This document shows positions 1 through 50,210 of a DNA stretch of 50,210 nt, in pieces. The number at the start of each line of letters is the position of its first letter. Position 1 is the stretch's first letter. The stretch lies in the NCBI GenBank assembly GCA_031179215.1, contig JAPSIA010000005.1:1-50210 (forward strand). Direction: 5' to 3'. The translations under genes were made by a program, and so were the position numbers. The notes below the pieces were generated by a model. That model had not been told where the DNA came from. It did no database searches and saw nothing but the letters and a program-made list of their open reading frames with translations. This DNA is from Agrococcus sp. (GTDB taxonomy: Bacteria > Actinomycetota > Actinomycetes > Actinomycetales > Microbacteriaceae).

Positions 1-1214
<1,214 letters not shown>

Positions 1215-1222
1215 GCACGGCT

Positions 1223-1258
1223 CGAGGGGCCCGGCTGCGAGCGCGGCCGGGCCCCTCG
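1223..1258 (+). terminator. Hairpin terminator after isocitrate dehydrogenase
   Basis: A 13-bp perfect stem (arms 1223-1235 and 1246-1258, GC-rich, loop of 10) begins 9 nt after the stop codon at 1214. There is no long T-run, as is common in high-GC actinobacteria. A weaker GC-rich hairpin follows near 1274-1290. Confidence 0.75.
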
Positions 1259-1312
1259 CCGTCCCCGGGGGTCCCGGCGCAGCGGCGCCGGGGCGGCCGG
1301 GCCCTCGCCGCT

Positions 1313-1387
1313 CCGGAGGATCCCCGGCGGAGCGGCACCGCGGCGGGATAGTCCATGCGAGGCCGCGCTCAGCCGGGGATCCTCCGG
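1313..1387 (-). repeat. 75-bp palindromic repeat, copy A
   Basis: An imperfect palindrome of exactly 75 bp with outer arms CCGGAGGATCCCCGGC and its complement. Near its centre is the asymmetric word GGACTATCC (minus strand, 1354-1346). Two more copies, at 2274-2348 and 15268-15342, have the same length, and ACTATCC sits at the same offset (35-41) from the left end in all three. Copy A points opposite to copy B, and the DUF559 gene lies between them. Its left-facing arm encodes the last codons and stop of that gene. Confidence 0.8.
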
Positions 1388-2220
1388 CGGCGCGGGAGCC
1401 GGTGGCCGCCCGCGCGCACGATCGCGAGGATGTCGCGCTCGATCTCCTCCCACTCGTCGTGGATCTGGCGGTAGCTCACCCGCAGGACGAGGAAGCCGCG
1501 CGCGGCGAGCCTGCGGTCGCGGCGCCGGTCGCGCTCGTAGGCCGCGGCATCCGCGTGGTGCTCGCGGCTGTCGCACTCGATCACGAGCCGGTCGCCGATC
1601 AGCGCGTCGACCCGCACGCCCTCCATGACGCGCACCTGGATGCGCGTAGCGATGCGCAGCGATCGCAGGCGCAACCGCACCATCGACTCCGTGCCGGACT
1701 CAGCTCGCTCGTCGGCTCGCTCGAGCAGCCCGCGCACGCGCATCGGCGCGCTCCGCATCCAGTCCTCGAGCTGCTCGCTGGTCGCCAGGCGGCGGTGGAG
1801 CAGCGAGTCGATCACCACCACGATCTCCTCGTCGCTGCCGCACCGCAGCGCGCAGCGGAAGGCGAGCTCGAGGCCGTCGACCGCGCTCCGCACGGGCGGT
1901 TGCGCGCCGTACGGCCGGCACCGCCGCGGCCCGCCGCGCCTTCCCCGATGCTCCGCGAAGCGCCGGTGCACTCCCTTGCCCTCCGGCACCCACGCACCGT
2001 GCAGCCGCAGCGCGCTGAAGCAGGAGACGCAGCCGCCCGCTGCCACGGCAGCGAGCGCTGCCGCATCCGGCTGCGAGCCGGCGAACCACCCAGGTCGCAC
2101 GCGGCGCAGAGCTCCACGGCGCACCGCGGACTCGATCTGCCACTTCGTCCACCCGCCGGCCATGAGCTGCAGGGTCGTCAGGATGCCGAGCTGGGTCGCG
2201 AGCGGGTCCACGCGCGGCAC
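1369..2220 (-). CDS. DUF559 / PD-(D/E)XK-like endonuclease-domain protein with N-terminal winged-helix-like domain
   Basis: The C-terminal part (about residues 195-270) looks like the DUF559/Vsr-like nuclease fold: VDALIGDRLVIECD supplies a D205...E215-x-D217 pattern. It is followed by YERDRRRDRRLAARG and the strand FLVLRVSYRQI. Residues 1-60 (ATQLGILTTLQLMAGGW...ALRRVRPGWF) resemble the AbiEi-type helix-turn-helix often found ahead of DUF559 domains. The start is taken as GTG at 2220 (GTG at 2211 is also possible); codons farther upstream run through repeat copy B and look unlike protein. The gene lies between two inverted copies of a 75-bp palindromic repeat, and its final residues RRIPG and the stop are inside copy A. 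The biological role of such stand-alone proteins is not settled; nuclease activity is inferred. Confidence 0.8.
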   Translation of the reverse strand: MPRVDPLATQLGILTTLQLMAGGWTKWQIESAVRRGALRRVRPGWFAGSQPDAAALAAVAAGGCVSCFSALRLHGAWVPEGKGVHRRFAEHRGRRGGPRRCRPYGAQPPVRSAVDGLELAFRCALRCGSDEEIVVVIDSLLHRRLATSEQLEDWMRSAPMRVRGLLERADERAESGTESMVRLRLRSLRIATRIQVRVMEGVRVDALIGDRLVIECDSREHHADAAAYERDRRRDRRLAARGFLVLRVSYRQIHDEWEEIERDILAIVRAGGHRLPRRRRIPG

Positions 2221-2273
2221 CGTGGCACAGCGCTGGCCCGCGGCGCGGCGGGACGGACGCGAGCTGTGGACGA

Positions 2274-2348
2274 CCGGAGGATTCCCGGTTGAGCACGCGC
2301 TCGACGGCACTATCCGCACTCCTCCGCGCTCCGGCCGGGATCCTCCGG
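2274..2348 (+). repeat. 75-bp palindromic repeat, copy B
   Basis: Same 75-bp family as 1313-1387 but in opposite orientation: left arm CCGGAGGATTCCCGG, central ACTATCC at 2309-2315, right arm GCCGGGATCCTCCGG. It lies 53 bp upstream of the DUF559 start, so copies A and B flank that gene like terminal inverted repeats. Confidence 0.8.
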
Positions 2349-2384
2349 CCACCTCCCGCGGGAGACCTCCGCCCCCGGTCTGGC

Positions 2385-3197
2385 CTAGGTGAGGTCGTCG
2401 TGCTCGCCGGTGACCCACGCGATGTGGCGAGCTGCCGAGCGCGCGACGGCCCCGGGCCCCTCCTCGACGAGCTGACCGGGGATGTTGCCGTAGAGGCGGC
2501 GGAAGCGCAGGCTCGCGGCCTGGTCGGCGAGCCGCCACACGACGCCCGCCGAGAGCGGGATGTTGTTCGGGTAGGAGCGCATGAAGGCTACGCTCGCCCG
2601 GTCGGGCTTCGGCTGCATCGTGTCACCGGCGAGCAGGGAGCCGTCGCCCTCGCTCCCCTGCTCCCACAGCGCGACCGCGGCGCCCGGGAAGTGCCCGCCG
2701 AAGCGGATGATGCGCACGCCTGGCAGCGGCGCGATCTCGTCGTCCCACAACTCGATGCGCTCGTGCGGGCGCTGGATCCAGGTCGCGTCGCGCGCGTTGA
2801 CGAGCACGCGCGCGTCGAGCGCATCCGCCCACGCGCACTGCACGCCGAACATGTGCGGGTGCGACGCGGCGATCACCGCGAGCCCGCCGAGCTCGCGCAC
2901 CTGACCGACGGCGTCGTCGGTGATCGCGCCGAGCGGATCCCACAGCAGGTTGCCCGCGTCGGTCTGCACGAGCAGCGACCGCTGGCCGATGCCGACCGCG
3001 GGCTCGGAGGTCAGCGCCCAGAGGCGAGGCTCGACCTCGACGACGTCGATGCGGAGCCCGTCTCGGGCGAGCACGTCGGTGCTCGTCCACACCTGCCCCT
3101 GCTGCGGCACCCACTGCCGCTCATCGGCGCAGATGGGGCAGGTCTCGGGCAGCGGCTCGGCCGACTCGACGCCGCACGTGGCGCACAGGATCGTCAC
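2385..3197 (-). CDS. MBL-fold metallo-hydrolase-like protein with N-terminal zinc ribbon
   Basis: 270 residues from a GTG start (VTILCATCG). An N-terminal CxxC...CxxC pair (C5, C8, C20, C23) suggests a small zinc ribbon. The rest looks like a metallo-beta-lactamase fold: a strand-rich N half, ASHPHMFG at the position of the usual HxHxDH metal motif, FGGHFPG for the next His, and LLAGDTMQ for the bridging Asp. The first motif lacks the canonical Asp and second-pair His, so metal binding and catalysis may be altered. GGAG precedes the start. The neighbour upstream is a small acidic protein on the same strand. Substrate unknown. Confidence 0.75.
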   Translation of the reverse strand: MTILCATCGVESAEPLPETCPICADERQWVPQQGQVWTSTDVLARDGLRIDVVEVEPRLWALTSEPAVGIGQRSLLVQTDAGNLLWDPLGAITDDAVGQVRELGGLAVIAASHPHMFGVQCAWADALDARVLVNARDATWIQRPHERIELWDDEIAPLPGVRIIRFGGHFPGAAVALWEQGSEGDGSLLAGDTMQPKPDRASVAFMRSYPNNIPLSAGVVWRLADQAASLRFRRLYGNIPGQLVEEGPGAVARSAARHIAWVTGEHDDLT

Positions 3198-3233
3198 GCG
3201 ACGGCTCCGGCGCGGAGCAGCGCTCGGGGCACG

Positions 3234-3416
3234 TCAGCGCCCGTCGACGTCGGGCTCGGCCGCCTCGTCCTCCTCGGGCTCGAACGTCGAGGGCTCGTCG
3301 GTCGTCGTGGCGCCCAGTCCGTCGGGGTCGGCCGGGATCGTGCCGTCCTCGCCCAGCCCGCCCGGCTTCCTCGTGCCGTCGGCGCCGTCGTGGTCGTGGC
3401 CGTCGTGGTGGCTCAT
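3234..3416 (-). CDS. Small acidic hydrophilic protein of unknown function
   Basis: A 60-residue protein opening with a His/Asp-rich stretch (MSHHDGHDHDGADG) and ending in an acidic tail (EPEEDEAAEPDVDGR). It has no membrane segment or recognised domain and is probably disordered. A clear ribosome binding site (GAGGAGG, about 5 nt before ATG at 3416) supports translation. It sits between sucD and the MBL-fold gene on the same strand, after the sucD terminator. The histidine cluster could bind metal, but this is a guess. Confidence 0.6.
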   Translation of the reverse strand: MSHHDGHDHDGADGTRKPGGLGEDGTIPADPDGLGATTTDEPSTFEPEEDEAAEPDVDGR

Positions 3417-3487
3417 GGTGTCCTCCTCGCTGCGGTCGATCGCGTGGCGACCACCCTAGCCCCCGAATCCGATGGCCCCCAGGACGA

Positions 3488-3517
3488 CGAGGGCCCCGGC
3501 CGAAGCCGGGGCCCTCG
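3488..3517 (-). terminator. Terminator of the sucCD operon
   Basis: A perfect 13-bp stem (3488-3500 / 3505-3517) with loop CGAA lies 14 nt past the sucD stop codon. It is the most compact kind of high-GC intrinsic hairpin. Confidence 0.8.
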
Positions 3518-3531
3518 ATCGGACGGATCGC

Positions 3532-4431
3532 TCAGAGCGACTCGATGATCTCCCGCATGAGGCGAGCGGTCTCGGTCGGCGTCTTGCCGACCTTGACGCC
3601 GGCGGCCTCGAGCGCTGCCTGCTTCGCCTGAGCCGTGCCGGAGGAGCCGGAGACGATGGCGCCGGCGTGGCCCATCGTCTTGCCCTCGGGCGCGGTGAAG
3701 CCCGCGACGTAGCCGACGACCGGCTTCGTCACGTGCGCCTTGATGTAGTCGGCAGCGCGCTCCTCGGCGTCGCCGCCGATCTCGCCGATCATCACGATCG
3801 CCTTCGTCTCGGGGTCGGCCTCGAAGGCCTCGAGCGCGTCGATGTGCGTCGTGCCGATGATCGGGTCGCCGCCGATGCCGATGGCCGTCGAGAAGCCGAG
3901 GTCGCGCAGCTCGTACATCATCTGGTAGGTCAGCGTGCCCGACTTCGAGACGAGGCCGATCGGGCCCTTGCCCGTGATGTTCGCGGGCGTGATGCCGACG
4001 AGCGACTCCCCCGGCGTGATGATGCCCGGGCAGTTCGGGCCGATGATGCGGGTCGTGCCCTTGGCCTTCGCGTGCGCCCAGAACTCGGCGGAGTCCTGCA
4101 CGGGGATGCCCTCGGTGATCACGACGAGCAGGCCGATGCCCGCGTCGACGGCCTCGATGACCGCATCCTTGGCGAAGGCCGGGGGCACGAACACGATCGA
4201 CGTGTCGGCGCCGGTCTCGGCCATCGCCTCGGCGACAGAGCCGAAGACGGGCAGCTCGACCTCGGAGCCGTCCTGCGCGACGTGCGAGACGGTCGTGCCG
4301 GCCTTGCGCGCGTTGACGCCGCCGACGATCTGCGTGCCCGCCGCGAGCATCCGCGCCGTGTGCTTCGAGCCCTCGCCGCCGGTGATGCCCTGGACGATGA
4401 CCTTGCTGTCCTTGTTGAGGTAGATCGACAT
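3532..4431 (-). CDS. sucD: Succinate-CoA ligase, alpha subunit
   Basis: 299 residues starting [18 protein letters not shown]. With SucC it interconverts succinyl-CoA and succinate with substrate-level phosphorylation in the TCA cycle. Visible family signatures are the CoA-binding Rossmann N terminus ([16 protein letters not shown]), [12 protein letters not shown], and the phosphohistidine loop [17 protein letters not shown] near residue 245. Length matches the family. The ATG at 4431 follows the sucC stop by 11 nt, so the two are co-translated from one transcript, which ends at the hairpin at 3488-3517. Confidence 0.97.
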
Positions 4432-4442
4432 GTCCTGCTCCC

Positions 4443-5609
4443 TTACGCCGCAGCCAGCTCGGCGGCCTTGTCGGCGGCCTCGTCCATCGTGTCGACGACC
4501 GTCACCAGCGGGTGGCCGGCGTCGGCGAGGATCCTGCGACCCTCCTCGACGTTGTTGCCGTCGAGGCGCACGACGAGCGGCTTCGAGGCCTCGTCGCCGA
4601 GGATCTCGAGCGCCTTGACGATGCCGTTGGCGACGGCGTCGCACGCGGTGATGCCGCCGAAGACGTTGACGAAGACGCTCTTGACGTCCTGGTCGTGGAG
4701 GATGACGTCGAGGCCGGCGGCCATGACCTCGGCCGAGGCGCCGCCGCCGATGTCGAGGAAGTTCGCGGGCTTGACGCCGCCGTGGCGCTCGCCGGCGTAC
4801 GCGACGACGTCGAGCGTCGACATGACGAGGCCCGCGCCGTTGCCGATGATGCCGACCTGGCCGTCGAGCTTGACGTAGTTGAGGTCGGACTCCTTGGCCT
4901 TCGCCTCGAGCGGGTCGGTGGCAGCCTTGTCCTCGAGCGCCGCGTGGCCCTCCTGGCGGAAGGCGGCGTTCTCGTCGAGCGTGATCTTGCCGTCGAGCGC
5001 GATGACGTCGCCGCCCTCGGTGAGCACGAGCGGGTTCACCTCGACGAGCGTGGCGTCCTCCTCGACGAAGACGCGGTAGAGCTGCACGAGCACGGGCGCG
5101 ACCTTGGCGACGAGCTCCTCGGGGAAGCGCGCGGCGCGCACGATCTCCTCGGCCTTCGCCTCGTCGATGCCGCGAGCGGGGTCGACCTCGACCTTCGCGA
5201 GCGCCTCGGGGCGCTCCTCGGCGAGCTGCTCGATCTCCATGCCGCCCTCGTACGAGCACATGGCGAGGTACGAGCGGTTCGCGCGGTCGAGCAGCACCGA
5301 GAAGTAGTACTCCTCCTCGATGGCGGCGCCCTCGGCCACCATCACGCGGTGCACCGTGTGCCCCTTGATGTCGAGGCCGAGGATGGCGCTCGCCGCGTCC
5401 TTCGCCTCTGCGGGGCTCTTGGCGAGCTTCACGCCGCCCGCCTTGCCGCGTCCGCCGGTCTTGACCTGTGCCTTCACGACGACGACACCGCCACCGAGCT
5501 CCGCGGCTGCTGCCTCGGCCTGCTCGGGGGTGTCGGCGACGATGCCTCGCAGCACGGGGACCCCGTGCTGCTCGAACAGGTCCCTTGCCTGGTACTCGTA
5601 GAGATCCAC
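4443..5609 (-). CDS. sucC: Succinate-CoA ligase (ADP-forming), beta subunit
   Basis: 388 residues with the ATP-grasp architecture: [20 protein letters not shown] at the N terminus, [18 protein letters not shown] for nucleotide binding, [11 protein letters not shown] for Mg binding, and [15 protein letters not shown] plus DIGGGAS in the C-terminal ligase domain. The start is GTG at 5609, matching the usual family N terminus; in-frame sequence upstream does not look like the family. It is the first gene of the sucCD operon, transcribed leftward. A TAGGCT box at 5665-5660 is a plausible -10, with about 45 nt of leader. Confidence 0.97.
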
Positions 5610-5659
5610 GCGCCATCCAATCAATGTGTGGTGAGTGTGGTGGGGGATTCGCCGCGACA

Positions 5660-5665
5660 AGCCTA
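5660..5665 (-). promoter_or_regulatory. Putative -10 box of sucCD
   Basis: TAGGCT on the minus strand fits the actinobacterial TANNNT -10 consensus and lies 50 nt before the sucC GTG. No convincing -35 element is visible. Confidence 0.4.
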
Positions 5666-5803
5666 GTCGTCCCCCGAGTGCGCCCCTCGCCGGTTTCGGC
5701 TCGCCGAAGCGCCAAGATTCGGCGTTCTTGCGGGTTTCGCCCGAGCCTCGCCTTGCTTGCGGAGCCGGGGCGCCCCGCCGAGCATGGAACGCAGGAGGAC
5801 ACC

Positions 5804-6526
5804 ATGGATCCCGCTCTGCACCGCCGTCCCGACCTGCCGCCGCCGGTTGAGTCGATGACATCCCGGCTCAACTGGCTGCGCGCCGGCGTGCTCGGCGCGA
5901 ACGACGGCATCGTGTCGACGTCCGCGCTCATGGTGGGCGTCGCGGGCGCCGGCACCTCGCTCGCCGGCGTGCTCACCGCCGGCATCGCGGCGCTCGTCGC
6001 GGGCGCGTTCTCGATGGCCGTGGGCGAGTACGTCTCCGTCTCGTCGCAGCGCGACAGCGAGCGGGCGGCGATCGAGCGCGAGGTCGCCCTGCTCGAGGCG
6101 AACCCCGACGGGCAGATCGACCAGCTCGCGCACATGTACGAGGAGCGGGGGCTGCAGCCGCGGACCGCGCACCAGGTCGCGGTCGAGCTCACCGAGGCGG
6201 ATCCCCTGCGCGCGCACCTCGATGTCGAGTACAAGCTCGACCCCGACGACCTCAACAACCCGTGGGCGGCCGCGGCCTCGTCGGCGGTCGCGTTCTCGCT
6301 CGGCTCGCTCATCCCGCTCCTGGCGGCCCTCGTCGCGCCCGCGGCGTGGATGCCGTGGCCGATCGTCGTCGCGACGGTCGTCGCGCTGCTGCTCACGGGC
6401 GTCGTCTCGGCGCGCATCGGCGCCTCGAGCAAGCGAGCGGCGACCTTCCGCGTGCTCGCGGGCGGCATCGTCGCGCTCGCCGCGACGTGGCTCATCGGCA
6501 CGCTCCTCGGCTCGCCCGTGCACTAG
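5804..6526 (+). CDS. VIT1/CCC1-family iron/manganese transporter
   Basis: 240-residue integral membrane protein. N-terminal [25 protein letters not shown] is the hallmark first helix of the VIT/CCC1 family. [19 protein letters not shown] starts the cytoplasmic metal-binding helical region, followed by hydrophobic helices in the last third (about residues 160-180, 185-205 and 215-235). Members move Fe2+ or Mn2+ across the membrane; direction and metal here are inferred. ATG at 5804 is preceded by a strong GCAGGAGG site. It is transcribed divergently from sucC and is followed by a small membrane protein gene 35 nt downstream. Confidence 0.88.
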
Positions 6527-6561
6527 GAGCGCCGCGCTGGCCGGCATGGCAGGCTGGAGCC

Positions 6562-6732
6562 ATGCAGGAGCAGGAGCACGACCACGTGCCGCCGGAGCTC
6601 GATCCCCGGTTCGACCGCTACGACGACGGCAGGCCGCCGCGCACGCTGCGCCGGCGCCTGCAGCCGGTCATCTGGCTCGTGGGCGCCGTCACCCTGGTCG
6701 CGCTGGTGCTGCTCGTGACCCCCGGCCTCTAG
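6562..6732 (+). CDS. Small single-span membrane protein of unknown function
   Basis: 56 residues: an acidic N-terminal half (QEQEHDHVPPELDPRFDRYDD), a basic patch (RTLRRRLQP), then one C-terminal hydrophobic helix (VIWLVGAVTLVALVLLVTPGL). This makes it a tail-anchored-like protein with its N terminus in the cytosol. It follows the VIT gene in the same direction and could share its transcript. No domain recognised. Confidence 0.6.
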   Translation: MQEQEHDHVPPELDPRFDRYDDGRPPRTLRRRLQPVIWLVGAVTLVALVLLVTPGL

Positions 6733-6742
6733 CCAGCAGGTC

Positions 6743-6801
6743 CAACGGCCATTCGGCCGGGATGTGCCTCTCGCGTGCACATCGGGCGCACATGGCCGTT
6801 G
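6743..6801. terminator. Nested inverted repeat between convergent genes
   Basis: Outer arms CAACGGCCAT (6743-6752) and ATGGCCGTTG (6792-6801) enclose an inner pair GATGTGC (6761-6767) / GCACATC (6777-6783). The structure sits between a rightward small gene and the leftward pcrA. It could terminate either transcript, though the unusual two-tier shape may have another role. The rest of 6802-6884 shows nothing recognisable. Confidence 0.45.
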
Positions 6802-6884
6802 AGTGCCTTGCGTCAGCGCGGGAGCAGGGGCGTTGCATCAGCGGTGCGCGGGTGCGACGCGCTCGTGCGGCGCGCGGCGCCGGC

Positions 6885-9263
6885 TCAGAGCTTCTCGATC
6901 GGCGCGATCTTGACGAGCAGGCGCTTGCGCCCCACGCCGTCGAAGAGCACCTCGGCGACGCGCTTCGCCTCGGCGCCCGTGATCTGCTGCACCCGCCCCT
7001 CGCCGAAGTCCTTGTGGCGGATGCGGTCACCGGGCGCGAGCACCATGGTGCTGTTGTCGCGCACCTCGGTGATGGTGTTCGCGAACTCGCGCTTCGGCCC
7101 CTTCGGCAGCGGCTTCGGGGTGTCGCGGTAGCCGCGCACGAAGGACTCGCGCGGCTCGTCGCGCCAGCGACCCACCGCCCGCTGCGCCGAGGGAGCGCGC
7201 ATCGCGGTCGGCGGCGTGCGCCACTCGATGAGGTCCGCCGGGATCTCCTCGAGGAACCGGCTGGGAGCTGCGGGGCTCACCTCGCCGAACTGGGCGCGCG
7301 TCATGGCGAGCGAGAGGTGCAGGCGCTTGCGCGCGCGCGTGATGCCGACGTAGAACAGCCGTCGCTCCTCCGCGGGGCCGCCCGGCTCCATCGCCGCGAT
7401 GCGGTGCGGCAGCAGCTCCTCCTCGATGCCGGTGATGAAGACGGCGTCGAACTCGAGCCCCTTCGCGGTGTGCAGGGTCATGAGTGAGACCTGGCCGCCC
7501 GAGTCGTCGAGCTCGTCGGCTGCGGCGACGAGCGCCGTCTCGGTGAGGAAGTCGACGAGCGTGCCGCCGGGGTTCTGCCGCCGGAACTCCCGCGTCACGG
7601 CGACGAGCTCCTCGACGTTCTCGAGCCGCGCGGCATCCTGCGGATCGGGTGAGCGCCGCAGCTGATCGGTGTAGCCCGAGCGGCTCAGCAGCTCGCGCAG
7701 CACCTCTCCCGGGTCGGCGTCGGGCCTGGCGCTCCACTCATCGAGCAGCGCGGCGAGGTCCTTGATGGCGCCGGCGACCTTCGGGCCGAGCGCGATCTCG
7801 TCGACGCGCCGCATCGCATCCCGCAGCGTGATCTGGTGCTCGTCGGCGAACGCCTGCAGCGCCGCCTCGGTCGCGGGGCCGATGCCGCGCTTGGGCACGT
7901 TCATGATGCGTCGCAGGCTGAGGGGGTCTGCGGGGTTGGCGACCGTGATGAGGTACGCCATCGCGTCCTTGATCTCGGCACGCTCGTAGAACTTCGTGCC
8001 GCCGATGACGCGGTACGGGATGGCGGTGCGGATGAGCACCTCCTCGAGCGCGCGCGTCTGCGCGTTCGTGCGGTAGAAGACGGCGATGTCGCTGTAGGCC
8101 ATGCCGCCGCTCGTGAGCTCGACGATCTCGTCGGCGACGAACTGCGCCTCGTCGTGGCCCGAGTATCCGGTGAAGCCGACGATCTTCGCGCCGTCGCCGG
8201 AGTCGGTCCAGAGGTTCTTCGCGCGTCGGTCGAAGTTGTTGCCGATCACGGCGTTCGCGGCGGAGAGGATCGTCTGCGTCGAGCGGTAGTTCTGCTCGAG
8301 CATGATGACGCGCGCGCCGGGGAAGTCGCGCTCGAAGTCGGTGATGTTGCGGATGTCGGCGCCGCGGAAGGCGTAGATCGACTGGTCGGAGTCGCCGACG
8401 ACGGTGAGCGACGCGCCGGGCAGGTCGCTGCGCAGATCGGGGAGGTCGGCGCGCGTGACCGGCTGCGTGAGCTCCTGGATGAGGGCGTACTGCGCGGCGT
8501 TCGTGTCCTGGTACTCGTCGACGAGGATGTGGCGGAAGCGCTTGCGGTAGAGCGCCGCGACGCGCGGGAAGGCCCGCAGCAGGAAGACGGTCTGCGAGAT
8601 GAGGTCGTCGAAGTCGAACGCGTTCGCTCGGCGCAGCTCGCGGTCGTAGTCGCGCCAGAGCTCGAGGAACGCCGCGTCGAGCGGGTTCTCGAGGCTCGCG
8701 GTGCGCGCCCACGAGTCGACGTCGTGCAGCTCGTTCTTCGCCTTGGAGATCCGGGCGGCGACGGAGCCGGGCGTGAGCCCCTGGATGTCGGCGCCGCGCT
8801 CCTTGATGAGCCGCTTGAGCAGCGCGCGCACGTCGCCCGCGTCGTAGATCGTGAAGGCCTGCCGGAAGCCGAACTCCTCGGCCTCGCGCCGCAGGATGCG
8901 CACGCACGCGGAGTGGAACGTCGAGATCCACATGCCGCGCGACTCCTCGCCGATGAGGTGCTCGACGCGCTCGCGCATCTCGGCGGCGGCCTTGTTCGTG
9001 AAGGTGATGGCGAGGATCTGGCTCGGCCACGCCTCACGGGTGGCGAGCAGGCCCGCGATGCGGTGGGTGAGCACGCGCGTCTTGCCGGAGCCGGCGCCCG
9101 CGACGATCAGGAGCGCGGGACCGCGGTGCTCGACCGCCTCGCGCTGCGGCGGGTTGAGGCCGGCGAGCAGGTGCTCGGGGATCGTGTCGCCGCGGGGACC
9201 GATCGGCGTCGGTCGCTGCACGTCGCCGAAGCCCTCGTCGCCCAGCCCCCACAAGTCGCTCAT
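6885..9263 (-). CDS. pcrA: ATP-dependent DNA helicase PcrA/UvrD
   Basis: 792-residue SF1A helicase that unwinds DNA 3'-5' in repair and replication-conflict resolution. Visible motifs in order: Q-motif LNPPQREAV (about 36), Walker A AGAGSGKT (about 55-62), Walker B VDEYQDTNAAQ, GDSDQSIYAFRGAD, QNYRST, LMTLHTAKGLEFDAVFITG and YVGITRARKRLHLS. The C terminus ends in the Tudor-like domain typical of PcrA (GDRIRHKDFGEGRV...KIAPIEKL). The start at 9263 (MSDLWGLGDEGFGD) is supported by a TAGAAT box exactly 7 nt before the ATG, which suggests a leaderless transcript. Confidence 0.96.
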   Translation of the reverse strand: MSDLWGLGDEGFGDVQRPTPIGPRGDTIPEHLLAGLNPPQREAVEHRGPALLIVAGAGSGKTRVLTHRIAGLLATREAWPSQILAITFTNKAAAEMRERVEHLIGEESRGMWISTFHSACVRILRREAEEFGFRQAFTIYDAGDVRALLKRLIKERGADIQGLTPGSVAARISKAKNELHDVDSWARTASLENPLDAAFLELWRDYDRELRRANAFDFDDLISQTVFLLRAFPRVAALYRKRFRHILVDEYQDTNAAQYALIQELTQPVTRADLPDLRSDLPGASLTVVGDSDQSIYAFRGADIRNITDFERDFPGARVIMLEQNYRSTQTILSAANAVIGNNFDRRAKNLWTDSGDGAKIVGFTGYSGHDEAQFVADEIVELTSGGMAYSDIAVFYRTNAQTRALEEVLIRTAIPYRVIGGTKFYERAEIKDAMAYLITVANPADPLSLRRIMNVPKRGIGPATEAALQAFADEHQITLRDAMRRVDEIALGPKVAGAIKDLAALLDEWSARPDADPGEVLRELLSRSGYTDQLRRSPDPQDAARLENVEELVAVTREFRRQNPGGTLVDFLTETALVAAADELDDSGGQVSLMTLHTAKGLEFDAVFITGIEEELLPHRIAAMEPGGPAEERRLFYVGITRARKRLHLSLAMTRAQFGEVSPAAPSRFLEEIPADLIEWRTPPTAMRAPSAQRAVGRWRDEPRESFVRGYRDTPKPLPKGPKREFANTITEVRDNSTMVLAPGDRIRHKDFGEGRVQQITGAEAKRVAEVLFDGVGRKRLLVKIAPIEKL

Positions 9264-9270
9264 TCGTTCG

Positions 9271-9276
9271 ATTCTA
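9271..9276 (-). promoter_or_regulatory. -10 box of pcrA, leaderless configuration
   Basis: TAGAAT on the minus strand, then 7 nt, then the ATG of pcrA. There is no Shine-Dalgarno sequence before the ATG. Confidence 0.55.
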
Positions 9277-9317
9277 CGCGGCGGCACCCACGCGCCTCGC
9301 CGCCCGAGGCGCGCGGA

Positions 9318-9357
9318 CGCCGGTCGAGGAGCGCGCGCGAGCGCCCCTCGACCGGCG
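9318..9357 (-). terminator. Terminator of the lamin-tail protein gene
   Basis: A 12-bp perfect stem (9318-9329 / 9346-9357) with a GC-rich 16-nt loop starts 9 nt after the stop of the leftward gene ending at 9367. Confidence 0.7.
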
Positions 9358-9366
9358 CCAGGAGGA

Positions 9367-11403
9367 CTACTCGGCCGTCGCCCCTCGGCGGCGCGCGAGC
9401 GCGAGGCTCGCGGCGGCCAGCAGCAGCAGGATCGCGCCGACCAGGACGACGGGAGCCTCCGTGCTCGTGCTCGGGAGCGTCGGCTCGCCGCCGGCGTCCG
9501 CGCCGCCCTGGCCATCGCCCGGCTCGATCGGCGTGCCCGGCGCGGTCTCGGTCGGCGCCGGCTCGGTCGGCGCGGGCTCGGTCGGCGCGGGCGTCTCGAT
9601 CACGTCGGCGCACTCGTCGCCGGCCGAGACGCGCAGCGAGACGCCGTCGTGCGCGGTGTCCGAGATCCACGCGACCGCGGGCGCGGCCGTCGCATCCGTC
9701 TCGCACCAGTCGATCGCGAGGCCCTCGTTCGTGTAGCCGGCGTCCATCGTCGAGGGGGCGTGCACGGCGCGCTGCGCGGTCAGGCGGCCGTCGACGAAGG
9801 CGAGCTCGGCGTGGCGGTTGTCGCACGCCTCGTCGCACAGCGCCCACAGCGCGTTGCCGCCCGCCTGCCAGTCGAGGCCCATGACGACCGCGAGGGCATC
9901 GCTCGGCGCAGCCGACTGCAGGATCGTGAGCTCGCCGGTCGCCTCGAGCACGGCGAGGTGGATGAGACCGGTCTGCTCCACGGCGAACGCGACGATGCCG
10001 CCGAAGTGCTCGCCGTAGGAGGCGGGGTCGTAGCGGGCGCCCGTCTCGTCGACGACACCGAGGCGCAGGGCGTCGGCGTCGGAGATCCACTCGATGGCCT
10101 CCGGGCCGAGGTTCGCGCCGAGCTCGCCGAGCGCCGAGGAGACGTTCCACTCGTGCGTCGTGGTCGCGCGGCCGTCGGCGCCGAGCTCGACGCGCAGGAT
10201 CGACGGGCGGCTCGTGCTCTTGGCCGCGTTGTCGCGCTCGGTCGCGAGGAGGATCGCGCCGTCGCCGGCGACCGACAGGCCCTCGGCGTCGGGCTGGCCC
10301 GAGCCGTCCGGGTACGTCGGCACCCAGGACCTGGCGATCGACCACTGCCCGTCAGCGCCGGCCGCGAGCTCGAAGATCTCGGCGTTGTCGTTGTTGACCG
10401 CGAAGAGCGTGCCGTCGGCGGCGTGATCGAGGCCGGACATGTCGTCGCCCCACGTGCCCGGGGCCACGGCAGGGCGCACGTCGTCGCGGAACGGCCACGC
10501 GTCGGCCTCGACGACGGGCTCCTCGACGGGCCCGCAGTCGTTCGCCATCTCGAAGGTCGCGCTGGCGGCGTCGACGAAGTCGCCCGTCATGTCGGCGCAG
10601 CGCGCCCACGTCACGGCCGCGTGCGCCTCCCAGCCGAACTCGTCGACGACGGTGCCCTGCGCGTCGCGGAGGGTGACGGTGTCGCTGCCGCCGAGGCCGA
10701 AGTCGGTGTTGTAGGCGGTGCCGTCGGTGATGATCGCCCGGTAGCCGCCCGACTCGATCGTCGTGCCCTCTGGCAGCACGATGGGCTCGTGCTCGGGGTC
10801 GCCGTCGACGATCGACCAGCCGGAGAGGTCGACGGTGCTGACCGTGTCGGTGTTCGCGAGCTCGACCCAGTCGCCGCGCGCGTCGCCGTTGGACTCGACC
10901 TCGTTGATCACGACGGGCGAAGCGGCAGCGCGCGTGACGTTCGCCTCGCCGGGCGTCGGCTCGGTCGCGACGAACGCGCCCGTGCCGTCGGGCACCCGGC
11001 CCTCGCTCGAGACGTGCGCGCTCCAGCGGTGCTCGGCCACGAGCGTGCCCGTCGCGGTGAAGATGCGCACCGCATCCTCCTTGCCGAGGCCCATGCCGAC
11101 GAGCGTGTCGGGCTCGAAGGCGACGATCGCACCGGGCTCGATCACGGTGCCGGCTGGGAAGGTCACGAAGTCGGCGTCGGGCTCGTCCTTGTCGTCGCGG
11201 GCGATCCAGCCCGAGATGTCCACGGGCGCTGCGCCGACGTTCGTGAGCTCGAAGAAGTCGGGCGCGTCGGTCGCGCTCGTCGACTGCACCTCGTTGATGA
11301 CGATGTCGGTGTCGGCCGCGACGGCGGCGGGGGCGGTGAGGAGGGTGACCGCGAGCGCCGCCGGGATGGCGGCTGCGAGCGCGGCGGTGCTGCGTCGGCG
11401 CAT
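9367..11403 (-). CDS. Cell-wall-anchored lamin-tail-domain protein with beta-propeller-like region
   Basis: 678-residue exported protein. An N-terminal signal peptide (MRRRSTAALAAAIPAALAVT...AVAA) is followed by two lamin-tail domains (INEVQSTSATDAPDFFELTNVG near residue 40 and INEVESNGDARGDWVELANT near 175). Next comes a long region with repeated short strands (DMSGLDHAADGTLFAVNND, DAEGLSVAGDGAILLATERD) resembling esterase-like/SdiA-regulated propellers. A Thr/Pro/Glu linker then leads to the sorting tail: LPSTS near residue 643, a hydrophobic helix and RRR. The LPSTS pentapeptide departs from LPxTG, so the sortase class is uncertain. ATG at 11403 has an AAGGA site upstream. Substrate unknown. 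Confidence 0.82.
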   Translation of the reverse strand: MRRRSTAALAAAIPAALAVTLLTAPAAVAADTDIVINEVQSTSATDAPDFFELTNVGAAPVDISGWIARDDKDEPDADFVTFPAGTVIEPGAIVAFEPDTLVGMGLGKEDAVRIFTATGTLVAEHRWSAHVSSEGRVPDGTGAFVATEPTPGEANVTRAAASPVVINEVESNGDARGDWVELANTDTVSTVDLSGWSIVDGDPEHEPIVLPEGTTIESGGYRAIITDGTAYNTDFGLGGSDTVTLRDAQGTVVDEFGWEAHAAVTWARCADMTGDFVDAASATFEMANDCGPVEEPVVEADAWPFRDDVRPAVAPGTWGDDMSGLDHAADGTLFAVNNDNAEIFELAAGADGQWSIARSWVPTYPDGSGQPDAEGLSVAGDGAILLATERDNAAKSTSRPSILRVELGADGRATTTHEWNVSSALGELGANLGPEAIEWISDADALRLGVVDETGARYDPASYGEHFGGIVAFAVEQTGLIHLAVLEATGELTILQSAAPSDALAVVMGLDWQAGGNALWALCDEACDNRHAELAFVDGRLTAQRAVHAPSTMDAGYTNEGLAIDWCETDATAAPAVAWISDTAHDGVSLRVSAGDECADVIETPAPTEPAPTEPAPTETAPGTPIEPGDGQGGADAGGEPTLPSTSTEAPVVLVGAILLLLAAASLALARRRGATAE

Positions 11404-11518
11404 GAGGATCCTTCGCTGTGAGGTTCCCCTCAGCAAAGGCGACGCAGGCGTCCGGCCGGTGCCGTTCGGCGAACAGCGGGTGAACGGTGCGTGGCCGTTC
11501 GCCGCCGGGCGTCCCCCG

Positions 11519-12493
11519 CTACGGCTCGAGCCGCCGCCAGAGGTCTGGGTGGTCGAGGAAGACCGCCTCGAGGTCGAGGTCCGCGACCATCGACCACTCG
11601 GTCTGCCAGTCGCCCCACGCGGCGGGATGCTCGCCGAGCCGGTGCTCGGGCTCGAGGAAGGCGTTCTCCGGTCGCAGCGTCCAGGTGATGGTGCCGAGCC
11701 CAGCGGCGCGAGCCCGCTCCGCGAGGTCGCTCGTGCGCAGGGCGCCGCCCTCCCGCGAGAACAGCACCGCCTTGTCGACGCTGATGGCGTCGACGCACCT
11801 CGCGAGCTGCGCGAGCCCAGCGTCGGTGCGCTGGTCCGCGTACGTGGGGGCGGATGCGTGACCCGCGGCGACGAGGTCGGGCGCCGTGCCGCCGGCGGCC
11901 ATGAGGTAGATGAGCCGCGCCTCGACGCCGCGCTCGCGCACCCCGTGCAGCACGGTCTCCTCGAACGACTCGATCGCGAGCCGCCCCGGCGCCTCCCACG
12001 CGGTGCCGGACACCGCATCCGCGAGCAGCGCGTCGAGCGGGAGGCCGATGGACGCGAAGTGGGTCGCGTGCTTGAGCTCGGCGACGACGTCGAGCCCGGT
12101 CTCGTCGGCGATCGCGAGCAGGTCGGTGAAGCGCAGCACGCCCTCGGCGCCGTCGCGGCGGGCGCTCGCCGGGCGCAGCTGCGGGAGCCGCTCGCGAGCG
12201 CGCAGCGACGCGACCTCCGACCACGTGAGGTCCTCGACGAACCAGCCGGTCAGCTCGACGCCGTCGATCGTCGCGGTGCGTCGGCGATCGGCGAGCTCCG
12301 GGCGCCGTGCGATGTCGGTCGTCTCGCTCAGCTCGTTGTCGTGGCGCACGACGAGCACGCCGTCGCGCGTGGCGACGAGGTCGGGCTCGACCGCGTGCGC
12401 GCCAAGGCTCGCGGCGAGCCGGACGGCGGTCTCGGTGTGCTCGGGCGCCCAGCCGGAGGCGCCTCGGTGGGCGATGATGCGCGATGCGTGCAC
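11519..12493 (-). CDS. Glycerophosphodiester phosphodiesterase family protein
   Basis: 324 residues with a TIM-barrel GDPD domain: HASRIIAHRGASGWAPEHT carries the catalytic His-Arg pair, and AVEPDLVATRDGVLVVRHD holds the metal-binding Glu-x-Asp and second His. VAELKHAT matches the conserved ExK strand. It would hydrolyse glycerophosphodiesters to glycerol-3-phosphate and an alcohol. No signal peptide is visible, so it is probably cytosolic. The GTG at 12493 has no ribosome binding site but lies 6 nt after a TAGCCT box, so the transcript is probably leaderless. The 115 nt between this gene and the lamin-tail gene contain no gene. Confidence 0.9.
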   Translation of the reverse strand: MHASRIIAHRGASGWAPEHTETAVRLAASLGAHAVEPDLVATRDGVLVVRHDNELSETTDIARRPELADRRRTATIDGVELTGWFVEDLTWSEVASLRARERLPQLRPASARRDGAEGVLRFTDLLAIADETGLDVVAELKHATHFASIGLPLDALLADAVSGTAWEAPGRLAIESFEETVLHGVRERGVEARLIYLMAAGGTAPDLVAAGHASAPTYADQRTDAGLAQLARCVDAISVDKAVLFSREGGALRTSDLAERARAAGLGTITWTLRPENAFLEPEHRLGEHPAAWGDWQTEWSMVADLDLEAVFLDHPDLWRRLEP

Positions 12494-12499
12494 CGAGCC

Positions 12500-12505
12500 A
12501 GGCTA
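12500..12505 (-). promoter_or_regulatory. -10 box of the GDPD gene, leaderless configuration
   Basis: TAGCCT on the minus strand, 6 nt before the GTG start at 12493; no Shine-Dalgarno sequence. Confidence 0.5.
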
Positions 12506-12567
12506 TGCGGCCGGCTCGCCGTGCGCGAACACCGGCGCGAGCACAGCGAAATCTGGGGATCGCTCGG

Positions 12568-12573
12568 TAGTCT
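12568..12573 (+). promoter_or_regulatory. Putative -10 box of the BI-1 family gene
   Basis: TAGTCT fits TANNNT and would give a leader of about 45 nt that contains the GACAGGAGC ribosome binding site before the TTG start at 12627. Confidence 0.4.
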
Positions 12574-12626
12574 GTCGACAGTCCGCCCCGTGGCGGCCGT
12601 GAACCTTCCCGACAGGAGCAACTCCC

Positions 12627-13595
12627 TTGGCAGGCAACCCGGCGTTCCGCAACTCGCCCGCGTTCACCGAGAACCCCCAGCGCGCCGCGCAGGCGGCGCC
12701 CGGTGGGCAGCAGGTCCCCTACGGCCAGGCGCCCTACGGCCAGGCGCCCTACGGCCAGGCTCCGCAGTACGGCGGCGCTCCCTACGGTCAGCCGCAGCAG
12801 TACGGCGGCGCGCCCTACGGGCAGCCCGGCGTGCCCACGCCGGAGCAGCTGAACCAGCAGTTCCAGGCGCCCGCGGCCGGCCCGCTCGAGACGGAGCGAC
12901 TCTCGTACGACGGCGTGATCATGAAGACGGGGCTCACGCTCGGCGTCACGGCGCTGGGCTTCGTGGTGACGCTCGCGATGTACTTCATGGGCAACGCGCC
13001 GCTGTTCTTCGGGCTGACCTGGGGCGGCGCGATCGTCGGCTTCGTGCTCGCGCTCGTCAACATCTTCAAGAAGGAGCCGAGCCCGGCGCTCGTGCTCGCG
13101 TACGGTGCGGCGCAAGGACTCTTCCTCGGCGGCATCTCGGCCTCGATCGAGTTCGGCTGGAACCTCCCCGGCATCATCTTCCAGGCGCTGCTCGCGACGG
13201 CGTGCGTGTTCGGCGTGACGCTCGCGGGCTACGCGTTCCGCGTCTTCCGCACGTCGCCGAAGCTCAACAAGATCTTCTTCATCGCGATCATCGGCTACGC
13301 CGCCTTCTCGCTCGTCAACTTCGTCCTGATGCTGACCGGCGTGAACCAGGATCCGTGGGGCATGCGCTCCATGGAGGTCTTCGGCATCCCGCTCGGACTG
13401 ATCCTCGGTGCCCTCGCCGTGCTGCTGGGCGCCTACTCCCTCGTGATGGACTTCGAGGGCATCGAGCTCGGCGTCAAGCGCGGCGTGCACAAGAAGTACG
13501 GCTGGTCGGCGGCCTTCGGCCTGGTCATGACGATCATCTGGCTCTACGTCGAGATCCTGCGGATCATCGCGATCCTCCGCGGCGGCAACAACTAG
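12627..13595 (+). CDS. Bax inhibitor-1/YccA family membrane protein with PYGQ-repeat N-terminal tail
   Basis: 322 residues. Residues 1-75 are a disordered tail rich in Pro, Tyr, Gly and Gln with repeated PYGQ units. Residues about 90-320 form seven hydrophobic segments typical of the BI-1-like family, ending IWLYVEILRIIAILRGGNN. The eukaryotic and some bacterial relatives act as membrane calcium-leak or stress-related proteins; the role here is not known. The TTG start at 12627 is chosen because GACAGGAG lies 7 nt upstream and the family-like N terminus MAGNPAFRNSPAF begins there. A strong terminator follows. Confidence 0.9.
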   Translation: MAGNPAFRNSPAFTENPQRAAQAAPGGQQVPYGQAPYGQAPYGQAPQYGGAPYGQPQQYGGAPYGQPGVPTPEQLNQQFQAPAAGPLETERLSYDGVIMKTGLTLGVTALGFVVTLAMYFMGNAPLFFGLTWGGAIVGFVLALVNIFKKEPSPALVLAYGAAQGLFLGGISASIEFGWNLPGIIFQALLATACVFGVTLAGYAFRVFRTSPKLNKIFFIAIIGYAAFSLVNFVLMLTGVNQDPWGMRSMEVFGIPLGLILGALAVLLGAYSLVMDFEGIELGVKRGVHKKYGWSAAFGLVMTIIWLYVEILRIIAILRGGNN

Positions 13596-13612
13596 TCCCC
13601 GCCACTGCGCAC

Positions 13613-13646
13613 CGAAGGGGCCCCGGCAGCAGCCGGGGCCCCTTCG
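13613..13646. terminator. Strong bidirectional hairpin terminator
   Basis: A 15-bp perfect stem (13613-13627 / 13632-13646) with loop AGCA lies between the convergent BI-1 gene and the VOC protein gene, 17 nt past the BI-1 stop. Confidence 0.85.
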
Positions 13647-13653
13647 CCGTGCC

Positions 13654-14052
13654 TCACCGGTCTCGCGAGGAGAGCACGCAGAACTCGTTGCCGTCGATGT
13701 CCGCGAGCACCGTCCACGTCGCATCCGCGGCCTGGCCGACGTCGATGCGACGGGCGCCGAGCGCCTCGAGCCGGGCGATCTCGGCCTCCCGGTCGTCGCT
13801 CGAGTGCGGCGCGAGGTCCATGTGGATGCGGTTCTTCGACCGCTTCTCGTGCTCGACCGGCACGAAGACGAGCCCTGCCGGGAACTGGTGGAACGTGAGC
13901 GTGCCGGCGAGCTCCTCCGCCCACTTCGGGATGACGACGACCTCGTGATCGGTCTCGAAGACGATCTGCCAGTCGAGCGCGTCGCGCCACCAGGCGGCGA
14001 GCCTGCGGTGATCGGTGGATTCGATCACGTTCGAGTACCAGCGCAGCGCCAT
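13654..14052 (-). CDS. VOC-superfamily (glyoxalase-like) protein
   Basis: 132 residues in a single two-module VOC fold: NVIESTDHRRLAAWWRDALDW at the N terminus and a second module around NRIHMDLAPHSSDDREAEIARLEALGARRID ending VLADIDGNEFCVLSS. The last segment holds the conserved Glu of the metal or substrate site. Such proteins include isomerases, dioxygenases and antibiotic-binding proteins, so substrate cannot be told from sequence. It is a single-gene unit, convergent with the BI-1 gene; the start ATG at 14052 follows a GGAGG-like site. Confidence 0.85.
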   Translation of the reverse strand: MALRWYSNVIESTDHRRLAAWWRDALDWQIVFETDHEVVVIPKWAEELAGTLTFHQFPAGLVFVPVEHEKRSKNRIHMDLAPHSSDDREAEIARLEALGARRIDVGQAADATWTVLADIDGNEFCVLSSRDR

Positions 14053-14099
14053 CGCGGCCTCCTTCGTCGGGGTGCCCTCACGCTACGCGAGGCCGCTGA

Positions 14100-14139
14100 C
14101 GCAGACGACCCCCGCCCGTGCGGGCGGGGGTCGTCTGCG
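14100..14139. terminator. Perfect palindromic terminator after the BASS transporter gene
   Basis: A 19-bp uninterrupted stem (14100-14118 / 14121-14139) with a 2-nt centre lies 10 nt beyond the stop of the leftward transporter gene ending at 14150. It also sits upstream of the VOC gene start, insulating the two. Confidence 0.8.
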
Positions 14140-14149
14140 CGCGACGGGG

Positions 14150-15133
14150 TCAGCTGACGACCGCGTCCTCGGTCGCGGCATGCTGCGGGGCGTCCTGCGG
14201 CGGGCGCCGCGACCAGAAGGAGGCGAGCAGCGCGCCCGAGATGTTGTGCCACACGGAGAAGATCGCCGCCGGCAGCGCGGCCTCGGGAGAGAAGTGCGTC
14301 TTCGCGAGGCCCGCGGCGAGGCCGGAGTTCTGCATGCCGACCTCGATCGCGACCGCGCGCCGCGCGCTCGTGTCGAGCCCCACCGCCTTCGCGGCGAGGA
14401 AGCCCAAGCCGTAGCCGACGCCGTTGTGGAGGATGACGACGAGCGCCACGAGGAGGCCCACCGACAGGATGGTCGCGGCCGAGCCCGCGACGACCGCGAG
14501 CACGACGAGCGTGATGCCGGTGACCGACACGAGCGGCAGCCAGGGCAGGATCGCCTGCACGAGCTTCGGCAGCAGCATCCGCAGCACGACGCCCGCGATC
14601 ACGGGCAGCAGCACGATGAAGATGATCGACTGGAACAGGCCCCAGGCGTCGACCGGCAGGTAGGAGCCCGCGAGCCACAGCACGAGCAGCGGCGTGAGCA
14701 CGGGGGCCAGCAGGGTCGAGGCGGTGGTCATCGCGACCGAGAGGGCGGTGTCGCCCTTGGCGAGGTAGACCATGACGTTCGAGGAGGTGCCGCCGGGGGC
14801 GGAGCCGACGAGCACGACGCCCACGAGCAGCTCGGGCGGCAGCTGGAACGCGGTCGCGAGGCCGATCGCCGTGAGCGGCATGATGACGTACTGCGCGACG
14901 ACGCCGATCGCGAAGGCCTTCGGCTTCCGCGCGATGACGCGGAAGTCGACGGGCTGCAGCGTGAGCCCCATGCCGAGCATGATGATGCCGAGCAGCGTGT
15001 TGATCGCCGGGCCGAGCGGCAGGAAGGCCTGCGGCACGAGGATCGCGACGGCGCCGGCCGCGAGCACGATGAGCGGGAACCAGGTGCCGGCGACGCGCCC
15101 GATGCGCTCGCCGACGGGGGTGGTGCGGGACAT
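14150..15133 (-). CDS. Bile acid:sodium symporter (BASS) family transporter
   Basis: 327-residue polytopic membrane protein with about nine or ten hydrophobic segments. BASS signatures are visible: LPLGPAINTLLGIIMLGMGLTL, the crossover GSAPGGTSSNVMVYLAKGD (about residues 110-130), and the second crossover region AVAIEVGMQNSGLAAGLAKTHF. The family moves organic anions such as keto acids, pantoate or bile acids with sodium; the substrate here is unknown. ATG at 15133 has a perfect GGAGGT site. A 13-bp dyad just upstream (15152-15164) could be an operator. Transcribed alone. Confidence 0.9.
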   Translation of the reverse strand: MSRTTPVGERIGRVAGTWFPLIVLAAGAVAILVPQAFLPLGPAINTLLGIIMLGMGLTLQPVDFRVIARKPKAFAIGVVAQYVIMPLTAIGLATAFQLPPELLVGVVLVGSAPGGTSSNVMVYLAKGDTALSVAMTTASTLLAPVLTPLLVLWLAGSYLPVDAWGLFQSIIFIVLLPVIAGVVLRMLLPKLVQAILPWLPLVSVTGITLVVLAVVAGSAATILSVGLLVALVVILHNGVGYGLGFLAAKAVGLDTSARRAVAIEVGMQNSGLAAGLAKTHFSPEAALPAAIFSVWHNISGALLASFWSRRPPQDAPQHAATEDAVVS

Positions 15134-15151
15134 GTCAGACCTCCAGTGGAT

Positions 15152-15164
15152 GCTGTCTGACAGC
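15152..15164 (-). promoter_or_regulatory. Possible operator dyad upstream of the BASS gene
   Basis: GCTGTCTGACAGC is a perfect 6-1-6 dyad located 19 nt before the transporter start codon, where a repressor would block transcription or ribosome access. It is the only such dyad near this promoter; regulator unknown. Confidence 0.3.
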
Positions 15165-15267
15165 GAACCACATCCCGCATGCCGCTCCGCGCGGCCCCGA
15201 GCCGCTCCGCCGCCGCAGCGCGGGGCACTCTCCCCTGCCTGCCCGCACCTCCGCCAGACCCGCCCGA

Positions 15268-15342
15268 CCGGAGGATCCCCGGCTGAGCGCAGCCCAAGCG
15301 GGACTATCCACGCGTGTCGGCGCTCAGGCGCGAATCCTCCGG
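15268..15342 (+). repeat. 75-bp palindromic repeat, solo copy C
   Basis: Third member of the family found around the DUF559 gene. The left arm CCGGAGGATCCCCGGCTGAG is intact, GGACTATCC lies at 15301-15309, and the right arm is degenerate (GCGCGAATCCTCCGG). It stands alone in a 500-bp region without genes (15160-15667). Confidence 0.8.
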
Positions 15343-15424
15343 GCACCGCGTCGCCGCGGGCCGCTCGTGCGCGCCCAGGCCCGCGCGTCGGGCTGCTCCG
15401 GATCCCTCCCTCGCGGCCGCCCCG

Positions 15425-15522
15425 CCCGCACAACGCAAGCCGCGCGAGGCCGATCCGCGGCGGTAGCGCCGCCAGCCGCTCGTCCGCCGCAGGGGAAGCC
15501 CGCCGGGCTTGCGTTGTGCGGG
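15425..15522. repeat. Spaced 16-bp perfect inverted repeat in a gene-free region
   Basis: CCCGCACAACGCAAGC at 15425-15440 is repeated exactly in inverse orientation at 15507-15522, with a 66-bp GC-rich middle. The enclosed sequence has no credible protein. The layout resembles a small non-autonomous element or a long hairpin; nothing identifies it further. Confidence 0.6.
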
Positions 15523-15580
15523 AGAGCCGCGCCTCGCCGTGGCTGAGGCGGCGGGCTGCGGCGGAGGGAGCTGGGTTCGG

Positions 15581-15666
15581 CCCCTGAGCCCCCGCAGCGG
15601 CCGGCCGAGCCGCGCGACAGCGGCCCCTGAGCCGCTCCGCCGCCGCAGGCGGCCGAGCGTGAAGGG
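15581..15666. repeat. Degenerate CCCTGAGCC...GAAGGG interspersed repeats
   Basis: Two partial units beginning CCCCTGAGCC (15581 and 15624); the second runs to GAAGGG at 15666. They belong to the same palindromic family as the cluster at 22158-22356. The second unit ends 1 nt before the sufU stop codon complement, so it may also serve as the end of the suf transcript. Confidence 0.5.
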
Positions 15667-15667
15667 C

Positions 15668-16117
15668 TCAGCGCGCGTCGAGCTCGTCGAGCGCCTCCTC
15701 GAGCGCGACCCACGCGAGCATCGCGCACTTGACGCGCATCGGGAACTTCGCGACTCCCGCGAACGCGACGGCGTCGCCGAGCAGCTGCTCGTCGGGCTCG
15801 ATCGCGCCGCGCGAGCGCAGCAGCTCGCGCAGCGCCTCGATGCGCTCCCGCACCGCCGAGACCCTGAGCCCGGGCGCCTCCTCCGCGAGCACCGACGCGG
15901 ATGCCTGCGAGATCGAGCATCCCTGCCCCTCCCAGCCGAGCGACTCGACGAGCGCCGCATCGCCGCCCAGCCGCACGCGCAGGCGGATCTCGTCGCCGCA
16001 CGTGGGGTTGCGCAGGAACCGCTCGGCGTCGAAGGGCTCGATGAGGCCCGATCCCGAGCGACGCTTCGCGTGCTCGAGGATGAGCTCCTGGTAGAGGCCG
16101 GCGAGCGGGTCGGCCAT
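15668..16117 (-). CDS. sufU: SUF-system iron-sulfur cluster assembly protein SufU
   Basis: 149 residues. It accepts sulfur from SufS and supports Fe-S cluster assembly. The zinc/sulfur-transfer ligands of SufU are present: C40 followed by D42 (NPTCGDEIRL), C67 (GQGCSISQASAS) and C131 (RVKCAMLAW). The ATG at 16117 shares one base with the sufS stop (TGATG), so translation is coupled to sufS and the pair is one unit. Length fits the actinobacterial and firmicute SufU type rather than the longer NifU. The remaining suf genes (sufB, sufC, sufD) are not in the window. Confidence 0.94.
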   Translation of the reverse strand: MADPLAGLYQELILEHAKRRSGSGLIEPFDAERFLRNPTCGDEIRLRVRLGGDAALVESLGWEGQGCSISQASASVLAEEAPGLRVSAVRERIEALRELLRSRGAIEPDEQLLGDAVAFAGVAKFPMRVKCAMLAWVALEEALDELDAR

Positions 16118-17415
16118 CACGCGGCCCCGAAGTACGAGCGCACGCCCGAGAGCACGTCGAGGAACCGGTCGACCTCGGCCTCGGTCGTCGTGAGGTACGT
16201 GGATGCGCGCGTCGTCGCCGCGACCCCGAGGCGGCGGTGGAGGGGCTGGGCGCAGTGGTGGCCCACGCGCGCGGCGATGCCAGCGGCGTCGAGCACCTGC
16301 CCGACGTCGTGCGCGTGCACGCCGTCGACGACGACGCTCGCGAGCCCTGCGCGCTCCTGACCGGGCCTGGGCCCCACGAGGCGCACGCCGGGCAGCGAGG
16401 CGGCGCCGGCCGCGAGGCGCTCGCCGAGCGCGCGCTCGTGGGCCTCGATCGCCGGCATGCCGACCGCCTCGAGGTAGTCCACCGCCGCGGCGAGGCCGAC
16501 GATCGCGCCGACGGGCTGCGTGCCCGCCTCGAACCGCTGCGGCGCGGGCAGGAACTCGCGCTCGGTCATCGTGACGGTCGTGATCATCGAGCCGCCGAGC
16601 CGCGCGGGCGGCAGGGCAGCGCCGAGCGCCTCGGCGAGGTAGAGCACGCCGATGCCACCGGGACCGAGCATCTTGTGGCTCGAGAACGCCGCGGCGTCGA
16701 CGCCGAGCGCTCGCAGGTCCACCGGTCGGTGCGGCACCGACTGGCACGCGTCGAGCACGACGAGCGCGCCGACGGCGTGCGCCGCGGCCACGATCGGCTC
16801 CACCTCGGCGACGAGCCCCGTCACGTTCGACACGTGCGCGAGCGCGACGACGCGCGTGCGCTCCGTGATGCGCGCGAGGAGCGCCTCCGTCGTCCAGACG
16901 CCGTCGTCGTCGACCTCGACCCAGCGCAGCGTCGCGCCGGTCTCGTCGGCGAGGCGCTGCCACGGCAGGAGGTTGGCGTGGTGCTCGGCCTCGGTCACGA
17001 GGATCTCGTCGCCCTCGCGGATGCGCAGGCTCGCGTCGACGGTGCGGGCGCGGTTCGCCTCGGCGAGCGCGAGCGCGACGGTGTTGAGCGCATCCGTCGC
17101 ATTCATGGCCCACGAGATCTCGGTCGGCCTGGCGCCGACGAAGCGGGCGATCCGCTCGCGCGCGTGCTCGTAGTCGTCGGTCGCGAGCGCCGCGAGCGTG
17201 TGCGCGCCGCGGTGCACGGCGGCGTTCCGCTGCGTGCGGAAGGCCCACTCGGCCTCGAGCACCTGGCGCGGCTGCTGGCTCGTCGCGCCGGAGTCGAGGT
17301 AGACGAGCGGCACGCCGCCGGGCTGCTCGGCGAGGATCGGGAAGTCGGCGCGCAGCTGCTCGATCCGCTCCTCGGTCAGGGCGGGCCCGGTGGTTGGCTC
17401 GGTTCCGATCGTCAC
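16117..17415 (-). CDS. sufS: Cysteine desulfurase SufS
   Basis: 432 residues; PLP-dependent removal of sulfur from cysteine for Fe-S cluster assembly. The PLP lysine lies in FSSHKMLGPGGIGVLY, the motif AEHHANLLPWQ binds the cofactor, VVLDACQSVPHRPVD supplies the Asp and Gln, and VGHHCAQPLHRRLG carries the catalytic cysteine loop of the type II class. GTG at 17415 (VTIGTEP) has no ribosome binding site but lies 6 nt after TACCCT, so the transcript is probably leaderless. sufU overlaps its stop by one base. Confidence 0.95.
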   Translation of the reverse strand: MTIGTEPTTGPALTEERIEQLRADFPILAEQPGGVPLVYLDSGATSQQPRQVLEAEWAFRTQRNAAVHRGAHTLAALATDDYEHARERIARFVGARPTEISWAMNATDALNTVALALAEANRARTVDASLRIREGDEILVTEAEHHANLLPWQRLADETGATLRWVEVDDDGVWTTEALLARITERTRVVALAHVSNVTGLVAEVEPIVAAAHAVGALVVLDACQSVPHRPVDLRALGVDAAAFSSHKMLGPGGIGVLYLAEALGAALPPARLGGSMITTVTMTEREFLPAPQRFEAGTQPVGAIVGLAAAVDYLEAVGMPAIEAHERALGERLAAGAASLPGVRLVGPRPGQERAGLASVVVDGVHAHDVGQVLDAAGIAARVGHHCAQPLHRRLGVAATTRASTYLTTTEAEVDRFLDVLSGVRSYFGAA

Positions 17416-17421
17416 CCATCC

Positions 17422-17427
17422 AGGGTA
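17422..17427 (-). promoter_or_regulatory. -10 box of sufSU, leaderless configuration
   Basis: TACCCT on the minus strand, 6 nt before the sufS GTG; no Shine-Dalgarno sequence. Confidence 0.5.
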
Positions 17428-17461
17428 GTAGCCGTGCCTGTCGGCCCCATATGCACGGTCG

Positions 17462-18757
17462 TCAGCGCCCCGCGGCCGCCTTCGCGAGCAGCACCGCGCG
17501 CTCGCGCGCGTTCGCCGAGCGCTCGGCGGCGAGGGCGAAGGCCTCGCTCGCCTCCTCGGCGCGACCGAGCCGCGCGAGCAGCTCGCCCCGCACCGAGGGC
17601 AGCAGGTGCCCGGTCGCGAGCGACCGCTCCCCCGCGAGGGCGTCGACGATCGCGAGCGCCGCCTGGGGGCCGTCGGCCATCGCCACCGCGACCGCTCGGT
17701 TGAGGGTGACGACCGGCGAGGGCGCGATGCGCTCGAGCGCCTCGTACGCGTCGACGATGCGCGGCCAGTCGGTGGCGTCGAGGCTGGGCGCGTCGGCGTG
17801 CGCGAGCGCGATCGCCGCCTGGAGCCCGTAGGGGCCGAGCCCGCGGCCGAAGGCCTCGGCGCGCGCGAGCGCCGCCGTGCCGCGCCGGATGGCGCCGCGA
17901 TCCCAGCGACGCCGATCCTGATCGGCGAGCAGCACCGGCTCGCCGTGCTCGTCGAGGCGCGCGGGGAATCGGGCGGCCGTGAGCTCCATGAGCGCGAGGA
18001 GCCCGTGCACCTCGGGCTCCTCGGGCTGCAGGGCAGCGAGGATGCGCGTCAGCCGGATCGCCTCGCGGCACAGGTCGGGCCGCATCCAGTCCTCGCCCGC
18101 GGTCGCGGCGTGCCCCTCGGTGAAGATGAGGTAGAGCACGCCGAGGACGGCGCCGAGGCGCTGGCGCCGCTCGGCGCGCGGCGGGGCCTCGAACGGCACG
18201 CCCGCGTCGGCGAGCGCCTGCTTCGCGCGCACGATGCGCTGCTGGATCGTCGAGACGGGCACGAGGAACAGCCGCGCGAGCTCGGTCGTCTCGAGCCCGC
18301 CGACGACCCGCAGGGTGAGCGCGACGCGCGCCTGCGGGCTCAGCACCGGGTGGCACGCGACGAACATGAGCCGCAGCACGTCGTCGTCGATCTCGTCCGG
18401 GTCCCACGGCACCGCGTCCGTCGCGGCGTCCTGCTGCTGCTCGAGCTCGAGCCCCATCGCGGCGACGCGCGCGGCGAAGCGCTCCTGCCGGCGCCACGCG
18501 TCGATCGCCTTGCGCTTGGCGACCTGGGTGAGCCACGCGGCGCCGCTGCGGGGCACGCCCTGCGTCGGCCACTGGTCGAGCGCATCGGCGAGCGCCTCCT
18601 GGGCGAGGTCCTCCGCGAGCGCGAAGTCGCCCGTGTACCTCGTGAGCGTCGCGACGATGCGAGCGGCCTCGATGCGCCAGACGGCGACGACGGCGCGCCG
18701 GGCGGACTCCTCCGCTCGGCGCGCCGGCTCGTCTGCCGTCCTCGGCTCAGCCGGCAC
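17462..18757 (-). CDS. ECF-type RNA polymerase sigma factor, ECF42-like (DUF6596 C-terminal extension)
   Basis: 431 residues, more than twice a simple ECF factor. Region sigma-2 is seen at about residues 30-95 (RYTGDFALAEDLAQEALADALDQWP...AWLTQVAKRKAIDAWRR). Sigma-4 lies at about 125-175 (RVALTLRVVGGLETTELARLFLVPVSTIQQRIVRAKQAL). The long helical C-terminal extension (LGVLYLIFTEGHAA, LCREAIRLTRIL, LNRAVAVAMADGPQAAL) is the TPR-like part characteristic of ECF42. No anti-sigma gene is nearby. It overlaps the DGPF-family gene upstream by 11 nt, the usual ECF42 partner, so the two are one operon. The regulon is unknown. Confidence 0.92.
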   Translation of the reverse strand: MPAEPRTADEPARRAEESARRAVVAVWRIEAARIVATLTRYTGDFALAEDLAQEALADALDQWPTQGVPRSGAAWLTQVAKRKAIDAWRRQERFAARVAAMGLELEQQQDAATDAVPWDPDEIDDDVLRLMFVACHPVLSPQARVALTLRVVGGLETTELARLFLVPVSTIQQRIVRAKQALADAGVPFEAPPRAERRQRLGAVLGVLYLIFTEGHAATAGEDWMRPDLCREAIRLTRILAALQPEEPEVHGLLALMELTAARFPARLDEHGEPVLLADQDRRRWDRGAIRRGTAALARAEAFGRGLGPYGLQAAIALAHADAPSLDATDWPRIVDAYEALERIAPSPVVTLNRAVAVAMADGPQAALAIVDALAGERSLATGHLLPSVRGELLARLGRAEEASEAFALAAERSANARERAVLLAKAAAGR

Positions 18758-19196
18758 TGCCGCCAGGGGTGCCCGCCGCCTTCCGCGCGGCCTGCTCCTC
18801 GCGCCAGCCCTCCTCCTTCTGCACCCACTCGTTGTCTGCGGGGAAGTCCTCGGGGCCCGTCACCCGGCGCACCTCGAGCTTCGCGCCCGGCCCGAGCGGG
18901 CAGCGCTTCGCCCACTCGGCGGCCTCCTCCTTCGACGCGACCTCGAGGATCCAGAAGCCGTTGAACAGCTCCTTCGTCTCGCCGTAGGGTCCGTCGGTGA
19001 CGAGCGGCGGGTCGGCGGAGAAGTCGACGACGAAGCCCTCGCTCGCGTCGCTGAGCCCCTCGCCGGCGATGAGGACGCCCGCCTCCATCATCGACTCGTT
19101 GTACTTCCCCATCGCCTCGATGACCTGCTCGAAGGGGATCTCCCGGTACGCCGCGACGGCTTCGTCGTTCGAGCGCATGATGAGCATGTACTGCAT
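18747..19196 (-). CDS. YCII/DGPF-domain protein, ECF42 partner
   Basis: 149 residues. MQYMLIMRSNDEAVAAYR begins a YciI-like ferredoxin fold, and the DGP signature appears as TDGPYGETKELFNGFWILEVAS near residue 70. The C-terminal 30 residues are charged and Gly-rich. DGPF proteins are the characteristic operon partners of ECF42 sigma factors and may be targets or modulators; their chemistry is not established. ATG at 19196 is preceded by AAGGAG. The stop overlaps the sigma-factor start, so expression is coupled. Confidence 0.9.
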   Translation of the reverse strand: MQYMLIMRSNDEAVAAYREIPFEQVIEAMGKYNESMMEAGVLIAGEGLSDASEGFVVDFSADPPLVTDGPYGETKELFNGFWILEVASKEEAAEWAKRCPLGPGAKLEVRRVTGPEDFPADNEWVQKEEGWREEQAARKAAGTPGGSAG

Positions 19197-19240
19197 GGTC
19201 CTGACTCCTTCTGTGCGGGGCCGCCGATCGACCCTCTCAC

Positions 19241-19945
19241 TCAGGACGTCGAACGGGAACCGCCCGGATCGACATCACGATCCGATCTTCTCCGACTCGC
19301 CGGCCACGCGGCCACCGCGAGGTACCAGCCGGCGCCGATCGCGGAAGCGGCGACGATGCCCGTCGGCAGCGTGCCGAGCGCCGACATCGCCGCCGAGAGC
19401 AGCAGCAGCGCGAGGGCGGTGACGAGCGCCACGAACGCGACGCGCCGCGGACGACCGCGGGCGCGCATCCGCAGGCCCGAGCCCGCGAGCAGCCCCGCGG
19501 CGACCGTCACGAGCGCGGGCAGCATCGCGCGCTCCACCCACATCGCGACCCGGCTGTCGTCGACGGCGACGCCCGCGGCGTCGCTCGCGATCGCGTCGAC
19601 GAGCAGCCAGCCGCTCAGGATGAGGGTCGGCAGCACCGCGATGAGCGCGAGGTAGCCGAAGCGCTCGGCGCGGAGCCGAGCGCGATCCCACGTCGCGCGG
19701 ACGACGAGCGCGGCGGCGCCGAGCGCGAGCGCGCTGAGCCCCGCGCTGCTGATGCCCGCTGCGAGCAGGGCGGCGTTCCCGTCGCACGCCCAGTCGCCCT
19801 CGACGAGCGCGCAGCCGAAGCGCAGCCTCGCCTGCAGCCAGCTCGCGGGCGAGAGCCCCATGAGCAGGCTCGCGGCGAAGCCCGCGACGAGCGTCCACAG
19901 CGCCGCGCCGCGCGCCGAGCGCTCGCGTGCGGCCTGCTGGCTCAT
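19241..19945 (-). CDS. Multi-span membrane protein of unknown function
   Basis: 234 residues with about six hydrophobic segments, for example ALWTLVAGFAASLLMGL, LLAAGISSAGLSALALGAAALVV, LALIAVLPTLILSGWLLV, LPALVTVAAGLLAG, VAFVALVTALALLLLSAAM and IVAASAIGAGWYLAVAAW. Two cysteines in the loop after the first helix (FGCALVEGDWACDG) could form a disulfide outside the cell. The C-terminal tail is charged. No family is recognised with confidence. It lies between guaA and the ECF42 operon, all leftward. Confidence 0.65.
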   Translation of the reverse strand: MSQQAARERSARGAALWTLVAGFAASLLMGLSPASWLQARLRFGCALVEGDWACDGNAALLAAGISSAGLSALALGAAALVVRATWDRARLRAERFGYLALIAVLPTLILSGWLLVDAIASDAAGVAVDDSRVAMWVERAMLPALVTVAAGLLAGSGLRMRARGRPRRVAFVALVTALALLLLSAAMSALGTLPTGIVAASAIGAGWYLAVAAWPASRRRSDRDVDPGGSRSTS

Positions 19946-19991
19946 GCGCCCATCATCCTCCGCGGCGCTCGGCGACGCACCGCCCGATGGG

Positions 19992-21562
<1,571 letters not shown>

Positions 21563-21563
<1 letters not shown>

Positions 21564-22102
21564 CATGCCTCCCGGGGCGTGGATGCGGCGGACGCGTCGG
21601 CCTGCGCGGCCGAGGACCTGGCGGCCAGCTCGGCCTCCAGTCGCGTGAGGTCGTCGATCGCGACGCGGTGCATGCGGCGCTCGACGAAGAAGGAGAGGAG
21701 GGGCACGACGCCGCCGGCGGCCATCGCGAGCAGGCGCGGGAACGGCCAGCGCAGCAGGCTCCAGAGCCGGAAGCACGCGACGAGGTACACGACGTAGATC
21801 CAGCCGTGGACGATGAGGATCGCGAGCGAGAGGTTGAAGCCGTCGCCGAGCGAGGCGATCTCGCAGCCCATGCCGCCGGGCACGAACAGCGAGTACCACT
21901 GGCAGCCCGCGGCGGGCACGACCGCCTCGAGCGAGAGCGGACCGCTCGATCCGAGCGCGAAGACCTCGACGTGCGTCGGCGAGTACTTCAGCACCATCTC
22001 GGCCACGAGCAGGAGCAGGAAGATGCCCGTGACGTACGACATCACGCGGTAGAAGGTGACCGCGGTGCGGATCTGGGGCAGCTGCTCGATGGGACGGGGC
22101 AC
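21563..22102 (-). CDS. DUF3817 family membrane protein
   Basis: 179 residues with three or four hydrophobic segments ([64 protein letters not shown]). [20 protein letters not shown] and [11 protein letters not shown] are typical of DUF3817 proteins, which are commonly found beside guaA or guaB in actinobacteria. An insert containing two Cys (GCQWY...GMGCE) between helices 1 and 2 faces outward and might be disulfide-bonded. The GTG at 22102 lies 7 nt after TAGACT, without a ribosome binding site. Function unknown. Confidence 0.85.
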
Positions 22103-22109
22103 GGGTGCC

Positions 22110-22115
22110 AGTCTA
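22110..22115 (-). promoter_or_regulatory. -10 box of the DUF3817-guaA operon, leaderless configuration
   Basis: TAGACT on the minus strand, 7 nt before the GTG at 22102; no Shine-Dalgarno sequence. Confidence 0.5.
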
Positions 22116-22157
22116 TCGGCGACGCGCGACGGGAGCGGGCGCGGGGGTGCGGCCTGG

Positions 22158-22356
22158 CCCTTCGACACGCTCAGCGCCTTCGGCGCGGAGCGGCTCAGGG
22201 AGCGGACGCGCCGGTCCCTGAGCCGGCGCGCGCCCGCAGGGCGCACGCCGAGTCGAAGGGTGGCCCCTGCGCGCAGTCGAAGGGCGGTGCCTATGCGGCC
22301 GTGCTGCGAGCCCTTCGACACGCTCAGCGCCTTCGGCGCGGAGCGGCTCAGGGAGC
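22158..22356. repeat. Cluster of CCCTTCGAC...CTCAGGG palindromic repeats
   Basis: A perfect 46-bp direct repeat begins CCCTTCGACACGCTCAGCGC and ends GCTCAGGGAGC; its copies are at 22158-22203 and 22311-22356. Between them lies a reverse-facing unit from CCCTGAGCC (about 22216) to GTCGAAGGG (22260), followed by AGTCGAAGGG at about 22275. Together they fill the 287-bp gap between the DUF3817 and SURF1 genes. The family is of the interspersed palindromic kind known from Microbacteriaceae intergenic regions (recalled, not searched). Confidence 0.8.
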
Positions 22357-22389
22357 AGCCGAGCGGAGCGGCTCAGGGAGCAGACGCGC

Positions 22390-23214
22390 TCAGCCGGCGG
22401 CGGCCGCCGCCTCGGCGTCCTCGATCGCCTCGACCTCGCGCTCGAGGGCGTCGCGCACGAGCCGGTACCAGAGGTAGAAGGCGAAGAGCATGAACGCGAC
22501 CCACTCCACCGCGTAGAAGACGTTGAGCCAGTTGAGCTGGGTGTCCGTCACGGGCGGCGCCGACTGGATCGGCTCCGCGCCGTCGACGAGCGCGCCGGAT
22601 GCCGCTGCCGAGGGCTCGTCGAGGATCGCGTACGAACCGTAGACGAGGCCGTTCCACTCGCTCCACTGGTTGATGAGCGCTGCGACGCTCATCGCCTCCC
22701 TCGTGCCGTCGCGGATGTCGCCCTCCGTGGGCGCCTCGGGGGGCATGAGCCGCCCCACGAGCTCGACCGGCGCAAACGCCGACGCCCGCGCGAGGTGGGC
22801 CGCGAGCGCCTCGGCGGCCTCGTGCTCCTCGAGCCACGCGAGCGCGACGGGCAGCGAGACGGGCTCGCCACCGGCGTGCGGCACGAGCACGCGCCCGATG
22901 ACCCACGAGCCGAGGTCGCCGTGCTGCGAGCGCCCCGCGAGCGTGCGGAAGTCCTCCGGCACCCACGTGCCTGTGAAGGCGACGATGCGGCCGCCGGCCT
23001 CGGTCGTGAGCGTCGACGACGGCGCTGCGACCGCCTCGAGCGGCACCGCGGTCTCGGTGTCGCGCTCGTCGCGCTGGCCCTGCTCGACGGCACGCTCGAT
23101 CTGCCACTGGCCGAGCACCGCGAAGACGCCGGCGACGAGGATGCACAGCGCGAGCACGCCGATCCACCGGGGTCGCGTGGCGACCTCCTTGAAGGTGAGG
23201 ATGGGCGTGCTCAT
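22390..23214 (-). CDS. SURF1 family cytochrome oxidase biogenesis protein
   Basis: 274 residues with the SURF1 topology. One N-terminal membrane helix (WIGVLALCILVAGVFAVLGQWQIERA) leads into a long extracytoplasmic loop with VAFTGTWVPEDF and GSWVIGRVLVPHAGGEPVSLPVALAWL. A C-terminal helix follows (LNWLNVFYAVEWVAFMLFAFYLWYRL), then an acidic coiled tail. The family helps insert heme a into aa3 cytochrome oxidase. ATG at 23214 has no clear ribosome binding site; TAGGAT lies 10 nt upstream, implying a leader of only a few bases. Confidence 0.9.
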   Translation of the reverse strand: MSTPILTFKEVATRPRWIGVLALCILVAGVFAVLGQWQIERAVEQGQRDERDTETAVPLEAVAAPSSTLTTEAGGRIVAFTGTWVPEDFRTLAGRSQHGDLGSWVIGRVLVPHAGGEPVSLPVALAWLEEHEAAEALAAHLARASAFAPVELVGRLMPPEAPTEGDIRDGTREAMSVAALINQWSEWNGLVYGSYAILDEPSAAASGALVDGAEPIQSAPPVTDTQLNWLNVFYAVEWVAFMLFAFYLWYRLVRDALEREVEAIEDAEAAAAAG

Positions 23215-23224
23215 CGGCGCCTCG

Positions 23225-23230
23225 ATCCTA
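23225..23230 (-). promoter_or_regulatory. -10 box of the SURF1 gene, near-leaderless
   Basis: TAGGAT on the minus strand, 10 nt before the ATG at 23214. Confidence 0.4.
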
Positions 23231-23298
23231 TCGGCGGCGCGCGGCGGTCCACTGCCGATGCCGCACCGAGGAGCGAGCCCCTCGATGCGGCACCCCGG

Positions 23299-25092
23299 CT
23301 ACTCCGCGGCGGCGACCTGCTGGGGCCGCGTGCCGACGGCGTCGGCGGTCGGCAGCGCGCTCAGCGGCACGATGTCGGGCGCCTCGAGCCGAGCCCGGTC
23401 CGCCGACTCGTCGTCGGGCAGCTCCTGGCTCTGGATCTCGGCCGCGACGCGCTTGTTGTAGGTGTTGATCTCCTTCTCGACGCGCGCGTCGTCCCACCCG
23501 AGCGCATCCGCCATGATCCGAGCGGCGACGGGCGCCGCCGCGACGCCGCGATCCCACGACTCGATCGAGATGCGCGTGCGGCGCGCGAGCACGTCGTCGA
23601 GGTGCAGCGCGCCCTCGTGGGTGCACGCGTAGCGCACCTCGGCGCCGATGTAGTCGTCGGCGCCCGGCAGCGGCTCGGCGAGCGACGGGTCGGTGCGGAT
23701 GAGGTCGAGGATCTCGTCGGTGAGCACCCCGTAGCGGTTCAGCAGATGCTCGACGCGGTGCTTGTGGATGCCGAAGGCGCGCGCGATCTTCGCGCGCTTG
23801 TTCCACGCGGCGCGGTAGCCGGTCGCGCCCAGGAGCGGGATCTCGGCCGTGCACGACTCGGGCACCTTCCCGTCCATCGCGCTCACGGCCTCGTCGATCG
23901 CGTCCTTCGCCATGACGCGGTAGGTCGTCCACTTGCCCCCCGCGATGAGCACGAGGCCGGGCACCGTGTGCGAGACGTGGTGCTCGCGCGAGAGGTTCGC
24001 GGTCGACGACCCGTCGCCGGCCGCGAGCAGCGGCCGCAGGCCCGCGTACACGCCCTCGACGTCGGCGCGCGTGAGCTTCGTCGCGAGCACCTTGTTGACG
24101 TTGTCGAGGATGTAGTCGATGTCGGCGGCGGTCGCGGCCGGGTGCGCCTTGTCGAGGTTCCAGTCGGTGTCGGTCGTGCCGATGATCCAGTGCCGACCCC
24201 ACGGGATGACGAAGAGCACGCTCTTGTCGGTGCGCAGCAGCAGGCCCATCTCCGAGTGGAAGCGGTCGCGCGGGACCACGAGGTGCACGCCCTTCGACGC
24301 GCGCACGCGGAACTCGCCGCGCTCGCCGACCATCGCCTGCGTCTCGCCCGTCCAGACGCCCGTCGCGTTCACGACCTGCTTCGCGCGGATCTCGAACTGC
24401 TCGCCCGTCTCGTAGTCGTGCGCCTGCACGCCCACGACGCGCTCGCCGACCTTGAGGAAGCCCTCCGCGCGCACGCGGCTCGCGACGTGGGCGCCGTAGA
24501 AGGATGCGGTGCGCGCGAGCTCGGCGACGTAGCGCGCGTCGTCGACCTGCGCGTCGTAGTAGGTGAGACCCCCGACGAAGGCGTTCGGGTCGAGCGAGGG
24601 GATCTTCCGCAGCACCTGCTTCTTCGTGAGGTGGCGGTGCAGCGGCACGCCCGGCTTCATGAAGCCCGTGTAGCTGAAGACGTCGTAGAGGGCCATGCCG
24701 GCGCCGATGTAGGCGCGCTCGATGAGCGGCGTCTCGAGCGGGTAGAGGAAGCGCACGGGCTTGGCGAGGTGCGGCGCGATGCGCTGCAGCAGGAGGCCGC
24801 GCTCGATGAGCGCCTCGCGCACGAGGCCGAAGTTCAGCTGCTCGAGGTAGCGGATGCCGCCGTGGATGAGCTTCGACGAGCGGCTCGAGGTGCCGGAGGC
24901 GAAGTCGCGCGCCTCGATGAGCCCCACGCGCAGGCCGCGCGTGACGGCGTCGAGCGCGGCTCCCGTGCCGACGATGCCGCCGCCGATCACGAGCACGTCG
25001 ACCTCGCGCTCGCGCATCGACGAGATCGCCGCCGCGCGCTCCTCGGGGCCGAGCTTCCTCGACCGACTCACGTTGTTGGTGGTCTCAGCCAT
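23299..25092 (-). CDS. glpD: Glycerol-3-phosphate dehydrogenase (GlpD/GlpA type)
   Basis: 597 residues; FAD-dependent oxidation of glycerol-3-phosphate to dihydroxyacetone phosphate, passing electrons to the respiratory chain at the membrane. The FAD dinucleotide loop VLVIGGGIVGTG lies at about residues 34-44, SSRSSKLIHGGIRYLEQ is the family signature, and VPWGRHWIIGTTDTDW and AGLRPLLAAGDGSSTA are further conserved blocks. The C-terminal domain (residues about 400-540) is the helical DAO_C part. ATG at 25092 has GAAGGAGG upstream. The last 60 residues look disordered. Confidence 0.96.
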   Translation of the reverse strand: MAETTNNVSRSRKLGPEERAAAISSMREREVDVLVIGGGIVGTGAALDAVTRGLRVGLIEARDFASGTSSRSSKLIHGGIRYLEQLNFGLVREALIERGLLLQRIAPHLAKPVRFLYPLETPLIERAYIGAGMALYDVFSYTGFMKPGVPLHRHLTKKQVLRKIPSLDPNAFVGGLTYYDAQVDDARYVAELARTASFYGAHVASRVRAEGFLKVGERVVGVQAHDYETGEQFEIRAKQVVNATGVWTGETQAMVGERGEFRVRASKGVHLVVPRDRFHSEMGLLLRTDKSVLFVIPWGRHWIIGTTDTDWNLDKAHPAATAADIDYILDNVNKVLATKLTRADVEGVYAGLRPLLAAGDGSSTANLSREHHVSHTVPGLVLIAGGKWTTYRVMAKDAIDEAVSAMDGKVPESCTAEIPLLGATGYRAAWNKRAKIARAFGIHKHRVEHLLNRYGVLTDEILDLIRTDPSLAEPLPGADDYIGAEVRYACTHEGALHLDDVLARRTRISIESWDRGVAAAPVAARIMADALGWDDARVEKEINTYNKRVAAEIQSQELPDDESADRARLEAPDIVPLSALPTADAVGTRPQQVAAAE

Positions 25093-25128
25093 GGATCCTC
25101 CTTCAGTGCGCCGCCCGAGCCGGGCGGA

Positions 25129-26253
25129 TCAGCGCGGTGGGTTCGCCTCGACGACCACGTCGATGCGCTGGAACTCCTTGAGGTCCTTGTATCCCGTGGT
25201 CGACATGGCATTGCGCAGCGCGCCCATGATGTTCGCGGTGCCGTCTGCGACGGGCGAGGGACCGTTCAGCACGACGTCGAGCGGGCCGACCTGGTCGACC
25301 TGCACGCGGTTGCCGCGCGGCAGCTTCTGGTTGTGCGCCTCCGGGCCCCAGTGCCAGCCGCGACCGGGCGCATCCGTCGCGCGCGCGAGCGCGGTGCCGA
25401 GGCAGACGGCGTCGGCGCCGCACGCGAGCGCCTTGACGATCTGGCCGGAGGTGCCGAGCGAGCCGTCGGCGATGACGTGCACGTAGCGGCCGCCCGACTC
25501 GTCGAGGTAGTCGCGGCGCGCGGCGGCGACGTCGCTCACGGCCGTCGCCATGGGCGCCGCGACGCCGAGCACCTTCTCGCTCGTCGACGCCGCTCCCCCG
25601 CCGAAGCCCACGAGCACGCCCGCGGCGCCCGTGCGCATGAGGTGGAGCGCGGCGGTGTAGGTGACGACGCCGCCGACGATGACGGGCACGTCGAGCTCGT
25701 AGATGAACTGCTTGAGGTTGAGGGGCGCACCCGCGTCGGCCGAGACGTGCTCGGCGCTCACGGTCGCGCCGCGGATCACCATGAGCTCGACGCCGGCCGC
25801 GAGCACGGTCTCGTAGTGCTGCTGCACCGCCTGGGGGCTGAGGCTCCCTGCGACGACGACGCCCGCGTCGCGGATCTGCGCGAGCCGGTCGCGGATGAGC
25901 TCCGGCTTGATGGGCTCGGCGTAGATCTCGCGCATGCGGCTCGTCGCGAGATCGGCGGGCAGGCCCGCGATCTCGGCGAGCAGCGGCTCGGGGTCGTCGT
26001 AGCGCGTCCACACGCCCTCGAGGTTGAGCACGCCGAGGCCGCCGGCGCGACCGAGCGCGATGGCGGTCGCGGGGCTCATGACCGAGTCGGTCGGCGCGCC
26101 GAGCACGGGGATCTCGAACTTGAACGCGTCGATCTGCCACTGCAGCGAGACGAGGGCGCTGTCGCGCGTGCGGCGCGACGGCACGATGCTGATGTCGTCG
26201 AACCCGTAGCCCACGCGCGCCCGCTTGCTGCGGCCGATCTCGATCTCCGTCAC
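25129..26253 (-). CDS. guaB3: GuaB3 family IMP dehydrogenase-related protein
   Basis: 374 residues from the GTG at 26253, giving the family N terminus VTEIEIGRSKRAR; an ATG one codon upstream is less likely. It is a TIM barrel related to IMP dehydrogenase and GMP reductase but lacks the CBS pair: FDDISIVPSRRTRD, GAPTDSVMSPATAIALGRAGGLGVLNLEG and KALACGADAVCLGTALARATD. The loop that carries the catalytic Cys in GuaB reads VIRGATVSAEHVS here, without a cysteine. A cyanobacterial GuaB3 has been reported to act as a GMP reductase; whether this one does is open. A TAGGCT box lies 6 nt before the GTG. Confidence 0.92.
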   Translation of the reverse strand: MTEIEIGRSKRARVGYGFDDISIVPSRRTRDSALVSLQWQIDAFKFEIPVLGAPTDSVMSPATAIALGRAGGLGVLNLEGVWTRYDDPEPLLAEIAGLPADLATSRMREIYAEPIKPELIRDRLAQIRDAGVVVAGSLSPQAVQQHYETVLAAGVELMVIRGATVSAEHVSADAGAPLNLKQFIYELDVPVIVGGVVTYTAALHLMRTGAAGVLVGFGGGAASTSEKVLGVAAPMATAVSDVAAARRDYLDESGGRYVHVIADGSLGTSGQIVKALACGADAVCLGTALARATDAPGRGWHWGPEAHNQKLPRGNRVQVDQVGPLDVVLNGPSPVADGTANIMGALRNAMSTTGYKDLKEFQRIDVVVEANPPR

Positions 26254-26259
26254 CATGCC

Positions 26260-26265
26260 AGCCTA
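26260..26265 (-). promoter_or_regulatory. -10 box of guaB3, leaderless configuration
   Basis: TAGGCT on the minus strand, 6 nt before the GTG at 26253; no Shine-Dalgarno sequence. This spacing also helps choose the GTG over the ATG one codon upstream. Confidence 0.5.
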
Positions 26266-26336
26266 TCGCCGCCACCCACACCGGGCGGCCCACGGTCGCT
26301 CCCTGCAGCGCTCGCCGAGCCCCCGCCCGCTCGTCC

Positions 26337-27173
26337 TCACTCCCCGAGCGCGCTCGTGATCCGCAGCAGGGCGGCGTCGAGCTCGCGCCGCACGGCCTCC
26401 GCCGTCGCCGCGGTCATGCGCTCGCCGCGACGTCGCGCCGCCTCGCGCACCTGCTGCCGGAACGCGCTGAGCGCGAGGTCGACGTCGTGCACCGCCATCC
26501 GGGCGGCGGCCCGCTCGGCCGGGTGCGGCGCATCCGCCCGCCCCGGTGCCGTCGGGGCTTGCGGCCACGGGTCACCGATCCCTCCGTCGGGCTGGGGGGA
26601 TGCGTCGGCGCGGCGCGCGCCGTCGTCCGCGCGATCGGCGGGGTGCGGAGCGCTCGCCCAGCCGGGAGCGCTCGTGGAGTCCGGGGCGCTCGGAGCGCCC
26701 GCGGAGCTCGGAGCGCTCGGGGCGCTCGGGGCGCTCGGAGCGCTCGCCCGGCCGCCCGCCGGACCCGTCCGCTTCGCCGCCGCGCGCGCCTCGCGCTCCG
26801 CTGCCGCGAGGTCGGCTCGCAGCCCCTGCATCGCCGAGCGCACGCTCTCGCGCACGTCGGAGGCCATGCGGCGCACCGAGTCGGTGATCTCGCTCTCGAG
26901 CGCGTGCAGCTCGCCTTCGCGCGCCCGCAGCTCCTCGCGGCCCGCGTCGGTGATCTCGTAGGTGGCCTTGCGCCCGTCGACGACCTTCGTGACGAGCCCC
27001 TCCTCCTCGAGCTTCGCCAGCCGCGGGTAGATGGTGCCGGCGCTCGGCGAGTACGTGCCGCCGAAGCGGTGCTCGAGCGCCTGCATGAGCTCGTAGCCGT
27101 GGCGGGGCGCCTCGGCGAGCAGGCTCAGCAGGTACAGCCGCAGCGCTCCGTGCCCGAAGACGGCGGGGCTCAC
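26337..27173 (-). CDS. PadR family transcriptional regulator with long C-terminal extension
   Basis: 278 residues. The PadR winged helix occupies about residues 8-80 (ALRLYLLSLLAEAPRHGYELMQALEHRFGGTYSPSAGTIYPRLAKLEEEGLV...GRKATYEITDAGREEL). A coiled segment follows, then a Ser/Ala/Pro-rich linker with repeated SAPSAP units (about 140-190), and a C-terminal helical region (residues 225-278), so it is much longer than ordinary PadR proteins. GTG at 27173 overlaps the stop of the DUF4097 gene by 4 nt (GTGA), so both are one operon. It probably represses its own operon through the repeat at 28176-28212. Confidence 0.9.
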   Translation of the reverse strand: MSPAVFGHGALRLYLLSLLAEAPRHGYELMQALEHRFGGTYSPSAGTIYPRLAKLEEEGLVTKVVDGRKATYEITDAGREELRAREGELHALESEITDSVRRMASDVRESVRSAMQGLRADLAAAEREARAAAKRTGPAGGRASAPSAPSAPSAPSSAGAPSAPDSTSAPGWASAPHPADRADDGARRADASPQPDGGIGDPWPQAPTAPGRADAPHPAERAAARMAVHDVDLALSAFRQQVREAARRRGERMTAATAEAVRRELDAALLRITSALGE

Positions 27174-28123
27174 GCGTCCCTCCGCACGACGGTCACGTCG
27201 CCCGAGACCGTGCTCGCGCTGAAGTCGAAGGGCTCCACTCCGTCGACCACCTCGCGGCCGCCGCGCTTGGGCATCGCGACACCCGCGATCGAGCCGCGGC
27301 CCGAGACCGTGCGCGTCGTCGCCCGCACGCCCTGACCGGCGTCGATGCGCACCGTGACGTCGCCCGAGACGGAGTTGGCGGTGATGCTGCGGGGCGCGCC
27401 GCGGACGTCGAGCAGCACGTCGCCGCTCACGGTGTCGATCCCGACGACATCGAGCGCGCCGGACGCCGTGACGTCCGCCGAGACGCCGTGCACCGAGAGG
27501 CGCCCGCTGCCGCCCGAGACCTCCACGTCGCCGGAGACCGTGTTGAGGTCGAGGTCGCCCTCGTGCGACTCCACCTGCACGGCACCCGAGACGGTGCTGA
27601 GGCTCGCTCGCGAGCGCAGTCCCGAGACGAGGGCGGATGCGCTCACCTGTCCGAGCGAGAGCGCCACGTGGCGGGGCACGACGATGCTGAGCTCGGTCTT
27701 GGCGCGCACGCCGACGAGCGCCTTCACCGACTCCCACACGTCGTCCCAGCTCACGCGCGGATGCGAGATCGACAAGCGGCCCTGCTCGAGCGTGACCGAG
27801 AGATCGCGCCCCTCGACGCGATGCACCTCGACGCGCGCGGTGGGCTCGTCGTGGCCGACGATGTCGACGCTGCCGCCGACGATGCCGACGCGCAGCGATG
27901 CCACGGCATCGATGTCGATGACTCGGCTCTGCCCCTCGCGGATCGTCCAGCGCTCCGTGATGGCGTCGGCGCCGGACGCGGTCGCGCCCGAGGAGCTGCG
28001 GGGCGCCTCGCTCCGCGGCGCGCTCGCGCCGAAGCCCTGCGCGCCGTCGCCGACGCCCTGCGCGCCGAAGTCCTGCGCGCCGCTGCGCGCGGCGTCCTCG
28101 CCGCGCTCCCACTGCTGATCCAT
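27170..28123 (-). CDS. DUF4097 family beta-helix-like protein
   Basis: 317 residues. After an 55-residue disordered start (GAQDFGAQGVGDGAQGFG), the protein consists of short strands with a recurring T/NSVSGDV motif: LSTVSGAVQVES, LNTVSGDVEVSG, IDTVSGDVLLDV, ANSVSGDVTVRI, TRTVSGRGSIAG and ASTVSGDVTVVR. This is the ladder typical of DUF4097 adhesin-like or polymer-like proteins. No signal peptide is visible, so it is probably cytosolic or membrane-peripheral. It is cotranscribed with its PadR regulator, a common actinobacterial pairing. Function unknown. Confidence 0.88.
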   Translation of the reverse strand: MDQQWERGEDAARSGAQDFGAQGVGDGAQGFGASAPRSEAPRSSSGATASGADAITERWTIREGQSRVIDIDAVASLRVGIVGGSVDIVGHDEPTARVEVHRVEGRDLSVTLEQGRLSISHPRVSWDDVWESVKALVGVRAKTELSIVVPRHVALSLGQVSASALVSGLRSRASLSTVSGAVQVESHEGDLDLNTVSGDVEVSGGSGRLSVHGVSADVTASGALDVVGIDTVSGDVLLDVRGAPRSITANSVSGDVTVRIDAGQGVRATTRTVSGRGSIAGVAMPKRGGREVVDGVEPFDFSASTVSGDVTVVRRDA

Positions 28124-28175
28124 GTCCGCTCCCCTGCGCTCAAGCCGTGGCGGCCCCGGCGGCCCCCACTCGCGC

Positions 28176-28212
28176 TATATCGCGTCCTGCAACACACGAT
28201 ATATCGCGTCCT
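28176..28212 (-). promoter_or_regulatory. Probable PadR operator upstream of the DUF4097-padR operon
   Basis: TATATCGCGTCCT occurs twice (28176-28188 and 28200-28212), exactly 24 bp apart. The second copy includes the palindrome CGATATATCG. These are the only AT-rich bases in a very GC-rich intergenic region and lie about 50-90 nt before the operon start at 28123. Assignment to PadR is by position and symmetry only. Confidence 0.5.
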
Positions 28213-28240
28213 CCGGCTCGGCAACCCTCGCGCACGACGA

Positions 28241-28304
28241 CGCGGACCCCGTCCCGCCAGGCGGACCCGAGATCGGGGGTCCATCCGGCGGAACGGGGTC
28301 CGCG
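28241..28304 (-). terminator. Large hairpin terminator of guaB
   Basis: Arms 28241-28258 and 28287-28304 pair over 18 bp with one mismatch, with a smaller hairpin in the loop. The structure starts 15 nt beyond the guaB stop codon. Confidence 0.65.
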
Positions 28305-28319
28305 AGGGTGCGCGCTCGC

Positions 28320-29861
<1,542 letters not shown>

Positions 29862-29925
29862 CTAAGACCTGGCGAACTCGCGGGCGGAGCCATCGAATGA
29901 GGCATGCGAGCGCAGACAACGCCGC

Positions 29926-29931
29926 TACTGT
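29926..29931 (+). promoter_or_regulatory. Putative -10 box of the liv operon
   Basis: TACTGT followed by GTCACCA lies 74 nt before the livH GTG. The livK promoter has the same CTACTGT-N2-CACCA arrangement. GTAACGGTC at 29850-29858 also recurs near livK. No good -35 is visible. Confidence 0.4.
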
Positions 29932-30004
29932 GTCACCACCGATGTAACGGGCAAGCCGCACGCGGCATTCCCAGGGCAGCGCTGCCCGACGACATGGAGG
30001 ACAT

Positions 30005-31399
30005 GTGAACACGTCCAGCACACCTCGGCGGAGAGGGCTCCGGCGAGCGATCGCCGCAGCGCTCGCCGTCATGGGGATGGTCGCTGGCGGAGCGGCCGCG
30101 GCCACCGCCGCGCCCGCGCCCCAGACCGAGCCGCCAGCTCCCTACAACTTCAACGGCATCATCCGCGACGGGCAGACGCCCCTCGAGGGCGTCGAGATCA
30201 CCGTCACCGGCAACGGGGTGGACGAGACCGTCGCCACCGGTGCCGACGGACGCTGGGTCGTAGGGGTGCCCGCGCAGGGCACGTACACCGTCTCGATCGA
30301 CACGTCGACGCTCCCCGAGGGCGTCACGCTGCGAGACCCGTCGTTCGAGAGCCGGGAGCTCGAGGTCAGCACGTCGACCTCCGTCGGCGTGCTCTTCCCG
30401 TTCGGCCCGCCCGCCGCAGGCGGCGGCGGCGATGGCGGCACGGACGGCGAGGCGACACCCGCACCCGGCGCGGAGCCCGGCGCCGGCGCCGGCGCGGGCG
30501 CGACCTCGAACGACTTCGGCTCGCAGGTGCTCGCCCGACTCATCTCCGGCCTGGGCTTCGGCCTGCTGCTCGCGCTCGCGGCGATCGGCATCACGCTCAT
30601 CTTCGGCACCACCGGCGTGAACAACTTCGCCCACGGCGAGCTGCTCACCTTCGGCGGCATCATCTTCTACTTCACGACCACGATCGCCAACTGGCCGGTG
30701 TGGAGCGCGATCATCGTGACGCTGCTGGCCTCGGCCGCGTTCGGGTGGTTCCACGACTGGGGCATCTTCAAGCCCCTGCGCCGCCGCCGCGTCGGCCTCG
30801 TGCAGGTGCTGATCGTGACGATCGGCCTGTCGATCGCGCTGCGCTACTTCTTCCAGTTCCTGATCGGCGGCGGCATCGAGGGCCTCTCGGTCGACCGCGG
30901 CGCCGTCGTGCAGGTCGGCCCCGTCGCGATGACGACCTCGAACATCGTGAGCACGCTCATCGCCATCGTCGTGCTCGCAGCCGTCGGATGGTTCCTCACG
31001 CGCACGCGCATCGGCAAGGCCACCCGCGCTGTCAGCGACAACGCGAGCCTCGCGGCGGCATCGGGCATCGATGTCGACCGCGTGATCCGCATCGTCTGGG
31101 TGCTCGCCGGAGTGCTCACCGGCGGCGCGGGCATCCTCTACACGTACTTCATCGGCGCGAACATCAAGTGGGACATGGGCTTCACGATCCTGCTGCTGCT
31201 CTTCGCCGGCGTGACGCTCGGCGGCCTCGGCAGCGCCTTCGGCGCCCTCGTCGGCGCCGTCTTCATCGGCATCGTGACGGAGCTGTCGACGCTGTTCCTC
31301 GCGCCCGACCTCCGCTACGCGGTGGCGCTGCTGGTGCTCATCCTCGTGCTCCTGTTCCGGCCGCAGGGCATCCTCGGCCGCAAGGAAAGGATCGGCTGA
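30005..31399 (+). CDS. livH: Branched-chain amino acid ABC transporter permease LivH with extracytoplasmic N-terminal domain
   Basis: 464 residues, about 170 longer than a usual LivH. Residues 1-36 form a signal peptide (RRGLRRAIAAALAVMGMVAGGAAAATAAPA). Residues about 45-130 look like a carboxypeptidase-regulatory/Cna-B-like beta-sandwich (GIIRDGQTPLEGVEITVTG, GADGRWVVGVPAQGTYTVSID). A Gly/Ala/Pro linker follows, then the permease from about 175 (ARLISGLGFGLLLALAAIGITLIFG), with NNFAHGELLTFGG and LFAGVTLGGLGSAFGALVGA typical of LivH. GTG at 30005 has GGAGG 5 nt upstream. First gene of livHMGF. Confidence 0.93.
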   Translation: MNTSSTPRRRGLRRAIAAALAVMGMVAGGAAAATAAPAPQTEPPAPYNFNGIIRDGQTPLEGVEITVTGNGVDETVATGADGRWVVGVPAQGTYTVSIDTSTLPEGVTLRDPSFESRELEVSTSTSVGVLFPFGPPAAGGGGDGGTDGEATPAPGAEPGAGAGAGATSNDFGSQVLARLISGLGFGLLLALAAIGITLIFGTTGVNNFAHGELLTFGGIIFYFTTTIANWPVWSAIIVTLLASAAFGWFHDWGIFKPLRRRRVGLVQVLIVTIGLSIALRYFFQFLIGGGIEGLSVDRGAVVQVGPVAMTTSNIVSTLIAIVVLAAVGWFLTRTRIGKATRAVSDNASLAAASGIDVDRVIRIVWVLAGVLTGGAGILYTYFIGANIKWDMGFTILLLLFAGVTLGGLGSAFGALVGAVFIGIVTELSTLFLAPDLRYAVALLVLILVLLFRPQGILGRKERIG

Positions 31400-31400
31400 C

Positions 31401-32417
31401 ATGGACTTCCTGGCAATCGTCAACAACGCTGCGGGCGAGATCCTCTCACCGACCACGGCGGCCTTCGCGCTCGCCACGATCGGCCTCAACATCCACTTCG
31501 GCTACTCGGGGCTGCTGAACTTCGGCCAGGCGGGCTTCATGGCCGTCGGCGCCTATGCGTTCGCGATCTTCACGATCATGGTCGATCCGACGGCCACGCT
31601 CGGCTGGCCCGTGTGGCTGTCCTTCTTGAGCGCAGTGCTCGTCGCGATCCTCGCGGCCGTCGTCTTCGCGCTGATCCTCGGCATCCCCACCCTGCGCCTG
31701 CGGGGCGACTACCTGGCGATCGTGACCATCGCGGCGGCGGAGATCATCCGCTTCACCGTCAGGACGCAGGACCTCACGGAGGTCACGGGCGGCTCGCAGG
31801 GCTTGACCGGCGCGAGCTACAAGGGCGACCTCGAGGCGCTCAACCCGCTGACCGGCAGCACCTACGGCTTCGGGCCCTGGACCGCGACCGCGTACGACAC
31901 CTGGGTCCGCATCATCGCGTGGTCGATCGTGATCGTGGCGCTCGTCCTCGTGTGGCTGCTCATGCGCAGCCCTTGGGGACGCGTCATCAAGGGCATCCGC
32001 GAGGACGAGGACGCCGTGCGCTCGCTCGGCAAGAACGTCTACTCGTACAAGATGCAGGCCCTCGTGCTGGGCGGCTCGATGGGCGCGCTCGCCGGCGTGC
32101 TGTACGTGCTGCCCCGAGCGGTGCAGCCGGACAACTTCGCGACCACCCTCACGTTCTACATCTGGACGGCGCTGCTGCTCGGCGGCGCAGCGACGGTGTT
32201 CGGCCCGCTGCTCGGCGCGATCCTCTTCTGGGTCCTGCTGTCCTTCACCGGTGGCATCATCGTCGGCCTCCACTCGATGGGCATCTTCGGCGACATGACC
32301 GGGACGCAGGCAGGCCAGCTGCGCTTCGTGATCGTCGGCCTCGCCCTCATGGCGCTCGTGGTCTTCCGACCACAGGGCATCCTCGGCAACAAGAAGGAGC
32401 TGTCGTTCAATGTCTGA
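31401..32417 (+). CDS. livM: Branched-chain amino acid ABC transporter permease LivM
   Basis: 338 residues, polytopic. Family blocks: GLNIHFGYSGLLNFGQAGFMAVGAYAFAI, IPTLRLRGDYLAIVTIAAAEIIRF, SPWGRVIKGIREDEDAVRSLGKNVYSYKMQALVLGGS (the coupling loop to the ATPases) and RPQGILGNKKE at the end. It pairs with LivH as the second membrane subunit. It begins 1 nt after the livH stop, with AAAGGA just upstream, and overlaps livG by 8 nt. Transcribed within livHMGF. Confidence 0.96.
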   Translation: MDFLAIVNNAAGEILSPTTAAFALATIGLNIHFGYSGLLNFGQAGFMAVGAYAFAIFTIMVDPTATLGWPVWLSFLSAVLVAILAAVVFALILGIPTLRLRGDYLAIVTIAAAEIIRFTVRTQDLTEVTGGSQGLTGASYKGDLEALNPLTGSTYGFGPWTATAYDTWVRIIAWSIVIVALVLVWLLMRSPWGRVIKGIREDEDAVRSLGKNVYSYKMQALVLGGSMGALAGVLYVLPRAVQPDNFATTLTFYIWTALLLGGAATVFGPLLGAILFWVLLSFTGGIIVGLHSMGIFGDMTGTQAGQLRFVIVGLALMALVVFRPQGILGNKKELSFNV

Positions 32418-33405
32418 CACGGCCACGCCCCGCGCTGCGTCCGCGGCGACGCACCCGCTGGTCGACGGCGAGGTGGGACCCGGCTGCACCAAGGTCGACC
32501 CGATCATCGTCGCCGACGGCGTCGTGCGCCAGTTCGGCGGCCTCACGGCGGTCGACGTCGCGCACCTCGAGATCCCGCGCGGCATGATCACCGCCCTCAT
32601 CGGCCCGAACGGCGCTGGCAAGACGACGTTCTTCAACCTGCTCACGGGCTTCGACCGCCCGAACAAGGGCACCTGGTCGTTCGAGGGCCAGTCGCTCTCG
32701 CACGTGCCGAGCCACAAGGTGGCTCGGCGCGGCATGGTCCGCACGTTCCAGCTGACGAAGTCGCTCGGTCGGCTGACCGTGCTGCAGAACATGCTGCTGG
32801 GCGCCCGCGACCAGCGCGGCGAGGGCTTGTTCGCGGCGCTCGTGCGGCCCCTGTGGAAGGCGCAGGAGGCGGCCAACACCGAGCGCGCCGAGAGGCTGCT
32901 CGCGCGCTTCAAGCTCGACGAGAAGCGCGACGACTACGCGGCGTCGCTCTCGGGCGGTCAGCGCAAGCTGCTCGAGATGGCGCGCGCCCTCATGAGCGAG
33001 CCGACGCTCGTCATGCTCGACGAGCCGATGGCAGGGGTCAACCCGGCGCTGACCCAGTCGCTGCTCGACCACGTGCGCGGCCTCAAGGACGAGGGCATGA
33101 CCGTGCTCTTCGTCGAGCACGACATGCACATGGTGCGCCACATCTCCGACTGGGTGATCGTCATGGCCGAGGGGAAGGTCGTCGCCGAGGGTCCGCCAGA
33201 GACGATCATGCAGAACAAGGCGGTCGTCGACGCGTACCTCGGCGCGCACCACGACACCGACCTCGGCACCCTGACGAACCAGCAGGTCGCGCAGATCCAC
33301 GAGGACGCCGAGGTCGAGGTGCCCGTCGATCCCGACGCGCACGCCTCGGGAGCAGATGCGTCGCGCGACGCCGCGACGGACGCCGACCAGGAGGGCCAGC
33401 GATGA
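32410..33405 (+). CDS. livG: Branched-chain amino acid ABC transporter ATPase LivG
   Basis: 331 residues. Walker A is GPNGAGKTTFFN (about residue 66), the Q-loop lies in FQLTKSLGRLTVLQN, the signature motif is LSGGQRKLLEMARAL, Walker B is LVMLDEPMAGVNP, and the H-loop is FVEHDMHMV. The LivG-specific ending YLGAH is followed by about 50 extra residues of acidic, disordered tail. The ATG lies inside livM, and the stop overlaps livF by 4 nt (ATGA), so all subunits are translated together. Confidence 0.96.
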   Translation: MSDTATPRAASAATHPLVDGEVGPGCTKVDPIIVADGVVRQFGGLTAVDVAHLEIPRGMITALIGPNGAGKTTFFNLLTGFDRPNKGTWSFEGQSLSHVPSHKVARRGMVRTFQLTKSLGRLTVLQNMLLGARDQRGEGLFAALVRPLWKAQEAANTERAERLLARFKLDEKRDDYAASLSGGQRKLLEMARALMSEPTLVMLDEPMAGVNPALTQSLLDHVRGLKDEGMTVLFVEHDMHMVRHISDWVIVMAEGKVVAEGPPETIMQNKAVVDAYLGAHHDTDLGTLTNQQVAQIHEDAEVEVPVDPDAHASGADASRDAATDADQEGQR

Positions 33406-34202
33406 CCACGACCGGAGCCACCGCCGCCGCCACCCCGGTGCTCGAGACGAAGGAGCTCGTCGCGGGCTACCTGCCGGGCGTCAACATCCTCAACGGCTGC
33501 TCGATCGTCGCCAAGCAAGGCGACCTCATCGGCATCATCGGTCCCAACGGCGCTGGCAAGTCGACGCTGCTGAAGGCGGTCTTCGGCCAGGTGAGCATCC
33601 GCAGCGGCAGCGTGCTGCTGCACGGCGACGACATCACCGGCCTCAAGGCCGACAAGCTCGTGGGCAAGGGCGTCGGCATGGTGCCGCAGAACAACAACGT
33701 CTTCCCCTCGCTCACCATCGAGGAGAACCTCGAGATGGGGCTCTTCCAGCAGCCGAAGCTGTTCAAGGAGCGCTTCGAGTTCGTCGGCGCGCTCTTCCCC
33801 GAGCTCGTCAAGCGCCGCAGGCAGCGCGCCGGCAGCCTGTCGGGCGGCGAGCGCCAGATGGTCGCCATGGGCCGCGCGCTCATGATGGACCCCGCGGTGC
33901 TGCTGCTCGACGAGCCGAGCGCGGGCCTCAGCCCGGTGCGCCAGGACGAGACGTTCCTGCGCGTCGCGGAGATCAACAGCCACGGCGTCACGATCGTGAT
34001 GGTCGAGCAGAACGCCCGTCGCTGCCTGCAGATCGCCCACCGCGCCTACGTGCTGGACCACGGCACGGACGCGTACACGGGCACGGGCCGCGAGATGCTG
34101 AACGACCCGAAGGTCATCCAGCTCTACCTCGGCACGCTGGCGACGGACGTGGAGGACAAGGCGCGCACCGAGTCGCAGCCGACCGCCGATCCGGCCGGCT
34201 GA
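33402..34202 (+). CDS. livF: Branched-chain amino acid ABC transporter ATPase LivF
   Basis: 266 residues. Walker A is GPNGAGKSTLLKAVFG (about residue 47), followed by GMVPQNNNVFPSLTIEENLEMG. The signature is LSGGERQMVAMGRALMMDP, Walker B is LLLDEPSAGLSP and the H-loop region is VMVEQNARRCLQIAHRAYVLDHG, the last typical of LivF. It is the last gene of livHMGF; two consecutive hairpins follow. GGAGGG lies 7 nt before the ATG. Confidence 0.96.
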   Translation: MTTTGATAAATPVLETKELVAGYLPGVNILNGCSIVAKQGDLIGIIGPNGAGKSTLLKAVFGQVSIRSGSVLLHGDDITGLKADKLVGKGVGMVPQNNNVFPSLTIEENLEMGLFQQPKLFKERFEFVGALFPELVKRRRQRAGSLSGGERQMVAMGRALMMDPAVLLLDEPSAGLSPVRQDETFLRVAEINSHGVTIVMVEQNARRCLQIAHRAYVLDHGTDAYTGTGREMLNDPKVIQLYLGTLATDVEDKARTESQPTADPAG

Positions 34203-34214
34203 TCCCGCTGCATC

Positions 34215-34250
34215 GCGAGAGGGGCTCCGCTGCCGCGGGGCCCCTCTCGC
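34215..34250 (+). terminator. Terminator of the liv operon
   Basis: A 16-bp stem with one wobble (arms 34215-34230 / 34235-34250) and a 4-nt loop, 12 nt after the livF stop. Confidence 0.75.
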
Positions 34251-34287
34251 GTCGGTCGGGCCGTCGAACCGCACGGCCCAGACGCGA

Positions 34288-34315
34288 AGAGGGCCCCGCC
34301 GAAGCGGGGCCCTCT
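34288..34315. terminator. Bidirectional terminator between livF and livK
   Basis: A 12-bp perfect stem (34288-34299 / 34304-34315) with loop CGAA lies 22 nt past the stop of the leftward livK gene. Confidence 0.8.
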
Positions 34316-34337
34316 CACGTCGATCGGCGCTGCGGCG

Positions 34338-35618
34338 TCACTCGACGAGCGAGCCGAACTCCGTGGTCACCAGCGAGTACTGGTTGTCGGCGCCGTACTG
34401 GTAGATGCCGATGTAGGCCTCGGAGGGGTCGCCCACGTCGTCGAACGTCACCGGACCGGAGAAGCCGTCGTAGTCGATGTCCTCACCGGCCTCCAGGAGC
34501 TCGAGGCAGTCGCTGATCGCCGTGCACTTCTCGCCATCGCGCGAGACCGACTGCAGGTTGTCCCGGATCGTGATCGCATCGGCGCTGCCGCCCTGGACAG
34601 CCGCGAGCGCTGCCAGCACGACCGCGTCGTAGGACTCGGGAGCGTAGGAGAAGTCCTCCAGCTCCGGGTCGACCTCGAGCAGGCGCTCGCGGAAGGTCTC
34701 GTCCGCGGTGTTGCCCGGCAGCGTGCCGTACGCGCCCTCGAGCGTGCCCTCGGGGAAGTTGTACCCGTTCGAGAGGTTGCCGTCGACGAAGTACATGCCG
34801 GTCGACGGGAAGCCGTTCGTCACGAGCTCGGGCACGATCTGCGCCGCCTCTGCGAAGGACAGGATGGCGATCGCGTCCGGGTTGCCGGCGACGAGCTCTG
34901 CGACCTGCGAGCCGAAGTTGGAGTCGCCCGGGTTGTAGAGCACGCTGCCGGTGACGGTACCGCCCGCCTCCTCGAACGTCTCGGTCACGTAGCCCTCGAG
35001 GCCCGTGCCGTACGGGTCGTTGAGCGTGATGAAGCCGACCGAGGTCGCTCCGTTCGCGAGCATCTGGTTCGCGAGCACGCGGCCCTGCAGCAGGTCGTTC
35101 GGAGCGGTGCGCCAGTAGAAGCCGTCGTCCTCGTACTCGATGAAGTCGGACGCGGTGTTCGCCGGCGAGATCTGCACGACCTGCGCGTCGATCAGCCGGT
35201 CGATGATGGTCAGCGAGACGCCGGACGACGCCGCGCCGATGACCGTGTCGACGCCGAGCCCGATGAGCTCGTCGGCCGACTGCGTCGCGATGTCGGTGGT
35301 CGTGTCTCCCGAGTCCCGGTGCTCGACGGTGATGTCGAACTCGAAGCCCGCCTCCTCCAGCTCCTTGACTGCGAGGTCGACGCCCGCGAACTCGGGCGGA
35401 CCGAGGATCGCGAGGTTGCCGGTCTGGGGCAGGATCGTGCCGACGACGAACGACGTGTCGGTCTCGCCGCCGCCGGACTCCTCGGGGCCGGCGGATCCGG
35501 ACGGCGCGGGGGTGCCGCCGCCCGAGCAGGCGGCGAGCAGCAGGACACCCGCGGCCGCGGCGCCGAGCGCGGCGTACCGGCGGGGGCTGCGCCCCTTGGT
35601 GCGAAGGAAGGACTGCAT
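34338..35618 (-). CDS. livK: Branched-chain amino acid ABC transporter substrate-binding lipoprotein
   Basis: 426 residues. An N-terminal lipoprotein signal ends in LLLAACSGGG (lipobox LAAC, Cys at about residue 31), then a Gly/Ser/Pro/Glu linker. The periplasmic-binding fold type I follows: VVGTILPQTGNLAILGPPEFAGVDLAVKELEEAGF, PANTASDF, NDPYGTGLEGYVTETFEEAGG and SYAPESYDAVVLAALA. It captures amino acids or related compounds for LivHMGF. The gene converges on livF and has its own promoter, letting the binding protein be made separately and probably in excess. Exact ligand unknown. Confidence 0.94.
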   Translation of the reverse strand: MQSFLRTKGRSPRRYAALGAAAAGVLLLAACSGGGTPAPSGSAGPEESGGGETDTSFVVGTILPQTGNLAILGPPEFAGVDLAVKELEEAGFEFDITVEHRDSGDTTTDIATQSADELIGLGVDTVIGAASSGVSLTIIDRLIDAQVVQISPANTASDFIEYEDDGFYWRTAPNDLLQGRVLANQMLANGATSVGFITLNDPYGTGLEGYVTETFEEAGGTVTGSVLYNPGDSNFGSQVAELVAGNPDAIAILSFAEAAQIVPELVTNGFPSTGMYFVDGNLSNGYNFPEGTLEGAYGTLPGNTADETFRERLLEVDPELEDFSYAPESYDAVVLAALAAVQGGSADAITIRDNLQSVSRDGEKCTAISDCLELLEAGEDIDYDGFSGPVTFDDVGDPSEAYIGIYQYGADNQYSLVTTEFGSLVE

Positions 35619-35666
35619 TGTGCTCCTCAGTTGCAGGAAGCGCTCGCTGACGCGGGCGTTGGTGCA

Positions 35667-35672
35667 ACAGTA
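35667..35672 (-). promoter_or_regulatory. Putative -10 box and upstream direct repeat of livK
   Basis: TACTGT on the minus strand, 48 nt before the ATG, followed by TGCACCA as at livH. Upstream, TTGTAAC and TTGCAAC (35714-35720 and 35728-35734) form a direct repeat at 14-nt spacing that could bind a response regulator or other activator. Confidence 0.4.
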
Positions 35673-35781
35673 GGCGAGGAACCGCCCGTTTTCCGGGGCG
35701 CTGCGTCACGACCTTGTAACGGTCTTGTTGCAACCGTCCCCCGGCGCCGCGCTCCTGGAGGAGCGGCGGCCAGGGACGCCC

Positions 35782-36693
35782 TCAGGCAGCCGGCGGGATC
35801 AGCGGCGGGCGCCGGAAGTGCCGGCCGACGGCGTCGATCGAGACGAGCGCGACCGAGGCCCAGACGAGCGCGAAGCCGATCCAGCGCTCGAGCGGCATGG
35901 GCTCGTGCATGACGAAGGCGCCGAACAGGAAGGTCATGATGGGCGCGAGGTACTGCGTGAAGGCGACCCACGTGAGCGGGATGCGGCGGGTCGCGGCCGC
36001 GAACGCCAGCAGCGGGACGGCAGTGACGATGCCGAAGCCCGCGGCGCCGAGGATGCCGGCGGTGCCGTTCGCGCCGAGCGTGAGGCCGTGGAGCGAGATG
36101 GCGACGAGCATCATGGCGAGCGAGGCGGGGAGCGCGGCCGTCGTCTCGATCGTGAAGCCCGAGAGCGCATCCACCGATCCGCCGACGCGCTTCTTGATGA
36201 GCCCGTAGACGCCGAAGGAGCTCGCGACGAGGAGGCCGATCCACGGCACCTCGCCGTAGCCGACGATCATCACGCCGACGCCGACCGCGCCGAGGCCGAC
36301 CGCGGCCCACTGGAGGGGGCGCAGCCGCTCGCCGAGGAAGAGGACGGCGAGGACGACGCTCACGAGCGGGTTGAGGAAGTAGCCCAGGCTCGTCTCGAGC
36401 ACGCGATCGGAGAGCACGCCGACGACGAACGCCGTCCAGTTCACGAGCACCGCGTGGCCCGCGAGCACGAGGGTCCAGGTGTCGCGGCGGCTGCGCAGCA
36501 CCTGCCGCATGCGAGCCCAGCCGCGCGTCATCGCGACGAGCGCGAACGCGACGAGCACCGAGGCGATCACGCGCCAGCCGATGAGCTCGAAGCCGTCGAT
36601 GCCCCTCGTCAGCTGGAGGTAGACGGGCACGACGCCCCAGCAGGCGTACGCGAACAGCGCGTACCAGAGCCCGGTCCTCGCCCGGTCACCCAT
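35782..36693 (-). CDS. rarD: EamA family transporter RarD
   Basis: 303 residues with ten predicted membrane segments in two EamA halves. It opens GLWYALFAYACWGVVPVYLQL and contains FELIGWRVIASVLVA, NWTAFVVGVLSDRVLETSLGYFLNPLVSVVLAVLFLGERL and TQYLAPIMTFLFGAFVMHEPM, which are the RarD-specific blocks. The substrate of RarD is not established; relatives export metabolites. ATG at 36693 follows the groES terminator by 25 nt and has a GGGAGA-like site. It is the last gene before the livK promoter region. Confidence 0.9.
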   Translation of the reverse strand: MGDRARTGLWYALFAYACWGVVPVYLQLTRGIDGFELIGWRVIASVLVAFALVAMTRGWARMRQVLRSRRDTWTLVLAGHAVLVNWTAFVVGVLSDRVLETSLGYFLNPLVSVVLAVLFLGERLRPLQWAAVGLGAVGVGVMIVGYGEVPWIGLLVASSFGVYGLIKKRVGGSVDALSGFTIETTAALPASLAMMLVAISLHGLTLGANGTAGILGAAGFGIVTAVPLLAFAAATRRIPLTWVAFTQYLAPIMTFLFGAFVMHEPMPLERWIGFALVWASVALVSIDAVGRHFRRPPLIPPAA

Positions 36694-36717
36694 GCGGATC
36701 TCCCATCAGACTGCGAA

Positions 36718-36745
36718 GGCGGCGCCCCCGGAAGGGGACGCCGCC
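36718..36745 (-). terminator. Terminator of groES
   Basis: An 11-bp stem with one bulged A (36718-36728 / 36734-36745), 18 nt beyond the groES stop. It separates groES from rarD. Confidence 0.7.
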
Positions 36746-36763
36746 GTTCTGCTCAGTGGAGCG

Positions 36764-37060
36764 TCAGCGCTCGACGATCGCCAGCACGTCGCGGGCCGAG
36801 AGCACGAGGTACTCGTCGGTGCCGTACTTGACCTCGGTGCCGCCGTACTTCGAGTACAGCACGCGGTCGCCGACGGAGACGTCGAGCGGCACGCGGTTGC
36901 CGTTGTCGTCGATGCGGCCGGGGCCGACCGCCACGACCTCGCCCTCCTGGGGCTTCTCCTTGGCGGTGTCAGGGATGACGAGACCGCTCGCAGTGGTCGT
37001 CTCTGCCTCGACCTGCTTGATGACGATGCGGTCCTCGAGCGGCTTGATGGAAACCGACAC
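36764..37060 (-). CDS. groES: Co-chaperonin GroES
   Basis: 98 residues, standard family length. It forms the heptameric lid of the GroEL folding chamber. [44 protein letters not shown] contains the mobile loop, and [25 protein letters not shown] completes the beta-barrel. The start is GTG at 37060 with AAGAGG upstream. Unusually for a chaperonin operon, no groEL follows: a terminator and rarD come next. A CIRCE operator lies upstream, so HrcA control is expected. Confidence 0.97.
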
Positions 37061-37117
37061 GGTTGCCTCTTTCTGTCAGACTCTGGGGTCAGTCCGGACT
37101 CGCCGGACAGCAGCTCA

Positions 37118-37159
37118 AGCCTAAGCCGTCGATTGGCACTCGGTCAACATGAGTGCCAA
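37118..37159 (-). promoter_or_regulatory. groES heat-shock promoter with CIRCE operator
   Basis: CIRCE at 37133-37159: TTGGCACTC, nine bases, GAGTGCCAA, a perfect 9-9-9 dyad close to the HrcA consensus. On the minus strand a -35 TTGACC (37147-37142) lies within the dyad spacer and a -10 TAGGCT (37123-37118) follows at 18-nt spacing, so bound HrcA would cover the -35. The divergent methyltransferase gene starts 42 nt to the right. Confidence 0.9.
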
Positions 37160-37201
37160 CGGCGTGGGTGGCCGCGGGCTCGTCAATGCTTGACTGGAGC
37201 C

Positions 37202-38368
37202 ATGGAGGCCGACGAGCTGCGACTGCTGCTGACGCGAGAGGGGCTCGCGCTGCTCGAGCGCGCCGAGGCCGGCATGGACGAGCGCACGGACGTCGTGCGC
37301 GAGGTGAGCCGGCTGCGCGCGGAGGGCCACGATCCGCGGCTCGTCGCCGCCGTGCTGACGCAGGCGCGGCTGCGCCGGCGCGCTCAGGCGAAGTTCGGCG
37401 ACTTCGCCCGCGGGATGCTCTTCACCGAGGCCGGGCTCGAGCAGGCGACGCGGCTGCGCGTCGCGGCCCACCACGCGGGGCGGATGCGGGCGGCAGGCGT
37501 GGTCTCGGTCGCCGACCTCGGGTGCGGCATCGGCGCCGACTCGCTCGCCTTCGCGACCCTCGGCATCGAGGTGACGGCCGTCGAGCGCGACGAGGTGACC
37601 GCTGCGATCGCGACGTACAACCTCGCCGACTGGCGCGCATCCGTCGTGCACGGCGACGCGCTCGAGACCCCCGTCGACGTCGAGGCGCTCTGGTTCGACC
37701 CCGCGCGGCGGGAGGGGCGCACGCGGCTCGGCGACCCAGCCGACTGGTCGCCAGCGCTCGACGCCGTCTTCGCGCGAGCGGCCGCGCAGCCCGCGGGCAT
37801 CAAGCTCGCGCCGGGTATCGACCGCGCGCTGCTGCCGCCCGACGCCGAGCACCAGTGGGTCACCGACGGGCTCGAGACCGTCGAGGCCGTCGTGTGGACG
37901 GGACGGCTCGCGCGCGAGGGGGTCGCGCGCAGCGCCCTCGTGCTCGGCGACGGCGTCGCGGCAGAGCTCTCGGGGGACGCCTCGCACCCCGAGCCGGGCG
38001 AGCTGGGCGAGTGGCTCTTCGAGCCCGCCGGCGCCGTGATCCGGGCGGAGCTCATCGGCGCCCTCGCCGAGCGGCTGGGCGCGACGAGCATCAGCGCCGG
38101 GCTCGCCTACCTCAGCGGGCCGGCGCACGTGGCGACGCCGCTCGCGCAGGCGTTCCGCGTGCGCGAGACGCTGCCGCTCGACGAGCGCCGCATCGCGCAG
38201 CGGCTGCGCGAGCTCGGGATCGGCGAGCTCGAGATCAAGAAGCGGGGCGCGGACGTCGACCCCGCGGCGCTGCGCAAGCGGCTCAAGCTCGCCGGCGACG
38301 AGCGCGCGACGCTCTTCGCGACCCGCGTCGGCGGGCGGCACCGGGCGATCCTGGCGGATCGGGCCTGA
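37202..38368 (+). CDS. Class I SAM-dependent methyltransferase with THUMP-like C-terminal domain
   Basis: 388 residues. SAM-binding motif I is VSVADLGCGIGADSLAFATLGIEVTAVERDE (about residues 100-130), followed by VHGDALETPVDVEALWFDPARR for motif IV. The C-terminal 80 residues (QAFRVRETLPLDERRIAQRLRELGIGELEIKKRGADVDPAALRKRLKL) are the THUMP-like domain seen in actinobacterial members of this family. RNA is the likely substrate class by domain, but the target base is not known. ATG at 37202 is favoured by position after TTGACT-GGAGCC. A clear terminator follows. Confidence 0.9.
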   Translation: MEADELRLLLTREGLALLERAEAGMDERTDVVREVSRLRAEGHDPRLVAAVLTQARLRRRAQAKFGDFARGMLFTEAGLEQATRLRVAAHHAGRMRAAGVVSVADLGCGIGADSLAFATLGIEVTAVERDEVTAAIATYNLADWRASVVHGDALETPVDVEALWFDPARREGRTRLGDPADWSPALDAVFARAAAQPAGIKLAPGIDRALLPPDAEHQWVTDGLETVEAVVWTGRLAREGVARSALVLGDGVAAELSGDASHPEPGELGEWLFEPAGAVIRAELIGALAERLGATSISAGLAYLSGPAHVATPLAQAFRVRETLPLDERRIAQRLRELGIGELEIKKRGADVDPAALRKRLKLAGDERATLFATRVGGRHRAILADRA

Positions 38369-38372
38369 AGCG

Positions 38373-38406
38373 CGAGAGCCCGCAGCGCTGCTGCTGCGGG
38401 CTCTCG
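38373..38406. terminator. Terminator between methyltransferase gene and convergent membrane protein gene
   Basis: A 14-bp perfect stem (38373-38386 / 38393-38406) with a 6-nt loop, 4 nt after the methyltransferase stop. The remaining 80 nt to 38486 show nothing further. Confidence 0.8.
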
Positions 38407-38485
38407 GGCCGCCTCGGTCGCGTGCGCCTCGGCTGCACGCGCCTCGTGGCGAGCGACGCTCACCCCAGGGGCGAGCGCGGCGCGA

Positions 38486-39373
38486 TCACATCGAGCCGAT
38501 GGCTGCGAAGTAGTTGAGCCACTGCACCGCGAGCACGATGAACACGATGAGCGAGGCGATGGCGGAGACGAAGCCCACGATCGCGGCGATGAGCGGCCAC
38601 GGCTTGGCCTCGGGGTTCTTCTTCAGCGCGACGAGGCCGACGATGCCGCCCGCGAGGCCGAAGAGGAAGCCCGTGCCGCTGATGAAGGTGCCGAGCAGGC
38701 CCAGGCCGGAGAGGATGATCGCGGTGATCGTGATGCCCTTGAGCCGCTTCTGCCCCGGCTGCGCGTAGGCCGTCGCGGCGTCGCTGTAGCCGCCCTGCTG
38801 GCCGTAGGCGCCCTGCTGGCCGTAGCCGCCCTGGCCATAGCCCGCCTGCTGGCCGTAGCCCTGCGCGGCGGGCGCGCTCTGCCCGTACGGCTGCTGCTCG
38901 TACGACGTGCCGCCGTACGCGGGCGCGCTCGCGCCGTAGGCCGGCTGCTGGCCGTACGGCTGCTGCTCGCCCTGGCCGTAGGGCTGCTCCTGGCCGTAGG
39001 GCTGCTGCTGGCCGTAGGGCTGCTGCTCCTGGCCCGAGGGCTGCTGGCCGTACGGCTGCTCCTGGCCGGGCTGCTGGCCGTAGGGCTGCTGCTCCTGGCC
39101 GGTGGGCTGGCCGTACGCCGGGGCGTGCTGCTGGCCGTAGGGCTGGCCGTAGCTCGCGGCGTCCGGCGCCTGCCCGTAGGCCTGCTCGGGCTGGCCGTAG
39201 CCGGGCGCCGGGGCGTCCTGCGCCTGGCCGAACGAGGGCGCCTGCGGCTGGCCGAAGTCGGGCTGTGCGGCGGCGTCGCCGGCGGGCACCGCGCCATCGG
39301 GCTGGCCCTGCTCGGGCGCGCCCTGGTCGGGTCGACGGAACCGGTCGTCGGCCGGCGGGAACTGGTCGCTCAC
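38486..39373 (-). CDS. Membrane protein with long PYGQ-repeat N-terminal tail (DUF4190-like C terminus)
   Basis: 295 residues. Residues about 1-195 are a low-complexity tail of Gln, Tyr, Gly and Pro dominated by PYGQ/QQPYGQ units. Residues about 205-295 hold two or three membrane segments (ITITAIILSGLGLLGTFI, GFLFGLAGGIVGLVALKK, LIAAIVGFVSAIASLIVFIVLAVQWL) in the manner of DUF4190 proteins. A GTG start at 39373 is preceded by a perfect AAGGAGG. The DNA of the tail is a string of imperfect in-frame repeats and prone to length change. Function unknown. Confidence 0.8.
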   Translation of the reverse strand: MSDQFPPADDRFRRPDQGAPEQGQPDGAVPAGDAAAQPDFGQPQAPSFGQAQDAPAPGYGQPEQAYGQAPDAASYGQPYGQQHAPAYGQPTGQEQQPYGQQPGQEQPYGQQPSGQEQQPYGQQQPYGQEQPYGQGEQQPYGQQPAYGASAPAYGGTSYEQQPYGQSAPAAQGYGQQAGYGQGGYGQQGAYGQQGGYSDAATAYAQPGQKRLKGITITAIILSGLGLLGTFISGTGFLFGLAGGIVGLVALKKNPEAKPWPLIAAIVGFVSAIASLIVFIVLAVQWLNYFAAIGSM

Positions 39374-39468
39374 GAGTACCTCCTTGGGATGCGCGAGTGC
39401 GCGGGCACCACAGTATCCCGCGCCGAGCGCGCGATGCCTGCACCGCGCGTGAACGCGCGCTGAACGAC

Positions 39469-39936
39469 TCAGGGACCGAGCTCGGCCAGCTGCTGCCCGA
39501 TGGAGACGAACCCGGCGACGCCGATGACCGTCGCCGCGGCGAGCGCGACGAGCGTCACCGCGCCGGCGATGATGGCCCAGACGGCGAGCACCTTGCCGTC
39601 GGCACCCGTGCGCTTGATCTGCCCGAGGGCGATGGAGCCGAGCACGACGGCCGCGATCGAGCCGAGCCCGAGGAGGATCGTCGCACCCGCGGCGGCGGCC
39701 GCGACCGCGAGCACCGCGAGCAGGTTGGTCGGCGGGCCGGGATGCGTCGGGGCGCTCCACGCGCGCGGCTGCGGCGGGGCGGGCCAGCCGCCCGCCTGCG
39801 CGGGAGACCAGCCGCCCGCCTGGGCGGGAGACCAGCCGCCCGCCTGTGCCCCCTGCGGCTGCACGCCCCGCGGCTGCACGCCCTGCGGGTGCGCGACCTG
39901 CGCGTGCGGATCCTGCGGCGTCCATCCGGCGCTCAT
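39469..39936 (-). CDS. DUF4190-like membrane protein with Gly/Pro/Gln-rich tail
   Basis: 155 residues. The N-terminal 65 residues are disordered with repeats (AQAGGWSPAQAGGW, PQGVQPRGVQPQGAQ). Two membrane segments follow ([29 protein letters not shown] and VLAVWAIIAGAVTLVALAAATVIGVAGFV), separated by SIALGQIKRTGADGK, the signature loop of DUF4190. It sits beside the PYGQ-tailed protein and looks like a shorter relative. ATG at 39936 has GGGAGC upstream. Function unknown. Confidence 0.78.
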   Translation of the reverse strand: MSAGWTPQDPHAQVAHPQGVQPRGVQPQGAQAGGWSPAQAGGWSPAQAGGWPAPPQPRAWSAPTHPGPPTNLLAVLAVAAAAAGATILLGLGSIAAVVLGSIALGQIKRTGADGKVLAVWAIIAGAVTLVALAAATVIGVAGFVSIGQQLAELGP

Positions 39937-40006
39937 CGTCCGCTCCCTTCGTCGCATCCATCCTGCCTCGCCGACCTGAGCATGCGCTCGGCCGTGCGCC
40001 CCGGCG

Positions 40007-41071
40007 TCACGCGACGACCTGCACGACGCTCGCCTCGAGCGTCGACTCGGCCGCGAAGCCCGGCTCGCTCGGGGCATCGCCGCGCGCGACGAGCATCGCG
40101 CCGACCGCGGCGATCATCGCGCCGTTGTCGGTGCAGAGGTCGAGGGGCGGGATGCGGAGGGCGACGCCCGCGGCTGCGCTGCGCTCGGCGGCGACCTCGC
40201 GCAGCCGCCGGTTCGCGACGACGCCGCCGCCGAGCAGCAGCCGGGGGATGCCGTGCGCCGCGCACGCGTCGAGCGCCTTGGCGACGAGCACGTCGACGAC
40301 CGCTTCGCGGAAGCTCGCGGCGACGTCGGCGACCGGCAGCGGCTCCCCCGTCGCCTCAGCGCGCTCGACGTGCCGCGCGACGGCCGTCTTGAGGCCCGAG
40401 AACGAGAAGTTCCAGCGGTGCCGCTCCCGATCCTTCGGCGCCGTGAGCCCGCGCGGGAACGCGATCGCGGCCGGGTCGCCGCCGACGGCCGCCGCGTCGA
40501 TCGAGGGACCGCCCGGATAGCCGAGCCCCAGCAGCCGCGCGGTCTTGTCGAAGGCCTCGCCCGCGGCGTCGTCGATCGTCTCGCCCAGCAGCTCGACGTC
40601 GCCCGCGAGGTCGCGCACGAGCAGCAGCGAGGTGTGGCCGCCGGAGACGAGCAGCGCGATCGTCGGCAGCTCGAGCGGCTCGCCGGAGAGCACGTCGGCG
40701 GCGACGTGGCCCACGAGGTGGTTGACGCCGTAGAGCGGCAGCTCGCGCGCGGTGGCGAGGCCCTTCGCGGCGCCGATCCCCACCATGAGCGCACCGGCGA
40801 GGCCCGGGCCCGCGGTCACGGCGACCGCGTCGATGTCGTCGAGGGTCATGCCCGCATCGGCGAGCGCGGCGCGGATCGTCGGCTCCATGGCCTCGAGGTG
40901 CGCGCGAGCGGCGATCTCCGGCACGACGCCGCCGAAGCGCGCGTGGAGCTCCATCGACGAGGCGATGCGGTTCGCGAGCAGCTCGGTGCCGCGCACGATG
41001 CCGACGCCCGTCTCGTCGCAGCTCGTCTCGATGCCGAGCACGACGGGTGCCCGCGTGCCGGGTGCGCTCAT
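40007..41071 (-). CDS. tsaD: tRNA t6A37 threonylcarbamoyltransferase subunit TsaD
   Basis: 354 residues; transfers the threonylcarbamoyl group to A37 of ANN-decoding tRNAs with TsaB and TsaE. ASKHA-fold blocks: [34 protein letters not shown], the metal-binding [17 protein letters not shown] and the C-terminal [15 protein letters not shown] and [18 protein letters not shown] at 41071 overlaps the rimI stop by 4 nt. It is the last gene of the glmS-to-tsaD run. Confidence 0.97.
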
Positions 41072-41565
41072 CTCGGCTCCTCTCGCTTCATGACGACGGC
41101 GTCGACGTCCTCCGGCTGGTAGTAGCGCGGGCGCACGCCGATCTCGTGGAAGCCGACCGAGGCATAGAGCGACCGCGCGACCGGGTTGTCGGCGCGCACC
41201 TCGAGGAAGAGCTCGCGCACGCCGCGCCGGGCGGCCTCGACGAGGAGCTCGGCGAGCAGCGCTCGCCCGATGCCGCGGCCTCGCGCGTCGGCCTCGACGG
41301 CGATCGTCTGCACGTCGCCCTCGACGCCCACGGCGCGCAGCCCCGCGTAGCCGAGCGCGCGCCCGGAGGCGTCCTCGGCGATGAGGTAGCGGCCCCACTC
41401 GCTCGTGACCTCGGCGCGCATCGTCTCCCGCTCCCAGGCGCTCGCCGCGAACGCGGCGCGCTCGATCGCCATGATCGCGTCGAGGTCGGCCGCCTCGGCG
41501 GTGCGGATGCGCACCGGCGCGTCGGGCGCGGCGGCCGCGCCGCCGTCCTCGGGGAGCGCGCTCAC
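41068..41565 (-). CDS. rimI: Ribosomal protein S18-alanine N-acetyltransferase (RimI-like GNAT)
   Basis: 165 residues. GNAT fold with [31 protein letters not shown] (acetyl-CoA loop RGRGIGRA), [24 protein letters not shown] and [18 protein letters not shown]. Its location between tsaB and tsaD is the usual place of rimI in actinobacteria. GTG at 41565 overlaps the tsaB stop by 4 nt. The first 18 residues are a variable leader. Substrate assignment rests on gene order and family. Confidence 0.9.
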
Positions 41566-42143
41566 TGGCTCACCCGCTTGGGGCCCGCCGACGGCGTCGC
41601 GTCGGCATCGCGGAGGTAGAGCGCGCGCTCGACCTCCGCCGCGCCGCGGCCGACCGCTCGCGCGAGGAGGGCGGCGTCGATCGCGGCCGCGTCGATGCGC
41701 TCGAGCGCGGCGTGCGCGCCGGAGGGAGCGGGGACGGCGTCGGCGGGCGCGAGGTGGGGGCCGTCGACGACGAGCCCGTCGACGACGACGCTCCACGCCC
41801 GCTCCTTGCGCCGCACATCCGTCGTCACCTGCGCGCTGCCCTCGGTGACGCCCGCGTGGCTCGCGACGCCGCGGCACGGCACGCCGAGCCCGAGCGCCGT
41901 GGCTCGCGCGGCGGCGATGCCCACGCGGAGGCCCGTGAACGCCCCAGGGCCCATGCCCGCCACGACGAGGCGGATCTCTCCCCGGCGGCCCTCGAGCGCT
42001 CGAGCGAGCATGCCGCCGAGGTGCTCGGCGTGCCGGCGGGTGTCGGCGGCGTGCTCGCGGAAGACGACCGCCTCGCCGTCGAGCACCGCGACCGAGGTGC
42101 CGAGCGAGGTGTCGATCGCGAGCGTCATGCCTTCGGCCGTCAT
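41562..42143 (-). CDS. tsaB: tRNA t6A37 biosynthesis subunit TsaB
   Basis: 193 residues. [18 protein letters not shown] opens the ASKHA fold, and [25 protein letters not shown] is the TsaB signature. It scaffolds TsaD and TsaE. The ATG at 42143 overlaps the upstream fusion gene by 4 nt (ATGA). A second ATG five codons in (42128) would give the more usual N terminus. Confidence 0.94.
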
Positions 42144-44020
42144 GCGTCCTCCTGCCCCTCGCCGAGGTCCCGCGCGGCGATCGCGCGCACGCGCGCCGGG
42201 CGCCACGCGGGCCCGTGCCCGCGCAGCCGCACGGTGCGCGGCGAGGCGTCCTCGGTGTCGTCGAGCGCGGTGCCGCGCTCGATGTCGACCCGCAGCCACG
42301 ACTCGAGCGCGTGCTCGAGCGGCGCGCCCCACTCGGCGACGGTGATGGCGCCCTCGAGGTCGAGGTCGAGGTCGTCGAGCTCGGCCTCGTCGTCGGCGTC
42401 GTCGAGCAGGCGGTACGCGTCGACGTGCTGCAGGTCGGGACCCGCCGCGGTGCGGTGCGTGCGCGCGAGCACGAAGGTCGGGCTCTGCACCGTGCCCCGC
42501 GCGCCGAGCGCCCGGCCGATGCCGCGCGTCAGGGTCGTCTTCCCGGCGCCGAGCGGGCCGACGAGCAGCACGGCGTCGCCCGCGCGCAGCTGCGCGCCGA
42601 TGCGCTCGCCCAGCGCCTCCATCGCGTCGGCGTCGGGCACCGATCCCGCGAGCTCGACCGAGACGCGGGGCCCGAGCATGCCGGTGAGCTCCGGCGCGGA
42701 GGCGTGCTCGAGCGCCGCGACGTCGCCGACGCTCGCCGTGCCCTCGCCGAGGTCGAGCACGACCTGGTCCATCGCGACGCGGCCGCGGATCGCGTGCGCC
42801 TCGCCGCCGAGCACGACCGGCCGACCGGTCGCCGAGCGCGTGACGCCGTCGGCGTAGCCGAGGCCGACGAGCGCGAGCGTCGTCGCGCGCGGGGTCGTGT
42901 AGTCGGCGCCGTAGGAGATGCCGAGCCCCGCCTCGACGCGCTTGACGCCGACGACCTCGCCGCGCAGCCGCCGCGGCTCGCCGTCGAGGCCGAGCTCGAG
43001 CGTGCGCCGCGGCGCGAGGTGGGCCGGCGCGTCGCCGTGCGCGCCCGGCTGCGTCGCGGCCGCCATCCGCGTGACCACCTCGTAGCCGATCGTCCCGGCG
43101 GCGACGGCCCACGCATCCGCGCTCGGCTCGCCCGCCGCGGGATCGCCCCACAGCACCGCCTCGCCCGTGAGCGGCGGCTCGATGCGCAGCCGGCGCGGCT
43201 CGACTGCGACGACGCGCGCCGCCGAGCCCCCGACGAGCACGGGAGCGCCGACCGCGGGCAGCAGCCCGTCGTCGAGCCCGGCGCGCGCGACGCCCGCGAC
43301 GACCTCCACGCTCGCGCGCATCGCGGGCGAGAGGCCGAGCATCGCGGCGCCCGCGCCGTCGCCCGCGCCGGGGCCGCTCGGGTCGATGCCGTAGGCGGCC
43401 ATGCCGATGCGCACGAGGTCGAACCTGGCCGCCGGGAGCGCGAGCGCGCCCTGCGAGTTCGCGAGGTGCCGCAGCTCGAGCTCTAGCGGCGCGGCCTCCT
43501 CGAGCGCGTCCGCGAAGTCGGCGAGCTGCGCGCGGTCGGCCTCGCTCGAGGTGCCCGCGAGGTGCGACATCGCGCCGCGGATGCGCGCGCCCGATCGCGC
43601 GAGCTCGATCGCGCGGGCGATCGAGGCGGCGCGGTCGCCGCGCGCGATGCCGTTGCGGCCGAGCCCGGTGTCGAGCTTGAGGTGGATCGTCGCTCCTGCG
43701 GCGGCGGCCGCCTCGAGCTGCGCGAGCGACGACACCGCGACGTCGATCTCGTGGGCGGCCGCGATCCCGAAGTCGGTGTGCGCGCCGTGCAGCCACGCGA
43801 GCACGGGCGCGTCGATGCCGGCGCGGCGCAGCACCATCGCCTCGGCGAGGTCGACGACGCCGAGCATCGCGGCGCCCCCGTCGAGCATCGCCGTCGCGGA
43901 GCGCACGGCGCCGTGCCCGTAGCCGTCGGCCTTCACGACGCCGCACACGGGCACGCCCACGCGCGCGGCGAGCGCGCGCACGTTCGCGGCGATCGCGGCG
44001 GTGTCGACGTCGATGCGCAT
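42140..44020 (-). CDS. Alanine racemase fused to TsaE, with a doubled racemase C-terminal domain
   Basis: 626 residues. Residues 1-230 are the PLP barrel of Alr with K30 ([10 protein letters not shown]), LGRNG and RIGMAAYG. Residues about 231-320 resemble a racemase C-terminal beta-domain lacking the SYG loop and MDQ motif but ending in [20 protein letters not shown]. Residues about 341-455 are a second such domain with the catalytic Tyr ([11 protein letters not shown]370), GLGYADG and AMDQ. Residues about 470-626 are TsaE with Walker [11 protein letters not shown]. It would make D-Ala for peptidoglycan and supply the t6A ATPase. ATG at 44020 directly abuts the acpS stop. Confidence 0.9.
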
Positions 44021-44386
44021 TCAGGACTCCGCGATGACCGTCGCGGTCGCGATGCCGGCGTCGTGGCTCATCGAGACGTGGAGGCGCAGCGCGCCGACCT
44101 CCGCCGCGCGCGCAGCCGCCGTGCCGCGCAGCTCGAGGCGCGGCTTGCCGTCGGCGGCCTGCAGCACGACGAAGTCGACCCAGCGCGTGCCCGCGGTGGT
44201 GCCGATCGCCTTCTGCGCGGCCTCCTTCGCCGCGAAGCGCGCGGCGAGCGAGGCGAGCGAGCGCGGCTGCCCGTCGCTCTCGAGCTCCTCGGCCGCGAAG
44301 AGGCGCTCGCGCAGCCGGGGCGTGCGGGTGATCGCGCGCTCGAAGCGCGCGAGGTCGACGACGTCGACGCCGAGCCCGACGATCAC
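44021..44386 (-). CDS. acpS: Holo-[acyl-carrier-protein] synthase
   Basis: 121 residues, usual AcpS size. It transfers 4'-phosphopantetheine from CoA to apo-[22 protein letters not shown] carries the Mg-binding Asp, [12 protein letters not shown] is the second signature, and [19 protein letters not shown] closes the fold. It abuts the alr/tsaE start and follows glmS by 42 nt, so it belongs to the same operon. Confidence 0.95.
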
Positions 44387-44428
44387 GAGCCGCCCGCCTC
44401 GCTCAACCCGCGACGCATCGGCAGCGCC

Positions 44429-46276
<1,848 letters not shown>

Positions 46277-46283
46277 GGCCCCG

Positions 46284-46302
46284 ATCCTAGCGGCGGTAGG
46301 CT
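46284..46302. promoter_or_regulatory. Back-to-back leaderless promoters of glmS and coaA
   Basis: In the 33-nt gap, TAGGAT on the minus strand (46289-46284) is 7 nt from the glmS ATG, and TAGGCT on the plus strand (46297-46302) is 7 nt from the coaA GTG. The two start codons would be the transcript 5' ends. Confidence 0.6.
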
Positions 46303-46309
46303 CGCCCCC

Positions 46310-47242
46310 GTGTCGCACCCGATCCACTCGCCGTTCGTCGAGATCGAGCGAGCTGACTGGGCGCGGCTCGCGCCTCGCACGCCCGACCCCCTCACGGAGG
46401 AGGAGGTGCGGCGGCTGCGCGGGCTGGGGGACCGGCTCGAGCTGCGCGAGGTCGCCGAGGTGTACCTGCCGCTCTCGCGGCTCGTGAGCCTCTACCAGGA
46501 GTCGGCGGCGCGCCTCCACCGCGACACCAACGCGTTCCTCGGCACCACGGCGCAGCCGACCCCCTTCGTCATCGGCGTCGCCGGCAGCGTCGCGGTGGGC
46601 AAGTCGACGACGGCGCGCCTGCTCGAGGAGCTGCTGCGGCGGTGGGAGGGGTCTCCGCGCGTCGAGCTCATCACGACCGACGGCTTCCTGCACCCCAACG
46701 CGGTGCTCGTCGAGCGCGGGCTCATGGAGCGCAAGGGCTTCCCCGAGTCGTACGACCGCCGCGCGCTGCTCGGCTTCGTCTCGCGCGTGAAGTCGGGCGA
46801 GGCGGAGGTGCGTGCCCCCGTCTACTCGCACTTGACGTACGACATCGTGCCCGGCGCCGAGATCGTCGTGCGGCGGCCCGACATCCTCATCGTCGAGGGG
46901 CTCAACGTGCTGCAGCCGCCGCCCTCGGGCGCGCACCTCGCGGTGAGCGACCTGTTCGACTTCTCGATCTACGTGGATGCGCGCACGAGCGCGATCCGCG
47001 AGTGGTACATCGATCGCTTCTGGAAGCTCAAGGAGAGCGCGTTCCAGGATCCGCAGTCGTACTTCCACCGCTTCGCGGACATGTCGCGCACGCAGGCGCG
47101 CATGTACTCCGAGGACGTGTGGGACTCGATCAACGGGCCCAACCTCGTCGAGCACATCCTGCCGACGCGCTCGCGCGCCGATCTCGTGCTCCGCAAGGCC
47201 GACGACCACACGATCCGCTCGGTGCTGCTGCGGAAGCTGTAG
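46310..47242 (+). CDS. coaA: Type I pantothenate kinase
   Basis: 310 residues; phosphorylates pantothenate as the first step to CoA. The P-loop is [13 protein letters not shown] (about residues 89-101). Further blocks are [58 protein letters not shown] and the closing [15 protein letters not shown] at 46310 is the only start compatible with the 7-nt spacing after TAGGCT and with the family N terminus; no ribosome binding site is present. AcpS, which uses CoA, is encoded in the divergent operon. Confidence 0.97.
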
Positions 47243-47287
47243 CGGGGCCCCGCGCGGCGCGCCTCCGCGCCCCCGCCTCCCAGCCCC

Positions 47288-47587
47288 GAGTGGCGCCTCC
47301 CATCGCCGAGTGGCGCCTCCCAGCATCGAGTGGCATCTCCCGACACCCAGTGGCGGACTCCAACCTCGAGTGGCGCCTTCGAGCATGGATGCGCGCCTCG
47401 CCCTCGACCGCTCGAGGCGCCAGTCGAGCACGGGAGGCGCCACTCGGTCGCCGCAGGCGCCCCGAGCACCGCAGGCGCCATTCGCTCACCGGAGGCGCCA
47501 CTCGACCACCGCGGGCGCCACTCGATCGCCGCAAGCGCCACTCGATCGCCGCAGGCGCCACTCGAGCGCCGGTGGCGCCGATGTGGG
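47288..47587. repeat. Array of fifteen 20-bp units with GGCGCC cores, orientation switching midway
   Basis: Cores start at 47292, 47312, 47332, 47352, 47372 and 47392, then 47416, 47436, 47456, 47474, 47494, 47514, 47534, 47554 and 47574. Spacing is 20 bp except 24 at the switch and 18 once. Eleven cores are exactly GGCGCC; 47332, 47352, 47392 and 47534 are variants. The first six units read GAGTGGCGCCTCC and the last nine read the complement (GGAGGCGCCACTCG). The array fills the gap between coaA and the EamA gene; no protein is credible because the 20-bp period is not a codon multiple. Confidence 0.9.
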
Positions 47588-47633
47588 AGACGAGCAGCGC
47601 GGCAGGGCGGGGCGCGGCGCGGCGGCAGCGCGG

Positions 47634-48587
47634 CTACGGGCTCGGGATGCCCTCGACGATCGCGGGCCCGCGCGAGCGCGCGGGCGTCCGCAGCTGCCCG
47701 AGCCGCACGAGCAGCACGCCCCCGACGATCGCGGCGGCGCCGAGCCACTGCATGCCGCTCGGCAGGATGGCCAGCAGCAGCGCCGTCCAGAGGATGCCGA
47801 ACATGGGCTCCGAGTAGCCGACGAAGCTCGCGAGCGTCGCGCCGAGGCGGCGGGCGCCGAGGATGCCGAGCACGTAGGAGGAGGCAGTGGCGATGAGGAT
47901 GAGCATGCCCATCGCCGCCCACCACGGCACGGTCGCCCCCGCGAGCACGACCGGCGCGGCCGTCGCGGCGAACGGCAGGAGCCCCGTCGCGGAGGCGATG
48001 CCGAGCAGCACGGCGCCGACGACGAGGCCGAGCCCCGCGAGCGCGATCGGCGGCAGCTCCGAGTCGGCCTTCGACGCGGCGGCCCAGTAGCCGGCATTTC
48101 CGACCGCCGCGCCGAGCGCGAGCAGCACGCCGAGCGGGTGCAGCGCCTCGCCGCCCATCCCCGACACGAGCCCGAGGCCGACGAGCGCGACGGCGGCGCC
48201 GCCGAGCGTGAGGGCGGCCGGCGCTCGCCGCGTCGTCGCCCACGTGAACAGCACGAGCAGCACCGGGCCGAGGAACTCGATCAGCAGCGCGAGCGAGGGG
48301 TCGATGAAGGCGACGGCGCTGAAGAACGCGAGCTGGCACACCGCGACGGCGAGCACGCCGAGCACGAGCACCTCGCGCCACGACCGCAGCACCGCATCCC
48401 AGCGCCCTCGCAGCAGCCACAGGGTCGGCACGAGCAGCACGAGCGCGCCACCGCCGATGCGCACGAGCGTCACGGCGCCCGCGCTCCAGCCGCCGTCGAG
48501 CAGCGCGGCGGCGAAGATGCCGGAGAGCGCGAACGAGGCCGAGCTCGCGAGCGCGAGCGCCAGGCCGACAGGGCGACGGGACTGCAT
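47634..48587 (-). CDS. EamA family (DMT) transporter
   Basis: 317 residues with ten hydrophobic segments in two halves: LALALASSASFALSGIFAAALLD, GAVTLVRIGGGALVLLVPTLWLL, AFIDPSLALLIEFLGPVLLVLFTW, and in the second half ATASSYVLGILGARRLGATLASFVGYSEPMFGILWTALLL. The pairing resembles RhtA/threonine-homoserine-type exporters, but the substrate cannot be read from sequence. ATG at 48587 is divergent from the CGNR gene, with 97 nt between them. The C-terminal tail (TPARSRGPAIVEGIPSP) is unstructured. Confidence 0.88.
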   Translation of the reverse strand: MQSRRPVGLALALASSASFALSGIFAAALLDGGWSAGAVTLVRIGGGALVLLVPTLWLLRGRWDAVLRSWREVLVLGVLAVAVCQLAFFSAVAFIDPSLALLIEFLGPVLLVLFTWATTRRAPAALTLGGAAVALVGLGLVSGMGGEALHPLGVLLALGAAVGNAGYWAAASKADSELPPIALAGLGLVVGAVLLGIASATGLLPFAATAAPVVLAGATVPWWAAMGMLILIATASSYVLGILGARRLGATLASFVGYSEPMFGILWTALLLAILPSGMQWLGAAAIVGGVLLVRLGQLRTPARSRGPAIVEGIPSP

Positions 48588-48684
48588 TGGCCGCTCGCTT
48601 CGTGGGAAGGGCTACGATCATGCTCAGCCGAGCACGTGTCACGACCGTTCGGCGCGACAGCCGTGAGCATATCCGAGGAGTCCC

Positions 48685-49224
48685 GTGTCGCTCCCCCACC
48701 CGCGCGAGCTCGTGCGCAGCCTCGAGTTCATGGCCGACGTGTGCAACCGCCGCCGCGACGGCGAGCTCGACAGCGCGAAGAGCCTCAAGGAGCTGTGCGC
48801 CGGCTGGCGCTTCCCGGGCGCGAGCGCGGTGACGAAGGCGGATGCCGAGGCCACTTGGACGCACGTGCCCCGGCTCGAGGCGATGTGGGACGCCGACCGC
48901 GACACCGCGGCGTCGATGGCGAACCGCATCTTCGCCGAGTGCGACGCGCGGCCGCACCTCGTGCGGCACGACGGCTTCGACTGGCACCTGCACGGCCTCC
49001 CCGCGGGAGCGCCGATCGCCGACGTCATCGCCGTCGACGCGGCGATGGCGTTCGTCGACCTCGTGCGGGTCGACGACACCGAGCGCTGCAAGCGGTGCGG
49101 CGACGGTCGCTGCGAGCGGATGTTCTTCGACCTCTCGCGCAACCGCTCGCGGCGCTTCTGCTCGACGACGTGCCAGTCCCGCACGAACGTCGCGGCGTTC
49201 CGGGCGCGAGCGGCGGCCTCGTAG
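48685..49224 (+). CDS. CGNR zinc-finger (ABATE-domain) protein
   Basis: 179 residues from a GTG with GAGGAG upstream. The N-terminal part (HPRELVRSLEFMADVCNRRRDG...) matches the ABATE stress-response domain. The C-terminal zinc finger is RCKRCGDGRCERMFFDLSRNRSRRFCSTTCQSRTNVAAFRAR, with four Cys ligands and the CGNR-type fold; the eponymous residues here read CQSRTN. Such proteins are presumed DNA-binding regulators. It lies divergent from the EamA gene and 46 nt before the permease, so it may regulate either; this is inference. Confidence 0.88.
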   Translation: MSLPHPRELVRSLEFMADVCNRRRDGELDSAKSLKELCAGWRFPGASAVTKADAEATWTHVPRLEAMWDADRDTAASMANRIFAECDARPHLVRHDGFDWHLHGLPAGAPIADVIAVDAAMAFVDLVRVDDTERCKRCGDGRCERMFFDLSRNRSRRFCSTTCQSRTNVAAFRARAAAS

Positions 49225-49270
49225 CGACCATCGATCCCACGTCCAGGGTTCCGTGCGAGGGTTGCCGACC

Positions 49271-50210
49271 ATGGTGCAGACGACCGAAGAAGGATCCGCC
49301 CCCGCGACGAAGCTCAAGCGCGGCATCACGACGCTGCTGCTGTTCTTCTTCATCGTCGGCGACACGCTCGGCGCGGGGATCTACACGCTCGTGGGCACCA
49401 TGGCGCAGGACGTCGGCGGCGTGCTGTGGGTGCCGCTCGTGCTCGCGCTCGTCCTCGCGCTCCTCACCGCGGGCACGTACGCCGAGCTCATCACGAAGTA
49501 CCCGCACGCCGGTGGCGCCGCGCGCTACGCCGAGCGCGCGTTCGACAAGCCCTACCTGACGTTCCTCGTCGGCTTCCTCATGCTCGCCTCGGGCATCACG
49601 ACCGCCGCCGCCCTCGCGAACGCGTTCGCGGGCGAGTACCTCGAGGCGCTCGTGCCCGGCATCCCCGCGATCCCGGTCACGCTCGTGTTCATCGCGCTGC
49701 TCATCCTCGTCAACCTGCGCGGCGTGCGCGAGTCGCTCATCACGAACGTCGGCGCGACGATCATCGAGATGACGGGCCTCATCATCATCATCGCCGTGGC
49801 CGCGATCGTCGTCGGCTCGGGCGGCGGCGACGCGAGTCGCCTCACGACGTTCGCGACCGACGTGCCCGCGCTCGACGGCGCCTTCGCCGCGACGATCACC
49901 GCGTTCTTCTCGTTCCTCGGCTTCGAGGCCGCCGCCAACATGGCGGAGGAGGTCAAGAACCCCAGCCGCGCGTACCCGCGAGCGCTGTTCGGCGCGATCA
50001 TCACGGCCGGCGTCGTCTACCTGGCCATCGCGCTCGGCGCGGCCTTCGTCGTGCCGCTCGACCAGCTCGCGACGTCCGAGGGCCCGCTGCTCGAGGTCAT
50101 CGAAGCCTCGGGCCTCGCGTTCCCGCCGTGGCTCTTCGCGATCATCGCGCTCGTCGCGATCGGCAACGGCGCCCTGCTGTTCATGGTCATGGCGTCGCGA
50201 GCGACCTACG
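49271..50210 (+). CDS. APC-superfamily amino acid permease (cut by the window end)
   Basis: About 313 residues are visible and the frame is open at the right edge. KRGITTLLLFFFIVGDTLGAGIYTLVG is the first helix with the GAGIY unwound substrate motif. PHAGGAARYAERAF and AFFSFLGFEAAANMAEEVKNPSRAYPRALFGAIITAGVVYLAI are the other classic APC blocks. The fold imports amino acids with protons or exchanges them; specificity unknown. ATG at 49271 has only a weak AGGG site upstream. Confidence 0.92.
   Translation, partial: MVQTTEEGSAPATKLKRGITTLLLFFFIVGDTLGAGIYTLVGTMAQDVGGVLWVPLVLALVLALLTAGTYAELITKYPHAGGAARYAERAFDKPYLTFLVGFLMLASGITTAAALANAFAGEYLEALVPGIPAIPVTLVFIALLILVNLRGVRESLITNVGATIIEMTGLIIIIAVAAIVVGSGGGDASRLTTFATDVPALDGAFAATITAFFSFLGFEAAANMAEEVKNPSRAYPRALFGAIITAGVVYLAIALGAAFVVPLDQLATSEGPLLEVIEASGLAFPPWLFAIIALVAIGNGALLFMVMASRATY

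Follow-up and report, generated by a model that had tools for sequence, protein, structure and literature searches.

Bacterial genomes widely contain REP palindromes, repeats whose known enzyme partners are the RAYTs. In the REP/RAYT systems (REPtrons and REPINs) as portrayed in PMC8049555, PMC8266576, and PMC3733652, short extragenic palindromes are dispersed, with two subtypes combined in doublets, copies of the same palindrome enclose the gene of a dedicated enzyme, the palindromes are lineage specific, and copies are more numerous where the gene is present. The REP superfamily CGTC is recorded in PMC3733652 as lacking a dedicated transposase. The EDxHD homing endonuclease I-Bth0305I, which has the solved catalytic domain closest to the protein analyzed here, is described as forming a dimer on target DNA that spans nearly 60 bp (PMC3943268). 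AbiEi antitoxins of type IV toxin-antitoxin systems are reported to autoregulate by binding inverted repeats (PMC7319586), and VsrA of Caulobacter, which belongs to the same nuclease domain family as DUF559 proteins, is described as a predicted mismatch-repair endonuclease (PMC12907096). A literature search covering mostly open papers returned no account of a pairing between DUF559 genes and palindromes; an earlier description is possible.

Here, we present an analysis of a DUF559 gene that lies between two palindromes in Agrococcus sp. The window, i.e., the whole stretch of DNA analyzed, comprises 50,210 nucleotides (assembly GCA_031179215.1, contig JAPSIA010000005.1); its nearest homologues with a species or strain name come from A. 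baldri, A. sp. HG114, and A. terreus. By comparing this locus with DUF559-type loci in 24 Agrococcus genomes and in other actinobacteria, we show that nuclease and palindrome are associated and have co-diverged.

RESULTS

The window locus

The 75-bp imperfect palindromes that a sequence-only reading of the window had reported on both sides of the DUF559 gene lie exactly at 1313..1387 and 2274..2348. The gene between them (1369..2220, minus strand) is assigned as encoding an AbiEi-like winged helix and a DUF559/Vsr-fold nuclease based on Pfam, alignment, structural model, fold match, and reading frame; the protein has 283 aa if translated from the GTG at 2220 or 280 aa from the GTG at 2211. The 3' flanking palindrome (1313..1387) carries the word ACTATCC on the minus strand and overlaps the final codons and the stop of the gene, while the 5' flanking palindrome (2274..2348, plus strand) lies upstream of the gene, with 53 bases separating it from the GTG at 2220. 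Both belong to subfamily a of the type referred to here as R1, and a third, dispersed copy lies between predicted genes at 15268..15342 (plus strand). The left neighbor is the 3' part of icd (15..1214, plus strand), which encodes monomeric isocitrate dehydrogenase, is conserved, and served for site comparison. The right neighbor is a conserved 270-aa gene (2385..3197, minus strand) that adjoins icd in genomes without the unit and has no Pfam match at 1e-5. An Rfam search of positions 1-17000 of the window gave no RNA family match.

Based on ACTATCC, the two palindromes of the window locus are in opposite orientation, as had been proposed; as a rule, this does not hold: of 35 paired loci, 19 had ends that matched best in direct orientation and 16 had ends that matched best in inverted orientation. 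ACTATCC had also been placed at one offset in all copies; this is true for five of the seven closest copies, and the word was not seen in 11 copies read from a second subfamily in the same genome. The picture of a transposon-like unit with terminal inverted repeats is not supported: a transposon with fixed inverted ends is ruled out by the free orientation of the ends, and the palindromes, rather than the gene, disperse.

The window contains two other repeat regions. At 47257-47599, two stretches with a 20-bp period (GAGTGGCGCCTCC.. and its complement) face each other over a short gap; this array is separate from, and unrelated to, the palindromes. At 38770-39145, an imperfect repeat run around GCTGCTGGCCGTAGG probably encodes a repetitive Gln/Tyr/Gly-rich segment.

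Domains and fold of the protein

The window protein matches PF04480 (DUF559) at 29.9 bits (cut-off 20.6), and its matches to MTES_1575 and AbiEi_4 are beneath the respective Pfam cut-offs. Among 36 aligned homologues, which reach down to 27% identity with the window protein, MTES_1575 matches all 36, DUF559 matches 35, and AbiEi_4 (PF13338) matches 13; an AbiEi model matches the N-terminal half of at least 24, and the PADLOC 'HEase' model matches 18. E175, D202, E212, D214, H219, and D228 are among the residues invariant in 36/36 proteins of the alignment; from the alignment rather than from a superposition, we read the invariant E/D/H/D residues as the putative EDxHD active-site residues.

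The AlphaFold model of the window protein has a mean pLDDT of 94. The top nine Foldseek matches include the I-Bth0305I catalytic domain (3r3p; TM-score 0.76 by target length, E-value 0.002), an AbiEi antitoxin (6y8q), the endonuclease-like 3hrl, and Vsr; the E-values are modest (0.002-0.03, none below 0.001), and two mitoribosomal entries are also among these nine. A profile search gave sequence-level matches to 3hrl (1e-8) and 3r3p (2e-5). From the Pfam, Foldseek, and profile matches, the protein is predicted to consist of a Vsr-fold nuclease and a winged-helix DNA-binding half.

Paired palindromes at DUF559-type loci

We collected 90 DUF559-type loci from 24 Agrococcus genomes, i.e., all 91 search rows, with three row pairs merged, and two weak Pfam matches from the genome of the window (own genome; G000). 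Both sides of each locus were scanned for a palindrome with no sequence specified beforehand, the pair score combined palindromy and mutual similarity, and a strict threshold of 60 was applied. Matched palindromes were present on both sides of 38 of the 90 loci, including the window locus with a score of 76, versus 0/204 control ORFs (≥200 codons); none of 1199 control windows reached 60 either, the controls overlapping one another and being drawn from this one genome. The 38/90 is a lower bound, as L083, L085, L103, and L122 score below 60 and yet are paired by model. The 52 loci below the strict score are mostly more distant paralogues; many distant paralogues show no palindromes, and contig ends cut some loci. 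In the own genome, only one of eight loci passes, and two are borderline with scores of 57 and 56. The flanking palindromes are of many unrelated kinds, among them CCGGAGGAT (the window type), CTCAACCGG, CTCAACGTGTGAGG, CTCAACGGAGC, CGTTTCGCAGGCGATC, ACTTCTCGGTC, CTCGATCGGGC, and GAGGATGGATTCGC. The paired palindromes are real and far more widespread than the sequence-only reading had described, encompassing DUF559-type loci across the genus as well as dispersed copies. Chance or low-complexity similarity is ruled out by the DNA search of the genome together with the two sets of controls. L085 and L103 (G021:C3) represent one unit present twice ~208 kb apart with identical scores, in a genome with 8% contamination; this is either a duplication or an assembly artefact.

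DUF559 matches were present in 48 genomes of a family sample of 80 Microbacteriaceae genomes, and 10/28 examined loci from other genera of the family reach 60, with palindromes unlike those of the Agrococcus types. In a phylum-wide sample of 198 genomes, DUF559 matches were present in 51, and 3/29 loci examined reach 60. A clear case is L052 of Janibacter limosus (score 103.9, palindromes 96% identical). The Microbacterium loci L054 and L055 score 55.6 and 43.4, and the paired scan detected no paired palindromes at L051 of Brachybacterium and no matched ones at eight short DUF559 proteins (L339-L346).

Co-divergence of palindromes and proteins

Palindrome and protein distances are correlated over 35 loci (Mantel r 0.775), and none of 5000 permutations gave a value as high (maximum 0.208); L124, L148, and L165, which were read in a wrong or broken frame, were left out. 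In the protein tree, palindrome words group by protein clade, and the palindromes of paralogues that share a genome are unrelated (22 pairs with a mean identity of 0.41). Each protein lineage has its own palindrome, which allows several independent enzyme/palindrome pairs to coexist in one genome.

Anatomy of the palindromes

The palindromes are 61-75 bp long and have the ends CCGGAG../..CTCCGG (R1), CTCAACCGG (R2), and CGTTTCGCAGG (R3); GTAG or CGTC tags at one end are absent from the alignments of these three types. R2 denotes the CTCAACCGG type and R3 the GCAGGCGAT type. In 59 distinct R3 copies taken from the model alignment, the outer word GCAGGCGAT retains its pairs in 55-59 copies and the inner AGGG/CCCT pairs are kept in 57-59, while the arm pairs between them are kept in 19/58 to 48/59. 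The strict outer words suggest that recognition depends on sequence. At three positions, the two R3 subtypes differ by changes on both sides, and with the partial arm pairing, recognition as a hairpin is possible. The R3 subtypes are 67 and 69 bp long and alternate in doublets ~90 bp apart, and G014 has one five-element array of alternating subtypes. Many dispersed copies that we read are located between the ends of convergent genes, which is an informal impression and not a formal count.

Dispersed copies of R1, R2, and R3

A DNA search of the own-genome assembly (2.56 Mb, 88% complete, 231 contigs) gave 11 strand-matches in seven places; the seven closest copies are all 75 bp and align without gaps. 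The R1 covariance model built from these copies gave at least 37 strand-matches at E ≤ 0.01, and 16 further copies were read elsewhere in this genome. All genome-wide copy counts are lower bounds, as 150 candidates were scored per genome. The second subfamily in the own genome (CCGGAGGAGCGGTCGCTCAGCGGC..), of which the 11 copies read are 75 bp long and partly in doublets 138-164 bp apart, is located on G000:C11, C102, C171, and others (L368-L375). The other seven DUF559 loci of this 88% complete assembly had no R1 match, and among the R1 matches listed, only the window's own contig is also among the eight contigs with DUF559 matches.

R1 matches were found in 18/24 Agrococcus genomes. Copies away from the unit are present in 17/17 genomes with a close homologue of the protein (≥245 bits) versus 1/7 without (Fisher 5e-5, species relatedness ignored). 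The exception is G020 (65% complete), with two R1 strand-matches; the other six have none.

For R3, the five genomes with an R3-flanked gene have at least 128, 94, 77, 18, and 4 strand-matches, of which the first three correspond to ~64, 47, and 38 copies if both strands match each copy. The genome with 18 is G003, in which the gene is probably broken because it is read in two frames, and the four matches in G009 are its own two flanks with nothing beyond. Among the other 19 genomes, R3 strand-matches are present in G010 (14), G016 (2), and G023 (2), for which we found no matching gene, and absent from 16. With unit flanks set aside, R3 is present in 4/5 versus 3/19 genomes (Fisher 0.014, species relatedness ignored). 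R2 matches, unit flanks included, are present in 9/9 genomes with an R2-flanked gene and in 7/15 others. Taken together with the 38/90 versus 0/204 loci and the Mantel correlation, the R1 distribution establishes a statistical link between repeat and gene.

A RAYT encoded elsewhere in the genome was considered as the driver and rejected: searching for the Y1/RAYT transposase (PF01797, E ≤ 0.001) gave no match in any of the 24 Agrococcus genomes, and 5/14 control genomes, namely E. coli and four others, did match.

The icd site and turnover of palindromes

Among 23 genomes with icd, 12 have a DUF559 unit at this site, six (G001, G010, G011, G013, G015, and G016) lack it between the same two neighbors, and five have other surroundings. 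All 12 units have a palindrome on the icd side, and 11 have palindromes on both sides (G017 has only one). Thus, DUF559 orthologues without repeats are not the rule at the icd site, although 52/90 loci overall miss the strict score. The presence/absence polymorphism is evident from these six genomes and, as shown below, from dispersed copies that vary between close species.

A lone long palindrome of another type is located behind icd in four of the six gene-free sites (G010, L170; G011, L172; G013, L180; G016, L173), so this space may simply be a preferred landing place to which palindromes are drawn. Lone long palindromes are also found there in three of the five genomes with other surroundings (G005, L190; G007, L189; G008, L187), and the lone palindromes are of several unrelated types. 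Behind icd in G001 and G015, we found no lone palindrome but just a terminator-like hairpin.

For nine of the 12 icd-site units, both ends were placed by model. The arm words of the two ends of one unit are more alike (0.83) than the same end across species (0.68), and 0/5000 re-pairings were as high. Taken singly, the own partner is best in four units and tied in two, and in three, an end from another species is closer.

We sought ten dispersed R3 sites of G007 in G008 and G014, and nine aligned to at least one of them. The R3 copy of L259 is missing in G008; G007 and G008 share that of L261, which G014 lacks; and that of L265 is missing or reduced in G008. At L264, G008 retains a remnant and G014 has the other subtype; L253 is common to all three genomes, G014 having another subtype there. 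G007 has a single element at L249, where G008 has a doublet; at L258, the doublet of G007 corresponds to a single, shortened element in G008. The G008 counterparts of L260 and L266 are degenerate. At L249 and L261, G007 and G008 are far more alike in the flanks than in the palindrome arms. The subtype changes can be explained by differential loss from an ancestral doublet; we favor the alternative that another copy may have overwritten the element. At the R3 sites lacking the element in a relative, the junctions are too diverged to define a clean empty site or a target duplication.

In G010, G011, and G016, we compared 18 loci around R2/R3 copies. Seven of nine sites are common to at least two genomes, with surroundings 89-99.6% identical, so many palindrome insertions are old; for the other two sites, the fetched loci contained no counterpart, though this does not imply absence. 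One R2 site (L234 in G011, L243 in G010) is 99.6% identical over 2 kb, compared with 95% at the other site compared (L233/L242), which suggests that this region was recently transferred. The icd DNA of G010 and G011 is 98% identical, and G011 has no R3 match.

DISCUSSION

In its behavior, the DUF559/palindrome pair resembles a REP/RAYT system, but the enzyme and tag that define such systems are missing: the place of the HUH Y1 transposase is taken by a predicted Vsr-fold metal nuclease that carries an AbiEi-like winged helix, and the palindromes are 61-75 bp long and lack GTAG or CGTC tags. With I-Bth0305I, the protein has in common the catalytic-domain fold, the conserved acidic/His residues, and a similar target length; in contrast to I-Bth0305I, the gene lies between two complete palindromes and not inside the target, if the palindrome is the recognition site, and the same genome retains many target-like copies. 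The likeness to AbiEi antitoxins concerns the N-terminal winged-helix fold and possibly the binding of inverted repeats. Here, however, the C-terminal half is a predicted nuclease domain, the palindromes are genome-wide, and no AbiEii toxin gene was recognized next to the nuclease at the window locus, where the neighbors are icd and the 270-aa gene. Vsr and other DUF559 proteins are related through the nuclease domain, and eight short DUF559 proteins differ in having no matched palindromes by the paired scan.

We suggest, with a probability of roughly 0.58, that the unit is a nuclease-bearing locus of a REP-like palindrome family, in which the predicted nuclease recognizes its own palindrome and drives its copying. 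The palindrome is proposed as the enzyme's target because I-Bth0305I dimerizes on a target of a length similar to that of the 61-75 bp inverted repeat. A single protein combining the AbiEi-like winged helix with the Vsr/I-Bth0305I-fold nuclease would read the palindrome, probably as a dimer; a fixed outer word around a short asymmetric centre would suit a dimer with a winged helix. The enzyme would cut or nick the palindrome at this centre, and host repair would then install or overwrite palindrome copies elsewhere. The nuclease gene would ride in the spacer of a palindrome doublet, of which the two ends stay alike. A nuclease with ~60 target copies in its own genome needs restraint, which counts against this reading; the host may tolerate it by virtue of low expression, nicking only, or structure-specific cutting. 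Also counting against it are the 52 loci below the strict score, the R3-flanked gene of G009 without copies beyond its flanks, the R3 and R2 copies in genomes without the matching gene, the three icd-site units in which the own partner is not the closest, and the possibility that the space behind icd attracts palindromes irrespective of type. Of the sequence-only proposal of a gene product acting on, or spreading with, the palindrome, association, dispersal, and co-divergence are borne out; that the enzyme acts directly on the palindrome is what we infer from them. In its general form, the idea amounts to palindromic mobile sequences driven by a nuclease independently of HUH enzymes: a Vsr/homing-fold enzyme with a winged helix would maintain and spread its own palindrome by repair copying, and many such pairs would co-diverge in Microbacteriaceae and some other actinobacteria. 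We consider the chances of this general form to be even.

Other explanations of the same observations differ in what the palindromes are for. They could be operators, with the AbiEi-like winged helix autoregulating the nuclease gene, the dispersed copies acting as regulatory or decoy sites, and the nuclease serving defence or repair and moving nothing. The reported autoregulation of AbiEi antitoxins through inverted repeats (PMC7319586), the AbiEi matches of the N-terminal half in sequence and structure, the palindrome upstream of the start codon, and the strictly conserved outer words, which suit duplex binding, all speak for operators. We nevertheless regard this as unlikely: a second palindrome is located at the 3' end of the gene, dispersed copies were often read between convergent gene ends (without a formal count), and they reach up to ~64 per genome and form alternating arrays. 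Somewhat less probable still is a free-standing homing endonuclease, in which case the gene would be the mobile unit homing into palindromes, and the dispersed palindromes would be its targets. The Vsr/EDxHD fold and the PADLOC 'HEase' matches fit such an enzyme, as do the presence and absence of the gene at the icd site and the lone palindromes at four of the six gene-free icd sites. Yet both flanking palindromes are complete, arguing that the gene does not interrupt a target; the lone palindromes belong to another type, and three of the four genomes concerned (G010, G011, and G016) lack any R1 match; and the gene-free sites of G001 and G015 have no palindrome.

It is also conceivable, albeit improbable, that the palindromes are REPs moved by another, unrecognized enzyme, and that the DUF559 genes are cargo or stabilizers that settled between them. 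Dispersed, doublet-forming palindromes are typical of REPs, and PMC3733652 reports REP families, of the CGTC type, that have no known enzyme. Against such an enzyme, gene family and palindrome co-diverge over many unrelated palindrome types (in a scan that was seeded from DUF559 genes), the arrangement recurs in other genera, and the 24 genomes have no Y1_Tnp match, this being the one transposase family searched. Finally, we give very little weight to ordinary terminators or hairpins that are similar by accident. The palindromes do lie between genes, often near gene ends, and can fold; however, their lengths and words are fixed per family, matched pairs are absent from the 204 control ORFs, and ordinary terminator-like hairpins stand next to the palindromes at the icd site. 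As a full account, terminators are contradicted by the co-divergence test.

If a nuclease that copies its own palindrome is the correct explanation, DUF559 proteins of this type would constitute a second, unrelated enzyme family with REP-like genomic behavior, i.e., REPs reinvented with homing-endonuclease chemistry, and REP families that lack a RAYT could have such enzymes as their missing partner. A small protein and a defined target would then allow direct tests of how palindromes spread and persist. Moreover, the many natural pairs of a nuclease and a long target, with co-diverged specificities, would be useful for understanding protein-DNA recognition.
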